Shown here: piece after piece, positions 1-58,280 of the stretch
How positions within the stretch are numbered: position 1 is the stretch's first letter
Layout: every line of letters starts with the position of its first letter
Assembly: GCF_030611305.1 (NCBI RefSeq)
Contig: NZ_JAUWQB010000012.1
Span: 1 to 58,280 of the forward strand
Length of the DNA: 58,280 nucleotides
From: Desulfobacula sp.
GTDB taxonomy: Bacteria; Desulfobacterota; Desulfobacteria; Desulfobacterales; Desulfobacteraceae
Direction of reading: 5' to 3'
The notes under the pieces: generated by a model
Databases searched by the model: none
Told to the model about the DNA's origin: nothing
The model's input: only the letters and a program-made list of their open reading frames with translations
Translations under genes and position numbers: made by a program

Positions 1-44
1 TTGCGTTGTTGTCGTTATTGAGCCCAATAACGACAACAACGCAA
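1..44. repeat. Perfect 20-bp inverted repeat, REP-like hairpin
   Basis: Bases 1-20 are exactly complementary to 25-44, with a 4-nt loop (AGCC). The hairpin lies 13 nt past the stop codon of the minus-strand gene that ends at 58, so it could also end that transcript. It has no T-run on the side expected for an intrinsic terminator. The flanking GCCTGACCCC resembles heads of REP-type elements as I remember them from deltaproteobacteria. The window begins at the repeat, so it may extend further left. Confidence 0.6.
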
Positions 45-57
45 GCCTGACCCCATC

Positions 58-1932
58 CTATTTGAGTTTAGAGAACAGGCAGGTTAGAATAATCATGTCA
101 TCTTCTTTTTCCGATTTGACCGCATAAGGCAGCTTGTGAAACAGCTTTATCATCCCCTTGTTTTCAGAAGAGGTATATGCCACAAGTCCTTTAATTTCGT
201 TGTCTATAGCAGCCCTTGCCAGCTTCCTTTGAAGGATTTCTGCGATTCCCATACCCTGGTATTCATTGGATACGGAAAATGCAATTTCAGCCATATTGAT
301 TATGGAGTTTCGAAAATATTCACCAACAGCAATGATTTTTTCAAACCCCAGTTCTCCAATGGTGGCAACAATAGTTAGATCGTTGATATAGTCAATTTCA
401 AAAGTCGTATCGATCTGATCATGGACAAAACTCTTTTTTTCATGGAAAAATCTTGAGACAATATCCCCCCGATTCATGGTATAATAGTGTTCCTGGATGC
501 TTCTTTCATCAATGGGTTTGGCAGGTCTGAACATGACAGCAATTCCATTGATAGCGACAGTTTCTTCATATTTTAAAGGATAAACTCCTTTAATTGCCTG
601 CTTGAATTTTCTGTTTATATCAATTAAATTCAACTCCTTTGCTTTTGAAAAGAGTTCATCCCTGAAATCCGGGTGAGCGATACTGATCAATGCCATGGCC
701 CTTTCATTAAGGGTTTTCCCGAAAAGATTAACCACACCATATTCTGTTGCAACAAATTGAACATCCCCTCTCGGCACAACCACGGCAATACCAGACAAAT
801 TGGGGATGATTCGGCTTTTCGTGCCATGATCGGATGTAGAGGTCATCATCAGTATGGATTTACCGCCTTTTGACATGGCAGCTCCCCTGGTAAAATCAAG
901 AAGTCCGTTGATACCGGTATAATTATTGTAGGGGAGGGCATCTGCTGCAACCTGTCCTGTCAGATCTATGGCCATGGCAGTGTTTAAAGTGACCATGGCG
1001 TTGTGCCTGGCAATAATGGAAGGGTTATTGATATAATCTGATGGATGAAATTCAATGGAAGGGTTGTCGTCAATAAATTCATAGAGAAAATGTGATCCGA
1101 CCGCACTTCCGGCTACAAGTTTTCCGTTATTAAATCCCTTTTTTTTATTGGTGATAACCCCCATGGAAAAAAGTCGCATCAACCCGTCTGATAAATATTG
1201 AGAATGGACACCAAGATCATTTTTTTCAGACAGGCAAAGCATTGTGGCTTCATTTGTTACACCCAGGTTTGTTTGCAGGGTAGATCCGTCATCAATCAGC
1301 CGGGATATATGTTTGGCGATAATATTGGCAGTTTCAAGTTCAGGAAGGGGTTGTATGGTTAGAAGATCTTCCTCGTGTTCAACAATATAATCCACATCAT
1401 TGACATGGATAAAGCTTCTGCCCAAGACCCTTGGCATATTCGGGTTAGTCTGGCAAATCACAATATCTGCAGATTCACAGGCAGCAAGTGTGATATCCAC
1501 AGATACCCCTAAACTCATCCATCCGAAATCGTCGGGCGGAGAAGCCTGGATCAGGGCGGCATTTATGGGCATCATTCTTGATTTGAACAAATGGGGAATC
1601 TGGGAAAGGTTAATGGGAGTATTAAATCTTTGGTCTTGACTAATTTTTTTCGGGGATGCCGATCCCAGATAGAAGGACCGGATATTAAACTGCTGGGAAT
1701 GAGACTGGTTGGCAACCAATGTCAAAGGGCCGCTTTCAATACACAATAATCTGACAATTTCAAGATCCGTAAACCGGACAGAGGCCTCTGCTAATTTTTT
1801 GACGAGATGTTGGGGCTCTCCGCATGAAGAGCCGATAAACACCCTTTGGCCGGGGTGTATATGTTGCAATGCTTGTTTTGCACTGGTTAGTTTCTGGACA
1901 TAATTGTCAGCCCAATAAGTTGTTTTTGGCAT
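58..1932 (-). CDS. Acetyl-CoA hydrolase/CoA-transferase fused to a C-terminal GNAT acetyltransferase domain
   Basis: Residues about 1-470 look like the acetyl-CoA hydrolase / 4-hydroxybutyrate CoA-transferase family, which moves CoA between acetate and another acid. Typical segments are DLTGQVAAD, a glycine-rich TRGAAMSKGGKS stretch and VVPRGDVQFVATEYGVVNLFGK. Residues about 480-624 form a GNAT fold with the acetyl-CoA loop region ending NEYQGMGIAEILQRKL. CoA transferases of this family are about 430-500 residues, so the GNAT part is an added domain. The frame opens at an ATG at 1947, but GGAGA lies 8 nt before a second ATG at 1932, so I prefer 1932 (624 aa). A TetR gene is divergent next door and is the obvious candidate regulator. 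The true acyl substrate cannot be read from sequence. Confidence 0.85.
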   Translation of the reverse strand: MPKTTYWADNYVQKLTSAKQALQHIHPGQRVFIGSSCGEPQHLVKKLAEASVRFTDLEIVRLLCIESGPLTLVANQSHSQQFNIRSFYLGSASPKKISQDQRFNTPINLSQIPHLFKSRMMPINAALIQASPPDDFGWMSLGVSVDITLAACESADIVICQTNPNMPRVLGRSFIHVNDVDYIVEHEEDLLTIQPLPELETANIIAKHISRLIDDGSTLQTNLGVTNEATMLCLSEKNDLGVHSQYLSDGLMRLFSMGVITNKKKGFNNGKLVAGSAVGSHFLYEFIDDNPSIEFHPSDYINNPSIIARHNAMVTLNTAMAIDLTGQVAADALPYNNYTGINGLLDFTRGAAMSKGGKSILMMTSTSDHGTKSRIIPNLSGIAVVVPRGDVQFVATEYGVVNLFGKTLNERAMALISIAHPDFRDELFSKAKELNLIDINRKFKQAIKGVYPLKYEETVAINGIAVMFRPAKPIDERSIQEHYYTMNRGDIVSRFFHEKKSFVHDQIDTTFEIDYINDLTIVATIGELGFEKIIAVGEYFRNSIINMAEIAFSVSNEYQGMGIAEILQRKLARAAIDNEIKGLVAYTSSENKGMIKLFHKLPYAVKSEKEDDMIILTCLFSKLK

Positions 1933-2149
1933 TATAGGTGTCTCCATTAATTATTAATTTATTTTGCGGTATATTAACATAAAAACACCCTTTAAATCAT
2001 TAAGAATTTTTAATTTTTTTTAAAAATGAATGATTTTTGTCTATGATAAAATGGAATATTAAATCACAAAATTAAGCAGGTTGTATTTTTTCAATTTTTT
2101 CCTTGCGATTTCCCTTTTTTTCTTGTATTTATTAATCGCTATCAGTTTA

Positions 2150-2162
2150 TGAATCGTATTCA
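2150..2162. promoter_or_regulatory. Short palindrome, possible TetR operator
   Basis: TGAATCGTATTCA is a perfect 5-bp inverted repeat around CGT. It lies about 18 nt upstream of the TetR start, in the 230-nt divergent gap shared with the CoA-transferase gene. A TetR protein often binds such a site to control itself and its divergent neighbour. It is short and could be chance in AT-rich DNA. Confidence 0.3.
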
Positions 2163-2180
2163 AAAAATAATGAGGAACGT

Positions 2181-2810
2181 ATGGGTATATATGAACGCAA
2201 ACAAAGAGAAAAAGAGCAAAGGAAAATAGGGATTATCAATGCTGCACGAAAAGTTTTTTCCAATAAGGGGTTTAACACTGCTACAATTGAAGAGATTGCG
2301 ATGGAAGCAGAACTGAGTCCCGGGACTCTTTACTTGTATTTTAAGGGCAAAGAAGAATTACATACATCCCTTTCCATTGAAATATTGAAACACCTGGCAG
2401 ATGAGATTCAAAAAGTTGTAGGCCAGGATATTTCAGCGGAAGAAAAAATCAAAAGATTTTGTGATGTGTTTATCGATATGTATGAGTACGATTCAAATAT
2501 TTTAATCAATCTGTTTCACCTTCAATCCGGAGAAACGCTTAAGAATCTTTCAGATGAATTCTTACAGCAGATCAAAACACACTCAACCATGGCTCATGGG
2601 GCCATGGTTGATGTTATAAAAGAAGGGATTGACCAGGGTATTTTTATTGAAGAACATCCCGTGGTTCTTGCGGATATCCTATGGTCCTCCTATGCTGGTG
2701 TTGTCCTATGGGTTGATTCCAAAAGAGTTTTAAATAGTCAAAAGGATTTTGTCAAATCTACGTTAAAAACGGCATTTAAAATAATCCTTAAGGGGTTGAA
2801 GAAAAAATAA
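2181..2810 (+). CDS. TetR/AcrR family transcriptional regulator
   Basis: A 209-residue protein with an N-terminal TetR helix-turn-helix at about residues 15-60: AARKVFSNKGF, then TIEEIAMEAELSPGTLYLYFKGKEEL, which is the classic recognition-helix pattern ending in YxYFxxKEEL. The rest is a helical ligand-binding domain of ordinary length. ATGAGGAACGT before the ATG provides a Shine-Dalgarno site. It is divergent from the CoA-transferase/GNAT gene, and regulators of this class near acyl-CoA enzymes often sense fatty acids or acyl-CoA. That ligand assignment is inference. Confidence 0.9.
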   Translation: MGIYERKQREKEQRKIGIINAARKVFSNKGFNTATIEEIAMEAELSPGTLYLYFKGKEELHTSLSIEILKHLADEIQKVVGQDISAEEKIKRFCDVFIDMYEYDSNILINLFHLQSGETLKNLSDEFLQQIKTHSTMAHGAMVDVIKEGIDQGIFIEEHPVVLADILWSSYAGVVLWVDSKRVLNSQKDFVKSTLKTAFKIILKGLKKK

Positions 2811-2889
2811 TCCTATAACTAACATAAGTACCCGTTAGCATGGCTGCCCAAAGTGATTATGCAAAAAAATCCGGTCCTGTCTTATTACC

Positions 2890-4134
2890 CTATTTTATCA
2901 AAGGAACAGTAAGCCCGCCATCCATCAGAAACAACACACTTGCGTTTCTGCCCTTTTCTTTAAGAGCAAGGTCAATGGCAGTCTGAAGATGGCTGAAAGG
3001 CTTAATGAACAATTTTGAAATGACCTCCGGTTTTACATCTGTCACTCCCCACATTTGGGCCCAAAGTCCGATTTCTGCCATTTTAGCCGCTTTGTGATAC
3101 CCTAAAACATATCCTTTTTCAATGGTTTCAAGTGCAGCTTCGGGCGTGTCGCTGGAACCCAAAAGATCGGCAAACGCCTTGCCGCCGATACCACACCTGC
3201 ATTTAGCCACAAGGATCATGATTCCATTTTCTTTCAGGGCCAACTTTGCATTATCAATGCCTTTCTGGGCCTGGTATAAATCAATATCCTGTGGGAATTT
3301 CACCACTGATACAACAATGTCGGCCTTTTCTTCCAAAGGGGCTGCAAACACCTCATTAGCCAAGTCTATGGCGGCATGAAACGAATCATTGATATGGCCG
3401 CAGCAAGTGGCGTAGACCTTATGGTGCTTGTCCAGGACCGTCATGATGGAAAAAATTTCCTGTTTCACGGTTTTAATGGCATCAATCATATCTTCGTGAA
3501 CCGGGTTGCCGTCAAGGGCTAAGGCCTTTGCTTCAGGGACAAGGGCAAGCTTATGGTTCTGTTCTATGGTTGTATACCCTGCAATACCCGGCAAAAAAGA
3601 TTTTCTTCCCCCGGTATACCCGGCAAAATAGTGGGGTTCCACAGAAGAAATAATAATAATTTTATCTGCCTCAACCCCGGCCTTGTTGACATACATCTGC
3701 GTACCATTGGTAGACTGACCTAAGAAAACCATGTCTTCTTCAACCCTGGCATCATGAACAATAATCCGATCTTTAATTTCCTCATAATAGGAACCGAAAA
3801 TCTGAAGATATTCTTCCTGGGATGGGCCCCTGTGGGCACCGGTGGCAATAATAAAGTTGAAATCAGTCTGTTTTAAGTCATCAAAAATAAATTCAAGAAT
3901 TTTTTGAGTGGGAGTAGGTCTTGTGGCATCGTTGACAATGACAAGCACTTTTTTTGTATCCCTTAAAAACTCCTTAAAGCTTTTGCTGTTGATGGGATTA
4001 TTGATAGCGACTTTTATATTTTCATCTTCATCACCGATTTGAACGTCATTTGCTTCAAGAAAACTGATCTTGACATCATCATTAATCTCAGCTGACATGG
4101 AACCGTCTTTTCCATAGGGAACATCAATCTTCAT
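2890..4134 (-). CDS. larA: LarA-type nickel-dependent racemase (lactate racemase family)
   Basis: A 414-residue LarA-family protein. LarA interconverts D- and L-lactate using a nickel pincer nucleotide bound to an active-site lysine. The residues known from the Lactobacillus plantarum enzyme are present with the right spacing: a histidine in TGAHR (H101), H168 in EPHYF, K178 in GGRK (the likely cofactor lysine) and H194 in QNHKL; NDATRP near residue 68 is also typical. It is the third gene after a D-lactate dehydrogenase and an Fe-S/MvhD fusion protein, separated by 12 nt, with AAAGGAG ahead of its ATG. That context supports lactate. Related LarA homologues act on other 2-hydroxyacids, and the cofactor genes larB, larC and larE are not in this window. 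Confidence 0.8.
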   Translation of the reverse strand: MKIDVPYGKDGSMSAEINDDVKISFLEANDVQIGDEDENIKVAINNPINSKSFKEFLRDTKKVLVIVNDATRPTPTQKILEFIFDDLKQTDFNFIIATGAHRGPSQEEYLQIFGSYYEEIKDRIIVHDARVEEDMVFLGQSTNGTQMYVNKAGVEADKIIIISSVEPHYFAGYTGGRKSFLPGIAGYTTIEQNHKLALVPEAKALALDGNPVHEDMIDAIKTVKQEIFSIMTVLDKHHKVYATCCGHINDSFHAAIDLANEVFAAPLEEKADIVVSVVKFPQDIDLYQAQKGIDNAKLALKENGIMILVAKCRCGIGGKAFADLLGSSDTPEAALETIEKGYVLGYHKAAKMAEIGLWAQMWGVTDVKPEVISKLFIKPFSHLQTAIDLALKEKGRNASVLFLMDGGLTVPLIK

Positions 4135-4146
4135 AAAAAGACTCCT

Positions 4147-5094
4147 TTAGCGTATCGGGCCCAATTTATTGAGTTTATCCACAAAGGTATCAATTTCAGC
4201 CTGGAATAATGTCTTGTCCCCGGCCGGAATCTGAACGAGCTGAATCCTTTCAGGGTCAATATCAATGCTTTTGAATGTATTGTGAAGATTTTCAACTATC
4301 TTTTTAGCCCGAAGATTACCGTTGTGCTCGCATTCGTCGTCAGGGCAGACAGCTGCCATAACACCCCAGGCATTGTGAAGAAAAGGAGCCATCAACAGAT
4401 GTGCCTCAAGACGTCCGCCACACATGTTCACAAGAATTTCATAAGCCTTTTCCTTTGTTTCGGATTCAGGCAGTACTGAAGCCTGAAGGCCGGGATAATA
4501 TGACCAGTTACAGGCAAAAATAATGGCCTTAGCAGATTCATGGGTCTCTAAAAAAATTGAGGCCCTCTCAATAAGATCATCTCTGCCGGTTCCAAAATCA
4601 TTTTCAATTTTAGCTGCGCCTGCCGGACAGACTTCAAGGCAGATACCGCAGGCCTGGCATTTGGCTGGATCAGTGGCAATTCCTTTTCCATCATAAAATC
4701 TGGCTTCATGGGGGCAGGCCCCCACACAAAGGAGGCAGCGGGCACAGTATAGTTCTGTTATAGAGGTTGTCCCAGGGCCTTTCAGTCCCATCTCAACGAG
4801 GTCTTTTCTGGCATCAGTGAAAATTTCAGTTAAGGGAACCCCTGAAGAGCAGGCAGCTTCACATCGTTTGCAGTAAAAGCATGAGAACATTTTATCTGCT
4901 GCTGATTCTGAAGGTTCCACCTCACCTGTCAACAGTCCGAAAGCCGTGATTATTTTTCCCCTGGGTGCATCAGATTCCCAGCCTGTATGCTTGAACATCG
5001 GGCAATGTTCAAAACAGTATCCGCATCTGATGCAATTCGCCAGGGTGTCTTGCCATTTTTCAAGATTCTTAAATTCTTTTCTTTTATTTTCCAT
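4147..5094 (-). CDS. Fe-S electron-transfer protein: HdrC/GlcF-like and ferredoxin domains fused to MvhD
   Basis: The 315-residue protein has four CxxCxxCxxxC clusters at C21-C31, C72-C82, C117-C127 and C146-C156. The first two match the cluster pair of GlcF/HdrC-type subunits and the second two a 2[4Fe-4S] ferredoxin. Residues about 185-315 match MvhD, the small subunit that hands electrons to HdrA (AIIFACNWSYYP near 187, VCPDDECEHNGN near 252). It sits between a GlcD-type lactate dehydrogenase (17 nt upstream) and LarA (12 nt downstream). I infer that it carries electrons from D-lactate oxidation to an HdrA-type flavoprotein. It lacks the CCG domains of HdrD/GlcF, so it is not a complete GlcF. 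Confidence 0.82.
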   Translation of the reverse strand: MENKRKEFKNLEKWQDTLANCIRCGYCFEHCPMFKHTGWESDAPRGKIITAFGLLTGEVEPSESAADKMFSCFYCKRCEAACSSGVPLTEIFTDARKDLVEMGLKGPGTTSITELYCARCLLCVGACPHEARFYDGKGIATDPAKCQACGICLEVCPAGAAKIENDFGTGRDDLIERASIFLETHESAKAIIFACNWSYYPGLQASVLPESETKEKAYEILVNMCGGRLEAHLLMAPFLHNAWGVMAAVCPDDECEHNGNLRAKKIVENLHNTFKSIDIDPERIQLVQIPAGDKTLFQAEIDTFVDKLNKLGPIR

Positions 5095-5111
5095 GGAATT
5101 AACCTTTTAAT

Positions 5112-6545
5112 TTAGCTGTTCACAGAATATCTCAAGTTGGTCGCAGTCACCCAGTTTTCCGGGGCCTGCGCAAGTTTACCAGGATTCAGAATATTATTGG
5201 GATCAAATGCTTTTTTGATACCGGCCAGAAGACTTAATGAATCTGATTTCTCAATTTTGAATGATTCAGCCTTGGAAATTCCGATACCATGCTCTGCACT
5301 GGTGGTCCCATTAACAGACCGGACATAGTCATACACCTGGGTTATGGCCTTTTTGGCAGAATCCCATTGGTCTTTTCTTTTTGTATCCATTAAGATTTTG
5401 GTGTGCATACACCCTGAACCGCAATGGCCGTAGGCCGTCATGACAATATTATTTTCGTCTGCTATTTCATGGACTTTCCCTGCCAGTTCCGCCATTTTTG
5501 AGTAAGGAACGGCCATGTCATCGGCAAGGGATGTACTGGCAAGATTGTCGTCATATTTTGAGAGTGCTGGAAAGAGTTTTTTTCGACCCATGAAAATTTT
5601 TGCACGTTCCTTTGGATCATAGCTGGCATGAATATCCGTGCCATTATGCTTCTCACATATTTTCTTTATTTTGTCGATTTCATAATCAACAGCTTCTTTT
5701 ACCATGCCGTCTGCTTCAAAAATCAATGCCGCTGCAACCTCTTTAAGACCAAGATCCATGGTTTTATTTACAGCTTTAATGGCAACATCGTCTACCAGTT
5801 CCAGCATGGAAGGAATCGCACCCGATGCCATAATAGACCCAATGGCTTCACCGGCATCTTTAAGGGCATCAAAATTGGCAACCCCCATGCATCTGAATTC
5901 CGGGATCGGAACAAAGCTTAAGGTGGCTTCAACCACAATCCCAAGCGTGCCTTCAGACCCGACGATGAGTTTGTGAAGCTGATAGCCCGAGGCTTCAACC
6001 CTTGTATGGGAGCCCAGTGTGACCAGATCGCCATTTGGCAGAACAAGCTTCATCCCAAGAACAGCATCTCTTGTTGCACCATATTTTACAGACCTCACCC
6101 CGCTGGCATTATTGGCAATTTCACCGCCTATGGTGGCAATCCTGGAAGAAGCTGGTGTCGCGGGATAAAATACCCCATATTGTTTTAAGGCAAGATTGAG
6201 GTCATCATCAACAACACCCGGCTCAACCCGGCAATACACATCCTCAAGGTTGATTTCGAGAATTTTGTTCATTCCCTTCATATCAAGGATGATCCCTCCC
6301 TGGATCGGGACTGCCTGGCCACACATTCCTGAGCCGCCACCCCGGGCAATAACCGGGATAATTTCCTCGTTTGCGTATCGCATGATTTCCTGGACCTGTG
6401 AGGTGGTTTCCGGTTTGACAATAGCCCAGGGCATGGCATGATGCACAGAAGAATCTGATCCGTATACATAGAGGTCTGAAGGGTCTGTTTTGATATTGCG
6501 TTCCCCGACAATATCTCTTAATCGGGTTTCATCAATTGTTTTCAT
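5112..6545 (-). CDS. FAD-binding D-lactate/glycolate dehydrogenase (GlcD/Dld family)
   Basis: A 477-residue flavoprotein of the vanillyl-alcohol-oxidase fold. The FAD domain holds ARGGGSGMCGQAVP and GGEIANNASGVRSVKYGATRD; the C-terminal cap has AYGHCGSGCMH and ends with AEHGIGISK and FDPNNILNPGK, as in GlcD and D-lactate dehydrogenases. The frame opens 42 nt earlier, but GGGAGA lies 6 nt before the ATG at 6545, so I use that start. First gene of a three-gene operon with the Fe-S/MvhD fusion protein and LarA. This suggests D-lactate as substrate, with L-lactate entering through the racemase. Glycolate or another 2-hydroxyacid cannot be excluded. Confidence 0.85.
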   Translation of the reverse strand: MKTIDETRLRDIVGERNIKTDPSDLYVYGSDSSVHHAMPWAIVKPETTSQVQEIMRYANEEIIPVIARGGGSGMCGQAVPIQGGIILDMKGMNKILEINLEDVYCRVEPGVVDDDLNLALKQYGVFYPATPASSRIATIGGEIANNASGVRSVKYGATRDAVLGMKLVLPNGDLVTLGSHTRVEASGYQLHKLIVGSEGTLGIVVEATLSFVPIPEFRCMGVANFDALKDAGEAIGSIMASGAIPSMLELVDDVAIKAVNKTMDLGLKEVAAALIFEADGMVKEAVDYEIDKIKKICEKHNGTDIHASYDPKERAKIFMGRKKLFPALSKYDDNLASTSLADDMAVPYSKMAELAGKVHEIADENNIVMTAYGHCGSGCMHTKILMDTKRKDQWDSAKKAITQVYDYVRSVNGTTSAEHGIGISKAESFKIEKSDSLSLLAGIKKAFDPNNILNPGKLAQAPENWVTATNLRYSVNS

Positions 6546-6809
6546 TCGGGTCTCCCTTTTTTTCATGAATCTGCTATATTCACACAATAATTTTTACTAA
6601 TAAAAGTCTAATACTTCCATAAAGATTTGAAAATTTCAATCTTAATTCGCAACTCTTTAAACTATTATCAGGAATTTACAGGATTATCTTCCACGGCTGG
6701 ATCTATTTTTAGCCAAATACTGATTGTGTCTTGATCTATTCTGAATTTAATAATACTTTATTGAATCAGTTAAAAATTTTCAAAAATAAAAATTCTTAGG
6801 AATAAACAA

Positions 6810-9461
6810 ATGACCAATTATAGTTTAAAACAAAAACTTGCCCTGGGAAGCCAAGAGTTTATCGTTCATAATATCAAATTACTTGAAGAAATGGAACTGG
6901 CAAAAATCAAACCTATCCCCTTTGCAGCCCGTGTCCTGATAGAAAATCTGGCAAGAAATATGGACTCAAAAACCATCCAATGGTCAGACGTCGTCACTGC
7001 TGCAAAATTCTATGAAACCGGTACTCAAACTTCCGAGTTAATTGCATTCTATCCTGCAAGGGTTCTCATGCAGGATTTCACAGGAGTTCCTGCAGTTGTT
7101 GACTTTGCCGCCATGAGGGATGCCGTCAATGAGGCAGGAAAAGACCCTATGCAAATTAATCCCCTGGTCCCTGTTGACCTGGTCATTGACCATTCCATCC
7201 AGGTGGACCATTTCAAGGAAAAAAATTCGTTCTTTTTAAATGCCCAAAAAGAGTATGAGCGAAACAAAGAAAGATATCAGCTCTTAAAATGGGCCCAGAA
7301 AAGCTTTGACAATTTCAGGGTCGTTCCACCTGAATCAGGGATTTGTCACCAGATTAACCTTGAATATCTTGCCACGGTTGTTTCAACAAAACAGACCCAA
7401 GAAGGTCTTGTAGCTTTTCCTGACACCCTCGTGGGCACTGATTCCCACACTACCATGATCAATGCCCTGGGCGTTCTTGGTTGGGGCGTAGGCGGTATTG
7501 AAGCAGAAGCCGTCATGCTGGGCCAGCCATATTATATGAATCTTCCGGAAATTATCGGTGTCAATTTTATCGGCAAACCGCAAAAGCAGATTACCTCAAC
7601 TGATATTGCCCTCTATGTGACAAATATACTTCGCAAAGAAAATGTAGTTGAAAAAATTGTTGAATACACGGGAGTTGGGTTAAAGAACCTTACTTTGACC
7701 GACAGAGCCACTATTTCCAACATGTCGCCGGAATATGGTGCCACAGCCGGTTTTTTTCCAGTTGATGAGCATACCCTGGAATACCTTAAAAAAACGAATC
7801 GACCGGAAACAGCTGCCCTTGTTGAAGCATATTGTAAGGCCTGTGGACTCTTCAATTTCCACGATAATGACATAAAATTTTCCAAAAAAATAGACGTGGA
7901 TCTCTCTTTGATTGAAATTTCGGTTGCAGGACCTTCAAGACCCCAGGACAGGATTTCTCTTTCCGGCGTAAAAGAAAGGTCCACGAGGATTTTTGACCTT
8001 GGGAACAGAAAAGACCTGCAAATCAATCCCGAAAATAAACCCCAGGCGCTCACCAACGGAAGTATTGTCATTGCAGCCATTACATCCTGTACTAACACAT
8101 CCAACCCCTACACCATGATCGGTGCCGGCCTTGCTGCCAAAAAAGCCGTTGAAAATGGCCTGTCCATTCCCTGGTATGTCAAAACTTCCCTGTCCCCCGG
8201 GTCCAGGGTGGTCCTGGATTACCTGAAAGGCTCCGGGCTGATGGATTATTTCCAGGAACTTGGCTTTAACAATACCGGTTTTGGATGCATGACCTGTATC
8301 GGGAACAGCGGTCCCCTTGATCCGTTTATTGAAGAGTCCATTAAAACAAATGATATGGATGTCATGTCTGTTCTTTCGGGCAATAGGAATTTTGAAGCAA
8401 GAATACACCAGGACGTCAAAGGAAATTTTTTAATGTCGCCTATCCTTGTGGTGATCTATGCCATAGCCGGAAGAATTGATATTAATTTTAAAACAGAACC
8501 CCTTGGGATTTCAAAAAAGGGGGAGCCCGTCTTTATGAAGGACATCTGGCCCGAGGCTGAGGAAATAAATCATTTTGTTGAAACCTATGTCCATGAGAGA
8601 TTCTTCAAAGACCAGTATGCCAATATTTTTAAGGGAGATAAGCTCTGGCAGGAACTTGAGGTGAAAGAAAGCACCACCTTTAAATTTAATGAAGATTCAA
8701 CCTACATCCGGAGGCCACCCTTTTTCAAAGACTTTTCCCTGGATCTGCCCGTCCTTGAGGATATTAAAGATGCCAGAGCACTTCTTGTATTGGGAGACTC
8801 CGTCACAACAGACCATATCTCTCCTGCGGGCGCCATTCCTGTGGATTACCCGGCAGGGAAATACCTGGTTGAAAATGGTGTAAAACCCTGGGAATTCAAT
8901 TCCTATGGCTCTCGCCGGGGGAACCATGAAGTGATGATGAGAGGGACGTTTGCCAATATCAGGATAAAAAACAAGCTTGTTTCCGATACAGGCGGCGTAA
9001 CCCTCAAATTTCCTGAAAATGAACTTGGATTTGTGTTTCATGCTTCTCAAAAATATCTGAATGAAAACACAGATCTTGTGGTTTTCTGTGGCAAAGAATA
9101 CGGAACCGGATCTTCAAGAGACTGGGCGGCAAAGGGTACCGGTCTCTTGGGGATAAAGGCGGTCATTGCCATATCATTTGAAAGGATACACAGGTCCAAT
9201 CTCGTGGGCATGGGGGTTTTGCCACTGATTTTCAAACAAGGAGAATCCTTTGAAACATTGGGGCTCAAAGGGGATGAAACCTTTGAAATCAGCAATTTAA
9301 ACCAGATCCAACCCAATGGCTTTTTAATAGTTAAAGCTTTGAAAAATGGCAAAGAAAAAAGTTTTCAAGTCATTGTTAAGCTCAACACCGATATTGAAAT
9401 CGATTATATTAAAAACGGCGGAATCCTTCACTATGTACTGCGTCAAATGATCAAAGCATAG
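6810..9461 (+). CDS. acnA: Aconitate hydratase AcnA
   Basis: At 883 residues it has the length of AcnA/IRP1-type aconitases, which interconvert citrate and isocitrate via a [4Fe-4S] cluster. Cluster cysteines are visible in TSCTNTSNP and in GCMTCIGNSG. Other family marks are VGTDSHTTMINALGVLGWGVGG, DSVTTDHISPAG, SYGSRRGNHEVMMRGTFAN and GKEYGTGSSRDWAAKG. AGGA sits 8 nt before the ATG. It stands alone, with 264 nt of AT-rich sequence between it and the divergent lactate operon. It fits a TCA-type complete oxidation pathway, together with malic enzyme nearby. The domain order (swivel domain last) is as in AcnA rather than AcnB. Confidence 0.95.
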   Translation: MTNYSLKQKLALGSQEFIVHNIKLLEEMELAKIKPIPFAARVLIENLARNMDSKTIQWSDVVTAAKFYETGTQTSELIAFYPARVLMQDFTGVPAVVDFAAMRDAVNEAGKDPMQINPLVPVDLVIDHSIQVDHFKEKNSFFLNAQKEYERNKERYQLLKWAQKSFDNFRVVPPESGICHQINLEYLATVVSTKQTQEGLVAFPDTLVGTDSHTTMINALGVLGWGVGGIEAEAVMLGQPYYMNLPEIIGVNFIGKPQKQITSTDIALYVTNILRKENVVEKIVEYTGVGLKNLTLTDRATISNMSPEYGATAGFFPVDEHTLEYLKKTNRPETAALVEAYCKACGLFNFHDNDIKFSKKIDVDLSLIEISVAGPSRPQDRISLSGVKERSTRIFDLGNRKDLQINPENKPQALTNGSIVIAAITSCTNTSNPYTMIGAGLAAKKAVENGLSIPWYVKTSLSPGSRVVLDYLKGSGLMDYFQELGFNNTGFGCMTCIGNSGPLDPFIEESIKTNDMDVMSVLSGNRNFEARIHQDVKGNFLMSPILVVIYAIAGRIDINFKTEPLGISKKGEPVFMKDIWPEAEEINHFVETYVHERFFKDQYANIFKGDKLWQELEVKESTTFKFNEDSTYIRRPPFFKDFSLDLPVLEDIKDARALLVLGDSVTTDHISPAGAIPVDYPAGKYLVENGVKPWEFNSYGSRRGNHEVMMRGTFANIRIKNKLVSDTGGVTLKFPENELGFVFHASQKYLNENTDLVVFCGKEYGTGSSRDWAAKGTGLLGIKAVIAISFERIHRSNLVGMGVLPLIFKQGESFETLGLKGDETFEISNLNQIQPNGFLIVKALKNGKEKSFQVIVKLNTDIEIDYIKNGGILHYVLRQMIKA

Positions 9462-9549
9462 AACCTTTTTCCCCGCGACTGGTCCCGGGAGCCGCCGTAT
9501 TATGCCAGCCCTCCTTTTTTCCAGTCGCGGATCAGATTTAAAAAGGTTC
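9461..9549. repeat. Nested inverted repeats at the convergent acnA/pepA ends
   Basis: Two 10-bp arms pair across the junction: 9461-9470 (GAACCTTTTT) with 9540-9549, and 9473-9482 (CCGCGACTGG) with 9521-9530, both exact. The right arms lie inside the last codons of pepA and the left arms directly follow the acnA stop. Folded in RNA from either strand this could act as a bidirectional transcription end. A T-run (CTCCTTTTTT) lies inside the loop. Confidence 0.5.
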
Positions 9550-11035
9550 TGACCCCGATACCCGAAGGTCCTTTGGGAATATAGGATTTTTCTGTAAAAT
9601 CCCATGCTGTCCCGGCAATATCCAGGTGAGCCCAGGGCGTTTTATCTATAAAGTTTGACAGGTAGGCCGCAGCCGTAATGGTACCGCCCCATCTACCCCC
9701 TACATTTTTAATGTCTGCCACTTTTGATTCAATCTGTTTTTTGTATTCTTTTGTCAGGGGCAGTCGCCATAAGGGTTCGCCGGCGTCTTTCCCAGCGCAA
9801 ATAAGCCGGTCTGTCAGCTTGTCATTATTGCTTATCAGTCCTGAATAGTGATGACCCAGACCAACGACCACGGCACCGGTCAAGGTGGCAATATCTACCA
9901 CGCAGTCGGGTGTAAAGGTCTTGATGCCATAAGCCAGGGCATCGGCCAGAATCATCCGGCCCTCGGCATCCGTGTTCACAATTTCCGAAGTGACCCCATT
10001 GAAATGGCGGATGATATCCCCTGGTCGGACCGCAGAACTGCCGGACATATTATCTGTGGCAGGAATGACGGCCACAACACCGACAGATGGTTTTTCCTCT
10101 CCTACAGCCTGCATGGTTGCCAATACGGCTGCACCGCCGCACATGTCATATTTCATCTCTTCCATGCCGGATGAAGGCTTTATACTGATTCCGCCGGAAT
10201 CAAATGTAATGCCTTTTCCCACAAGAAGGATGGTATCAGATTTTTTTTCAGGCTTGTATTCAAGAATTACCATCCTGGGAGGAATGGCCGAACCCTGATT
10301 GACAGCCAGAATACCGCCCATACCCAGTTTTTTCATGTCCTTTTTTTCAAGGCAGGTGTATGTCAACCCGTGTGTTTGGGCCAGGATTTTGGCATAGTCG
10401 GCAAATTCTCTGGATGTCCATCCGTTACCGGGTTCGTTGGCCATATCCCTTGCCTCACATGCGGCACGGGCAGCAACAACGCCTTTTTTTACTCCTTTTC
10501 GAGTGGAGTTAACCGAGTTTGTACAGGAGAATCGAATCATCTTAAGTCCGGCATAATCTCCTTTTTTTTTGCTGATTTCTTTGTATTTTAAAAATCGATA
10601 ATCCCCCAGAAGCATGCCTTCTGCAAAACATTCCGCTGTTTTTTCCGGACCAAGGGTTTGGATGGCGGGAAGACAGACCGTTATTGTTTTTGCCTTTGTT
10701 TTTTTACACGCCTTTGCCATGTTCCCCCCGATTTCTCTAAGTAAGTCAACCGTTTTTGAAAAATCCTTTTCCTTTTCTATTTTGCCCATCCCCATCACCA
10801 GGATCCGTCGAGCTTTGATGTTTTCTTCCGCACTAACGGAAGATGGGTAAAACATGAGTTGTTCTTCTGCCTTACCTGAAAAATCCTTCAGGTCAAATGC
10901 CTTTTCCACCGGGTCCTTTATGAAATGATCACATAAGGGCGGTTTGTTTTTTTCCTCTGCCACACAATATATAAGCAGGTCTGAGTCAATGGTTTCTACG
11001 GGTCTTTCAGTTACTGTCAATCGGGTTGTTTTCAT
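9500..11035 (-). CDS. pepA: Leucyl aminopeptidase PepA (M17 family)
   Basis: A 511-residue M17 metallopeptidase, which removes N-terminal residues from peptides in the cytoplasm using two metal ions. The catalytic C-terminal domain carries GKGITFDSGGISIKPS and YDMCGGAAV, followed by NTDAEGRMILADAL, the signature octapeptide region containing metal ligands. ATLTGAVVVGLG and the final PWAHLDIAGTAW are also typical. The N-terminal third is the usual variable domain. AAAGGA precedes the ATG by a few nucleotides. It stands alone between acnA (convergent) and the malic enzyme gene (divergent). Confidence 0.95.
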   Translation of the reverse strand: MKTTRLTVTERPVETIDSDLLIYCVAEEKNKPPLCDHFIKDPVEKAFDLKDFSGKAEEQLMFYPSSVSAEENIKARRILVMGMGKIEKEKDFSKTVDLLREIGGNMAKACKKTKAKTITVCLPAIQTLGPEKTAECFAEGMLLGDYRFLKYKEISKKKGDYAGLKMIRFSCTNSVNSTRKGVKKGVVAARAACEARDMANEPGNGWTSREFADYAKILAQTHGLTYTCLEKKDMKKLGMGGILAVNQGSAIPPRMVILEYKPEKKSDTILLVGKGITFDSGGISIKPSSGMEEMKYDMCGGAAVLATMQAVGEEKPSVGVVAVIPATDNMSGSSAVRPGDIIRHFNGVTSEIVNTDAEGRMILADALAYGIKTFTPDCVVDIATLTGAVVVGLGHHYSGLISNNDKLTDRLICAGKDAGEPLWRLPLTKEYKKQIESKVADIKNVGGRWGGTITAAAYLSNFIDKTPWAHLDIAGTAWDFTEKSYIPKGPSGIGVRTFLNLIRDWKKGGLA

Positions 11036-11163
11036 GGGTGTCCTTTATTATAAGTTTAATCATTCATTTCTTTTACCTTTATTATTATAAAGTTATGATA
11101 TAATATGTTTCGTTGTTTTTTTATAGATATATTTTACTGAAATTATAATTTAAGGGAATTTTT

Positions 11164-12903
11164 TTGTTTATGGAAATCAATCATTACGAGTTTAAGTATG
11201 GCGAATTTGGAGAAACCACAGGAGTCCAGATTAACTTAAGGGGTTTTGATGTCCTTCGTTTCAACAACATCAGTAAAGGCACCGCTTTTACGATTGATGA
11301 AAGACGCAAACTTAAACTCAGCGGTTATCTGCCACCAAGGGTAAAGCCCCTCGAAGACCAGGTCAGATCAAGTCTTGATATCATTGAGAAAAAAGAAAGT
11401 GATATTGAAAAATTTATTTATATCAGAAGTCTTTATGACAGGAATGTTGTGCTCGCCCATGCTGTTATTGCAAATGATGTTACAAAATTTCTACCCATTA
11501 TCTATACCCCCACCGTGGGTCTTGCCTGTCAGCAATACTCTAAATTGTTTCGCGGAGCAAACGGTATCCATTTCTATCCAGGCAATATTGATTATGCAGA
11601 GCACGTTCTGCATCATTATACGGATCAGGATATTGGAATTGCCGTGGTAACGGATAACCAGGGAATCCTAGGTATTGGTGACCAGGGTGCCGGCGGTATC
11701 CCCATTTGCCTGGGAAAACTGATGCTCTATACCCAGGGCGCAGGACTTGCTCCCTGGCACTGCCTTCCCATATCCCTTGATGTGGGGACGGATAATGAAG
11801 AACTCTTAAATGACCCGGACTATCTGGGTTGGCGGCACAAACGTATCAAGGGCGAAGAATATTATGACTTCATCGAAAAATTTGTAATAGCCTTTAAAAA
11901 GAATTTCCCCCATGCCCTGTGTCAGTGGGAGGACTTTTCAAAACAGACGGCTTTTAACGTCCGGGATAAATATCTCAAAGAATTGATTTCCTTTAATGAT
12001 GATATCCAGGGAACCGGTGCTGTGGCCCTGGCTGGTATTCTTGCCGCCATGAAAGTAAAAAAAGAAAAAATGACCGATCAGGTTTATCTGGTCCATGGCG
12101 CCGGTGCAGGCGGTATCGGCATTGCAGAACAGATCGAGACAGAACTTGTTGAGCAGGGCCTGGATAGAAAAGATGCCGAAGCCAAAATATTTACTCTTGA
12201 TTCAAAAGGGCTTGTCACCACTGACAGAGAACTTGAACCGTATAAAACAAAACTTGCAAAAGATCCGAAAACACTTTCCTGGCTGAAAAACCCAGAAGAC
12301 AACACTCTTTTAAACGTGATTAAAAATGAAAAAGTGACCGTATTGATCGGCACCTCAGGGCAGCCCGGATGTTTTACAAAAGAAATTGTTGAGGCCGTGG
12401 GTAAAAATACGGACAGACCTGTTATCCTGCCATTGAGCAATCCCACTGCAAAAGCAGAAGCCCTGCCAAAAGATGTCTATGAATGGACCGACGGAAAAGC
12501 TCTTGTGGCGACAGGTTCTCCTTTTGATCCCGTCCAGCACAACGGCAAGGCCTATAGAATAGGTCAAATGAACAATTCCTTTGTCTTCCCGGGTGTCGGC
12601 CTTGGTGTTGTGGCATCCGGCGCCAGTGAAGTTTTGCCAACCTTCTTTTCTGCGGCAGCCCATGCAATTGCTGAATTTGTCAAAGAAAAAGAGCTGAATG
12701 ACGGCATTCTGTTTCCCCCTCTGGATCAACTGAGAAACGTCTCCCTGGAAGTTGCCAAAAAAGTCGGTGCAGAAGCCATTAAGGCCGGTGTTACTCAAAA
12801 GGGTTGTGCTTTCTCAAAATTTAAGCACAATAATGATCCCGAACGACTGAACATTCTTGTGGATAAAATACGCTGGAGTCCCAGGTATCTGGAACAGGTT
12901 TAA
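11164..12903 (+). CDS. NAD-type malic enzyme
   Basis: The protein is about 579 residues, the size of the MaeA-type malic enzymes that convert malate to pyruvate and CO2. Marks are IYTPTVGLACQQYS, GIGDQGAGGIPI, the metal-site sequence FNDDIQGTGAV and PLSNPTAKAEA. The NAD-binding glycine-rich loop is VHGAGAGGIGIAEQ. Two starts are possible: TTG at 11164, with AAGGGA 6 nt upstream, and ATG at 11170, with the same site 12 nt away. Spacing favours TTG. It is single, with a TATAAT-like box at 11099-11104. The enzyme may feed pyruvate or NADH in a complete oxidiser; cofactor choice is inferred from family type. Confidence 0.92.
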   Translation: MFMEINHYEFKYGEFGETTGVQINLRGFDVLRFNNISKGTAFTIDERRKLKLSGYLPPRVKPLEDQVRSSLDIIEKKESDIEKFIYIRSLYDRNVVLAHAVIANDVTKFLPIIYTPTVGLACQQYSKLFRGANGIHFYPGNIDYAEHVLHHYTDQDIGIAVVTDNQGILGIGDQGAGGIPICLGKLMLYTQGAGLAPWHCLPISLDVGTDNEELLNDPDYLGWRHKRIKGEEYYDFIEKFVIAFKKNFPHALCQWEDFSKQTAFNVRDKYLKELISFNDDIQGTGAVALAGILAAMKVKKEKMTDQVYLVHGAGAGGIGIAEQIETELVEQGLDRKDAEAKIFTLDSKGLVTTDRELEPYKTKLAKDPKTLSWLKNPEDNTLLNVIKNEKVTVLIGTSGQPGCFTKEIVEAVGKNTDRPVILPLSNPTAKAEALPKDVYEWTDGKALVATGSPFDPVQHNGKAYRIGQMNNSFVFPGVGLGVVASGASEVLPTFFSAAAHAIAEFVKEKELNDGILFPPLDQLRNVSLEVAKKVGAEAIKAGVTQKGCAFSKFKHNNDPERLNILVDKIRWSPRYLEQV

Positions 12904-12922
12904 TATTTGCTGAATGCCAACA

Positions 12923-12950
12923 GCCCGTTACCCGTGTTTGGGCAACGGGC
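12923..12950. terminator. GC-rich hairpin after the malic enzyme gene
   Basis: GCCCGTTACCC pairs with GGGCAACGGGC around a 6-nt loop with one mismatch. It lies 20 nt after the malic enzyme stop and 47 nt before the convergent kinase gene end. There is no clear T-run, so it may be a Rho-assisted or bidirectional terminator. Confidence 0.55.
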
Positions 12951-12996
12951 CTGCGGGCTCATCCCCACATTTTACAAATTCACTGAAATAATATGG

Positions 12997-14496
12997 CTAA
13001 ATTTTATATTTTGATTTTGGAAAATAGATAGAAAAGCAAGTGCCTTTATCTACTTCACTTTCCACTTCAATGGTTCCGTGGTGAGCTTCAACAACATTTT
13101 TCACTATGGCAAGTCCAAGACCTGTTCCGTTAATATGTCTTGTTTTTTCATTCTTCACACGAAAGAATTTGTCAAAAATATGTTCCAACTCTTTTTGCGG
13201 GATTCCAAATCCGGTATCAGAAACCATGATTTTCGCACAATCACTCTTTTCATCGGCTAATACGGTTATCTTCCCGCCATCTGGGCTATACCGGATCGCG
13301 TTGGATATTAAATTAGAAATTACTTCTTCTATGTTTGTCCGGTTTCCCATCATTCGAATTTCTTTTCGGGTCTTTTTTATTATCAAATGAATGGATTTGG
13401 AATTTGCTTGATCCCGGTACAACACAACCTGATCTTTTATAAGTTCAATCAGATCCAATTCTTCTCTCTCCTGGTTAATTAACCCAGATTCAATTTTGGA
13501 AATATCCAGAAGTTCGGTTGAAAGAGCGGTTAATGACTTGACGCGATTAGAACTTTTTTGCAGTATCTCTTTTTGTTTGTCCGTCAATTCACCCGCCAAC
13601 CCGTCCAGGACGATATTTAACTGCATGAGAATAGAGTTTAAAGGACTTTTAATTTCATGAGCAACCATGGAGACAAAATCCGATTTTAACTGATCGATCT
13701 TTTTTAAGGCCGTAATATCATTAAAAACAGTGATAGACCCCAAATTTCTTTTCAGGCGGTCCCGGAACGGAATACACCTGACACCAATGATCATATCATC
13801 CTTTTTAGTTGAAGTGGGCATGGTGATCTCATCGGTAATTTCTGCAAATATATCCTCGGGCTGCTCAATAGCCTGATCTATCATATCCAGCAACCTGGGA
13901 TCCTTTATAAATTCAGACACAGTATGACCGATCACAGATTTCTTCCTGCAGCCGATCATCTTTAAGAATGCCGGATTTGCCAGGGCAATCCGTTTCTGAT
14001 TATCTGTTGTTAAAACACCATTATTCAAGGTATTAATCATGACCCTCATTCGGGATTTTTCCGTTGCAATATCCTGAAGCGTATGTATAAATTCAATGGC
14101 TTTGCTGATAACAACCCTTAATTGCTGGGGTGAAAAAGGTTTTGATAAAAAATCAAAAGCCCCCTTTTTCATTGTTTCAATTGAGTGTTCAAGAGTTGCA
14201 TATCCGGTAATTACTATCACCACAGTATCAGGGTGGCGGGATTTTACATCGGTTAGGACATCCAGCCCGGACATCCCCGGCATCATTAAATCCAATAAAA
14301 TGATATCAAAATGTTTTTCTTCAATCATTTTCAACCCTTTAATGCCGTTTTCTGCCACCTCAACATCACATCCTTCTTCAGTCAACAACCTGTGACAGAC
14401 TTCCTGAATCCGCACTTCATCATCCACGACCAGAACCCGTGGCTGGAAAACAATATTCTTTACACTATCTTTTATTGAATCTTTACTATTATTCAT
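12997..14496 (-). CDS. Receiver-PAS-histidine kinase hybrid protein
   Basis: A 499-residue signalling protein. Residues about 18-135 form a receiver domain (VLVVDDE, phospho-Asp in LLDLMMPG, Thr in ITGYA, Lys in LSKPF). A PAS domain follows at about 150-265. The HisKA phospho-His box is MVAHEIKSPLNS near residue 280, and the HATPase has NLISNAIRY, DTGFGIP and GTGLGLAI. There is no membrane segment, so it is cytoplasmic. The order receiver-PAS-kinase suggests that it takes a phosphate or signal from another kinase. It is the last of a minus-strand run following a PAS kinase, an ACT-like protein, a receiver protein and the MetF/HdrA genes. Confidence 0.9.
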   Translation of the reverse strand: MNNSKDSIKDSVKNIVFQPRVLVVDDEVRIQEVCHRLLTEEGCDVEVAENGIKGLKMIEEKHFDIILLDLMMPGMSGLDVLTDVKSRHPDTVVIVITGYATLEHSIETMKKGAFDFLSKPFSPQQLRVVISKAIEFIHTLQDIATEKSRMRVMINTLNNGVLTTDNQKRIALANPAFLKMIGCRKKSVIGHTVSEFIKDPRLLDMIDQAIEQPEDIFAEITDEITMPTSTKKDDMIIGVRCIPFRDRLKRNLGSITVFNDITALKKIDQLKSDFVSMVAHEIKSPLNSILMQLNIVLDGLAGELTDKQKEILQKSSNRVKSLTALSTELLDISKIESGLINQEREELDLIELIKDQVVLYRDQANSKSIHLIIKKTRKEIRMMGNRTNIEEVISNLISNAIRYSPDGGKITVLADEKSDCAKIMVSDTGFGIPQKELEHIFDKFFRVKNEKTRHINGTGLGLAIVKNVVEAHHGTIEVESEVDKGTCFSIYFPKSKYKI

Positions 14497-14538
14497 GATT
14501 ATTCTATTCTCAGTTTAAATTATCATATCTTTAAAGGG

Positions 14539-16077
14539 TTATGAATTACACAAAAATGGTATTTTTTCCGAGGCAACATACATTGGAAATTCAACGATAA
14601 AAGTTGTTCCTTTCGAACCTGTTTTTTTAACAGAAATTTTCGCTCCGTGTTCTTCTATAATACCGTAAACAATACTCAGACCGAGACCTGTACTTTTCCC
14701 CACTTCCTTTGTTGTAAAAAAAGGATCAAAAATTTTAGATAAATCTTTATAGAGGATACCTTTTCCGGTATCTCTCACTTCCAGAAAAACCTTTTTCTGG
14801 ACTTTATTCTTATATGTTGTCAAGGTGATTGTGCCGGTTCCGTCCATGGCGTCTGCAGCATTGATCACCAGGTTAATCAGCGCCTGGTTGAGCTTATTGG
14901 TATCTGCATTAATGAGCATCATGTCCTCTGACAGATTTTTTTTAACTTCTATATTTCGAAACTTCTTCTGATCCCTGATCAATGTCAGGCTCTGTTCGAG
15001 AATCTCATTGAGTTGAACAATTTCCTTTAGTGTTCCCGCACTGCGGCTGTACACCAACAGGCTTTTAACAATTTCCCTGCACCGGTTGGCATCTTCAAGA
15101 ATACACCCAAGATCTTGACGCATACTCTTGTCAATATCATCCCTCTCCAGAAGAAGGCTTGCATAAAACAGAACACCTGTCAGCGGATTATTGATTTCAT
15201 GAGCAACCCCGGCAGCCAACTGACCCATAGACGCCATTTTTTCAGATTGTGCAAGCTGTTCCTGAGTGAGCTTCAACTCTGTTTCAACCCTGATCTTATC
15301 TTTTAAATCATTATAAATCGCCATTGTGGCGGATTCATTGCCTTTTTCATCGTAGATAATAGCAGCAGACATCTCAACTTCAATTTCTTCACCACTTGCA
15401 TTGACAATGTTAATGCGTGGAATCAAAAGTTTTCCCTTGCCCCCGATTTTTTCATCCCGAAGCATTCGCATTATTTCTTTGGCCTTACCCGGTCGATACA
15501 ATTGTTCTGTATGTTTTATCTTGCCTTCCCCGCCGTTATAGTCGCCAAACAATTCTTTTGCCACTGAATTCATTAAATTGATATTGCCCTGCCGGTCTGC
15601 GGCAACAATAGCACTTGCAGATGAATAGATAACCCGACTGATAAATTCTTTCGCGCCATGCAACTGGCTTTCAAGGGATTTGGTCCGGGTAATATCCCGC
15701 ATACTCCCAATCACATAGGCCACATCACCGTTTTCATCGAAAACAGGGGAAAACACCCTCTCCTCCCATCGATAATGATGCTTTACCGTAAAACGATGAC
15801 TCTTTTTATCTTTTATGACTTTGGAAATGGTACACTGGTCAGACTTACAGGGCGTATCTTTATATAAAAACGTATGATAACATTTTTTCCCAAAAATTTC
15901 CTTAAAGGAAAGATTAAAGGTTTCATAAAATTTCTTATTGGCGCCTACCAGGGTTTTATCAGGAGAAATAATGACACTTGGGTAGGACAGGGAATCAAAT
16001 ATCCTTATCCGCCAATACATCTCATCCGCAGACATGTCCAAATCTTTTCTCACACCATTTACCTTAGAATCATTCAT
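14539..16077 (-). CDS. PAS-domain histidine kinase
   Basis: A 512-residue soluble kinase. Two PAS domains occupy about 25-135 and 145-265; the first contains CYHTFLYKDTPC and the second SSASAIVAADRQGNINLMN. The phospho-His box is GVAHEINNPLTG near 300, and the HATPase shows LVINAADAMDG, DTGKGI, FFTTKEVGKSTGLGLSI. This kinase type resembles NtrB-like sensors. No transmembrane helix is seen. It lies 8 nt after the ACT-like gene and 42 nt before the hybrid kinase gene, so the three probably act together. The signal is unknown; the position after Wood-Ljungdahl genes suggests metabolic sensing. Confidence 0.9.
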   Translation of the reverse strand: MNDSKVNGVRKDLDMSADEMYWRIRIFDSLSYPSVIISPDKTLVGANKKFYETFNLSFKEIFGKKCYHTFLYKDTPCKSDQCTISKVIKDKKSHRFTVKHHYRWEERVFSPVFDENGDVAYVIGSMRDITRTKSLESQLHGAKEFISRVIYSSASAIVAADRQGNINLMNSVAKELFGDYNGGEGKIKHTEQLYRPGKAKEIMRMLRDEKIGGKGKLLIPRINIVNASGEEIEVEMSAAIIYDEKGNESATMAIYNDLKDKIRVETELKLTQEQLAQSEKMASMGQLAAGVAHEINNPLTGVLFYASLLLERDDIDKSMRQDLGCILEDANRCREIVKSLLVYSRSAGTLKEIVQLNEILEQSLTLIRDQKKFRNIEVKKNLSEDMMLINADTNKLNQALINLVINAADAMDGTGTITLTTYKNKVQKKVFLEVRDTGKGILYKDLSKIFDPFFTTKEVGKSTGLGLSIVYGIIEEHGAKISVKKTGSKGTTFIVEFPMYVASEKIPFLCNS

Positions 16078-16085
16078 TTGTTTAA

Positions 16086-17039
16086 TTATGGAATTTCAAA
16101 CACATCCATCAACGCCTGTTTGGCCTCCTCACCTTTACCCTGGGGCAGAACAATACCAATACTGGCCCCGGTGCAGCCTGTCTGCAAAACAGGGATGGAT
16201 TTTTCCGAAAGACAATTCAATGCCCTGCTGATAATACTGTGCCTGTCGCCGAAATGTGGGCCGTGAAAATTGATCAGTTCAGCGGCACAGGTTTGACGGG
16301 CAGGGATACCCAGCTTTTTCCCCGTTAACAAAAAAAGGTGTATCTGCGCAGGCGTTTCCATATAAGCAGAAGTATGGAAAAACTTATTTTCTTTATCTTC
16401 CATGGATTGAATCTCTTGTCCGAACGTGGCCAGCCGGTCAAAAGAAAAGAGATAAAAACTAAGATTCAAGCCAGACTCCAATGCGATCCCGTAAGTCTTT
16501 ATTTTCTTTTCTACATAGGTTGCACGGGTTTCAGGATATTTTCTCTTCAAAAATTGAGTAAATTCTTCATTCTGTTCCTGCTCAAACGGGACATGGGATT
16601 CAGGCAGATCGAAATTCTTCGAAAAAATATCAATAACAGCATCACAATCGGTTTGATCAACAACAAATGTTAACATTGCATTTGAAGAAACCATGTGCCG
16701 GAATGATAATTTCAGCCTTCCCATAAGCGACAGGAGAAAACCCAATGACCGCAACCTGTAATGGTGGGGATATATGGATATGATACAGACATTCCTGTGA
16801 TAATCCAGATTTCCGTCCTGACGTGCCGGCTGTCCAAGATGTTTTGAAGCAATGGATCCTGAAATATAGGATCTATCGCCAATAGTGTTCAAGACAATAA
16901 ATACCATATTAATCTTATCGGATGCCAGGATTTGATAGAGAGGCACACAGGGCTGATCCCGTCTGTCAATATCCACCTGGGTCATCTGAATATAATTTTT
17001 ATTCAGACGAATCCCGTTTATTTTTACTTGCTCCGTCAT
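16086..17039 (-). CDS. ACT-domain protein, aspartokinase-regulatory-like, function unknown
   Basis: A 317-residue soluble protein counted from the ATG at 17039, which has CAGGG about 8 nt upstream; an earlier in-frame ATG at 17099 would add 20 residues with an unlikely hydrophobic, Cys-rich start. The last 80 residues (RHSIISRALNCLSEKSIPVL, then GASIGIVLP and AKQALMDVF) look like an ACT fold as found at the end of aspartate kinases, and an earlier part (AMLTFVVDQTDCDAVIDIF) resembles a second one. No kinase domain is present. ACT domains bind amino acids or other small ligands. Its place between a receiver gene and a PAS kinase gene suggests a ligand-sensing role. This assignment is weak. Confidence 0.55.
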   Translation of the reverse strand: MTEQVKINGIRLNKNYIQMTQVDIDRRDQPCVPLYQILASDKINMVFIVLNTIGDRSYISGSIASKHLGQPARQDGNLDYHRNVCIISIYPHHYRLRSLGFLLSLMGRLKLSFRHMVSSNAMLTFVVDQTDCDAVIDIFSKNFDLPESHVPFEQEQNEEFTQFLKRKYPETRATYVEKKIKTYGIALESGLNLSFYLFSFDRLATFGQEIQSMEDKENKFFHTSAYMETPAQIHLFLLTGKKLGIPARQTCAAELINFHGPHFGDRHSIISRALNCLSEKSIPVLQTGCTGASIGIVLPQGKGEEAKQALMDVFEIP

Positions 17040-17129
17040 CCCTGAAACCCTGCAAATTTTACAATATGGTGTAATAAAAATGGCGGTGAGGGCAAACACA
17101 CACTCCCGCCATATTATTTTTCCACAATG

Positions 17130-17516
17130 CTATTGGCAATGGTCTCCGACGATTTCCATTAATTTGTCCAGATCAATGGGTTTGGGAATATAATCGTCTG
17201 CCAGAGTTGCTTTGCCATCATGATGAGTATAGCTGGTTGTTTTTACCGAATCCGCCACAGCAGTCAAAAGCACGATAATAATATCTTTAAGATCATCATT
17301 GTTTTTAATATCATCACAGACTTCCCAACCATTTTTCCTTGGCATCATTACATCAAGAATAACAAGAGCGGGTTTTTCCTCTTTTATTTTTTCCATGGCT
17401 TCTTCACCGTCATAAGCCCTGGCAACTCTATACTCCAGAGATTCCAATTTCATGGAAACCGCTTCCACCAGATCAGGATCATCATCCACGACCAAAATAA
17501 GTTTTTTTTCACTCAT
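17130..17516 (-). CDS. Single-domain response regulator (receiver only)
   Basis: A 128-residue CheY-like receiver with no output domain: ILVVDDDPD, phospho-Asp in VILDVMMPRKNG, Thr in VLLTAVAD and Lys in YIPKPIDL. The region between the Thr and Lys motifs has a long polar insert (about 20 residues). The frame opens at a GTG at 17525, but AAGGAG is 8 nt before the ATG at 17516, which I take as the start. It lies 41 nt after metF and 90 nt before the ACT-like gene. It could relay phosphate between the two kinases downstream or bind a metabolic partner. Confidence 0.88.
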   Translation of the reverse strand: MSEKKLILVVDDDPDLVEAVSMKLESLEYRVARAYDGEEAMEKIKEEKPALVILDVMMPRKNGWEVCDDIKNNDDLKDIIIVLLTAVADSVKTTSYTHHDGKATLADDYIPKPIDLDKLMEIVGDHCQ

Positions 17517-17557
17517 TTTTTTCACTCCTTTTTATTGTCTTTATTGCTTTTTTATTC

Positions 17558-18481
17558 CTATACCACAGGTCTGGGGAACAATCCTGCTTTTTCTACAATT
17601 TGAGGAACCTTTTCTTCCCATTCAATGGCCATAATGTGAAATCCATGTACACCTTTGACTTTTTTTAACCTTTCAATGGATTCAATGGCTATTTTTATGC
17701 CTTCTTCGGGTTGTTCTTCCTTTGAGACTCCCTCCATGCGTTTGATGACATCATCGGGCACATCCATACCCGGCACTTTGTTTTTCATATACCTTGCCAT
17801 GCCGGCTGATTTCATTGGGGTGATCCCTGCTAAGAGATGCACCTGTTCATCAAGACCCCTGTCACACACCATTTCCATATATTTTTCAAATTTATCCAGA
17901 TTGAAAATGCACTGGGTCTGGATAAAATCCGCACCTGCTTTTATTTTTTTGGCAAGACGCATGACTCTGAGTTCAAAAGGATCGGCAAAAGGATTGGCTG
18001 CAGCCCCGATAAACATTTTTGGCGGGGATTTAATATCTGCACCGCCCTGGAATTTGCCTTCATCTCTCATTTTTCTCACCGCCTGAACCAGTTGAATGGA
18101 ATCCAGGTCAAAGACACCATTAGCCATGGGATGATCACCGAATTTCACATGATCCCCCGACAGACACATCATGGTGTTAATACCCATGGAATAGGCACCG
18201 ATAATGTCGCTCTGCATGGCCAGGCGGTTCCGGTCCCTTGTTACCATCTGCAAAATGGGGTCCAATCCCATCTGTTTAATAATTACACCGGCTGCCCAGC
18301 TGGACATTCTCACCATGGCGGTCTGATTGTCTGTTACATTAATAGCATCAACATGATCTTTTATAAGACTTGCCTTTTCTTTTACCTTTTCAGGAATTGC
18401 ACCGCGGGGAGGACCGACTTCAGAGGTCACCGCAAGGGCTCCCGATGCCAATACTTTTTCCAGTCTGCTTTGTGTCTTCAT
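17558..18481 (-). CDS. metF: Methylenetetrahydrofolate reductase MetF (canonical copy)
   Basis: A 307-residue (beta-alpha)8 flavoprotein that interconverts methylene- and methyl-tetrahydrofolate, here in the C1 branch of the reductive acetyl-CoA pathway. Residues aligned by eye with the key E. coli MetF residues are present: E21 in SEVGPPRG (E28), D110 in CLSGD (D120) and Q190 in IQTQ (Q183). The ATG overlaps the metV stop (ATGA), with GAGG upstream. It forms a unit with metV, mvhD and hdrA, so electrons probably come from or go to an Hdr-type complex rather than NADH. A second, divergent MetF is encoded at the head of the same run. Confidence 0.92.
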   Translation of the reverse strand: MKTQSRLEKVLASGALAVTSEVGPPRGAIPEKVKEKASLIKDHVDAINVTDNQTAMVRMSSWAAGVIIKQMGLDPILQMVTRDRNRLAMQSDIIGAYSMGINTMMCLSGDHVKFGDHPMANGVFDLDSIQLVQAVRKMRDEGKFQGGADIKSPPKMFIGAAANPFADPFELRVMRLAKKIKAGADFIQTQCIFNLDKFEKYMEMVCDRGLDEQVHLLAGITPMKSAGMARYMKNKVPGMDVPDDVIKRMEGVSKEEQPEEGIKIAIESIERLKKVKGVHGFHIMAIEWEEKVPQIVEKAGLFPRPVV

Positions 18482-19146
18482 AATGACAAATCCTCTCTGA
18501 TTATTTTTCTGGGCCCGCCGCCGCCGGCCGGGCGAAAGTCTTTTGCTTCCATAATTTCTTCATATCTTTTTTCCATTCCAAGGGCCTTTAACCTTTCCCA
18601 GATCAAACACCAGGCACAATCAACATCCGGGGCAATTTCACACTTGCCGTCGGATGTTCCGCCGCAGGGACCATTTAAAAGATGCTTGGAGCATCTTGCC
18701 ACAGGACAGATACCACCGGTAATGCCCAGCAGGCAGTCTCCGCACCCCTGGCATCTTTCAACCCAGATCCCCTGGGATTGGGACGCTCCCATAAATTTGG
18801 TATTTACGGCAGGGAACACGGGTTTTTCTTTATACCTTTCTGCAATGGTCTGTACACCGCATCCGCAGGCCATGGAAAGAATTGCATCGGCCCTGTCAAT
18901 TTCAGACACGAGTTCTTCCACATATTCGGGATCGCATTGTCTTTCAAGTGTTATCTCCTTAATATCAATAGTCCTGCCCTGTTTTAAAGAATGCAGGTTA
19001 AGAGCCGAGGCCAAAAGTCCGACCTCTTTTCTTCCTCCGGCCGCACATACGGTCACACATTCATTGCAGCCCACCAGAAGAATCCGGTCATAGGGGGATA
19101 TATATTCTATAATTTCTTTTAAAGGTTTTTGCTCTGCTGTTATCAT
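18478..19146 (-). CDS. metV: MetV-type methylenetetrahydrofolate reductase C-terminal/Fe-S partner
   Basis: A 222-residue MetV-like protein, the partner of MetF in acetogens and sulfate reducers. The C-terminal half is cysteine-rich: CQGCGDCLLG, GGICPVARCSKHLLNGPCGG and CAWCLIWERL, which fit Fe-S and/or zinc binding and define the MTHFR C-terminal family. The N-terminal half is a Rossmann-like segment (RILLVGCNECVTVC) resembling MvhD-associated domains. GGAGA is 7 nt before the ATG, and it lies 27 nt after mvhD. It is expected to connect MetF with the MvhD/HdrA electron module. Confidence 0.88.
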   Translation of the reverse strand: MITAEQKPLKEIIEYISPYDRILLVGCNECVTVCAAGGRKEVGLLASALNLHSLKQGRTIDIKEITLERQCDPEYVEELVSEIDRADAILSMACGCGVQTIAERYKEKPVFPAVNTKFMGASQSQGIWVERCQGCGDCLLGITGGICPVARCSKHLLNGPCGGTSDGKCEIAPDVDCAWCLIWERLKALGMEKRYEEIMEAKDFRPAGGGGPRKIIREDLSL

Positions 19147-19173
19147 ATTCTTGTCTCCGAAAATTTAAATTTG

Positions 19174-19617
19174 TCAACTTACCGCCGTCTGATGCCCATC
19201 TGTGTTAAAATGTTTTATGGGACTGGGTCCCAGTTGTTTAATGTTTTGGGTAAATTCCAGTGCGGTACTGGCAAAGAATTCACCCATTCCTGCCGACATA
19301 TTGATCATTGCCACCCGGTCTTTTTCCCAGCCAAGATCCGTAAGATATTTTTGGACCTGTTCTACCCTGTATTTTGCCCGGGTATTTCCATTTTTAAAAT
19401 GGCAGTCCCCTTCAAGGCATCCGGCCACATAAACGCCATCCGCACCTTTTTCAAAAGCCTTCATGATATGAATGGCATCTACTTTTCCCGTGCAGGGTAC
19501 ACGGATAATTTTTACATTTGGCGGATAGGCTATCCGTTTGCTGCCTGCCATATCAGCAGCAGTATATGCGCAATAATGACAACAGAATGCAACAATTTCC
19601 GGTTCAAAGTTTTCCAT
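19174..19617 (-). CDS. mvhD: MvhD-type hydrogenase/heterodisulfide reductase iron-sulfur subunit
   Basis: The protein has 147 residues, the usual size for stand-alone MvhD, with the family cysteines in FCCHYCAYTAAD (near residue 12) and CLEGDCHFKNGN, and RVPCTGKVDA near 40. MvhD links an electron donor to HdrA through a 2Fe-2S cluster. Its ATG overlaps the hdrA stop by one base (TAATG), showing translational coupling. It sits between hdrA and metV, so it likely bridges MetFV and HdrA. Confidence 0.9.
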   Translation of the reverse strand: MENFEPEIVAFCCHYCAYTAADMAGSKRIAYPPNVKIIRVPCTGKVDAIHIMKAFEKGADGVYVAGCLEGDCHFKNGNTRAKYRVEQVQKYLTDLGWEKDRVAMINMSAGMGEFFASTALEFTQNIKQLGPSPIKHFNTDGHQTAVS

Positions 19618-22600
19618 TAGTTTATTCCTCCAAACAAGCCGTCCAGTTTGGCCATGATCTGATCATCCTCATAGGCAAGCAATTGAATGGCCTTTGCCGG
19701 ACAATCGGCAGCACAGACACCGCATCCCTGGCATTTGGCCGGATCAATCTGTGAATATCCGTCCTCATTAATAAACGGAATACTGAAAGGACAGGCACGC
19801 ACACAGATAAGACAGGCAGCACATTTAGATCCGTCCACCTTGGCAACGGCAGCCCCCAGATTGATCTCTTTTTTGGCAAGCAGGGTTTGTGCCCGTCCTG
19901 CTGCCGCATGGGCCTGGGTAATGCTTTCCTGGATTGTTTTAGGTGAATGCACTGTGCCGGCTATAAAAATCCCTCTGACAGACATGTCAACGGGTCGAAG
20001 TTTTACATGATCCTCAAGAAAATAGTGATCCTGCGTTCTTGGCAGATGAAACATCATGGACAGATCTTCCGTGTTTTCATCATCTGCAATCATCCCTGTG
20101 CTCAAGGCAAGACAATTCGTCTCAATTTGAATCTTTCTGCCAAGGATAATATCATCCACAAAAACAGATACCCGGTCATTTTCAATTTTAACCTCGGGCT
20201 TATTATCTGCCGAAAACCTGATGAATTTTACATCCAGATTCCGGGCTTCCCTGTAATAATCTTCCTGAAAGCCATAGGTACGAATATCCCTGTATAAAAT
20301 AAAAATCTGTGCATCAGGGTTAATGGCCTTAATGCGCAAAGCATTCTTCATAGCTGCCTGGCAGCAGATTCTCGAACAATTAGGGTTATCAGGTTCTCTT
20401 GAGCCGGCACACTGGATCATAACCACATTGTTCACAGCTTTTATCTTTTCAGGATTATCTTCAATGACAGCGTCCAGTTCAAGCTGGTCTATAATATTGT
20501 CATGAGTTCCCAGACCATACACATCAGGACGATTTGGCAAAGCTCCTGTGGCAAGGACGGTCACTCCGTGATCAAGCTGCATATAGTTCATTCTCGGACC
20601 TGTCTGGATACCGGTTTTAAAACGTCCCGGTATTCCGGAATGATCAACAATGATAGACCTTGTCAACACCTGAACATTTTCATGGGCTGATACATCATCA
20701 ATCAACTGATTCATGAATGGCCCTACATCATCACCTTCTATTGTCTTTCTGATGGATTTTGCCAATCCTCCCAGGCCTGGATTGCGTTCCACAAGGTAGA
20801 CTTTGATTCCCTGGCGGGCCAGTTGAAGTGCAGCCGTCATTCCGGTAACACCGCCGCCGACGACCAAAGCATTCTGATTCATGGGCAGAGTCTGATCCGT
20901 CAATGAACGGCTTTTCCTGACACCGTTTATGCCGATCCCAAGAAGTTTATACGCCTTGTCCAATGCTTCTTTGGGCTGCCCCATATGGGCCCAGGTATTC
21001 TGATCCCTTAAATTGACTATCTCCACCAGGTACTTATTTAATCCTGTCCGGCGCATCAGATCCTGAAACTTGGTCTCATGGGTTCTGGGTGAACATCCAC
21101 CAATCACCACCCGGTTTAAATTATTGGTTTTAACGGATGCCTCAATCATACTCATGGAATCACTGCTACAGCCGTATCCGACAGCCTGGGACACAACAAC
21201 ATGGGCTCTTGTTTCGGCAAACTCTACCATCTTGTCAACATCGACCACACCACCGATCTCCAATCCGCAATCACAGATAAAAACACCGATCCTCGGCTCT
21301 TCTTTGGAAACATCCCGTTCGGGCATAAAATCGTTTTCAATCTCAGGTATGTCCGTTATTGCAGGAAGATCAGTTGCAGCCATGCTTGCAGCAGCACTTG
21401 CCTGAACCATTGTTTCAGGTATGTCTTTCGGGCTTTCGATCACACCGCAGACATACACACCCGGTCTTGACGTCTTTACCGAGTTAAAATGGTCTGTTTC
21501 AGCAAAATTGTGGGGATTTAATTGGATACCAAGCCGGGCCATAAGATCAATAGAAGTTTGCCCAACCCTGAACCCTGTTGAAAGTACAACCATGTCAAAC
21601 TCTTCGGTTTTCGTAAGAGCCTCTTCTTCCACGGCATAGGTAATAGAAAGATCTTTAGTTTTATAGTCTTCAACAATGGAATGGGGACGACAGCGGATCA
21701 TCCTGATACCATAATCGTTTTTTGCCCGGTTATAGTAGAGTTCATAATCCTTACCATAGGTCCGCATATCCATATAAAAGATAGTGGTTTCAATGCTTTC
21801 GGCAAAGCGTTCTTTTGTTACAATTGCTTCTTTTAGTGCATACATGCAGCAAACTCCAGAGCAGTACGGCACATCCGCTTTATTAATCCCCCTCGATCCC
21901 ACACACTGAATCCATGCCACCTTTTTCGGCCGTTTTTTATCCGACACCCTTACAAGATCGCCTTGAAAAGGACCGGAGGCTGACATGATCCGTTCATATT
22001 CCAGACCTGTCACGACATTATCAAATAGCCCTCCGCCAAAATTGTCCAATACAGCAGGATCAAACAATTTAGCCCCGACACTCAATATAACAGAAGCCGC
22101 TTCAACCGTGGTCTTCTTCTGAACGTCATCGGGAATAATTGCATCGGCCTTGCAGGCTTTTTGAAGGGCCTTTATATCGGTTACTTTTTCCATATCAATG
22201 GAAAAGGCATAGGGGGTTGCCTGGGGATACCGCATGCAGGTCGGGGCACGGGGGTCCAACCCCGGGGTAAATCGAACCGCTTCAGGGAAATATTTGTGGC
22301 ACTCCCCGCATGCCGTACATTTGTTAATATCAATATACCTTGGCTCAGTAACAAGTGTGGCCGTAAAATTGCCTGCCTCACCGGTTAATTCCTCAAGCTG
22401 GGTCATGGGTTGTAAATCCAGATGGATCTGTCTTGTGTTTTCGGATAAATGGGGAGATACTGTACATAAATCACAATTATTGGTTGGAAAAGTTCTATCC
22501 AGCTGGGTCATTAATCCGCCAATGGAATATGATTTATCGATAAGTATGACATTCCGGCGGGATTCAGCTAAATCCAACGCCGCACGAATTCCTCCGACAC

Positions 22601-22697
22601 CGCCACCGATAACAAGCACGCTCCTGTCGTTTGATTTGTCATGTTGAATATTTTTAAGTTTTTGCATTTGTAACCTGTTTTTTTTGTGGGTATCCAT
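19617..22697 (-). CDS. hdrA: HdrA-like flavoprotein with duplicated FAD module
   Basis: A protein of about 1026 residues, longer than plain HdrA (about 650). The N-terminal part (about 25-460) has GGGVGGIRAALDLA, IGGLMTQLDRTF, NCDLCTVSPHL and a CTACGECHKYFP site where the fourth cluster cysteine is replaced by Phe. Residues from about 470 repeat a full HdrA: ICDCGLEIGGVVD, VIGGCSPRTHE, VVGGGVTGMTAALQLA and ERNPGLGGLA. The C-terminus holds two 4Fe-4S sites (CAACLICVRACP, CQGCGVCAADCP). HdrA is the flavin site for electron bifurcation. Start choice is open: ATG at 22697, or ATG at 22667 with a better-spaced AGG. Confidence 0.9.
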   Translation of the reverse strand: MDTHKKNRLQMQKLKNIQHDKSNDRSVLVIGGGVGGIRAALDLAESRRNVILIDKSYSIGGLMTQLDRTFPTNNCDLCTVSPHLSENTRQIHLDLQPMTQLEELTGEAGNFTATLVTEPRYIDINKCTACGECHKYFPEAVRFTPGLDPRAPTCMRYPQATPYAFSIDMEKVTDIKALQKACKADAIIPDDVQKKTTVEAASVILSVGAKLFDPAVLDNFGGGLFDNVVTGLEYERIMSASGPFQGDLVRVSDKKRPKKVAWIQCVGSRGINKADVPYCSGVCCMYALKEAIVTKERFAESIETTIFYMDMRTYGKDYELYYNRAKNDYGIRMIRCRPHSIVEDYKTKDLSITYAVEEEALTKTEEFDMVVLSTGFRVGQTSIDLMARLGIQLNPHNFAETDHFNSVKTSRPGVYVCGVIESPKDIPETMVQASAAASMAATDLPAITDIPEIENDFMPERDVSKEEPRIGVFICDCGLEIGGVVDVDKMVEFAETRAHVVVSQAVGYGCSSDSMSMIEASVKTNNLNRVVIGGCSPRTHETKFQDLMRRTGLNKYLVEIVNLRDQNTWAHMGQPKEALDKAYKLLGIGINGVRKSRSLTDQTLPMNQNALVVGGGVTGMTAALQLARQGIKVYLVERNPGLGGLAKSIRKTIEGDDVGPFMNQLIDDVSAHENVQVLTRSIIVDHSGIPGRFKTGIQTGPRMNYMQLDHGVTVLATGALPNRPDVYGLGTHDNIIDQLELDAVIEDNPEKIKAVNNVVMIQCAGSREPDNPNCSRICCQAAMKNALRIKAINPDAQIFILYRDIRTYGFQEDYYREARNLDVKFIRFSADNKPEVKIENDRVSVFVDDIILGRKIQIETNCLALSTGMIADDENTEDLSMMFHLPRTQDHYFLEDHVKLRPVDMSVRGIFIAGTVHSPKTIQESITQAHAAAGRAQTLLAKKEINLGAAVAKVDGSKCAACLICVRACPFSIPFINEDGYSQIDPAKCQGCGVCAADCPAKAIQLLAYEDDQIMAKLDGLFGGIN

Positions 22698-22745
22698 CAC
22701 CTGTAATCTTTGTTTACACAGATAACAAAAATGGATTGATTTACG

Positions 22746-23618
22746 TTAGAGCCCTGCACAGTCCAGGATTGCCGGCAAACGGTCTTCCCAACCCGAAGCA
22801 GAAATTTTTATACCCGCAACCTGGCTTTTGAGTTCTTTGATCATTTCTCCGGCAATACGGATACATTCGGTTTCACGATCCTTTGCTTTCCGAATCCGGG
22901 TGATCAATGACTCAGGCAGTTTTGAACCAGGGTCATTAATGGAGATGTAACGGGCCATACCCACATTTTTCAACATGAAAACCGTGGCAATCACCGGTAC
23001 ATTCAAAGACTTGAATTTATTTAAGATTTGAATATAGTAGTCAATATCAAAAACAGGCGGAACCATTATATATTGTGCACCTGCATCTACTTTTGCTTTT
23101 GTAGTTTTAATCTCTTCTTCAAGATGATCATCATCCTGGATGGGCTGAACCTGGTACCCTGTGAAAAATTCGGGCTTTCCTTTTAGCTCAAAGCCGGCAA
23201 GATCCGTTCCTTTCAGAAGAGAATGAACCATGACCAGCAGGTCCAGCTCATTGAGATCATCAACCGGTTTTGCATTCTGATGGTCACCATGGGCGATATT
23301 TTCACCCTGAACAACCAGAAGGTTATGAATTCCAAGGACATGGGCTGCCAGCATATCCCCCTGAAGGGCCATCCTGTTGCGGTCACGGCCATAAATGTGA
23401 ATCATCGGCTCCATCCCCTGCTGCCGCATGATCGCACCACCGGCAAGAGCACTCATGTGCATGACACCATTATCCATGTCTGGAATCACAACAGCATCTA
23501 TTCGTGATTTAAGATGTCTTGCATTTGTTACAAGATCTGATATATCAACTCCCTTGGGGGTGTTCATTTCAACTAATACGACAAGATCCCCTTTGGAGAG
23601 TTTAGTTTGAAGAGTCAT
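22746..23618 (-). CDS. Divergent MetF-family paralogue
   Basis: A 290-residue MetF-fold protein at the head of the metF/hdrA run. The catalytic Glu is kept (E17 in VEMNTPKG), but the residue aligned with E. coli D120 is Glu (QGEN, E106) and the one aligned with Q183 is Pro (IMVPPVF, P187). These two residues help bind flavin and folate in the known enzymes, so this copy may have another substrate or a structural role beside the canonical MetF. The C-terminal part (VGMARYISIND) parallels MetF. AAAGGA precedes the ATG. It is separated from hdrA by about 48 nt. Alignment is by eye only. Confidence 0.82.
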   Translation of the reverse strand: MTLQTKLSKGDLVVLVEMNTPKGVDISDLVTNARHLKSRIDAVVIPDMDNGVMHMSALAGGAIMRQQGMEPMIHIYGRDRNRMALQGDMLAAHVLGIHNLLVVQGENIAHGDHQNAKPVDDLNELDLLVMVHSLLKGTDLAGFELKGKPEFFTGYQVQPIQDDDHLEEEIKTTKAKVDAGAQYIMVPPVFDIDYYIQILNKFKSLNVPVIATVFMLKNVGMARYISINDPGSKLPESLITRIRKAKDRETECIRIAGEMIKELKSQVAGIKISASGWEDRLPAILDCAGL

Positions 23619-23817
23619 TGTGTTTATCCTTTTTTATTTTCTATAAGCTTTGGGTTTAACCTCCGACCGCAGCTTAAATTATCGTTAAAACATCTTGTTT
23701 AAGCAGAAACCATGCCAGGGGCAGGGAGAACGCGATTTGTCTTTGAAAACAATTGGTTGTTATGAACAGTGATTTTTTAACATGCACTATGACGAACAAA
23801 TTTTAGAAATTTTTCGA

Positions 23818-23865
23818 AATAAGGTTAGAAGATTTCCAAAATTTAGAAGATCTTCTAACCTTATT
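23818..23865. repeat. 16-bp perfect inverted repeat in the metF2/lpxR gap
   Basis: AATAAGGTTAGAAGAT at 23818-23833 is exactly complementary to 23850-23865, with a 16-nt spacer. It lies about 200 nt upstream of the divergent MetF paralogue and about 140 nt upstream of the LpxR-like gene. It may be an operator or a transcription-end hairpin; on the plus strand it is followed by a long A-tract, on the minus strand by AAATTTCG. Confidence 0.5.
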
Positions 23866-23925
23866 AATTTAAAAAAAGCAGGAGAAGGGAAGGGAACCAA
23901 TCAGTCCAGATATGTGTTTATATGC

Positions 23926-23966
23926 TTGACATACCTTAAGGGTTAATTTTAAAACAGATCTGTTTT
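23926..23966 (+). promoter_or_regulatory. Sigma-70-like promoter with overlapping 16-bp palindrome
   Basis: TTGACA at 23926-23931 is followed after 17 nt by TTAAAA at 23949-23954. A perfect palindrome, AAAACAGATCTGTTTT (23951-23966), covers the -10 end and the likely start of transcription. A repressor bound there would block the LpxR-like gene downstream. This is inference from sequence shape. Confidence 0.5.
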
Positions 23967-24008
23967 GATTTAGTTTCAAGTATTTTTTGTATTCGTTGGA
24001 GGTTTAAT

Positions 24009-25055
24009 TTGTTTTTTAAAAATATACTTGTTCGATTCATTTTTGTTAGCCTGTTTATCATAGTTTTCCCTTTTTCGACGAGTGCACAGTCTAAACTCCC
24101 CTCACAACTGCAAACCCTTCAGATTTTTTTTGAAAACGATCTTTTCGGTAACACAGATAAATACTATACCAACGCGGTTCAACTCACCTGGCTTTCCAAT
24201 GATCTGAAACAATATAAAGATGATGTGCGTCTGCCGGACTGGACTCTCCCGGTGATCCGGGCCATCCCATTTTCTCAAACACCCAACAGTATCCACAATG
24301 TCGGTATTTTGCTCGGCCAGCATATTTACACCCCTTCTGATATCCAGGCAACCACTTTACAAAGCAATGACCGTCCATATGCCGGTTTTCTTTTTGGAGG
24401 ACTTGCCTTGCACAGCAAAACCGATTCAATTCTTGACACGCTTGAAATTGTTGTGGGAATTGTCGGACCTGATGCTTATGCTGAATTTTCCCAGAATACT
24501 GTTCATGATATGCGGGATATTCCCACAGCCAAAGGATGGGACAACCAGCTGCACAATGAGCCGGCTGTTCGGTTTTCCTGGCAGCGCAAATGGCGTATCT
24601 ACAGGGACCAGGTGTTTAATACCTTTGATTATGATCTCATCGGTCATGCTGGTATCACCATGGGCAATGTCCGGATCTCCGGTAATACCGGCGGTGAAAT
24701 CCGATTTGGATATCATCTGCCCGAGGATTTCGGGTCTGATACTATCCGGGCCGGAGCCGGGGTCAGTACACCTGCACTCAACCGTTCCACAACAGGCAGG
24801 CGATCTTTTGGTATCCACCTGTTTGCAGGGTCACAGCTTGAAGTTATCGGTCATGATATTTTTCTTGACGGCAATACATTTAAAGACAGTCCCGGTGTTG
24901 AAAAAGAAAAACTTGTAGGTGATCTTTCAGCCGGGCTGGCCCTGAATTTTGACCGATATAAATTTACCTACCGGCATGTTTACCGGACCAAACAGTTTGC
25001 CGAACAAAAACAGGACCAAATCATCGGCTCTTTGACCCTGACCGTTTCTTTTTAA
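24009..25055 (+). CDS. LpxR-like outer-membrane lipid A deacylase family protein (DUF2219)
   Basis: A 348-residue protein with a signal peptide (hydrophobic residues 6-24, ending STSAQS). The mature part matches the LpxR/DUF2219 family: FENDLFGNTDKYYTNAVQLTW directly after the signal and DRPYAGFLFGGLALH further in, followed by beta-strand-like repeats and a C-terminal Phe (TLTVSF), as expected for a 12-stranded outer-membrane barrel. LpxR removes the 3'-acyloxyacyl chain of lipid A. The start is TTG, chosen because GGAGG ends 6 nt before it and no ATG fits. It is a single gene with its own promoter. The enzymatic role is family-based. Confidence 0.85.
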   Translation: MFFKNILVRFIFVSLFIIVFPFSTSAQSKLPSQLQTLQIFFENDLFGNTDKYYTNAVQLTWLSNDLKQYKDDVRLPDWTLPVIRAIPFSQTPNSIHNVGILLGQHIYTPSDIQATTLQSNDRPYAGFLFGGLALHSKTDSILDTLEIVVGIVGPDAYAEFSQNTVHDMRDIPTAKGWDNQLHNEPAVRFSWQRKWRIYRDQVFNTFDYDLIGHAGITMGNVRISGNTGGEIRFGYHLPEDFGSDTIRAGAGVSTPALNRSTTGRRSFGIHLFAGSQLEVIGHDIFLDGNTFKDSPGVEKEKLVGDLSAGLALNFDRYKFTYRHVYRTKQFAEQKQDQIIGSLTLTVSF

Positions 25056-25610
25056 AAGATTTTTCATCAGGGCACATTCCTTTTTGGCATTGAATTTGAA
25101 GGTAGATTTCATGTATAGAAAAAATGGCAGTTACTTCTATTATTGACAACATTCATTTAATTCACTACAAGGTTACTATGGATTAATAATTGCGCCAATG
25201 TAATATCCATTCTGATCTTGTTAGAGTTGCACTATAATACAAAATTCCTACTTCCCATCTTGTGGTTATCAATTTAATCTAATTTTTCTCTTCTTAACAG
25301 ACTTGGAACATGAATGATGTAGTCGCAAGCAAACTTATCCAATGATTCCTGACTGTTCAATTGGAATATCTGTGAAGTATCGAAGATCAAATACTGTTAT
25401 TTTTTGAGAGACCGGGTGTATTTGTTATTACAACAGAAGAACTTTTGACAAAATGATAGAATTGAAATGTGCAGGGAAAATGAAATGGAGATACTTCTAA
25501 AATTGTGCCTATCTCACTCCTGATAGGATATTTAGCGCTTTATCAGGGGGATAATGGGGGCTACGGTCCCAATGACGCTTAACTTAATCAATCAAAATAA
25601 GGTTAAAAAA
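25056..25610. other. Gene-free stretch upstream of the pseudogene
   Basis: About 550 nt of AT-rich sequence with stops in all frames. I see no RNA gene, repeat or convincing promoter. It probably decays along with the pseudogene that follows. Confidence 0.5.
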
Positions 25611-25623
25611 GAGGGGGATAAAA

Positions 25624-26119
25624 ATGGAACAAGCATTACCCGTGGAAGAATTGGCAAATCAGAGACTAAAGGTGTTGATTTATTCATACACCTTGTTGGT
25701 TACACCTTGTTGGTTAAAAATCTTATGGAAGAAGGTGTAGATCTTGAAAAGGTCAAAAAGGCAAGTGATAAAGCATGGGCTATATTAGGGCAACAAGCAG
25801 CCGAACAATTGAAGCCGCTATTCGGTGAAACCGTGAATATTGAAGCTCTTCGGCAGTCGGGAGCAATGGCATCGAGTATCCACGGGATGGAAATTAGTGA
25901 GAAGGTAACGGAAAATATGATTCAATCAGAGTATACTAAATGTCCTGGCAGGATGCTTATATAGCTCTGGACATGCCAAGTGAATGGAGATTATGCCCAA
26001 GCGGTCATTCCGCATTTACAGAAACCATGTATAAGGGATTAAACCCAAATGCCAATTTCAAGATGATTAAAAACATGCCCTCTAATGATCGAATTTGTGA
26101 AGGTGTAACATCAATATGA
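25624..26119 (+). pseudogene. Frameshifted gene, possibly of the L-2-amino-thiazoline-4-carboxylate hydrolase family
   Basis: A strong Shine-Dalgarno site (GAGGGGG, 25611-25617) precedes ATG at 25624, but that frame (MEQALPVEELANQRLKV...) soon stops. A 14-bp tandem duplication (25687-25700 and 25701-25714) shifts it. Removing one copy restores a single frame running through KNLMEEGVDLEKVKKAS. Near 25945 a single base appears lost (CCTGG where CCTTGG would continue), and the next frame then reads WQDAYIALDMPSEW, GLNPNANF and DRICEGV to a stop at 26117-26119. The repaired protein is about 160 residues. The C-terminal Cys/NP pattern resembles ATC hydrolases, but this family call is weak. A sequencing error could explain the one-base loss but not the duplication. 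Confidence 0.65.
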
Positions 26120-26163
26120 TTCTATTCGATTGGCTACATTTTTTGAAGCGATTTTTTATTAAG

Positions 26164-26192
26164 GCAGGGTTCAGCAATGGCCCTGCTTTTTT
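26164..26192 (+). terminator. Intrinsic terminator after the pseudogene
   Basis: GCAGGG pairs with CCCTGC across an 11-nt loop and is followed directly by six T residues. It lies 45 nt past the repaired reading frame, consistent with a once-functional transcription unit. Confidence 0.75.
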
Positions 26193-26387
26193 CTATTGAA
26201 GCGCTATATATGGGATACGGGAACATCATTAAAGTATAAATTAGGATTACATTATGGACCAAGGATGGCATCATAAGCCGTTCATCCACATTCCATTTGA
26301 TAAAGTACCATAAAGAAATCATTTAATTCCATTTTAAATAAACTCGGTGCAATTTTGATCAATTCATGGAGGTTTCTGGAGAATTAT

Positions 26388-26428
26388 AAAAAAAGGCCGA
26401 AAAGCGAAAACGCTTACCAGCCTTGATT
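26388..26428 (-). terminator. Terminator of the tRNA-Lys gene
   Basis: On the minus strand, just after the encoded CCA end, an imperfect hairpin (AAGGC...AAGCG, TTTT loop, CGCTT...GGCCTT) is followed by a run of seven T residues. Confidence 0.75.
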
Positions 26429-26433
26429 TTAAT

Positions 26434-26509
26434 GGTGGGCCGTCAGGGAGTCGAACCCGGGACCTACTGATTAAGAGTCAGTTGCTCTACCAGTTGAGCT
26501 AACGGCCCA
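26434..26509 (-). tRNA. tRNA-Lys (anticodon CTT)
   Basis: A 76-nt tRNA on the minus strand. The acceptor stem is GGGCCGT/ACGGCCC with an encoded ACCA end. The anticodon stem ACTGA/TCAGT encloses the loop CTCTTAA, giving anticodon CTT. The T-arm has GGTTCGAACTCC-type sequence. A hairpin and T-run follow the 3' end. Confidence 0.95.
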
Positions 26510-26588
26510 TAAATTAACGCAGTGAATCTAACAGTCGATCTTAAAAAAGTCAATAGATTTTTGAATTTTGAGCCTTGTCAAAAAGCGG

Positions 26589-26618
26589 TTGACCCTTTAA
26601 TTACAGGTCTGATATATT
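26589..26618 (+). promoter_or_regulatory. Putative sigma-70 promoter of hemL
   Basis: TTGACC, an 18-nt spacer and TATATT stand about 55 nt before the hemL start. Both boxes are close to consensus. Confidence 0.5.
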
Positions 26619-26671
26619 CAAAATTTATATATACTGAAATAATGATTTTTTAATAATGTAAGGAATAAAAT

Positions 26672-27955
26672 ATGTCTAGATCAAAATCAGAAAATCTTTT
26701 TAGAGAAGCCCGGAATTTAATTCCCGGAGGTGTAAATTCCCCGGTAAGAGCCTGTGGTTCTGTGGGAGGACAGCCGGTATTCATAGAAAAGGGAAATAAG
26801 GCCAGGATTTATGATGTTGATGGAAACGAATATATTGATTACGTGCTTTCCTGGGGGCCTTTAATCCTGGGTCACAGACCCCCGAGTGTTATTGAAGCCT
26901 TGAAAAAGGTTCTTGAAACCGGTACCAGTTTCGGGGCACCAACTGAACTTGAAACAGATCTTGCCCGGCTTGTTATTGATATGGTGCCGTCCGTGGAAAA
27001 AATAAGAATGGTAAACTCCGGTACTGAAGCAACCATGACTGCGATTCGTCTTGCCCGCGGATATACCGGCAGAGACATTATTATAAAGTTTGACGGCTGT
27101 TATCATGGACATGCTGATACGCTTCTTGTTGCGGCAGGGTCTGGAGTTGCAACCCTGGGTATCCCAGGGAGCCCCGGTGTGCCCGAGTCTGTTATCTCAA
27201 ATACAATATCCTTAAAATTCAATGATATCGAGGGATTTGTAAAATTTATGGAAGAAAAAGGTGATAGGGTTGCCGGAGTTATTCTTGAACCTGTTGCCGG
27301 TAATATGGGCATGGTACCTCCTGTGGACGGTTTTCTTGAAATATTGCGGGAATATACTTCAAAGTTTGAGGCAGTCTTGATATTTGATGAAGTTATGACA
27401 GGATTCAGGGTGGCAAAAGGATCTGCCCAGGGATTGTTTGGTATCACACCGGATCTATCCTGCTTTGGAAAGGTGATTGGCGGTGGTTTGCCTGTAGGTG
27501 CTTATGGTGGGCGAAAAGAAATTATGGATCATATCGCACCTGTTGGAAGTGTGTATCAGGCAGGGACCCTTTCCGGCAATCCATTGGCAATGGCAGCAGG
27601 GATTGCAACGCTGACAGAGCTTCAAAAAAATGATGTGTATGAAGCACTTGATAATAAGACTGAAAAGCTTATGAATGGGTTGCAGTCTGCCGCAGATGAT
27701 GCAGGAATCAGTTTTCAAACAAATCATATAGGGTCCATGGCGGGATTCTTTTTTACAAGCGAAGATGTTTATAATTTTGATGATGCTAAAAAGTGTGATC
27801 TGGACCGGTTTGCAAAATTTTATAGGATTATGCTTGAAAAAGGTGTTTACCTTGCCCCTTCACAATTTGAAGCCTGCTTTGTTTCTCTGGCACATTCAAA
27901 TGATGATATTGACCAGACAATTATAGCTGCAAGACAAGCAATGGCCGCTCTTTAA
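26672..27955 (+). CDS. hemL: Glutamate-1-semialdehyde 2,1-aminomutase HemL
   Basis: A 427-residue PLP enzyme that makes 5-aminolevulinate from glutamate-1-semialdehyde, the first committed tetrapyrrole precursor. The start [10 protein letters not shown], the PLP-phosphate region [26 protein letters not shown] and the Schiff-base lysine in [17 protein letters not shown] are all clear. GTAAGGAA precedes the ATG. A sulfate reducer needs large amounts of haem and sirohaem, in keeping with the cytochrome genes nearby. mpl follows after 6 nt, so the two are probably co-transcribed. Confidence 0.97.
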
Positions 27956-27961
27956 AGTATA

Positions 27962-29347
27962 ATGATAAAAACGATACATTTAATTGCTTCCTGCGGGACC
28001 GGGATGGGAACTCTTGCCTGCATTCTTAAGGAGATGGGGTATACAGTATCCGGTTCTGATCGGAATATCTATCCGCCCATGAGTGATTTTTTGAATGAAA
28101 AGGGGATCAGGCTCTTTGCAGGATATGATCCTTCAAATTTAGATCATGAACCTGATCTTGTGATTATCGGCAATGCTGTAACAAAGCTGAATGTTGAAGC
28201 CAAGGCAGTATTGCAAAGGGGTATTCCATATTTATCAATGCCCCAGGCAGTGAATAAATTTATTGCAAAAGACAAGAAGATTATCCTGGTTACAGGAACC
28301 CATGGGAAAACAACCACCTCTTCCATCATGGCCCATATCCTGTATACGGCAGGGATGAACCCGTCTTTTATGATCGGTGGTATTTTAAAGGATTTTAATT
28401 CAAGTTTCAGAATAGGAAACGGCGAATATATGGTGATTGAAGGGGATGAATATGATACGGCCTTTTTTGATAAAGGACCGAAGTTTATGCATTATGACCC
28501 TGAAATTACCATCATGACGGGGATTGAATTTGATCATGCAGATATTTTCACCGGTATTGATCATATCAAGACTATTTTTTCAACTTTTGTGAAGAAAATA
28601 GAAAAAGGCGGTCATATCATAGCTTTTAATGATAATGACAATTTAAAAGAGATTCTTGCCTCTTGTGTTGCATCTATTGAGACATATGGCGAACAGGCCC
28701 AATGGTCATTTTCAAACCACATGCAGCAAAATTCAAAAACTTTTTTTGATGTTCAAGGTCCCAATAAAGCAGTTTCAATTGAAACAGATCTGCAAGGTCG
28801 GCATAACCTTTATAATTGCCTTGCCTGCATTGCTGCGGCCAATAGAATAGGCATTAGCGACAAATATGTATATACTGCTTTAAAAACTTTTTCCGGTATA
28901 AAAAAACGACAGGAGATTCGTGGTATAAAAAATGGGATCACTGTAATGGATGATTTTGCCCATCATCCGACAGCGGTCAGAGAGACGATTAAAGCGGTAA
29001 AACCCTTTTATAAAGATGGCAGGGTAATCGCTGTTTTTGAGCCCAGAACCAACACAAGCATGAGAAATATTTTTCAGGACACATATCCTGATTCTTTTCT
29101 GGATGCGGACATGGTGTGTATCTGTGAGCCCGGAATCAAAAAAAATATACCCCCAAAAGATAAATTTTCCACCAGACAACTTGTGGCTGACATTGAAAAA
29201 AAGGGAATTGATGCATATTATTTTAAAAACTGTGATGCGGTTATCGGTTTTCTGGTATCGAAATTAAGACCGGAAGATCTTGTTTTAATAATGTCAAACG
29301 GAGGATTTGATAATATCCACATAAAATTACTTGAGAAAATTGAATGA
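27962..29347 (+). CDS. mpl: UDP-N-acetylmuramate:L-alanyl-gamma-D-glutamyl-meso-diaminopimelate ligase (Mpl)
   Basis: A 461-residue Mur-ligase-family protein. Mpl reattaches recycled murein tripeptide to UDP-MurNAc. The ATP loop is VTGTHGKTTTSS, the N-terminal UMAG-binding part begins IHLIASCGTGMGTLA, and DEYDTAFFDKGPKF and DDFAHHPTAV are typical of Mpl rather than MurC. It follows hemL by 6 nt and its stop overlaps the ATG of the small membrane protein (ATGA). The pairing with hemL has no evident functional logic. Confidence 0.92.
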   Translation: MIKTIHLIASCGTGMGTLACILKEMGYTVSGSDRNIYPPMSDFLNEKGIRLFAGYDPSNLDHEPDLVIIGNAVTKLNVEAKAVLQRGIPYLSMPQAVNKFIAKDKKIILVTGTHGKTTTSSIMAHILYTAGMNPSFMIGGILKDFNSSFRIGNGEYMVIEGDEYDTAFFDKGPKFMHYDPEITIMTGIEFDHADIFTGIDHIKTIFSTFVKKIEKGGHIIAFNDNDNLKEILASCVASIETYGEQAQWSFSNHMQQNSKTFFDVQGPNKAVSIETDLQGRHNLYNCLACIAAANRIGISDKYVYTALKTFSGIKKRQEIRGIKNGITVMDDFAHHPTAVRETIKAVKPFYKDGRVIAVFEPRTNTSMRNIFQDTYPDSFLDADMVCICEPGIKKNIPPKDKFSTRQLVADIEKKGIDAYYFKNCDAVIGFLVSKLRPEDLVLIMSNGGFDNIHIKLLEKIE

Positions 29348-29538
29348 AAAAAAAACTAATCCTTCGCATTATCGGAATAGGTGTTTTTCATATTGTTTTG
29401 TATTTATATGTTGTTCCCTTTGTGATTTATCCAAAGTTTGGCAAAAATGGATTTGAATTTACTATTGCTGTTGCCATTATTATTTCCATAGCTGTCCTGG
29501 GAACAATTTTATTAGAAAGAAAAAATAAAAGGAGATAA
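29344..29538 (+). CDS. Small membrane protein, two transmembrane helices
   Basis: A 64-residue protein with hydrophobic helices at about 7-28 and 38-57 and a basic tail (ERKNKRR). It starts within the mpl stop (ATGA overlap) and is followed by the hemerythrin gene after 2 nt, so it is translated as part of this operon. I do not recognise the family. Confidence 0.65.
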   Translation: MKKKLILRIIGIGVFHIVLYLYVVPFVIYPKFGKNGFEFTIAVAIIISIAVLGTILLERKNKRR

Positions 29539-29540
29539 AA

Positions 29541-29978
29541 ATGAATACTATTGAGAAAATGGAATGGGACCCCAAATATAGTGTCGATATTGAAGAAATA
29601 GATGCCCACCAGAAAAAAATGTTTGAGTTGTTCAACCAATTGATTGACATCGAGAAATCGGAAACAGAGACCAAAACGTGTATGAATAAGATTGCCGAGA
29701 TAAACGAACACAGTAAATTGTATTTCAGCACAGAAGAAAAATACTTGAAAAAAAATGGATATCCTGATTTTGATATCCATGCAAGGGCCCACCGTCAATT
29801 TATTAAAAGTTTTATCGGTTTGCGACGCGAGATCTTGGGAGACATAGAAAATTTAACCGATGATGTGATAATGGAATTAAGAGATTGGATGATAAATCAC
29901 ATACTTACCTTAGATGCTTTCTATATTCCGTACTTAAGGATTAAGAAATATATAGAAAAACCAAAACAGAAAAATTAA
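29541..29978 (+). CDS. Bacteriohemerythrin with altered iron-2 histidines
   Basis: A 145-residue hemerythrin-fold protein. Iron-1 ligands are present with the right spacing (E65, H80, H84, H120, D125, in STEEKYL, HARAH and NHILTLD). The His normally four residues before the bridging Glu is Tyr (Y61 in KLYFSTEE), and the usual IDxQH motif reads IDAHQ, so the first His is shifted by one (H23). Oxygen binding at a normal di-iron site is therefore in doubt. AAAGGAG precedes its ATG. Bacteriohemerythrins bind oxygen or store iron; this one may have a mono-iron or changed site. Confidence 0.85.
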   Translation: MNTIEKMEWDPKYSVDIEEIDAHQKKMFELFNQLIDIEKSETETKTCMNKIAEINEHSKLYFSTEEKYLKKNGYPDFDIHARAHRQFIKSFIGLRREILGDIENLTDDVIMELRDWMINHILTLDAFYIPYLRIKKYIEKPKQKN

Positions 29979-29985
29979 ATAGAGT

Positions 29986-31686
29986 ATGAGTCAATATACC
30001 GAATTTAATCTTGACAACTTATTTGAGCAACATTTTTTTTCAAATCTGGATTATTTTTTTGCCAGATCAATGGCCAAAGCCTTTGATGAAAAGGAACCCA
30101 TTGTTTTGGTATCCTGCGCACTTGTTTCAAAAGCATTGTTTGAAGGCCATATTTGTCTTGATCTCAAAGGAATGTCCGGAATAGTCAGGTCTGTATCAGA
30201 AATTCGTGATGATCGGATTAAATTTCCTGATTTAGATACCTGGATAAAGGCATTGCAAAATTCTTTAATGATTTCAGACAATATCCAAACCCCTCTGGTT
30301 TTGGATTCCGATCACAAGCTTTATTTTTCAAAACATTATGATTTTCAAAACCGATTGACCAAACATATCGCCCAAAGGGTTTCGTTAAAACCTTTGGAGA
30401 TGGATGAAGCAGCGATTGATGAGATGCTTGAAGCATATTTCACCAAGATCGACAACCATGTCATGCGTCAAAAAAACGGAGTGAGAAATGCATTATTCAA
30501 TCATTTTACGATTATTTCAGGCGGGCCCGGGACCGGAAAAACATATATCACGATAGTTATAAAAAAAATGTTTATTGCATATGCAACAAAGCACGGATTG
30601 CCTGAGCCGAAAATTATTTGTGTGGCACCGACAGGAAAGGCTGCCTCTAAAATGGAGACGGGGAGTACCATCCATTCTATTTTAAAGCCGTTAAATAACA
30701 GTATCGGATTCTATTATAATAAAAATAACCCGTTACAAATTGATGTGATCATTATTGATGAAGCTTCGATGATTGATGTTTTATTATTTACCCGGCTTTT
30801 GGAAGCCGTTCCAATGGAAGCAAAAGTGATTATTTTAGGAGATAAGCAACAATTGTCATCCATACAGGCAGGATCGGTATTTAGTGATATCTGCAGTGTG
30901 AAAGGATTATCCCCTAATATATTTCTTCTTGAATATAATTTTAGATCAAAAGGAAAAACCGGAATTGAAAATTTGTCAAAAGCAATTACCGGGAATGATG
31001 CGCAAGGTCTTGAGGAGTTATTGACATCTGGCCGGTATCCGGATGTCGTGTTTGAAAGCCTTAAGGCTAACGTTCCGGTTGCCAGCGCTGTTAATAAGTA
31101 TATTTTAGAGGGGTATAAACCATTTGTCACTTCAGGCACGGTTGAAGCCGCATTAAATGAACTGGATGATTTTAAAATATTATGTGCTCATAATTCCGGA
31201 GAATACGGAACATTACAAGTTAATCATGTATGTGAAAATATTTTGCGGTCAAACAATAATTTTGATATACAGGAAAAACTTTTTAAAAAGATAATCATGG
31301 TGAATACCAATGATTATAAAAAAGGTTTATTTAATGGAGATACCGGCATTGCTTTTGAAAAAAATGGAAAAGTTAATGTTTTTTTTAAGACTCTGGATAA
31401 CACTGTAAAACAATATCGTGCTTCAGATCTTCCCGGGCATGATGCTGCGTTTGCAATAACGATCCACAAAAGCCAGGGGTCTGAGTTTAAAACGGTTTTA
31501 ATTATAGTTCCTGATAAACTTTCTCCTGTCATTACACGCCAGTTGTTGTATACGGGAGTGACAAGGGCAAAAACAAAAATAATTATTATTGGGAACATAG
31601 ATATTATTAAAAAGGCCATAAACCTGTCTGTCAAAAGAAACTCAGGTTTACCCATGTGCTTGGAAAAGGCAATTAGAGTCGATTAA
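29986..31686 (+). CDS. recD: RecD-like exodeoxyribonuclease V alpha subunit helicase
   Basis: A 566-residue superfamily 1B helicase of RecBCD-type RecD length (608 in E. coli). Walker A is SGGPGTGKTY, Walker B IIIDEASMID, later motifs are NFRSKGKTG, ITIHKSQGSEF and YTGVTRAKT. The N-terminal domain (NLDYFFARSMAKAF, LVSKALFEGH) matches RecD rather than the helix-hairpin-helix domain of RecD2. In RecBCD it drives the 5'-3' strand. recB and recC are not in this window and the gene instead follows a hemerythrin gene by 7 nt. The Shine-Dalgarno site is weak (AGAGT). Confidence 0.82.
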   Translation: MSQYTEFNLDNLFEQHFFSNLDYFFARSMAKAFDEKEPIVLVSCALVSKALFEGHICLDLKGMSGIVRSVSEIRDDRIKFPDLDTWIKALQNSLMISDNIQTPLVLDSDHKLYFSKHYDFQNRLTKHIAQRVSLKPLEMDEAAIDEMLEAYFTKIDNHVMRQKNGVRNALFNHFTIISGGPGTGKTYITIVIKKMFIAYATKHGLPEPKIICVAPTGKAASKMETGSTIHSILKPLNNSIGFYYNKNNPLQIDVIIIDEASMIDVLLFTRLLEAVPMEAKVIILGDKQQLSSIQAGSVFSDICSVKGLSPNIFLLEYNFRSKGKTGIENLSKAITGNDAQGLEELLTSGRYPDVVFESLKANVPVASAVNKYILEGYKPFVTSGTVEAALNELDDFKILCAHNSGEYGTLQVNHVCENILRSNNNFDIQEKLFKKIIMVNTNDYKKGLFNGDTGIAFEKNGKVNVFFKTLDNTVKQYRASDLPGHDAAFAITIHKSQGSEFKTVLIIVPDKLSPVITRQLLYTGVTRAKTKIIIIGNIDIIKKAINLSVKRNSGLPMCLEKAIRVD

Positions 31687-31784
31687 ATCTGACAAACATT
31701 TGAACCATTAGATTGAAATTAAAAACCTCAATGGCTCCTTATCCTGTCAGGAAAAATAAATAAATAAAAAAGAAAGATGATGTT

Positions 31785-33146
31785 TTGAAAAAAAATCAAA
31801 CAATTCCTGAAAAAATCTGGCAATTTTTCTGTTCTGTAAAGCTGACGGTTTATACACTTGTGCTTCTTGCGACCACTTCAATCATCGGCACTGTTATTCT
31901 CCAGAATGGAACCCAGCAAGACTACGTAAGGCTTTATGGTGAAGCTTTTTATAATTTGATCAAGGTGTTCAATATTGATGATATGTACCATGCCTGGTGG
32001 TTCTTATTATTAATCGTCATTCTATGCATTAATATAGTTGTATGTTCAATTGAGCGTCTTTCTGTTACCTGGAAAATTATTTTCCCAAAGCAGCTTAAGT
32101 TTAACCCTGAAAGGTTCAGAAAATTAAAAAATCTTGAAACATTTACAGTCGATAAAACTTCCGAATCTTTATCCAGTGAATATGAAACCTTTTTATCCAA
32201 AACTGTTGGGGCGGTAATAAAAGAGGAAACTGAATCAGGCACAGTCATGTATGCGGAAAAAGGAAGATGGACAAGAATTGGCGTATATGTGATCCATTCC
32301 AGTATTATTTTGCTTATAATCGGTGCATTGATCGGCGCTGTTTTCGGTTTTAAGGCCACCCTGCAGCTGGATGAGGGTGAAACATCGGATGTTGCTTTTA
32401 TTTACAAAAAAAGAATACCGGTAAACATTGGTTTTTCCATAAAATGTAATGATTTTGATGTGAAATTTTATGATACCGGCGCACCTGAAGAATTCAGATC
32501 AAATCTTACGATTATTGAGAATGGTAAAGAAAGTTTTACCAAAGATATTCGTGTCAATCATCCGCTCAGATACAAAGGGATCAATATTTTTCAGTCCTCC
32601 TACGGTACAGCCAGGCCGGACAGTGTTGTTCTTGATATTATCATGCAGCCTGATAAGGATGTAACAACAAAAACCATTAAAATAGGACAAGAAATTCAAT
32701 TACCGGAAAATCAGGGCTTATTTAAGCTTGAAGGTTTTTTGCCGCATTTTGATTTCAGGGGTAATGACCTTGGGGAGGCGTTTGTTGGAAGGATTACCCA
32801 AAAGGATGGCAACAGTTTTCAAATTGCTCTTCCAATAAAATTTCCAACCTTTGATAAAATGAGAAAGGGAACATTTGCCTTTGTGGTCAAAGAATTTGAA
32901 CGAAAACATTATACCGGTCTTCAGATCACCAAAGATCCCGGGATATGGTATGTTTATTCAGGATTTATCTTAATGATCATCGGATGCTGGGTCACCTTTT
33001 TTATGTCTCACCAGTCCTATTTTATTGAAATTAAAAAAAATAAAACCAATAATTCAGAAATCAGTATTTCAGGAAGAGCCAACCGAAACAGCCAGGGAAT
33101 GAAACTTAAAATTCAAAAAATTGTAACAAAATTAAAGGATAAATGA
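31785..33146 (+). CDS. resB: ResB-like cytochrome c biogenesis protein
   Basis: A 453-residue membrane protein of the ResB/Ccs1 family, half of the System II haem-delivery machine for c-type cytochromes. Helices lie near residues 18-36, 65-85, 165-190 and 385-405, with a large periplasmic domain between the last two. Family marks are VLLATTSIIGTVILQNG and VRVNHPLRYKGINIFQSSYG-type sequence near 270. It starts with TTG (31785); no ATG fits. Its stop overlaps the ATG of ccsA. The position upstream of qrcA, a multihaem cytochrome, makes functional sense. Confidence 0.9.
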   Translation: MKKNQTIPEKIWQFFCSVKLTVYTLVLLATTSIIGTVILQNGTQQDYVRLYGEAFYNLIKVFNIDDMYHAWWFLLLIVILCINIVVCSIERLSVTWKIIFPKQLKFNPERFRKLKNLETFTVDKTSESLSSEYETFLSKTVGAVIKEETESGTVMYAEKGRWTRIGVYVIHSSIILLIIGALIGAVFGFKATLQLDEGETSDVAFIYKKRIPVNIGFSIKCNDFDVKFYDTGAPEEFRSNLTIIENGKESFTKDIRVNHPLRYKGINIFQSSYGTARPDSVVLDIIMQPDKDVTTKTIKIGQEIQLPENQGLFKLEGFLPHFDFRGNDLGEAFVGRITQKDGNSFQIALPIKFPTFDKMRKGTFAFVVKEFERKHYTGLQITKDPGIWYVYSGFILMIIGCWVTFFMSHQSYFIEIKKNKTNNSEISISGRANRNSQGMKLKIQKIVTKLKDK

Positions 33147-33985
33147 TTCTTATGAACAGTTCTTTAGCATTATCTTCGGCAACGTTTATTTATGCACTGG
33201 CTTCGGTTTTTTATATCGGATCGTTTACCTTTAAAAAGCAGGTCCTTGCAAAAGCAGGGTTTATTGTTCTTGTCATAGGATTTTTAGATAATACCCTTGG
33301 CATCATTTTAAGATGGATTGAATCCTACCAGATGGGGTACGGGCACGCACCCTTTGCCAATATGTATGAATCTTTGGTATTTTTTTCCTGGACGGTTGCC
33401 ATCCTTTATATTTTTGTTGAACTCAAATACAAAGAAAGCATTATAGGCGTGTTTGCATCCCCTTTGATCTTTCTTGCCATTGCATATGCTTCCCTTTCTC
33501 CTGATATCAGCAGTAAAATAAGTCCTTTAATCCCTGCACTGAAAAGCAATTGGCTCATTGCCCATGTCATCACCTGTTTTTTAGGGTATTCCGGCTTTGC
33601 CCTGGCATTCGGGTTCAGTATCATATATTTTGTAAAGCCAAAAGATCCTGACGCCACATCTATATTTGCAAAGCTGCCTTCAGAAGAACTCATCGATGAA
33701 TTGACTTATCAGATGGTGGTTTTCGGATTCCTTTTCCTCACCATTGGCATTATTACCGGCGCGGTCTGGGCCAATTCGGCCTGGGGCAAGTACTGGAGCT
33801 GGGACCCTAAAGAAACCTGGTCTCTCATTACATGGTTTGTTTATGCCATTTTCATGCATTTAAGAATGATGAAGGGCTGGCATGGAAGGAACCTTGCCTG
33901 GGTATCCATTATCGGTTTTATTGCTGTCATGTTTACTTATTTCGGGGTAAACTATGTGCTCAGCGGACTTCACAGTTACGGTTAA
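33143..33985 (+). CDS. ccsA: CcsA/CcsB-type cytochrome c biogenesis protein
   Basis: A 280-residue polytopic protein (about eight helices) with the tryptophan-rich haem-handling motif WGKYWSWDPKETWSL near 205. Histidines in TWFVYAIFMHLRM and in the CcsA-type GHAPFANMYES region are in the expected places. It makes the System II complex with ResB, whose stop it overlaps by 4 nt (ATGA). A second in-frame ATG at 33152 is also possible because the Shine-Dalgarno site AAAGGA is very close to the first. Confidence 0.92.
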   Translation: MILMNSSLALSSATFIYALASVFYIGSFTFKKQVLAKAGFIVLVIGFLDNTLGIILRWIESYQMGYGHAPFANMYESLVFFSWTVAILYIFVELKYKESIIGVFASPLIFLAIAYASLSPDISSKISPLIPALKSNWLIAHVITCFLGYSGFALAFGFSIIYFVKPKDPDATSIFAKLPSEELIDELTYQMVVFGFLFLTIGIITGAVWANSAWGKYWSWDPKETWSLITWFVYAIFMHLRMMKGWHGRNLAWVSIIGFIAVMFTYFGVNYVLSGLHSYG

Positions 33986-34023
33986 CCATAACCGGCCATC
34001 ATTATGTATTATCTTAATTTGTC

Positions 34024-34052
34024 TTGACAAGAAAACAAGATATTAATATAGA
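34024..34052 (+). promoter_or_regulatory. Sigma-70 promoter of the qrc operon
   Basis: TTGACA and TATAGA are separated by 17 nt, the ideal distance. They lie about 140 nt upstream of qrcA, in the only sizeable gap between ccsA and qrcD. The leader is long and may hold further control sites. Confidence 0.65.
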
Positions 34053-34194
34053 TTAACGCTAATTATGGACGTTATTGCAAGACGGTTTAAGATTACTGTC
34101 TGCAAAGGAAATAGTTCAGGTTATAACCTATATAGGTTTCTCCCTGGACAAAATGGTTAAAGTATCATCAACATTTTAAATTGATGGAGTTTTC

Positions 34195-34866
34195 ATGAGC
34201 GAAATAGAAAACAAAACTGAAAATGGTTCCACGGAGAGTGCAGGGGAAGGCACAACCGGTGATACAAAAGATGACAAGGGTTTAGGGCTCGGTGTCATTT
34301 TTTTTATTGTTGCATTTGTTGTATGCTTCTTATCCGGTACGCTGCTGTTTCCCAAATTGCTCTATTCAAAAAAAGAGCAGCCTTTTAACTTTGATCACGC
34401 GCTTCATGTCGATGAAGCAGGTGATTGCGATTCATGCCATTCTTTCCGGGAGGACGGTAGTTTTACCGGAATACCCAAGCTTGATACATGTCTGGACTGT
34501 CATTCCGAAGAAGCTTTGGGTGAGACAGAAGATGAAGCCGTGTTTGTAGAAGAGTATGTATTAGAAGAAAAAGAAGTCCCCTGGTATGTCTATTCAAGAC
34601 AACCGGATTGTGTCTTTTTCTCCCATGCTGCACACACCCAGACTGCTGGTATGGATTGTGTAACATGTCATGGTCATATCGGAGAATCCACTTCTTTAAA
34701 ACCCTACGAAGAGAACAGGATTACAGGTTACAGTCGTGATATCTGGGGTAAAAACATTTTTGGGATTAAGAAAAATTCCTGGGATCGTATGAAGATGGAT
34801 GACTGCGCAGAGTGTCACAAAGAGGAAACAGGCCACAAGGGTTATTGTTTCCAGTGCCACAAATAA
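34195..34866 (+). CDS. qrcA: QrcA multihaem cytochrome c subunit
   Basis: A 223-residue protein with one N-terminal membrane anchor (about 33-55) and five CxxCH haem sites: CDSCH, CLDCH, CVTCH, CAECH and CFQCH. Qrc moves electrons from periplasmic cytochrome c3, reduced by hydrogenases or formate dehydrogenases, to menaquinone; QrcA is the entry point. As I recall, the described Desulfovibrio protein has six haems, and I see only five ordinary sites here. The polar N-terminus before the anchor is cytoplasmic. Followed by qrcB after 46 nt. Confidence 0.92.
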   Translation: MSEIENKTENGSTESAGEGTTGDTKDDKGLGLGVIFFIVAFVVCFLSGTLLFPKLLYSKKEQPFNFDHALHVDEAGDCDSCHSFREDGSFTGIPKLDTCLDCHSEEALGETEDEAVFVEEYVLEEKEVPWYVYSRQPDCVFFSHAAHTQTAGMDCVTCHGHIGESTSLKPYEENRITGYSRDIWGKNIFGIKKNSWDRMKMDDCAECHKEETGHKGYCFQCHK

Positions 34867-34912
34867 GAAACCTAAAACACAAGAATTCAAAAACTTTATA
34901 GAGGAATTATTT

Positions 34913-37042
34913 ATGAAAGTTGACAGAAGAAGCTTCTTGGGATTGGGACTTGGCGCAGTTGCTGGTGTTGCAGTTTCCCCTGTTGGGATAAAACTGACAG
35001 ATGATTCTTCCATCTGGACCCAGAACTGGCCATGGACTCCTGTCCCCATTGACGGAGAAGTAACCTATGAAAATTCGGTCTGCAGCCTTTGTCCTGGAAG
35101 CTGTGGGTTAAGCATCAGGAAGATAGATGACAGACCGGTTAAAATTGAAGGACTGGCCGAGCACCCTGTAAATGATGGAGGCGCCTGTCTCCACGGAATT
35201 GCCGGTCTCCAGTATTTATATGACCCTGCAAGGGTAAAAACACCATTGAAAAAAAATGGTGATAAATTTGAGAAAATATCCTGGGATGATGCTATTGCGC
35301 TCGTTGCCGGGAAACTGGTTGATATCCGCAAAAGCGGTTCGCCTGAAAAACTTGCCTGCATTGCAGATAAGGAGCAAGGATCGGTTTCAGGGTTATTTCA
35401 ACGACTGTTAAAAACATTTGGATCACCCAATTTTTATACCATGCCAAGCCTTGAATCTTATCTTGAAGTGACAGCAGAAGCACTGCATGGTGAGGGAATG
35501 ACCATCGGGTTTGATCTTGAGAACTCAGATTTTGTTCTAAGCTTTGGCGCAGGGATCATCGAAGGTTGGGGATCACCTGTAAACTGCTTTAAAGCAAATG
35601 CATCAAGAAGAGCCAGACACGCAAAGCTTTATCAAATTGAATCGCGTTTGTCTAATACCGCTGCCAATGCAGATAAATGGATTCCAATAAAACCTGGAAC
35701 CGAAGCAGATCTGGCTTTGGGTATTTGCGCGGTTATCTTGAAAAACAATTTGTTTAACGGCGGGGCTACAGCTAATTTTAGAGGTGGGTTTAATAAACTT
35801 GCCATTATGATTCAAAAGGATTACGCACCTTCAAAAACTGCTGAAATTACCGGTGTGAAAGCATCAGATATTGAAAAGATTGCCACCCTGTTTGCCAAAG
35901 CAAAAATGCCTGTTGCTGTCTTTGGCAAAGGCAGAGGCGACGGCGCTCAAAGCTTAAAAGAGCTTGCAGCGGTTCACACATTGAATTGTCTGGTTGATAA
36001 TATCAATAAAGAGGGTGGGGCGTTTGTTCAACCCCAAAGTGAGTATCTTGAGTTCCCGGATGAATCAATGGACAGCATAGCTGATGCAGGGTTTTCAAAA
36101 AACAAAGCTGGGCGCTATGTGAACCAGCTTATTGAAAAGGTAAACGAGTCTTCAAAACCTGTTGTTGAAGCCCTTTTTGTTTACAATGCAAATCCTTGTT
36201 ATTCTCTGCATGATTCCAAAAGTGTTAAACAGGCAATCGGGAAAATTCCTTTTGTCGTAAGTTTTTCATCATTTCTTGATGAAACGGCTAAAGAAGCGGA
36301 TATTATTCTGCCAAGCCATACATTTCTGGAACGGCTTGAAGATGTCCCATCCTGTGCCGGGCTTGCTAAGAGTGTTGTAGGACTTACAAAACCTGTCATT
36401 GACCCTGTATTTGACACGAAGCATGCGGGAGATGCTGTCATTCTTATTGCAAAAGCACTGGAAGGAAGTATCGCCCAAAATTTTGAATGGGAAACCTATG
36501 ACGAATGTCTTGAAAGTGTGGCGGGAGGAATCTGGGACTCGTTATCAGAAGATGGATATGCGATTATATCCGAAGGTGCTCCTTCCGGATCTGTAGCAGT
36601 TAACGTCTCTTTTCTTGCGGATAACCCCGCAACGATTCAGGCCCAGGGCGATTACGAACTCACACTGATTCCAATTGATAACATGAGATTGATCAACGCA
36701 GGAATTGCCGCATCTCCTTTTGCAATTAAGACTGTTTCAGATAAAGTCTTAAAGGGCAGTGATATTGTTGTAGAGATTAATCCTTTAACAGCCAAGGGTC
36801 TAAAAGATCGCGGGTATGCAACCCTGACTACCCCAATGGGCACAGCCAGGGTTATGATAAACCTGAACGAAGGCATGATGCCAGGCATAATTGGAATGGT
36901 TGAAGGTCTTGGTCATACCTTTGATAATAAGTATGTGTCAAACAAGGGTATAAATGTGAATGACTTAATAGGCCCGGTAATTGAATCCGGTTCAGGACTG
37001 GATGCTGCCTTTGGAATTAAAGTAAAAATTTCCAAGGCCTAA
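34913..37042 (+). CDS. qrcB: QrcB, periplasmic molybdopterin-oxidoreductase-like subunit
   Basis: A 709-residue protein with a Tat signal at its start (RRSFLGLGLGAVAG), so it is exported folded. CSLCPGSC plus a later Cys (GGACLHG) can bind one 4Fe-4S cluster as in the molybdopterin oxidoreductase family. The known Qrc B subunit keeps this fold but was reported to lack molybdenum. An open frame continues upstream to 34799 inside qrcA, but GAGG ahead of the ATG at 34913 and the Tat signal decide the start. It likely forms an electron bridge between QrcA and QrcC. Confidence 0.92.
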   Translation: MKVDRRSFLGLGLGAVAGVAVSPVGIKLTDDSSIWTQNWPWTPVPIDGEVTYENSVCSLCPGSCGLSIRKIDDRPVKIEGLAEHPVNDGGACLHGIAGLQYLYDPARVKTPLKKNGDKFEKISWDDAIALVAGKLVDIRKSGSPEKLACIADKEQGSVSGLFQRLLKTFGSPNFYTMPSLESYLEVTAEALHGEGMTIGFDLENSDFVLSFGAGIIEGWGSPVNCFKANASRRARHAKLYQIESRLSNTAANADKWIPIKPGTEADLALGICAVILKNNLFNGGATANFRGGFNKLAIMIQKDYAPSKTAEITGVKASDIEKIATLFAKAKMPVAVFGKGRGDGAQSLKELAAVHTLNCLVDNINKEGGAFVQPQSEYLEFPDESMDSIADAGFSKNKAGRYVNQLIEKVNESSKPVVEALFVYNANPCYSLHDSKSVKQAIGKIPFVVSFSSFLDETAKEADIILPSHTFLERLEDVPSCAGLAKSVVGLTKPVIDPVFDTKHAGDAVILIAKALEGSIAQNFEWETYDECLESVAGGIWDSLSEDGYAIISEGAPSGSVAVNVSFLADNPATIQAQGDYELTLIPIDNMRLINAGIAASPFAIKTVSDKVLKGSDIVVEINPLTAKGLKDRGYATLTTPMGTARVMINLNEGMMPGIIGMVEGLGHTFDNKYVSNKGINVNDLIGPVIESGSGLDAAFGIKVKISKA

Positions 37043-37074
37043 AATTCAAGGATAAATTGCTAAAGAGGTTCTTA

Positions 37075-37938
37075 ATGAAACAAAATAATAATAAAGCACA
37101 TAAATTCGGGATGGTTATTGACCTGGACAAATGCACCGGATGCGGTTCCTGCATGGTTTCGTGCATGTCTGAGAATAATGTTCCGTTTAAGGAGGATGAA
37201 TCCAATAAAAAGGATAGCATCACCTGGATGAGTGTTTATAAATTAACCAATGGTAAATCCTTTCCTGATACGCAAATTGTATATATGCCAAGACCGTGTC
37301 AGCATTGCGGAGGAAAAGGGGATCATGGTCATTCACCATGTGTTTCCGTCTGCCCTGCTGTTGCGACCGATTATGGCTATGATACAGGGATTGTCAGCCA
37401 GATTTATACGCGCTGTTTTGGATGTCGATATTGCATGGGGGCATGTCCTTATCATGCAAGGTATTTTAACTGGTGGGATCCTAAATGGCCCGAAGGCATG
37501 GAAAACTACCTGAGCCCTGATGTATCACCAAGGATGAGAGGGGTTGTAGAAAAATGCAGTTTTTGTTACCACAGATACCAGGCTGCAAGGGATATAGCAT
37601 ACTATGAAGGGCGAGATGATATTGAAGAACATGAATATCAGACCGCCTGCACCACAGCTTGTCCTGCAGGCGCTATTGTATTCGGAGATCTTAATAATCC
37701 CGCCCATCAAGTACACCAGATTGTTAAACCTGATCCACACCCGGATCCGAGAAACAAACATGTAGTCGGAAAATCAAGAAATCCTAAGGTTTTCAGGCTG
37801 CTTGAAAGACTTGGCACCAATCCGAAAATCTATTATCTTTCCGAACGGGAATGGGTAAGAAAAGCAGGTGATAATTATCTGGATGGTGAGTGGGATAAAA
37901 TTAAGAATTATCATGGGGCTACTTTATCCAATGATTAA
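37075..37938 (+). CDS. qrcC: QrcC, iron-sulfur subunit
   Basis: A 287-residue DmsB/PsrB-like protein with four cysteine groups: CTGCGSCMVSC, CQHCGG with CVSVCP, CFGCRYCMGACP and CSFC with CTTACP. These can hold up to four Fe-S clusters leading to the quinone site of QrcD. The frame opens with a TTG at 37057, but AAAGAGG sits 6 nt before the ATG at 37075. It has no signal of its own and probably rides out with the Tat-exported QrcB. It lies 32 nt after qrcB and 33 nt before qrcD. Confidence 0.93.
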   Translation: MKQNNNKAHKFGMVIDLDKCTGCGSCMVSCMSENNVPFKEDESNKKDSITWMSVYKLTNGKSFPDTQIVYMPRPCQHCGGKGDHGHSPCVSVCPAVATDYGYDTGIVSQIYTRCFGCRYCMGACPYHARYFNWWDPKWPEGMENYLSPDVSPRMRGVVEKCSFCYHRYQAARDIAYYEGRDDIEEHEYQTACTTACPAGAIVFGDLNNPAHQVHQIVKPDPHPDPRNKHVVGKSRNPKVFRLLERLGTNPKIYYLSEREWVRKAGDNYLDGEWDKIKNYHGATLSND

Positions 37939-37971
37939 GTAATCCAAAATCTTATTTAGGAGTGAATAAAT

Positions 37972-39228
37972 ATGGATTCTGCATTAATACCTGAAGGTGC
38001 AAAACGTTGCTCATTTCCAAAGTTTGCCATTGGAATTGCTATCGTTAGTGCCGTAGTTCTCTGGGGCGTTTTTGCCATGTTCCTTTGCTGGTTTAAAGGC
38101 CTGAACCAGACCAATATGAATGATTACTACGGGTTTGCCCTCTGGATCTGGGCTGACCTTGCAGTCATTGCTGTTGGTGGCGGAGCATTTTTTACAGGTC
38201 TGCTAAGATATATTTTTAAGATTGATGAACTGAAAAATATTATCAATTTTGCCGTGATCATCGGTTTTATCTGTTATAGTTCGGCATTGTTAATTCTTGC
38301 CATTGATATTGGGCAGCCCCTCAGAGGCTGGTTCATTTTCTGGCACGCCAATGTCCATTCAATGTTGACAGAGGTAGCCTTTTGTCTGTCCGCATATTTT
38401 GCCGTATTGACCATTGAGTTTATCCCGAATATTCTGGAAAACAGACAGGCCAACAAAGTGCCGTTTTTTCATCACCTTGCCCATAATATGCATGGTGTCA
38501 TGGCAGTATTTGCTGCAACCGGTGCCTTCCTTTCCTTTTTCCATCAGGGATCTCTTGGTGGTGTTGCCGGTGTTCTGTATGGTCGTCCTTTTGCTGTCAG
38601 GGAAGGATTGTTGATCTGGCCCTGGACTTTCTTTCTGTTTACATGGTCTGCAGCAGCATTTGGTCCTTGTTTTACCCTTTTGGTGACAAAAATTACTGAA
38701 ACGGTTACCGGCAAAAAACTGGTCAAAGATAATGTGGTTCATTTATTAGCTAAAATATCTGGATGGATGATTGTCACCTACATCATTGCCAAGATTATAG
38801 ACACTATTTATTGGGCACTAGTAACTGCTCCAAGTCTTGGATTTACCTTAAGCCATTTTTACAGTAACAACGGATTTTACGGTTACTGGATTTTGATTAC
38901 TGAAATTGTATTATGCGGTGTAGTTCCGGGTGCTATTCTCATCATGAAGTCCACCCGGGAAAATCCGAGACTGCGTCTAATTGCCATTATCCTCGGTGTA
39001 ATTGGTGTCTGTCTGAACAGGTGGGTCATGGTACTTCAGATTATGGCGGTTCCGGTAATGAGTTTTGATACCTGGGCACTTTACTTTCCAAGCTGGCAGG
39101 AAATTGCTACAACAATTCTTCCTGTTGCCTATGGAATTATTTTGATTGCGGTTGCTTATCGTTACCTCCCTGTATTCCCTCAGGAACAGGAACTCAATAC
39201 GATAGAACCGGTAGCAGAAGCAGAATAA
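37972..39228 (+). CDS. qrcD: QrcD, NrfD/PsrC-like quinone-binding membrane subunit
   Basis: A 418-residue polytopic protein with about ten transmembrane helices (the first near 18-40, the last near 385-405). It belongs to the NrfD/PsrC family, which binds menaquinone at the membrane face. WFIFWHANVHSMLTEVAF and HQGSLGGVAGVLYGRPF are family-type loops. TAGGAGTG precedes the ATG. It ends the known qrcABCD set, but another small gene follows 26 nt later. Confidence 0.93.
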   Translation: MDSALIPEGAKRCSFPKFAIGIAIVSAVVLWGVFAMFLCWFKGLNQTNMNDYYGFALWIWADLAVIAVGGGAFFTGLLRYIFKIDELKNIINFAVIIGFICYSSALLILAIDIGQPLRGWFIFWHANVHSMLTEVAFCLSAYFAVLTIEFIPNILENRQANKVPFFHHLAHNMHGVMAVFAATGAFLSFFHQGSLGGVAGVLYGRPFAVREGLLIWPWTFFLFTWSAAAFGPCFTLLVTKITETVTGKKLVKDNVVHLLAKISGWMIVTYIIAKIIDTIYWALVTAPSLGFTLSHFYSNNGFYGYWILITEIVLCGVVPGAILIMKSTRENPRLRLIAIILGVIGVCLNRWVMVLQIMAVPVMSFDTWALYFPSWQEIATTILPVAYGIILIAVAYRYLPVFPQEQELNTIEPVAEAE

Positions 39229-39254
39229 ACCCTGTGATTTAAAGGAGAAAGATT

Positions 39255-39413
39255 ATGTTTCCATTTAGTTTTGAGTGGGCATGGGACATGGCCCACGTCG
39301 TCTTCTTCGGTGGATTCTGGTATGCCGTTTCCATCCTGGGTGCCGGTATGACATTTTGTATTTTAAAGGCAGCCTATGATACCATTAATGATAGTGGAGA
39401 TTCTCATCATTAG
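39255..39413 (+). CDS. Small membrane protein following qrcD, possible Qrc accessory subunit
   Basis: A 52-residue ORF (MFPFSFEWAWDMAHVVFFGG...) with one long hydrophobic helix at about 14-36 and an acidic, His-ended tail (DSGDSHH). AAAGGAG lies 7 nt before its ATG, and only 26 nt separate it from the qrcD stop, so it should be expressed with the complex. The helix starts with a DMAHVVFFGGFWY segment rich in aromatic residues, as in small bioenergetic subunits. I do not know a named family for it. Confidence 0.65.
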   Translation: MFPFSFEWAWDMAHVVFFGGFWYAVSILGAGMTFCILKAAYDTINDSGDSHH

Positions 39414-39431
39414 GCACTGAATATAGAAATC

Positions 39432-39457
39432 GGGGACAGATTTTTAAATTTGTCCCC
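39432..39457. repeat. REP-like palindrome, possible qrc terminator
   Basis: GGGGACA pairs with TGTCCCC, continued by one GU and four AT pairs around a TT loop. GGGGACAGA...TGTCCCC palindromes are, as I recall, common dispersed repeats in deltaproteobacteria linked to REP-associated transposases. It lies 19 nt after the small membrane protein gene and may also stop transcription of the operon. Confidence 0.6.
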
Positions 39458-39569
39458 ACAATTTTGAATAAAGCGCATTCCGGAGCTTGCCTTAAAAGTC
39501 TTGGAATGCGTTTTTATTTTTATAAAACATTAGAAAGCCATTGAAAAATTTTCAGGAATAAAACTTAAA

Positions 39570-41720
39570 ATGGTACAACTAAAAGGACATATTGAACGCA
39601 TCACTTTTTCAAGTGAAGAAAGTGCATTTTGCATATGCAAGCTCAAGGTGAAAGGTGAAAGGAACCTTGTAACTATTGTAGGGAATATGGTGAATCCAAT
39701 CCCTGGTGAGTTTGTCGAACTTACGGGGAAATGGATCACCCATGCCAAGTTTGGCAATCAGTTTCAGATCCAGCAATATAAGACCCTTGTTCCCGCCACC
39801 CAGGTCGGCATTCAAAAATACCTGGGGTCAGGCCTGATTAAAGGGATCGGTCCTGTTATGGCCAAACGGATTGTAAAGCGGTTCGGTATAAAATCACTGG
39901 ATATTATTGAAAAGAGTATTGACAAGCTTTCTGAAGTAGAGGGCATCGGTAAAAAAAGAATTGAAATGATTCGGCAGGCCTGGGATGAGCAAAAGGAGGT
40001 CAGAACCGTAATGTTCTTTTTGCAGTCCCATGGAGTCAGCACTGCTTATGCAGCCAAAATTTTTAAAACTTACGGCCAGGATTCCATTCATATTGTGAAA
40101 GAAAATCCTTACAGGCTTGCCAGGGATATTTTTGGTATCGGGTTTATCATTGCAGACAGTATTGCTGAAAAGCTTGGTATGGAAAAGCATGCCCCCCAAC
40201 GCATTGAAGCAGGGCTTGAATATGTGCTGCATCAGCTTTCCGATGATGGTCATGTTTGTTATCCCTATGACGAGCTTTGCCTGAAAGTTCAACATATGCT
40301 GGAAGTAGACAGGGATATCGTTTTACAGGCTATCGCAGATTCTTTTTTAGCCGACCGGATTGTTATTGAAGATATCAATGAAAATAAAAAACTTGTCTTT
40401 TTAAAAAAATTTCATGTTTGTGAGACAGAAATTGCTAAAAATTTCGAACGACTTAAAAATTCTTCCAAAAGTGTTAGAAAGATTGATTCAAAAAAAGCCA
40501 TTGAATGGATTAAGGGCCAGATTAAGATAACCCTTGCCAAGAACCAGGAGGAGGCTGTTAAAAAATCTTTGGAGGAAAAGGTCTTAATTATTACGGGCGG
40601 GCCTGGTACCGGTAAAACAACCATTATTAATGCCATTATCAAGATTTTAAAAAAAGCAGGCGCAAAAATTTTACTTGCCGCACCTACGGGAAGAGCCGCC
40701 AAAAAGATGAGCGAAGCCACTTGGGAACGGGCTCAGACCATTCACAGGCTGCTCGATTATTCCATGAAGGAGTCGGGCTTTAAAAAGAACAATAAAAACC
40801 TATTAAAATGTGATGCGCTGATCATTGATGAAGCATCCATGATTGATACAGTCTTAATGCATCATCTCCTAAAGGCCGTTCCTCCCAAAGCCACCCTTAT
40901 TTTTGTTGGAGATGTCAATCAATTGCCGTCGGTGGGCCCTGGAAATGTATTGAATGATTTGATTGTGTCCAGTGCTTTTGGTGTTGTTACGCTTGATACC
41001 ATATTCAGGCAGGCAAAAAAGAGCCTGATTGTTGTCAATGCCCACAGGATCAATAAGGGGATGTTTCCGGTACTGGCAAATGATAATAAGAAAAGCAATT
41101 TTTATTTTGTCCAGAAAGAAGAGCCGGAAGATGTCTTAAGTACCATTATTGATCTGGTGAAAAATAGAATACCAGATAAATTTGGCTGCCACCCGGTAGA
41201 TGATATCCAGGTATTAACCCCAATGCACAGAGGTATTGTCGGGGCCGGCAACCTGAACCATGAACTACAGAAAATCCTGAACCTGAACAAGGTGACAGTC
41301 CAAAGGGGGGACAGGAAATTTAAAGTTTCAGACAAGGTGATGCAGATCAGGAATAATTATGACAAGCATGTCTATAATGGGGATATCGGCAGGATTGTTG
41401 ATATTAATTTTATCGATCAAAAAGTGCTGCTCAATTTTGACGGAAGGGAAGTTGAGTATGATTTTTTCTCCCTTGATGAAATTGTTCATGCTTATGCAGT
41501 TTCTGTCCATAAATCTCAAGGCTCAGAATATCCTGTCGTGATAATACCCGTTGTGATTCAACACTATATCCTTTTGCAAAGAAATTTGATTTACACGGCA
41601 GTGACCCGGGGTAAGAAACTTGTTGTTCTCGTGGGGACAAAAAAAGCCCTTGCCATGGCTATCAATACGGATAAATCATCCAGGCGGTATACCCGGCTCC
41701 GGCATCGCCTGAAACACTGA
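39570..41720 (+). CDS. recD2: RecD2-type ATP-dependent DNA helicase
   Basis: A 716-residue helicase with the long N-terminal domain of RecD2, holding helix-hairpin-helix segments (LIKGIGPVMAKRIVKRFG and VEGIGKKRIEMI near 90-130). Walker A is TGGPGTGKTT near 345, Walker B LIIDEASMID, and the C-terminal motifs are SVHKSQGSEY and YTAVTRGKK. RecD2 acts on its own, outside RecBCD, as a 5'-3' helicase. It is a single gene with no clear Shine-Dalgarno site (TAAAACTTAAA before the ATG). The window thus encodes two RecD-class helicases. Confidence 0.92.
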   Translation: MVQLKGHIERITFSSEESAFCICKLKVKGERNLVTIVGNMVNPIPGEFVELTGKWITHAKFGNQFQIQQYKTLVPATQVGIQKYLGSGLIKGIGPVMAKRIVKRFGIKSLDIIEKSIDKLSEVEGIGKKRIEMIRQAWDEQKEVRTVMFFLQSHGVSTAYAAKIFKTYGQDSIHIVKENPYRLARDIFGIGFIIADSIAEKLGMEKHAPQRIEAGLEYVLHQLSDDGHVCYPYDELCLKVQHMLEVDRDIVLQAIADSFLADRIVIEDINENKKLVFLKKFHVCETEIAKNFERLKNSSKSVRKIDSKKAIEWIKGQIKITLAKNQEEAVKKSLEEKVLIITGGPGTGKTTIINAIIKILKKAGAKILLAAPTGRAAKKMSEATWERAQTIHRLLDYSMKESGFKKNNKNLLKCDALIIDEASMIDTVLMHHLLKAVPPKATLIFVGDVNQLPSVGPGNVLNDLIVSSAFGVVTLDTIFRQAKKSLIVVNAHRINKGMFPVLANDNKKSNFYFVQKEEPEDVLSTIIDLVKNRIPDKFGCHPVDDIQVLTPMHRGIVGAGNLNHELQKILNLNKVTVQRGDRKFKVSDKVMQIRNNYDKHVYNGDIGRIVDINFIDQKVLLNFDGREVEYDFFSLDEIVHAYAVSVHKSQGSEYPVVIIPVVIQHYILLQRNLIYTAVTRGKKLVVLVGTKKALAMAINTDKSSRRYTRLRHRLKH

Positions 41721-41762
41721 TGCAGGCGCATTACTCAAAGCTTGCTGGAAAGAATCTTAAAA

Positions 41763-41800
41763 TAAAAAAATGGGAGCCGGTTGAACAGCCCCCATTTGGC
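41763..41800 (-). terminator. Intrinsic terminator of the hsp20 gene
   Basis: On the minus strand AAATGGG and CCCATTT close an imperfect hairpin (GGGGCTG...CCGGCTCCC), followed by a T-run. It begins about 25 nt after the hsp20 stop. The recD2 gene converges from the other side and may use it too. Confidence 0.7.
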
Positions 41801-41825
41801 AAAGATGATTTGAGGTCGCCTTAAA

Positions 41826-42254
41826 TTAATTAATGGTGATTTGTTTGACCTCTTCTTTGGTGTTGTCTTTTTTCAGGGTTAGTTTAAGGATGCCATCCCG
41901 AAAATCTGCATCCACATCATCGATTAGAACATCGTCGGAAAGGGTAAATGCCCGTTTAAAGCTTCCGTATGATCTTTCTTTTCTGAAATAGCTGTTCTTT
42001 TTTTCTTCATTCTCAAAGTTTCTTTCACCCTTTATGGTCAGAACCCTGTCTTCAATATTCACAGAAATGTCCTCTTTTTTGACACCCGGCAGTTCAATGT
42101 TGAGAATCACAGTGTCTTTCTCGTTCAGGATGTCTACAGCGGGATACCAGGATTCATCGGTTTTTGGTTTTGTGTTAAAAAAGGAATAAAAGTCATTAAA
42201 TGAATTTCCCCGGAAAGCCAGTTCATTAATTGGGTTGTATCTTACAAGTTTCAT
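41826..42254 (-). CDS. Hsp20 family small heat-shock protein
   Basis: A 142-residue protein with an alpha-crystallin domain at about 38-135: WYPAVDILNEKDTVILNIELPGVKKEDI, then VLTIKGER, a FKRAFTLSDDV region and the closing GILKLTLKK. Small heat-shock proteins hold unfolded proteins in the cytoplasm. A short C-terminal tail has the IxI-like QITIN. CAGGAG stands 8 nt before the ATG. The likely promoter is TTGACG (42339-42334), 16 nt, TAATTT (42317-42312) on the minus strand; I see no CIRCE element. Confidence 0.93.
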   Translation of the reverse strand: MKLVRYNPINELAFRGNSFNDFYSFFNTKPKTDESWYPAVDILNEKDTVILNIELPGVKKEDISVNIEDRVLTIKGERNFENEEKKNSYFRKERSYGSFKRAFTLSDDVLIDDVDADFRDGILKLTLKKDNTKEEVKQITIN

Positions 42255-42414
42255 GATTAATTCTCCTGTTTAGGTTGTTGTGTTTTCATTTCTTCGCTTG
42301 CATTTGAAACAAAATTAATCATAAAATAAAATGCGTCAAGTAAAATAATGAATTTTAATATAATATATTACTAAAATAAATTAAAATTAAAAAGTAATAT
42401 AAAATCGCAGGGCT

Positions 42415-42705
42415 TTATTTTTTTCTTCCGGATATGATCCAGACAACAGCCCAGACAAGAAAGACAGGTATGATTCCATAGGAAATATAAGAAATAAAAT
42501 TTTCATTCCATGGCTTTAGATAAAGGGCTACGACCATAGGATAAACAAGGGTAAGTACGATACCGAATCGGATTTTTGCAGGAAGTTGCTTTAGCTTTTT
42601 TGAAGAAGCCCCCTTTTTTACAGGTTCCCCCTTAAACAGTCTTGGCAAAATCAAGACACCGGCAATCAGCAGCACTAAAACAAGAATTTCAGTTATCCCG
42701 GTCAA
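42415..42705 (-). CDS. Small membrane protein, three transmembrane helices
   Basis: A 96-residue protein with hydrophobic stretches at about 5-22, 47-64 and 74-92 and a basic middle segment (KKGASSKKLKQLPAK). It ends GRKK. I do not recognise a family. It lies upstream of hsp20 on the same strand with a 160-nt gap that carries the hsp20 promoter, so it is likely separate. Confidence 0.6.
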   Translation of the reverse strand: MTGITEILVLVLLIAGVLILPRLFKGEPVKKGASSKKLKQLPAKIRFGIVLTLVYPMVVALYLKPWNENFISYISYGIIPVFLVWAVVWIISGRKK

Positions 42706-42848
42706 GACTTACCCCCTCAATCTGACTATGGTTTAAATCCTAATTTTATTTCAAATATTGCCTAATTTGTCAATGAGATTTAAAAGTGATGTAAAAGCAG
42801 CCTGTTTTTGATAACCTTAAATCAAATATATAGATTAGCTTGTTTTTA

Positions 42849-42877
42849 TTGACTTTTTAAGCTTTTCAGCTTATATT
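42849..42877 (+). promoter_or_regulatory. Sigma-70 promoter of the tmRNA gene
   Basis: TTGACT, a 17-nt spacer and TATATT, about 25 nt before the mature tmRNA 5' end. Both boxes and the spacing are near consensus, as expected for a strongly transcribed stable RNA. Confidence 0.7.
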
Positions 42878-42902
42878 AAAAATACTTGATCTTTTACAAT
42901 TT

Positions 42903-43260
42903 GGGGGCGAAATGGCTTCGACGGAGATTTTGAAGTCTATGGTAGCATACCGAGTCTTTTGTCAGCTCGTAAACTTGGCAATACATAAACATAATCGCAG
43001 ATGATTATAATTACGCTGTAGCTGCGTAGAGCAGCTTCCGTCCTGCTGATATCCTTCTTGCAGATTTCAGGTCAGGGCGTCGACTTTGCAAGACCGCCTT
43101 TTAAGGGTGTCTGAACCTTAAAGGTTAAACTTTTCAGGCTATACTGTTTTGTATCCATCTCAAAGGAGACGTTACAGCAAAATTTAAATTTTGAGATAAG
43201 TATGTAGAAGCCTGGGGTGATCGTTTTCGGACGCGGGTTCAACTCCCGCCGCCTCCACCA
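42903..43260 (+). ncRNA. ssrA: Transfer-messenger RNA (tmRNA)
   Basis: A 358-nt one-piece tmRNA, which rescues stalled ribosomes. The 5' end GGGGGCGAAATGGCTTCGACG pairs with the 3' CGCCTCC that precedes ACCA. The T-arm has GCGGGTTCAACTCCCGC. The tag frame reads GCA GAT GAT TAT AAT TAC GCT GTA GCT GCG TAG, giving ADDYNYAVAA. The 3' end is the attachment site of the adjacent island. Confidence 0.96.
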
Positions 43261-43263
43261 ATT
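43236..43263 (+). other. attL: tmRNA 3' end copy of the island attachment site
   Basis: 28 nt (GGTTCAACTCCCGCC... through CCACCAATT) identical to 56623-56650. It includes the T-loop, the 3' T-stem strand, the acceptor strand and CCA of the intact tmRNA, a well-known target of tyrosine integrases. Confidence 0.85.
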
Positions 43264-43856
43264 TTTATTAATAAAATCAATAACTTACACAAATTTTTCA
43301 GATTTAACGCATTTCTTCAAAAAAATTACATCAAATTTTAGTTTAAAATCAAATAGTTACAAAATCATAAATTACCCACCTCGGTGGGTCAGATGTGGGT
43401 CAGGCAGCACCTTTCAAATTACCTGTAAATAATCACTTTTTCAGACAATCTTTATGTTTTTAAATGCGTGCTTCAGGGCCATTATGTGTTGGTCTGCGGA
43501 GTTAGATTATAAATTTTATTCTACAGCAATGTCCAAGGCTTATATATTTGGATTGAAAATTTTATTCAGGGAAAATCTCATGTACCATATGTTGGGGTGG
43601 TCGAAAATTTCAAGAACCAAGCCTTATGAATACATAAGCTCACCGACTGGATATGAATTATCATTACTGCTGGTAAAAATAGTCAACACTTTTTAAGGAC
43701 ATTCCCCGTTGCTTTAACACTGGGACTATACATGCCCTTGCTATTTTACTGCGATCTGTTTTATACAAAGTAAAATTAACGGCATTTAATTGAATTTTAA
43801 TTAGTTTATAATTATTTATTATAATTCAGGGCTGATTCTTAAAGACAGGATTAAAC
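43264..43856. other. Gene-poor left end of the island
   Basis: Nearly 600 nt with a palindrome (ACCCACC-TC-GGTGGGT, 43374-43389) and paired GTGGGTC repeats at 43384-43403. An open frame at 43454-43696 (80 codons) has no Shine-Dalgarno site and an unusual composition, so I do not call it. No integrase gene is present. Confidence 0.6.
43384..43403 (+). repeat. Paired GTGGGTC direct repeats near attL
   Basis: GTGGGTC occurs twice 11 nt apart, the second as GTGGGTCAG. The same arrangement with the same spacing occurs at 56567-56586 near attR. One helical turn between copies suggests protein binding, possibly integrase arm sites. Confidence 0.55.
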
Positions 43857-45452
43857 ATGACGAGCGATAACCGTTTGAACAAAGACATATCAATGAACTT
43901 TTCCGATCAGAATTTCAACAAATCAATAATTCCTGAAAGAGACGATCTCAACTGGAACCAACTCATTTTGGGCATGAAAAAGACAACCAAGGAATTTATC
44001 GAAAATGTCCTGGAAAACATCATAGAGTCCATCGTGATAACGGATTTGGACGGATACCTGGTCTATTTCAATAAATACTCGGAACAGATGTTTGAATTTA
44101 AGTCTCAGGAAGTGCTCAACCAGCACATCGCCATACTGGGGGGGAAAAACCCGAACGTCCTCCACCTCATTCGGGAAGGAAAAATTTTTAACGATGAAAT
44201 CACCCTTAAGACAAAATCCGGCAGACACTTTCCCGCCCATGTGAGGAATGTTCCCCTGAGGGATGACCAGGACAGGCCCGTCGCCATGGTCGGTGTGGCA
44301 AGGGACCTGACCAGAGAAAAGGAAAAACAGCGGATTGATGACAAAATGGCGCGTTTGAAAGAGTTTAACGAGAATCTTATTGAATCCCTGAACGACGGGA
44401 TTCAAATAATAAACTTTGAAGGCAATATTGAGTTTGTAAATAAACAATTGGCCAATGTTTTAGGGTATGAACCCGATGACTTGGTAGGAAAACACTATAC
44501 AAAAATTGTAACAATTGAAGACCGACCAATATTTCAAAATTTAATCGATTCGCCGACAGATTCCAAAGTAAAAGCTACTTTTGAAACCAGCTTTATTTCC
44601 AAATCCGGTAAAAAAATTCCTTTTTTTGTCGGGAGTTCACCTCTAAAAGGAAGACGGGTGTCGGGCATTGTAAATGCAGTAACGGATATCTCTGAAATTC
44701 AGAAATTAAAAGAAGAGTTGTTTCAGTCTGAAAAAATGTCTTTAATAGGAACTCTGGCCAGTGAAGTAGCGCATGAAATAAATAACCCACTTGGGGGACT
44801 GGTCATATCTGTCCAAATGCTTTTAGAGGATATTGAAAACGAAGAACTGGATCTTACAATGGCCAGAGAGGAACTTTTAGGGATTGAAAGCGATGCCCGC
44901 CGCTGCCGAAGCATAACAAGAAAATTACTTGATTTTTCACGTCGCAAGCCGGAGGGACGTGAACCCTTAAACTTTAATAAACTTATTGAAACCTCCCTTA
45001 TCTTTGTCCAGCGTCAGGCAGAAATTGAAAATATAAATTTCATCAAAAATTATTATGAAAATTTACCTCTGGTATGGGGAAACTCAAACAGCCTTCAACA
45101 GGTAATAATCAATCTCGTTAAAAACGCCTGTGATGCCATGCCAGCGGGAGGACAAATAATTATTACTACCGAAGTACTGGATATCGGAGAACAACATCCA
45201 TGGATCCGAATCTCTTTTGCAGATACCGGGCCTGGAATTTCCAGTGATCACATTGGCATGATTTTTGATTCTTTTTTTACAACCAAGGAGGGGGGCAAAG
45301 GAACCGGACTTGGACTTGCGGTTAGCAGGCGGATTGTTGAAGAACAGAGAGGTAAGCTGATCTTCGAAGATGTGAAAGGGAAAACTGGTGCTATTTTTCA
45401 CGTTTTACTTCCCAGTTTATCGGGTGATAAATCGGAGGACATTCATGACTGA
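43857..45452 (+). CDS. PAS-domain histidine kinase of the island
   Basis: A 531-residue soluble kinase. PAS domains lie at about 48-165 (ESIVITDLDGYLVYFNKYSEQMF) and 170-285 (GIQIINFEGNIEFVNKQLANVLGY). The phospho-His box is SEVAHEINNPLGG near 305 and the HATPase has NLVKNACDAMPAG, DTGPGI and GTGLGLAV. AGGA precedes the ATG. It overlaps by 8 nt the sigma-54 activator gene that follows, so the two form one two-component pair. The signal is probably the aromatic substrate or its CoA ester handled by the genes downstream. Confidence 0.92.
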   Translation: MTSDNRLNKDISMNFSDQNFNKSIIPERDDLNWNQLILGMKKTTKEFIENVLENIIESIVITDLDGYLVYFNKYSEQMFEFKSQEVLNQHIAILGGKNPNVLHLIREGKIFNDEITLKTKSGRHFPAHVRNVPLRDDQDRPVAMVGVARDLTREKEKQRIDDKMARLKEFNENLIESLNDGIQIINFEGNIEFVNKQLANVLGYEPDDLVGKHYTKIVTIEDRPIFQNLIDSPTDSKVKATFETSFISKSGKKIPFFVGSSPLKGRRVSGIVNAVTDISEIQKLKEELFQSEKMSLIGTLASEVAHEINNPLGGLVISVQMLLEDIENEELDLTMAREELLGIESDARRCRSITRKLLDFSRRKPEGREPLNFNKLIETSLIFVQRQAEIENINFIKNYYENLPLVWGNSNSLQQVIINLVKNACDAMPAGGQIIITTEVLDIGEQHPWIRISFADTGPGISSDHIGMIFDSFFTTKEGGKGTGLGLAVSRRIVEEQRGKLIFEDVKGKTGAIFHVLLPSLSGDKSEDIHD

Positions 45453-46854
45453 AAATTTCAAAGTTTTAATTGTAGATGATGAAGATTCCATTCGCAAACG
45501 TTGTATCCGGCTTTTATCCAGGCAGGGATATGCTGTTGTTGGTGCCGACAACAGTTCAACCGCTTTGAAACTGCTGCAAAATGAAAGAACAGGTTTCGAT
45601 CTATTGCTCGTGGATATCCGGATGCCCGGTATGGACGGCATACAGCTTTTGAAAAAAATCAAGACGCAAATGCAATCCATAGAAATCATAATCATGACAG
45701 GTTATGCCACAGTGGAAACTGCCATAAAAGCAATGAAATACGGTGCTTTTGATTATCTTACCAAACCCTTTGACAAAGATGAATTGTTGAACATAATCGA
45801 TAAAATTGTTGAAATAAAATCTTTGCAGCAAGAGGTCATAGAACTCAAGAGTCAACTGACAAAGACCAATGAAAAACAAATGGTCATTGGAAATTCTCCA
45901 GCCATGAATAAGGTCATGAGGATCATTGAAAAAGTTTCACCTGTAGACTCTAATATCCTGATCCAGGGCGAAAGCGGAACAGGAAAGGGGTTTGTTGCAA
46001 ATGCTATTCATGCTAAGAGTAAACGGAAAAAACAACCCTTTGTTGTGGCCGACTGTGCAGCATTATCCGATAATATATTAGAAAGTGAACTTTTCGGTCA
46101 CGTTAAAGGTGCTTATACCGGTGCACATACCGCCCGGGACGGATATTTTAAAAAAGCCAACAAAGGCACATTGTTTCTGGATGAAATTGGTGAAGTTCCT
46201 TTGAATTTGCAGGGAAAATTATTAAGGGCTGTTCAGGATCAGGCTTTTGTAAAATTAGGTTCCACAGAGGCCACTAAGGTTGATACCCGTATCATTGTCG
46301 CTACAAATCGCAATTTGGAAGAAATGGTTTCAAAGGGTGAGTTCAGAGAAGATCTGTTCTATCGCTTAAATGTCATTACATTGTCCTTGCCGGCTTTAAG
46401 AGAAAGGCGAGAGGATATCTCTCTACTGGCAAGGCATTTTCTGAAATGGTATACGGCAAAGCTCAATCTTAATCCGCTTTTTCTTCCAGATGAAGTTCTG
46501 GAAATTATTGTTTCCCATGACTGGCCGGGCAACATCAGGGAACTGGAAAATGCCATGCAGCGGGCCATTGTTCTGGCGGAAAATAAAACCTTGTCCATAG
46601 AAGGCCTGTTCCCGGCCCGGACTGAGAAAGACCCGGTTCGTTTTAATTATTCTGATCTCTTTAAAAAAAAAGCAAGCTATCAGGAAATTAAGCGGGAAGT
46701 TGTGAAAAATTTTACGAAACAATATCTGACCCAGTGCCTTATTTTCCATAAAGGCAATATCACAAACGCAGCAAAAGCCATGGGCATGCGCCGCACTTCT
46801 CTTCAAAGACTTGTAACTCAAACTGGTCTCGGCAGCCAATCATTTAAAAATTAG
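45445..46854 (+). CDS. NtrC-family sigma-54-dependent response regulator
   Basis: The 469-residue protein has three parts. Residues 1-120 form a receiver (VLIVDDEDS, phospho-Asp in LLVDIRMPGMDG, Lys in LTKPFD). The central AAA+ domain has GESGTGKGF and the sigma-54 contact motif GAYTGA (in KGAYTGAHTA). The C-terminus is a Fis-type helix-turn-helix (NITNAAKAMGMRRTSLQRLV). The frame opens at 45388, but CGGAGG lies before the ATG at 45445. It probably drives the sigma-54 promoter found 110 nt downstream of its stop, in front of the hydroxylase genes. Confidence 0.94.
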   Translation: MTENFKVLIVDDEDSIRKRCIRLLSRQGYAVVGADNSSTALKLLQNERTGFDLLLVDIRMPGMDGIQLLKKIKTQMQSIEIIIMTGYATVETAIKAMKYGAFDYLTKPFDKDELLNIIDKIVEIKSLQQEVIELKSQLTKTNEKQMVIGNSPAMNKVMRIIEKVSPVDSNILIQGESGTGKGFVANAIHAKSKRKKQPFVVADCAALSDNILESELFGHVKGAYTGAHTARDGYFKKANKGTLFLDEIGEVPLNLQGKLLRAVQDQAFVKLGSTEATKVDTRIIVATNRNLEEMVSKGEFREDLFYRLNVITLSLPALRERREDISLLARHFLKWYTAKLNLNPLFLPDEVLEIIVSHDWPGNIRELENAMQRAIVLAENKTLSIEGLFPARTEKDPVRFNYSDLFKKKASYQEIKREVVKNFTKQYLTQCLIFHKGNITNAAKAMGMRRTSLQRLVTQTGLGSQSFKN

Positions 46855-46873
46855 TAACCTAAAAAGAGGCGGT

Positions 46874-46896
46874 GGTGTTTCCGAAAAAGAGACACC
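46874..46896. promoter_or_regulatory. Possible upstream activator site
   Basis: GGTGTTTC and GAGACACC form an inverted repeat (7 of 8 positions) around a 7-nt spacer. It lies about 85 nt upstream of the -24 box, the usual range for binding of an NtrC-type activator. A second inverted repeat, AACCTGT (46931-46937) with ACAGGTT (46959-46965), is closer to the promoter. Confidence 0.4.
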
Positions 46897-46966
46897 TGTC
46901 GCTATTTTGGCACACTGCCGTCCTCAAAAAAACCTGTTTTTTTAGAGGGTTATGATAGACAGGTTG

Positions 46967-46984
46967 TTGGCATATCTTTTGCAT
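46967..46984 (+). promoter_or_regulatory. Sigma-54 (-24/-12) promoter of the hydroxylase operon
   Basis: TTGGCATATCTTTTGCAT has GG at 46969-46970 and GC at 46981-46982, exactly 10 nt apart, matching TGGCAC-N5-TTGC well. The predicted transcript start is about 40 nt before the first hydroxylase gene. A sigma-54 activator gene lies immediately upstream. Confidence 0.78.
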
Positions 46985-47034
46985 TTCCTTCAGTTAGTTT
47001 CTGAATAACCTATCCTGTAAATAGAGGAATTATT

Positions 47035-48042
47035 ATGTATTTACCAAAATTTACCCTTGAAAGCCCCAGATCAATAGAAGAAGCAGTGAGCCTTCTGGGT
47101 TCCGGTGAACAGACCAAGCTTTTGTCAGGTGGTACAGATCTTTTTCCAAGAATGAAATATAAACTTTGTTCTCCAGGGGTCCTTATAAGTCTGAAAGGTT
47201 TGCCGTCGTTCCCTCCTCAAATTGACGAAGAACGCAAATTGATCATAGATGCAAATATATCTTTGACCGCCATAACGCTCTCACCTGAAATTTTGGAAAA
47301 GGCTCCTTTATTAGCTCTGGCGGCTCAAAAAGTTGCCACTCGTGAAATCAGAAACATGGGAACTCTTGGTGGAAACATTTGCCAGGAAACTCGATGCCTT
47401 TACCTGAACCAAACTCATACGTTTCAATTTACAGAGCCTTGTTTGAAGCGCGGAGGCAAAGAATGCTATTTCGCCCCTAAAGGGAAAAAGTGCTGGGCCA
47501 CCTTTATGTCGGATATTGCGCCGACACTTTTTTGTCTCAATGCAAGTGTGATAGTTGCAGGCTTAGATGGTGAACAACAAATAAAAATCGAGGAAATTTA
47601 TACCAACGACTCCCTCAAACCTTTATCGCTAAAACCGGATCAAATTATCACAAAGATTATTGTACCGAAAACTCAAAGCCCGTCCGGGAATGGATTTGCA
47701 AAATTCACCGTAAGAAAGACCATTGAATTTGCAATTGTGAATGTCGGGGTTTTTTTAGAAACAGAAAAGGACCTCAAGACCTGTAAAAAGGCGAGAATTG
47801 CAGTGGGAGCAGTTTCTGAGGGGCCTCAGAGGGCACTGGAAGCAGAAGACTGGCTGGCAGGAAAAAGCTTGTCCAAAGAGAACATAAATAAAGTTTCACA
47901 AAAAGCTGCTAGTTCTTTAAAAATAATACCCCACCATGGGTATTCAAAAAAATATCTAACCGAGTGCTTGAAAATTCAATCAAAGCAGGCCCTCAATGAT
48001 GCTGTAGAAGGACTCGCTGATCAAAGTAACAGAGGGAGGTAA
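47035..48042 (+). CDS. 4-hydroxybenzoyl-CoA reductase-like beta subunit (FAD and extra 4Fe-4S)
   Basis: A 335-residue FAD subunit of the xanthine dehydrogenase family (LLSGGTDLFPRM near 30, RNMGTLGGNIC near 107). Between the FAD motifs it has cysteines C121, C136, C144 and C153. Their 15-8-9 spacing nearly matches the four ligands (122, 138, 146, 155) of the extra 4Fe-4S cluster in Thauera 4-hydroxybenzoyl-CoA reductase beta subunit. Ordinary xanthine or CO dehydrogenases lack these. The cluster is used to push electrons to the molybdenum site for reductive dehydroxylation. GAGGAATT precedes the ATG. First gene after the sigma-54 promoter; the exact CoA substrate is not proven. Confidence 0.85.
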   Translation: MYLPKFTLESPRSIEEAVSLLGSGEQTKLLSGGTDLFPRMKYKLCSPGVLISLKGLPSFPPQIDEERKLIIDANISLTAITLSPEILEKAPLLALAAQKVATREIRNMGTLGGNICQETRCLYLNQTHTFQFTEPCLKRGGKECYFAPKGKKCWATFMSDIAPTLFCLNASVIVAGLDGEQQIKIEEIYTNDSLKPLSLKPDQIITKIIVPKTQSPSGNGFAKFTVRKTIEFAIVNVGVFLETEKDLKTCKKARIAVGAVSEGPQRALEAEDWLAGKSLSKENINKVSQKAASSLKIIPHHGYSKKYLTECLKIQSKQALNDAVEGLADQSNRGR

Positions 48043-48044
48043 GT

Positions 48045-48536
48045 ATGACAACAACACAAAGAAAAAAAATCATTGGACTTACAGTTAACGAGGAAACTTA
48101 TGAGCTGGCAGTTGAGTGTCAGGAAACATTGTTGGACGTATTACGCAATAATTTGGGGTTAACGGGGACTAAAGAAGGATGCGGTACGGGTGAATGCGGC
48201 TCCTGCACCGTACTGCTGGAAGGAGAACCGATATTAGCCTGCCTGATGCTGGCAGTTGAATGCGAAAATAAAAAAATCGAAACCATTGAGGGACAATCTA
48301 TTAACGGTGATTTGACACCGGTCCAAGAAGCCTTTCTTGAAAAAGGGGCAGTACAATGCGGATTTTGTACACCTGGTATGGTGCTGGCCTCTACCGATCT
48401 TTTAAAAAGAAATCCTGATCCCAGCAAGGAAGATATCATGGAGAGCCTGGGGGGGCATCTATGCCGTTGTACGGGATACAATAAAATCATGGAGTTTGTG
48501 CATCATGCTGCAAAGCTGAATAGGGACAACACCTAA
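48045..48536 (+). CDS. 4-hydroxybenzoyl-CoA reductase-like gamma subunit (two 2Fe-2S)
   Basis: A 163-residue small subunit with both 2Fe-2S sites of the molybdenum hydroxylase family: the plant-ferredoxin-type site C46, C51, C54, C66 (EGCGTGECGSC, LACL) and the helical site C105, C108, C140, C142 (QCGFC, CRC). It passes electrons between ferredoxin or the FAD subunit and molybdenum. Its ATG is 2 nt after the beta stop with GGGAGG upstream; the alpha gene follows after 12 nt. Confidence 0.92.
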   Translation: MTTTQRKKIIGLTVNEETYELAVECQETLLDVLRNNLGLTGTKEGCGTGECGSCTVLLEGEPILACLMLAVECENKKIETIEGQSINGDLTPVQEAFLEKGAVQCGFCTPGMVLASTDLLKRNPDPSKEDIMESLGGHLCRCTGYNKIMEFVHHAAKLNRDNT

Positions 48537-48548
48537 AGGAGCACGAAA

Positions 48549-50876
48549 ATGAGTGAGTTGGATTATGTCGGAAAACGAATATTAAGAAAGGATGGTCCGG
48601 ACAAGGTCACAGGCAAAGCGATCTACACAGTTGATATACAACTAAAGGGACAGCTGGTTGGAAGGATACTCAGAAGCCCTCATGCCCATGCACGGATACT
48701 GGACATCGACATCAGTCTTGCCTTGGAGGTACCGGGTGTCAAAGCTGTGATCACTGGTAAAGATACTTTGGGCATTAAACATGGCTTTGTTGAAACACCT
48801 CGTTATCCAGCGGATCAATATCCCCTGGCAATGGACAAGGTTCGATTTATTGGTGAAGAAGTTGCTGCAGTGGCAGCTACCGATGTATATGCTGCAGATA
48901 AAGCTTTGAGTCTTATAAAAGTGACATATGAATCCCTGCCTGCGGTCTTTGATCCTGAAGAAGCCATGATACCGGGGGCACCGGAAATCCATCCCTCCCA
49001 TCCCAAAGTAAAGGAGGACCTGGTTAATATCGGAGGTAAAACTGCTTCGGGCTGGGGTGATGTGGAAGCAGGGTTTCAAGAAGCTGACTATGTGAGGGAG
49101 GACCGGTTTGAAAGCCATCTTCGGACCCACGGATTCCTTGAGCCCCACGCCACTGTAGCCAGTTTTGAGGCAGACGGAAAATTGAATGTGTGGACATCTT
49201 CACAGGGGCCGTTCATCAAACGGGCAAAGCTTGCCAAAACCCTGGGACTTCCACAGTCATCGGTAAGGGTGAAAAAAGCCTATGTCGGGGGTGCCTTTGG
49301 AGGGAAGATAGATCTATACACCCATGAATTCTGTGCAGCACTTCTCTCCATGAAAACGTCCAGACCCGTGGAAATCATTGCAACCCGTGAAGAAATATTC
49401 ACTGCTTATCGTCACGGTCAACCCATGATTGTCACGGTAAAAACCGGCGTTAAAAAAGACGGTACTATCGTGGCGCAGGAGTTCAAAACTATCAATAATT
49501 CCGGGGGCTATCGCGGTAGCGGCGTGGTAGTCATCTTTCTGGTGTGGGGGTTTGCAATGGCCCCCTATCGAATCCCCAACATGAAATATAAAGGATACTC
49601 GGTTTATACCAACAATCCGATTCGATCTCCACAAAGGGGGCATGGCGCACCCCAGATGCGATTTGCAGTGGAATCTCAACTGGACATGATTGCGGCTGAG
49701 CTGGGCATCAGCCCCATTGACATTCGTCTGAAAAATGCACGGGTTTCAGGTGAAATGCTTCCCAATGGAGATAATGTGCATAATTGCGGTCTCAAGGATT
49801 GCGTTCTGGATATTGCCAAACACACGGACTTTACAGCAAAATTCGGGATCAGCCGAACTGAAAAACAAGGACGGTACCGGAAAGGCATTGGCATTGGGGT
49901 CAGTGCCTACTTTGGGGGATCATTGATTTACCCCAATAGTTCATCAGTCATTGTAAAAATGAACGACGACGGAAGCGTATCCCTGCTGACGGGTTCCCTG
50001 GATATCGGACAGGGATCTGAAACCATACTGTGCCAGATTGTTGCAGAAGAACTTAAAATTCCCATAGAAGAGGTTCAAGTGTTTGCGGCCGATACTGAAA
50101 CCACACCCGTGGATATTGGGGTGTGGATCAGCGGGAATGCCTATGTAACAGGTAATGCAGCCCGTGAAGCGGCAGGCGATGTCCGCCGAAAACTCATGAC
50201 AATTGCTGCCGAAGAACTCAATGCCGACATTGAAAATTTGATATTCCAGAACAAACGCGTCTATATATCCGGCCAGCCGGAACGTTCATTATCATATGAA
50301 GAACTTGTGGCCTTAAGCATTCAGAAACACAGAGGGGATTCTGTCATTGGAAATGGGCATTGGCGTACTATGAGAGACGAACCTTTCCATCCGAGCCTTG
50401 CAACAACAAAGGGAAGATGGACTGAAAACTATGCCTTTGACGCCCAGACAGCCGAAGTGGAGGTGGATACTGAAACCGGGAACGTCCGTCTGCTGAAGGC
50501 CGTGACCGCTCATGACTGTGGATTTCCCATCAACCCCCTTCAGGTGGAAGGGCAAATTGACGGTCAGGTATCCATGGCCCTAGGTCACGCATTCATGGAA
50601 GAAATAATGATGGAAAAAGGTCGCACCTTGAATCCGAGCTGGCTGGATTACCGGATGCCCTCTATCTGTAACATTGCAGACTCAGAACACATCGACGTGA
50701 TTACGGAAAGGTACCAGGTCGGGAAACCTTACCGAACCAAGGAGGTTGGTGAAGGCTATGTATCAGCCATCCTTGCAGCAATTGCCAATGCCATTTACAA
50801 CGCCGTAGGTGTAAGACTTTTTTCAACACCGTTTACACCGGAAAAAATTTTAAAGGGTTTGGAGAAAATAAAATAG
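48549..50876 (+). CDS. 4-hydroxybenzoyl-CoA reductase-like alpha subunit (molybdenum)
   Basis: A 775-residue molybdopterin subunit of the xanthine dehydrogenase family. Cofactor motifs are VGGAFGGK (247-253), RGHGAPQMRFA where many relatives have RGFGAPQ, GSLDIGQGSET and GNAYVTGNAAREAAGD. The catalytic Glu is likely E735 in KEVGEGY. Length fits 4-hydroxybenzoyl-CoA reductase alpha (about 755-770). With the beta and gamma subunits it should reduce a hydroxyaryl-CoA to the dehydroxylated thioester, or hydroxylate in reverse. AAAGGAGCAC precedes the ATG. A different aromatic CoA substrate is possible. Confidence 0.88.
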   Translation: MSELDYVGKRILRKDGPDKVTGKAIYTVDIQLKGQLVGRILRSPHAHARILDIDISLALEVPGVKAVITGKDTLGIKHGFVETPRYPADQYPLAMDKVRFIGEEVAAVAATDVYAADKALSLIKVTYESLPAVFDPEEAMIPGAPEIHPSHPKVKEDLVNIGGKTASGWGDVEAGFQEADYVREDRFESHLRTHGFLEPHATVASFEADGKLNVWTSSQGPFIKRAKLAKTLGLPQSSVRVKKAYVGGAFGGKIDLYTHEFCAALLSMKTSRPVEIIATREEIFTAYRHGQPMIVTVKTGVKKDGTIVAQEFKTINNSGGYRGSGVVVIFLVWGFAMAPYRIPNMKYKGYSVYTNNPIRSPQRGHGAPQMRFAVESQLDMIAAELGISPIDIRLKNARVSGEMLPNGDNVHNCGLKDCVLDIAKHTDFTAKFGISRTEKQGRYRKGIGIGVSAYFGGSLIYPNSSSVIVKMNDDGSVSLLTGSLDIGQGSETILCQIVAEELKIPIEEVQVFAADTETTPVDIGVWISGNAYVTGNAAREAAGDVRRKLMTIAAEELNADIENLIFQNKRVYISGQPERSLSYEELVALSIQKHRGDSVIGNGHWRTMRDEPFHPSLATTKGRWTENYAFDAQTAEVEVDTETGNVRLLKAVTAHDCGFPINPLQVEGQIDGQVSMALGHAFMEEIMMEKGRTLNPSWLDYRMPSICNIADSEHIDVITERYQVGKPYRTKEVGEGYVSAILAAIANAIYNAVGVRLFSTPFTPEKILKGLEKIK

Positions 50877-50910
50877 ATATTTCCGCAAAAATCATAGAAG
50901 GGAGTCTAAC

Positions 50911-52230
50911 ATGGAACAGGTAATGTATTGGAACAAAGAACTGGAAACGATGCCTCGCAGGGAAAGAGAATCGCTGCAACTTGAACGGTTCAGGAAACGC
51001 ATGGCCTATGTTTATGATCGAAGCCCCATGTACAAAAAAAAATATGACCAGACAGGAATAAAACCTTCCGATATTAAAACGCTGTCAGATATCTCCAAGG
51101 TTCCGTTTACGGTTAAAGAAGAATTATTAGAAAGCCAAAAAAGAAACCCGCCATGGGGTGAAATGATCTGTGTCCCCCCGGAGGATGGTGTAAGGGTCTT
51201 TCAAACGACAGGGACAACAGGTACACCGCTTAAAGTAATGCTGAACAAAAAGGACTGGACAAAACATTATTATGAACAATTCATGTATTTCATGAATGCC
51301 TACGGTATCAAAAGGTCAGACATTCTCTATGTGCCTTTTGGCTATGGGCTCTATATTGCCTGGTGGGGATTCCAGGCCGCACTTGAACAAGCTGGCGTAA
51401 TGATTGTTCCGGGCGGTGCCCAGTCATCAAAGGACCGGGTGAAAAATATTTTCGAGTGGGACGCCACTGTGATCTGTGGCACTCCCACCTATCTTCTGCA
51501 CCTTGGTGAAGTCGCAAAAAACATGGGGATTTCTTTGGCCGACTCCCAGGTGGCAGTCGTCGTGGCTGCCGGAGAACCGGGAGCCAATATAGCGTCCACT
51601 AAAAAAGCCATCGAAGATACCTATGGCGCCAAATGCTACGACGATATAGGCTCCAGTGAGATCACCAATTTTGGTTTTGAATGTGCTGCCCAAAAGGGAA
51701 CCCACGTTAATGAAAATATGTTTTATGCGGAATGTCTGGATCTGGATACCCTTGAACCTGTGAAAGATGGCGAAGTGGGGGAACTGGTTCTCAGCAATCT
51801 GTGCACTGAAACCATGCCCCTTATCCGTTACCGCATAAAGGACCTGGTGAAGTTTAACCGGGAACTCTGTGAATGTGGTCGAAGTTTTTTAAGACTGGAC
51901 GGCGGCATCCTGGGAAGATCCGACGATATGTTTCAATTTGGTGGTGTGAATGTATTCCCTTCTGCCATAGAGAATCTCCTTCGAGAAGTGGACAATTTCT
52001 CAAATGAGTACCAGATTATTGTCCCCAAAAAGGATAGCAAAAAACGCATAAAAATCCGTGTGGAACCGTTATCGGCTCAAGTGTCCCAGAAAGATATGCA
52101 AGATTCGGTCGAGAAGTTCATCGAGGATTTCAAGTACAGGGTTACGTTTACACCGACTGTTGAAGTCGTTAAAGCAGGCGGGCTGCCACGATTTGAAGGA
52201 AAGGCCAAAAGATTGATACGTGAAACCTGA
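50911..52230 (+). CDS. Phenylacetate-CoA-ligase-family (PaaK-like) adenylate-forming CoA ligase
   Basis: A 439-residue enzyme of the short PaaK type, which activates an aryl acid to its CoA thioester with ATP. The phosphate-binding loop is TTGTTGTP (99-106), the aromatic-binding/adenylate motif is YDDIGSSEI near 240, the hinge region LIRYRIKDLVKF and the C-terminal catalytic lysine region GGLPRFEGKAKR near 428. It follows the hydroxylase by 34 nt, with AAGGGAG upstream. Context suggests it makes the CoA ester used by the reductase, for example 4-hydroxybenzoyl-CoA, but the substrate is inferred. Confidence 0.88.
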   Translation: MEQVMYWNKELETMPRRERESLQLERFRKRMAYVYDRSPMYKKKYDQTGIKPSDIKTLSDISKVPFTVKEELLESQKRNPPWGEMICVPPEDGVRVFQTTGTTGTPLKVMLNKKDWTKHYYEQFMYFMNAYGIKRSDILYVPFGYGLYIAWWGFQAALEQAGVMIVPGGAQSSKDRVKNIFEWDATVICGTPTYLLHLGEVAKNMGISLADSQVAVVVAAGEPGANIASTKKAIEDTYGAKCYDDIGSSEITNFGFECAAQKGTHVNENMFYAECLDLDTLEPVKDGEVGELVLSNLCTETMPLIRYRIKDLVKFNRELCECGRSFLRLDGGILGRSDDMFQFGGVNVFPSAIENLLREVDNFSNEYQIIVPKKDSKKRIKIRVEPLSAQVSQKDMQDSVEKFIEDFKYRVTFTPTVEVVKAGGLPRFEGKAKRLIRET

Positions 52231-52323
52231 AAATATAATTTATGAGTATGTTCAGCGCTTGGGGTGGATAATGGACACATGCCGTTATCCTGAATTTTTA
52301 TTCAACCATAAAAGGAGTAGAAA

Positions 52324-53409
52324 ATGAAAAAAAAATGTCTTTGCAGGATGTCAGGAATTAAATCGAGTTTAATAATAGTTTTCATAGGACTGGTGATATG
52401 TAGTTTTATATTGCCCACTGTTGCCTTTTCAGGAGATACGATTAATCTGACCTATAGTGGATTTATGCCTCCTACCCACGCACAGAGTAAACTTGAAGCA
52501 GCATGGTGCAAAGAGGTTGGTAAAAGGACAAACGGGCGGGTAAAGATTACACATTATTCCGGACAAACCCTGACCAAGGCCGCACAGAATTATCAGGGTG
52601 TAAAATCAGGCCTGTCGGATCTGGGATGTTCGGTCCTACAGTATACCCGGGGCCGGTTTCCTATGATGGACTTCATCAATCTACCTCTGGGGTACCCAAA
52701 TGGTCAGATCGCAACGGCAATTATTAATGAAGTATATGAAAAGTTTGCACCAAAAGAATTAGATGAAGTAAAGGTACTTTATCTTCATGCCCATGGGCCC
52801 GGATTCATACACACCAAAGACAAACCCGTCCATAAAATGGAAGATTTAAAAGGGCTTAAGATCCGTTCCCACGGTCCAACGGCCAGTATGGTTCAGGCGT
52901 TAGGCGGAACTCCAACTGCTTTTCCCATGAATGAATTGTATCAATCTCTCCAAAAAGGGGTTGTTCAGGCTGGATTGTATCCCCTGGAATCAAATAAGGG
53001 ATGGAAGATGGCGGAAGTTACGGATTATGTCATCGCCTGTTACCCTACAGCGTATTCTTTAGGATTTTTCGTAGTTATGAACAAAGACAAATGGAATGCA
53101 TTGCCTGAAAAGGATCAAAAAATAATTGAAGGAATCAATGGAGAATGGATTTTTAAACATGGAAAGACTTGGGAAGCCGGTGCCTTTGAAGGGATCAATT
53201 TTCTGCTTCAAGCGGGAAATTCCATGATTGGTATCGACCCCAAAGAAGCAAAAAGATGGAAGAAAGCATGCGAACCCGTGCTACAGGATTATATCGATCT
53301 AAATAATGAAAAAGGCCTGCCTGGAGAAGAAGTCCTTAAATATGTAGAAAAACGGTTGGCAGACAATGAAAAAGGAAAGTTTGAAAGCAATTACATGGAA
53401 AAAAAATAA
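52324..53409 (+). CDS. dctP: TRAP transporter substrate-binding protein DctP
   Basis: A 361-residue periplasmic binding protein with a signal peptide (hydrophobic about 14-33, ending TVAFSG). The TRAP P-subunit marks are YSGQTLTKAAQNYQGVKSG, the conserved KGLKIRSHGPTASM region with the carboxylate-binding Arg, and QKGVVQAGLYPLESNKGWKMAEV. It captures organic acids for the DctQM membrane unit. AAAGGAG is 8 nt before the ATG. It lies in the same run as the aryl-CoA ligase, so an aromatic acid is the likely cargo. Confidence 0.92.
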   Translation: MKKKCLCRMSGIKSSLIIVFIGLVICSFILPTVAFSGDTINLTYSGFMPPTHAQSKLEAAWCKEVGKRTNGRVKITHYSGQTLTKAAQNYQGVKSGLSDLGCSVLQYTRGRFPMMDFINLPLGYPNGQIATAIINEVYEKFAPKELDEVKVLYLHAHGPGFIHTKDKPVHKMEDLKGLKIRSHGPTASMVQALGGTPTAFPMNELYQSLQKGVVQAGLYPLESNKGWKMAEVTDYVIACYPTAYSLGFFVVMNKDKWNALPEKDQKIIEGINGEWIFKHGKTWEAGAFEGINFLLQAGNSMIGIDPKEAKRWKKACEPVLQDYIDLNNEKGLPGEEVLKYVEKRLADNEKGKFESNYMEKK

Positions 53410-53628
53410 CAGGAGTGCTTAAGGCTTTTAACCCCATGTATTTTAAACCATCATAATATAATTTCGGCGCAGAGTTTTAAGGTGACTGTACATTTTACTG
53501 ACACAGCACTTTTTTTCCCAGGATTGAATTGTCATGTCACTTTATGACTCTGCGGCTGTAAATATAAATCAAAAATATGCTTAAAAAAAATCAACAAAAA
53601 TATTGAATCTGTTCTCTGGAGATAAAAT

Positions 53629-54105
53629 ATGAAAATTGCAAAATGGCTGTCTGATATTCTCAAGAACGCGGGCGGTATATGTCTGATCGGTATGATGCTT
53701 TTAACGTGTGCAGATGTAGTGGGCAGCTTTTTTGGACATCCCCTTCTCGGATCTGAAGAATTAACCGGCATGGGTGCATTTCTACTGCTGGCATTTGCCC
53801 TGCCTTCCACAGAGATAGAAAAAGGGCATGTGGGAGTGGATCTTCTCCACATGATGTTGCCGCCGCGAATCAAGAGAATAAATGATTGCGCAGTCGCTTT
53901 TTTCTCGTTTGCCTTTTTCTGTCTTGTTACCTGGCAATGCTGGCTATATGCAGACGAAGTCGGTGAGGCCGGGCAAGTCTCCGCAACCCTTCAGTTTCCC
54001 ACTTTTTATCTCATATACGGCGTATCTTTTGCATGCGGAACCCTGGCGCTGGTTATATTTATTGAGCTGCTAACTCTATTAAAAGGAACGATCCCAAATG
54101 AGTGA
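53629..54105 (+). CDS. dctQ: TRAP transporter small membrane subunit DctQ
   Basis: A 158-residue protein with four transmembrane helices (about 14-33, 45-62, 85-104 and 128-150), typical of DctQ. DVVGSFFGHPLLGSEELTGM and FALPSTEIEKGHVGVDLL are family-type segments. GGAGAT precedes the ATG, and its stop overlaps the dctM ATG by 8 nt. A 219-nt gap separates it from dctP; I see no clear promoter or terminator in that gap. Confidence 0.92.
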   Translation: MKIAKWLSDILKNAGGICLIGMMLLTCADVVGSFFGHPLLGSEELTGMGAFLLLAFALPSTEIEKGHVGVDLLHMMLPPRIKRINDCAVAFFSFAFFCLVTWQCWLYADEVGEAGQVSATLQFPTFYLIYGVSFACGTLALVIFIELLTLLKGTIPNE

Positions 54106-55402
54106 ATACACTATCGTTGGCATCATCGGTATTTTTTTTCTGATTGCCATGCTTTTTTCCCGTATGGCGGTGGCTTATGTTATGGCCATAGTTGGTTTTA
54201 TCGGGTATTCTTACCTGACCAACCTGCAGGTTGGAATGCGACTTCTTTCAACTGATATTTTCAGTGTTTTCTCATCTTATGGTTTGACCCTGATACCCTT
54301 ATTCGTATTCATGGGATATATCGCTTTTTACTCGGGTTTAAGCAGTTCGCTGTATGATGTAGCTTACAAGCTTGTAGGAAGAGTCCGAGGGGGGCTTGCC
54401 ATGGCCACCGTAATGGCGTGTGCAGCATTTGGTGCGGTTTGCGGATCTGCTACGGCCACAACTGCTACTATGGGAACCATTGGTCTCCCGGAGATGGAAC
54501 GGTATAAATACGGCTCCGAACTTTCTACGGGTTGCATAGCTTCCGGAGGTGGTCTTGGGGCATTGATGCCACCCAGTGTGGTACTTATCATATACGGTAT
54601 TTTGACGGAACAGTCCATTGGAGCGTTGTTTATTGCAGGTGTTCTTCCTGCCATCTTTATGACCTTTTTATTTATGGTGGCCATCAGAATTTATTGTATA
54701 TTCAAACCAGAGCAGGGGCCCAAAGGTGAAAAGTTTACTGTCAAAGAGATGATTCTTTCATTGGGGAAACTCTGGGAAACCCTTGCCGTATTTCTGTTTG
54801 TCATGGGGGGGCTGATCACCGGTTTGTTTACACCGACAAAATCAGGTGCAGTCGGGGCCTTTGCCATCCTTATGATTGTCATGATCAGACGTAAGCTCTC
54901 CTGGGAGGATTTTAAAAATGCAATATACGGCACGCTTAAAATATCTTGTATGGTCATCATGCTTATTGCCGGCGCCACTATTTTTGGTCATTTTCTTGCG
55001 TTGACAAGAATTCCCCTTGAACTGGCCACTGCAGTCGGCACGCTCGACTTGCCGCCCTGGATTATCATCGGCCTGATTTGTTTTATCTATCTTCTGGGCG
55101 GATGCTTTATCGATTCGATGGCTTTGATCATGCTCACCATCCCTATTTTTTATCCCATTGTCGTCAATTTAGGATATGATCCTATCTGGTTTGGTATCAT
55201 TATTGTATTGGTTACCCATATGGGCATTATCACACCTCCTGTAGGTACCGCTGTCTATATTACAAAAGGGATCGCCAAAGATGTCCCCCTCGTAACTATC
55301 TTCAAGGGGTCTTTTCCATTCCTCCTGGCTTTAATTGTCGGTACGGCGGTAATGATCGCCTTCCCTGAAACTGTGACCTTTTTACCGAATTTAATAAATT
55401 GA
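54098..55402 (+). CDS. dctM: TRAP transporter large permease subunit DctM
   Basis: A 434-residue polytopic protein of the DctM/SiaM family that carries the sodium- or proton-coupled transport path. MATVMACAAFGAVCGSATATTATMG and GGGLGALMPPSVVLIIYG are diagnostic loops, repeated in inverted form as GGCFIDSMALIMLTIPIFYP and HMGIITPPVGTAVY. It overlaps dctQ by 8 nt and shares one base of its stop with the next small reading frame (TGATG). Confidence 0.94.
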   Translation: MSEYTIVGIIGIFFLIAMLFSRMAVAYVMAIVGFIGYSYLTNLQVGMRLLSTDIFSVFSSYGLTLIPLFVFMGYIAFYSGLSSSLYDVAYKLVGRVRGGLAMATVMACAAFGAVCGSATATTATMGTIGLPEMERYKYGSELSTGCIASGGGLGALMPPSVVLIIYGILTEQSIGALFIAGVLPAIFMTFLFMVAIRIYCIFKPEQGPKGEKFTVKEMILSLGKLWETLAVFLFVMGGLITGLFTPTKSGAVGAFAILMIVMIRRKLSWEDFKNAIYGTLKISCMVIMLIAGATIFGHFLALTRIPLELATAVGTLDLPPWIIIGLICFIYLLGGCFIDSMALIMLTIPIFYPIVVNLGYDPIWFGIIIVLVTHMGIITPPVGTAVYITKGIAKDVPLVTIFKGSFPFLLALIVGTAVMIAFPETVTFLPNLIN

Positions 55403-55527
55403 TGTTTATGGGGAAAGACCGTATGGAAAAAAATAAAGTCAAAAACACTTCAGGAACGGCTCTTACTCGTGAAACGACACGGGTCAAGAGGGACAAAAAA
55501 GGGCAACTGCAAAAGACAATTTCATAG
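55402..55527 (+). CDS. Possible 41-residue basic protein coupled to dctM
   Basis: An ORF whose ATG overlaps the dctM stop in a TGATG arrangement. The product is short, basic and polar (lysine, arginine and threonine rich) with no membrane helix. It ends 17 nt before the next gene. No strong Shine-Dalgarno site is seen, but translational coupling is possible. I recognise no family. Confidence 0.35.
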   Translation: MFMGKDRMEKNKVKNTSGTALTRETTRVKRDKKGQLQKTIS

Positions 55528-55544
55528 TTTGAAGGAGAGATGAG

Positions 55545-56042
55545 ATGGACACCAGAAAGTTACTTGAGGGGAAAAAAATTCTCATCGTTGATGATGAACC
55601 CGATGTGATCGATTCATTAATTGAACTATTGAGTTCATGTAAAATAGACACGGCATCATCTTATGATGAAGGTAAACATATGCTGGAAAACCAGCATTAT
55701 GACATGACGGTTCTGGATATTATGGGAGTAAATGGATTTGAGTTACTTAAGATCGCAAATAACCAGGGAATTCCTGCATTTATGCTCACGGCGAATGCAT
55801 TAACAGAAGAGAGTCTTGAGAAATCAATCAATTCCGGAGCAGTCTATTTTGCACCCAAAGAAAAAATGATTGATATTGACGTTCTTATTGCCGATGTATT
55901 TGAATCTCTGGATAATAAAAAAAATCCATGGGAAAAATTGTTAGAAAGACTGGGCGGGTTTTATGACAGGAAATTTAAGGGACAAAACTGGAGAGAGCAG
56001 GAGGACAAGTTTTTAAAAAATCACATGAATAAATTTTATTGA
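55545..56042 (+). CDS. Receiver-domain response regulator of the island
   Basis: A 165-residue protein with a receiver domain at 10-125 (ILIVDDEPD, phospho-Asp in VLDIMGVNG, Thr in MLTANA, Lys in FAPKEK) and a 40-residue C-terminal tail (WEKLLERLGGFYDRKF...NHMNKFY) that is not a known DNA-binding domain. GAAGGAGAGA precedes the ATG. It ends the catabolic gene run of the island. It may modulate the island kinase or transporter; the partner is unknown. Confidence 0.88.
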   Translation: MDTRKLLEGKKILIVDDEPDVIDSLIELLSSCKIDTASSYDEGKHMLENQHYDMTVLDIMGVNGFELLKIANNQGIPAFMLTANALTEESLEKSINSGAVYFAPKEKMIDIDVLIADVFESLDNKKNPWEKLLERLGGFYDRKFKGQNWREQEDKFLKNHMNKFY

Positions 56043-56566
56043 ATTTTAATAATATTAACACGGTGGGAATATGTACAATTGTTTTAAGGTCGTATGAAAA
56101 GCCTATCCTTTAATCACACAATTTTTTACTAGGCAGCGAGATTAAGTTAAAAAAATATTCGATATGTAAAACTTTATGATATCGATTTTTTATCAACTGA
56201 TTTTTTTTAGAAAAATCCGGCTGGTAAAAATATTAATGTTGATCGGCATTCACCCATGGGTGGGGACTGTAACGAATCTTGCATAGTTTGCAATTTCTTA
56301 TTATCATAGCATGCTTTATGGTATAAACGTTGACTGTCAAGATTTTTGAAATGGGCAGGACTGGATGATCCATTGTTGGGGGTTCAACCGAAATCACGGG
56401 CTAAGCACTATAACGTGTAAAGCTTTCTTGCTAATAATTTTTCATGATACAAGATATTGTATTAGAATCTTTTCTCCAAGATTCAAGATCCTATTATATT
56501 TTGGAATTGAAGATCAGACTATCATAGAATAGGGGAGGGTGCTTTAACAAAAATAAAGACTGCTGT

Positions 56567-56586
56567 GTGGGTCGCTGGTGGGTCAG
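56567..56586 (+). repeat. Paired GTGGGTC direct repeats near attR
   Basis: GTGGGTC-GCTG-GTGGGTCAG; the same 11-nt spacing and orientation as at 43384-43403. The two 20-nt blocks differ only within the 4-nt spacer. It lies 37 nt before attR. Confidence 0.55.
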
Positions 56587-56622
56587 ACCACTGAAGACCC
56601 TTGACTATCGTGGTGGAACACA

Positions 56623-56650
56623 GGTTCAACTCCCGCCGCCTCCACCAATT
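56623..56650 (+). other. attR: second 28-bp copy of the tmRNA 3' end
   Basis: Identical to 43236-43263 over 28 nt, then the flanks diverge. Only the 3' end is repeated, so this is not a second tmRNA. It marks the far end of a 13.4-kb integrated segment. Confidence 0.85.
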
Positions 56651-56740
56651 ATTTCTTTTAATTTCAATTAGTTATTCTTGATACAGCCATCTGTATGGTG
56701 GTGTAATAATTTCATGTGTCTTTATCAATTTTTTTCCACT

Positions 56741-58165
56741 TTATTCATTGATAAATTCCATCTTTTTTAAATTTGGAATAATGTGACCAAACCTATCGCT
56801 ATTTGATAGATTGGTAAGAATGACCTCCTCTGATAATCCTATTTCTTTAAACAAAAACAAAGAAAGTAGTATCATTAATAACTGATTTGTATAAACCAAA
56901 TCAGTCCCACTGATTATTTTATTTTTCATAGCGGAATCATAATGTGTAAAAAAGTTTCGAGTATCCACCATTTTATCTCTAATTATATTAGCCTTTGGAA
57001 GGATTTTATCTTTTGTCTCTTGATTTAAACTTTCAAATAAATTCTTAATTCGTTTTCGCAGTGAGTACTCATTTCCGTATTTTAATCGACTTTTAAGACT
57101 CTGTTTTAAATCATCAGGAAGATCAGTTGGGATTGCATTTTTAATGGATTCACAAGATGTATCATAATCATCTTGATCGATATAATGACCATTTCCTAAA
57201 CTTCGATGATAAGCTTCGAGAGCTTGCATTAATGTTAAAAAACTATATTCAAGATATATATTTTTATTAAAAATATTCCCAAAGAGTAAATTTAAAACAG
57301 ATTCGAATGAGTCATAGAGAGTATACCACTTGTTCAATATAGTAGCTAAATTGTCATATATCGAGGGTAAATTAAATATAATATTGTTAGTGTTTACTTT
57401 TTTCGATGTAGTGTCATGATATTCTGTAAAAAATAGCTGGATTGGTTCTTTTTTTATCTCTCCTGAAGAATTTTTTGTTTCAATGAATAGATATATTATT
57501 CTTTCAAAAATTGGATTCCCAATAAATAAGGTTAATAATTCTCGTAAAATAAAAATATTCTTTAAAAACCATTTGTATCCTTTATTTTTTTTAGGGCTGA
57601 TTTTTAAAAAGGTGAGATGCTCCCACCTAAGATATCGATGCTTATCGTAACTTTGAGTGAAAGAAAAATCAGATGAAATTTTAGCATCAATACATGGGAC
57701 ATTACATTCAAAATTTATAGGTTTTGAGTATTTTGCAGTCATGTCACAGATTTTTTTTTCAACTATAACGTGCTCATAATCAAAAGGTATTATGTTTATC
57801 CACTCTTCTAAATTAGTAAAATTGACTATTGCAGAAAAAAAGGTGAAGAGCTCATCTTCAAAATGTAAACCTACAAAAAGAAACTCAGCTGTGTACATAG
57901 TTGTGTGAAAGCCAGGAACATTTAAGTTTGTTCCAGCTTGATTACACATTAATAATGTGCAAATTTTACCTTCTGTAGTTAGACCATAGATGATTTTATG
58001 ATTAATAGGGGCATTAAACGCAGTAGCAATATCATGGAAAGAACCTAAAAGATTAAGCTGTATCTCTTTGTTATTTCCAAATGAAATAGACCCAGAAATT
58101 TTATTTTCGGGAGTTTTTGGTAACCACCATTTCCCTTTCCATTCGAAGCCATCTAATAAAGTAAT
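56741..58165 (-). CDS. ApeA-like HEPN-domain protein, no standard start codon
   Basis: An open frame runs from 58174 (after an in-frame TAA) to the stop at 56741, about 475 residues, the size expected for ApeA. The first ATG is only at 57949, yet the 75 codons before it are clearly coding (DGFEWKGKWWLP, GSISFGNNKEIQLNL, IIYGLTTEGKICTLL), matching the ApeA N-terminal domain pattern. None of them is ATG, GTG or TTG; an ATT at 58165 fits best. The C-terminal HEPN domain has ALEAYHR and the RNase motif RNFFTH in VDTRNFFTHYD. ApeA is a phage-defence protein thought to act as an RNase. It is either initiated at a rare codon or 5'-truncated. Confidence 0.7.
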   Translation of the reverse strand: MTLLDGFEWKGKWWLPKTPENKISGSISFGNNKEIQLNLLGSFHDIATAFNAPINHKIIYGLTTEGKICTLLMCNQAGTNLNVPGFHTTMYTAEFLFVGLHFEDELFTFFSAIVNFTNLEEWINIIPFDYEHVIVEKKICDMTAKYSKPINFECNVPCIDAKISSDFSFTQSYDKHRYLRWEHLTFLKISPKKNKGYKWFLKNIFILRELLTLFIGNPIFERIIYLFIETKNSSGEIKKEPIQLFFTEYHDTTSKKVNTNNIIFNLPSIYDNLATILNKWYTLYDSFESVLNLLFGNIFNKNIYLEYSFLTLMQALEAYHRSLGNGHYIDQDDYDTSCESIKNAIPTDLPDDLKQSLKSRLKYGNEYSLRKRIKNLFESLNQETKDKILPKANIIRDKMVDTRNFFTHYDSAMKNKIISGTDLVYTNQLLMILLSLFLFKEIGLSEEVILTNLSNSDRFGHIIPNLKKMEFINE

Positions 58166-58180
58166 TGTTTTAAATTAAAC

Positions 58181-58197
58181 CTCGGGCTATGCCCGAG
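58181..58197. repeat. Short GC-rich hairpin upstream of the HEPN gene
   Basis: CTCGGGC-TAT-GCCCGAG, a perfect 7-bp stem with a 3-nt loop, 7 nt upstream of the first in-frame codon of the HEPN gene. On the minus strand it could end an upstream transcript. The remaining 80 nt to the window end contain nothing I can name. Confidence 0.5.
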
Positions 58198-58280
58198 CGA
58201 CCCTAAAAGGTTTTACCGTTCCGGCGTGGAAAAAATGTGATAAAGGTTCTTCCCCGGGAAAGCTCCAAAGGGAGAAGAGA

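Follow-up and report, generated by a model that had tools for sequence, protein, structure and literature searches.

In Streptococcus thermophilus, CIMEs are flanked by att sites, have no integrase and lie in tandem with other elements at one site; by definition they derive from ICEs or IMEs, and a resident element of either kind mobilizes them. Islands of the Islander type in tRNA and tmRNA genes are described (PMC4383910) as having ends marked by a regenerated target gene and a displaced fragment of it. For Dehalococcoides, PMC3146451 describes 15 ssrA islands without integration modules, some of them with accessory metabolic genes, for which its authors propose cis-mobilizable elements and accretion.

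Here we describe a putative island at the tmRNA gene (ssrA) of a Desulfobacula sp., of which we found no prior report in the open-access literature. The window, that is, the whole stretch of 58,280 nucleotides that was analyzed, is contig C156 of a draft genome (G000; 159 contigs, 3,571,941 bases, completeness 97.4%, contamination 1.6%) that belongs to the same genus as G008 and G025, both of them Desulfobacula sp. MAGs. We consider it likely that positions 43236-56650 (E1) are a CIME-like island, flanked by att sites and without an integrase, within a tandem array that is decaying. E1 shares the frame of a CIME, but its att layout is phage-like and no conjugation gene was seen. Phages of the tmRNA gene (the G002 element and the IMG/VR contigs L183, of filamentous type, and L187) have the same 25-nt core and the same 11-bp-spaced arm motif, together with an integrase and phage genes, namely Zot/pI (G002, L183), pIV (L183) and holin, endolysin and Sak4 (L187); no Zot/pI, pIV, holin, endolysin or Sak4 was seen in E1 with Pfam. 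As in the Dehalococcoides islands of PMC3146451, E1 has no integration module and carries accessory metabolic cargo, but in that system the integrase is of the CcrB-like serine recombinase type and the repeat measures 20 bp, whereas here the relatives carry tyrosine-type integrases and the cargo appears to be an aromatic-acid cassette. A regenerated target and a displaced fragment are also found in Islander islands, which normally have an integrase of their own, unlike E1. The kind of island is already known; the host, the recombinase class, the cargo and the rule for pairing repeats given below are new. Tandem build-up at the tmRNA gene, known for dehalogenation islands with serine recombinases, would also occur in a genus of sulfate reducers, the integrases there being of the tyrosine type and the cargo an aromatic-acid cassette.

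The tmRNA gene and the two copies of its 3' end are placed as follows.
42903-43260, + strand: tmRNA gene (ssrA), intact (ARAGORN; tag ADDYNYAVAA)
43236-43263, + strand: core copy 1, 28 nt, exact repeat
56623-56650, + strand: core copy 2, 28 nt, exact repeat; putative junction of E1 and the next element

The last 25 nt of the tmRNA form the left att core, and this tmRNA was matched in 46 of 58 genomes (G000 counted in). The first-pass annotation had reported an intact tmRNA and an exact 28-bp copy of its 3' end 13.4 kb away, and both statements hold: the cores are identical, lie 13,387 positions apart and extend into a longer ungapped alignment (68 nt, 78% identical), with copy 1 ending at the tmRNA CCA region. 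By an arithmetic estimate, ~2e-8 such 28-nt pairs are expected by chance in 58 kb. A draft of 159 contigs does lend itself to misassembly, but 28 exact nucleotides that end at the tmRNA CCA, with matched arms alongside, make a misassembly or a chance repeat extremely unlikely. The third att copy that the annotation advised looking for is absent from the assembled 3.57 Mb when as many as 2 mismatches in 25 nt, or 3 in 21 nt, are allowed.

Inside the cores lie short repeats, which we call arms.
43264-43348, + strand: extra stretch from the core to the E1 arm (72-nt shift), perhaps the stub of an older element; flank match to G008
43384-43403, + strand: E1 left arm, GTGGGTCAG twice, 11 bp apart (starts 43384 and 43395)
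56567-56586, + strand: E1 right arm, GTGGGTC / GTGGGTCAG, 11 bp apart, 56 nt left of the core

In the right arm, GTGGGTC starts at 56567 and 56578. Because the same 11-bp-spaced repeat pair stands at each of the 28-nt copies, the most plausible reading takes these copies as opposite ends of a single element, E1, which would have, as a CIME does, an att site with core and matched arm at each end. The paired-repeat pattern GTGGGTCnnnnGTGGGTCAG occurs in just two places in G000 (43384 and 56567) and was not found in any of the 85 further family genomes searched; it was built from E1's own two ends, and its absence elsewhere is its sole test value. We also compared arm pairs, leaving out three IMG/VR places whose left side resembled a tmRNA, retaining several that probably represent tmRNA 3' ends from other taxa, and shifting the E1 left-arm window 72 nt to the right relative to the rest once the repeat had been seen; under these terms the arms of E1 have 11 nt in common, a length reached by 0 of 342 mismatched pairs, and at least 8 nt are shared by 13 of the 342 mismatched and 8 of the 19 matched pairs, the other 11 matched pairs sharing just 4-7 nt. 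In relatives the arms lie 72 nt closer to the core than the left arm of E1 does. The 30 nt from 43264 onward are 90% identical to the tmRNA flank of G008, and two motifs stand there in succession, TCAATAACTTA at 43277 and TCAAATAGTTA at 43349. Tentatively, 43264-43348 may be what is left of an older element that was deleted.

Direct repeats spaced 10-13 bp were sought in 27 tmRNA 3' flanks of at least 100 nt, including that of G000 and excluding the shorter flanks of G022, G028 and G050. Repeats of at least 7 nt were found in 11 of the 27 flanks versus 6.7% of 20,000 low-GC control windows, under a composition filter that scored G034 as 0 though GGTGGTGTAA / GGTGGTGTGA can be read there. The spacing in these 11 flanks was 11 bp in ten and 12 bp in one, and the repeat starts 42-64 nt past the CCA in ten of them and 124 nt past it in the window. 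The motif varies by genome (GTTGTTCGGTC, GGTGGTGTAA, CTGGTAGAAT, GTGGATCAC and others). In all four cases examined at a distal or internal core (G002, G005, G021 contig C549 and the window), there is an 11-bp-spaced repeat of 5-7 nt whose start lies 55-56 nt to the left of that core; in G002 and C549 its length is 5 nt, which 32% of control windows attain as well. Left and right motifs are the same in G002, G005 and the IMG/VR contigs L183, L186, L187 and L194, and they differ on the two sides of the core of C549. The 11-bp-spaced repeats fit the concept of arm-type sites of a tyrosine integrase, and they suggest a rule: the same motif at the ends of one element and an unlike motif across a tandem junction. 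Such a rule would make it simple to match up ends and divide arrays where integrases are missing or contigs are broken.

That no recombinase lies between the copies had been noticed from the open reading frames, and our searches agree. The Pfam scan of the 10 main ORFs found none, and of the 19 PF00589 matches across G000 none is on the window's contig. A tblastn search between the copies, using integrases of relatives and all long ORFs of the genome's own integrase loci, gave just three short matches (25-37 aa, E 0.006-0.010), which we rejected as chance and not as an integrase remnant. By the Pfam matches of its 10 main ORFs, E1 is without integrase or transfer genes, as a CIME is, and it lacks the integrase of its own that a tmRNA genomic island would have. 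In relatives (G002, G021 contigs C410 and C549, and G005, where the gene is truncated by the contig end), an antisense integrase gene lies just inside the core; its stop codon starts 20 nt past the CCA (for C549 as counted by hand from the frame) and its 3' end overlaps the repeats. The window's frame at this position reads LPDPHLTHRGG, is closed at either side and resembles DPHVIH of G005. This is a weak sign of a lost integrase, because the peptide is encoded by the arm repeat itself, and the likeness arises because the repeats are similar; this dependence on the arm repeat slightly lowers our confidence in a CIME-like array. The absence of an integrase gene where relatives have one fits the annotation's suggestion of a decayed element, and we infer that E1 lost its integrase, as opposed to never having had one. 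The G002 integrase matches phrog_1 (E 7e-11), gave no tblastn match in the phage collection and, like that of C410, has no Pfam match at 1e-3. A pattern search of 86 family genomes found no helper integrase with GTGGGTC arms. Separately, TGGGTCA occurs twice with 12-bp spacing near an integrase match on another contig of G000 (C81, L045), at a place without a tmRNA core.

A comparison with related genomes for an empty tmRNA site, as had been advised, was successful in G020, where an RF-1-domain-type gene starts 17 nt past the tmRNA CCA and the site looks empty, but not in the closest relative, G025, where a terminator and other DNA follow the tmRNA and the site is not clean. In G025, G016 and G034 the RF-1-domain-type gene lies ~6-8 kb past the tmRNA, and in G012 it is the gene beyond it that lies at this distance. 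None of the genomes searched showed these genes at this place in the absence of copy 2, a finding that would speak against an island. The annotation's interpretation is supported in part; its island in the tmRNA 3' end is borne out by the matching repeats at both ends, the empty-looking site of G020 and the presence of parts of the cassette elsewhere in G025 and G008.

To the right of copy 2, three further features were found.
56651-56710, + strand: putative left arm of a second element (E2), TCAATTAGTTA, with a single GGTGGTGTAA (motif comparison)
56741-57949, - strand: ApeA-like gene, frame open rightward up to the IS200 copy
58160-58280, + strand: IS200-like element, 5' end, at the contig end (sequence match)

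Judging by these flanks, copy 2 is the junction of E1 and E2 and not the far end of the array. The left arm of E2 has no 11-bp-spaced repeat of at least 7 nt; two copies of GGTGGTGTAA stand at the G024 tmRNA and, with one change, at that of G034. When 56648-58150 was compared with 12 other genomes, a match was found in G001 alone (~50 nt, E 8e-4). The ApeA-like ORF has both the HEPN domain and the N-terminal domain of ApeA (HEPN_Apea 104.6 bits, ApeA_NTD1 71.2 bits, both above cut-off) and is listed by PADLOC under PDC-S58 and Cas13-ApeA. Its first matched profile position is 65, and its listed start is merely the first start codon because the frame is open to the IS200 copy.

An intact IS200-like copy, with a Y1_Tnp match, is present on C136. 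The window's contig ends in the 5' part of this element and C70 (8,050 bases) begins in its 3' part, a link that is ambiguous, with the 5' part at five contig ends and the 3' part at four. Because the halves occur at several contig ends, the join of C156 and C70 rests on synteny too, and we infer the order C156, IS200, C70. C70 carries the RF-1-domain gene (78.3 bits) and its neighbor, an integrase gene (2094-3311; PF00589 28.7 bits, cut-off 27.1) and a gene that we take to be transposase-like. The integrase is 38% identical to that of G002 and, by segment, 60% (92 aa) and 77.5% (120 aa) identical to a broken integrase at the tmRNA of G034; because G034 shares the motif of E2, it fits E2 better than E1. 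The annotation had pointed to a possible integrase right of 58280 and to a larger array past the window. The tmRNA-family integrase on C70, placed rightward by synteny, answers to the first, and with E2 starting at copy 2 it fits the second. As the last core copy in the assembly, copy 2 might instead be the chromosomal end of a single island, but its right flank has an element-type arm and an ApeA-like gene, and the RF-1 gene, next to the tmRNA in G020, is on C70; we regard this reading as very unlikely.

Between the arms, E1 carries the following genes.
43857-45452, + strand: PAS histidine kinase (Pfam)
45388-46854, + strand: sigma-54 activator response regulator, start codon uncertain (Pfam)
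47035-48042, + strand: FAD subunit like 4-hydroxybenzoyl-CoA reductase beta, extra cysteines conserved (profiles, 1rm6)
48045-48536, + strand: [2Fe-2S] subunit (profiles)
48549-50876, + strand: Mo subunit, best solved match 1rm6_A (profiles, structure match)
50911-52230, + strand: PaaK-like CoA ligase (profiles)
52324-55402, + strand: TRAP transporter DctP, DctQ and DctM (profiles)
55545-56042, + strand: small response regulator (Pfam)

The best solved-structure match of the FAD and Mo subunits is 1rm6, 4-hydroxybenzoyl-CoA reductase (E 7e-33 and 2e-126, respectively). All three subunits of that enzyme have counterparts here, and the beta subunit has the extra cysteines of 1rm6_B, presumably with a [4Fe-4S] role. 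The NCBIfam equivalog cut-offs were missed by all three (alpha 644.8 of 994.55 bits, beta 194.3 of 404.55, gamma 184.1 of 257.8). Judging by its gene content, the cassette looks built to degrade an aromatic compound, and its substrate would be an aromatic acid. Its description as a complete catabolic cassette with its own regulators is right as to the regulators, and uptake, activation and one reduction step are visible, but "complete" is too strong.

The closest relative, G025, has two pieces of the cassette at 95% DNA identity, between which its contigs break (43701-44737 on C112, 48612-56091 on C92), and G008 matches the window's 43792-50882 at 88% on C6; in both genomes these contigs are other than the tmRNA contig. 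No core within 6 mismatches is found on the cassette contigs of G025, and the G008 stretch has one weak core match, with 6 mismatches. Mo-subunit relatives were compared at 28 GTDB loci, many of them cut by contig ends: FAD-FeS-Mo sets, often with a ligase, are common, while matches of at least 35% to the kinase and the sigma-54 regulator occur at two loci (L149, which is G008, and L151), TRAP matches at one (L150, which is G025) and a core within 5 mismatches at none. The cassette is found in pieces at further loci and is therefore an accessory block of several loci. A string, TTTTAAGG, occurs near each end of the G025 homology; as a short AT-rich match it does not lead us to claim the cassette as a transposon.

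In the reading that we favor, E1 would have entered the ssrA 3' end by site-specific recombination of the kind that tmRNA-targeting phages of these bacteria use. It would retain its two att cores and the arm repeats at either end without an integrase gene, and would carry a regulated cassette by which an aromatic acid would be taken up, activated with CoA and reductively dehydroxylated. In tandem with it would stand E2, with the ApeA-like gene and a different arm motif; further right, beyond the IS200 at the contig break, would follow an integrase from the same broad family. This is compatible with a dead E1, i.e., the remnant att frame of a former prophage in which the cassette arrived by transposition or illegitimate recombination and is fixed and not excisable. 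The G025 homology stops at 43701 and 56091, inside the att arms, the cassette occurs at other loci without cores there, the integrase is gone and the left arm is shifted by 72 nt, but both cores and arms are still well kept and G000 has a broad-family integrase, probably in the same array; we give such a fixed remnant an even chance. Alternatively, the intact cores, the matched arms and the presence of further elements and an integrase in the same array would suit a working cis-mobilizable element mobilized in trans or by accretion. Against it stand the better fit of the C70 integrase to the motif of E2, the absence by pattern of a GTGGGTC-arm integrase from the 86 family genomes and the displaced left arm, and we see a working element as possible but somewhat doubtful. 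That E1 is still mobile in a CIME-like manner, in trans or by accretion, may be so, though we lean against it.

More speculatively, and in our view improbably, the tmRNA genes of Desulfobacula and its kin might harbor a wider class of att-only passenger islands, E1 among them, with integrases from small tmRNA phages moving them in trans and the arm repeats serving as an address that ties a passenger to a helper of the same motif. If true, a catabolic cassette could travel in a phage att frame without any phage gene. Directly after the tmRNA of G001 lie arsenic-type genes, which would, on this rather unlikely view, be another passenger island.

Behind the tmRNA of a related genome, G001 (locus L067, contig C101, 580-4184), the 3' flank is of the kind seen in tmRNA-integrated elements and is followed at once by genes for ArsR-like regulators and for an SBF-family transporter resembling ACR3 arsenite pumps. 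A search of G001 for the integrase family returned zero matches, and the locus is possibly a second integrase-less passenger in addition to E1, the island between the two tmRNA cores of the window.

Among viral sequences, the 11.6-kb contig IMGVR_UViG_3300013138_000285 (L183) bears the tmRNA core at both ends and carries integrase, Zot-like and pIV-like genes; this make-up suggests a tmRNA-targeting filamentous phage. In G034 (L074, contig C3, 4583-7011, tmRNA orientation), a single tmRNA has two integrase genes nearby. In translation, both lack the same middle part, with the N- and C-terminal segments fused.

The gene order at the tmRNA of G007 (L066, contig C1, 8267-10503, tmRNA orientation) is a rearrangement relative to G003, G005 and G014: in those three genomes a set of genes immediately precedes tmRNA, and in G007 its counterpart is on the downstream side, in inverted orientation.

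Within the window, the second element, right of the second core, includes the following feature:

56741-58165, ApeA-like gene, open frame

This frame runs upstream past its first listed start to the partial IS200-like copy at the window's right end, which may have cut off the 5' end of the gene. The segment at 43527-43645 matches sites on two other contigs of the same genome, C144 and C65 (~108 nt, 71-72% identity), and is a small dispersed repeat.

In G008 (L130, contig C6), translations read by eye seem to show a single ORF (17-877) in which a response-regulator receiver is fused with a swivelling domain like that of phosphoenolpyruvate synthase; a UbiD-like gene adjoins this ORF.
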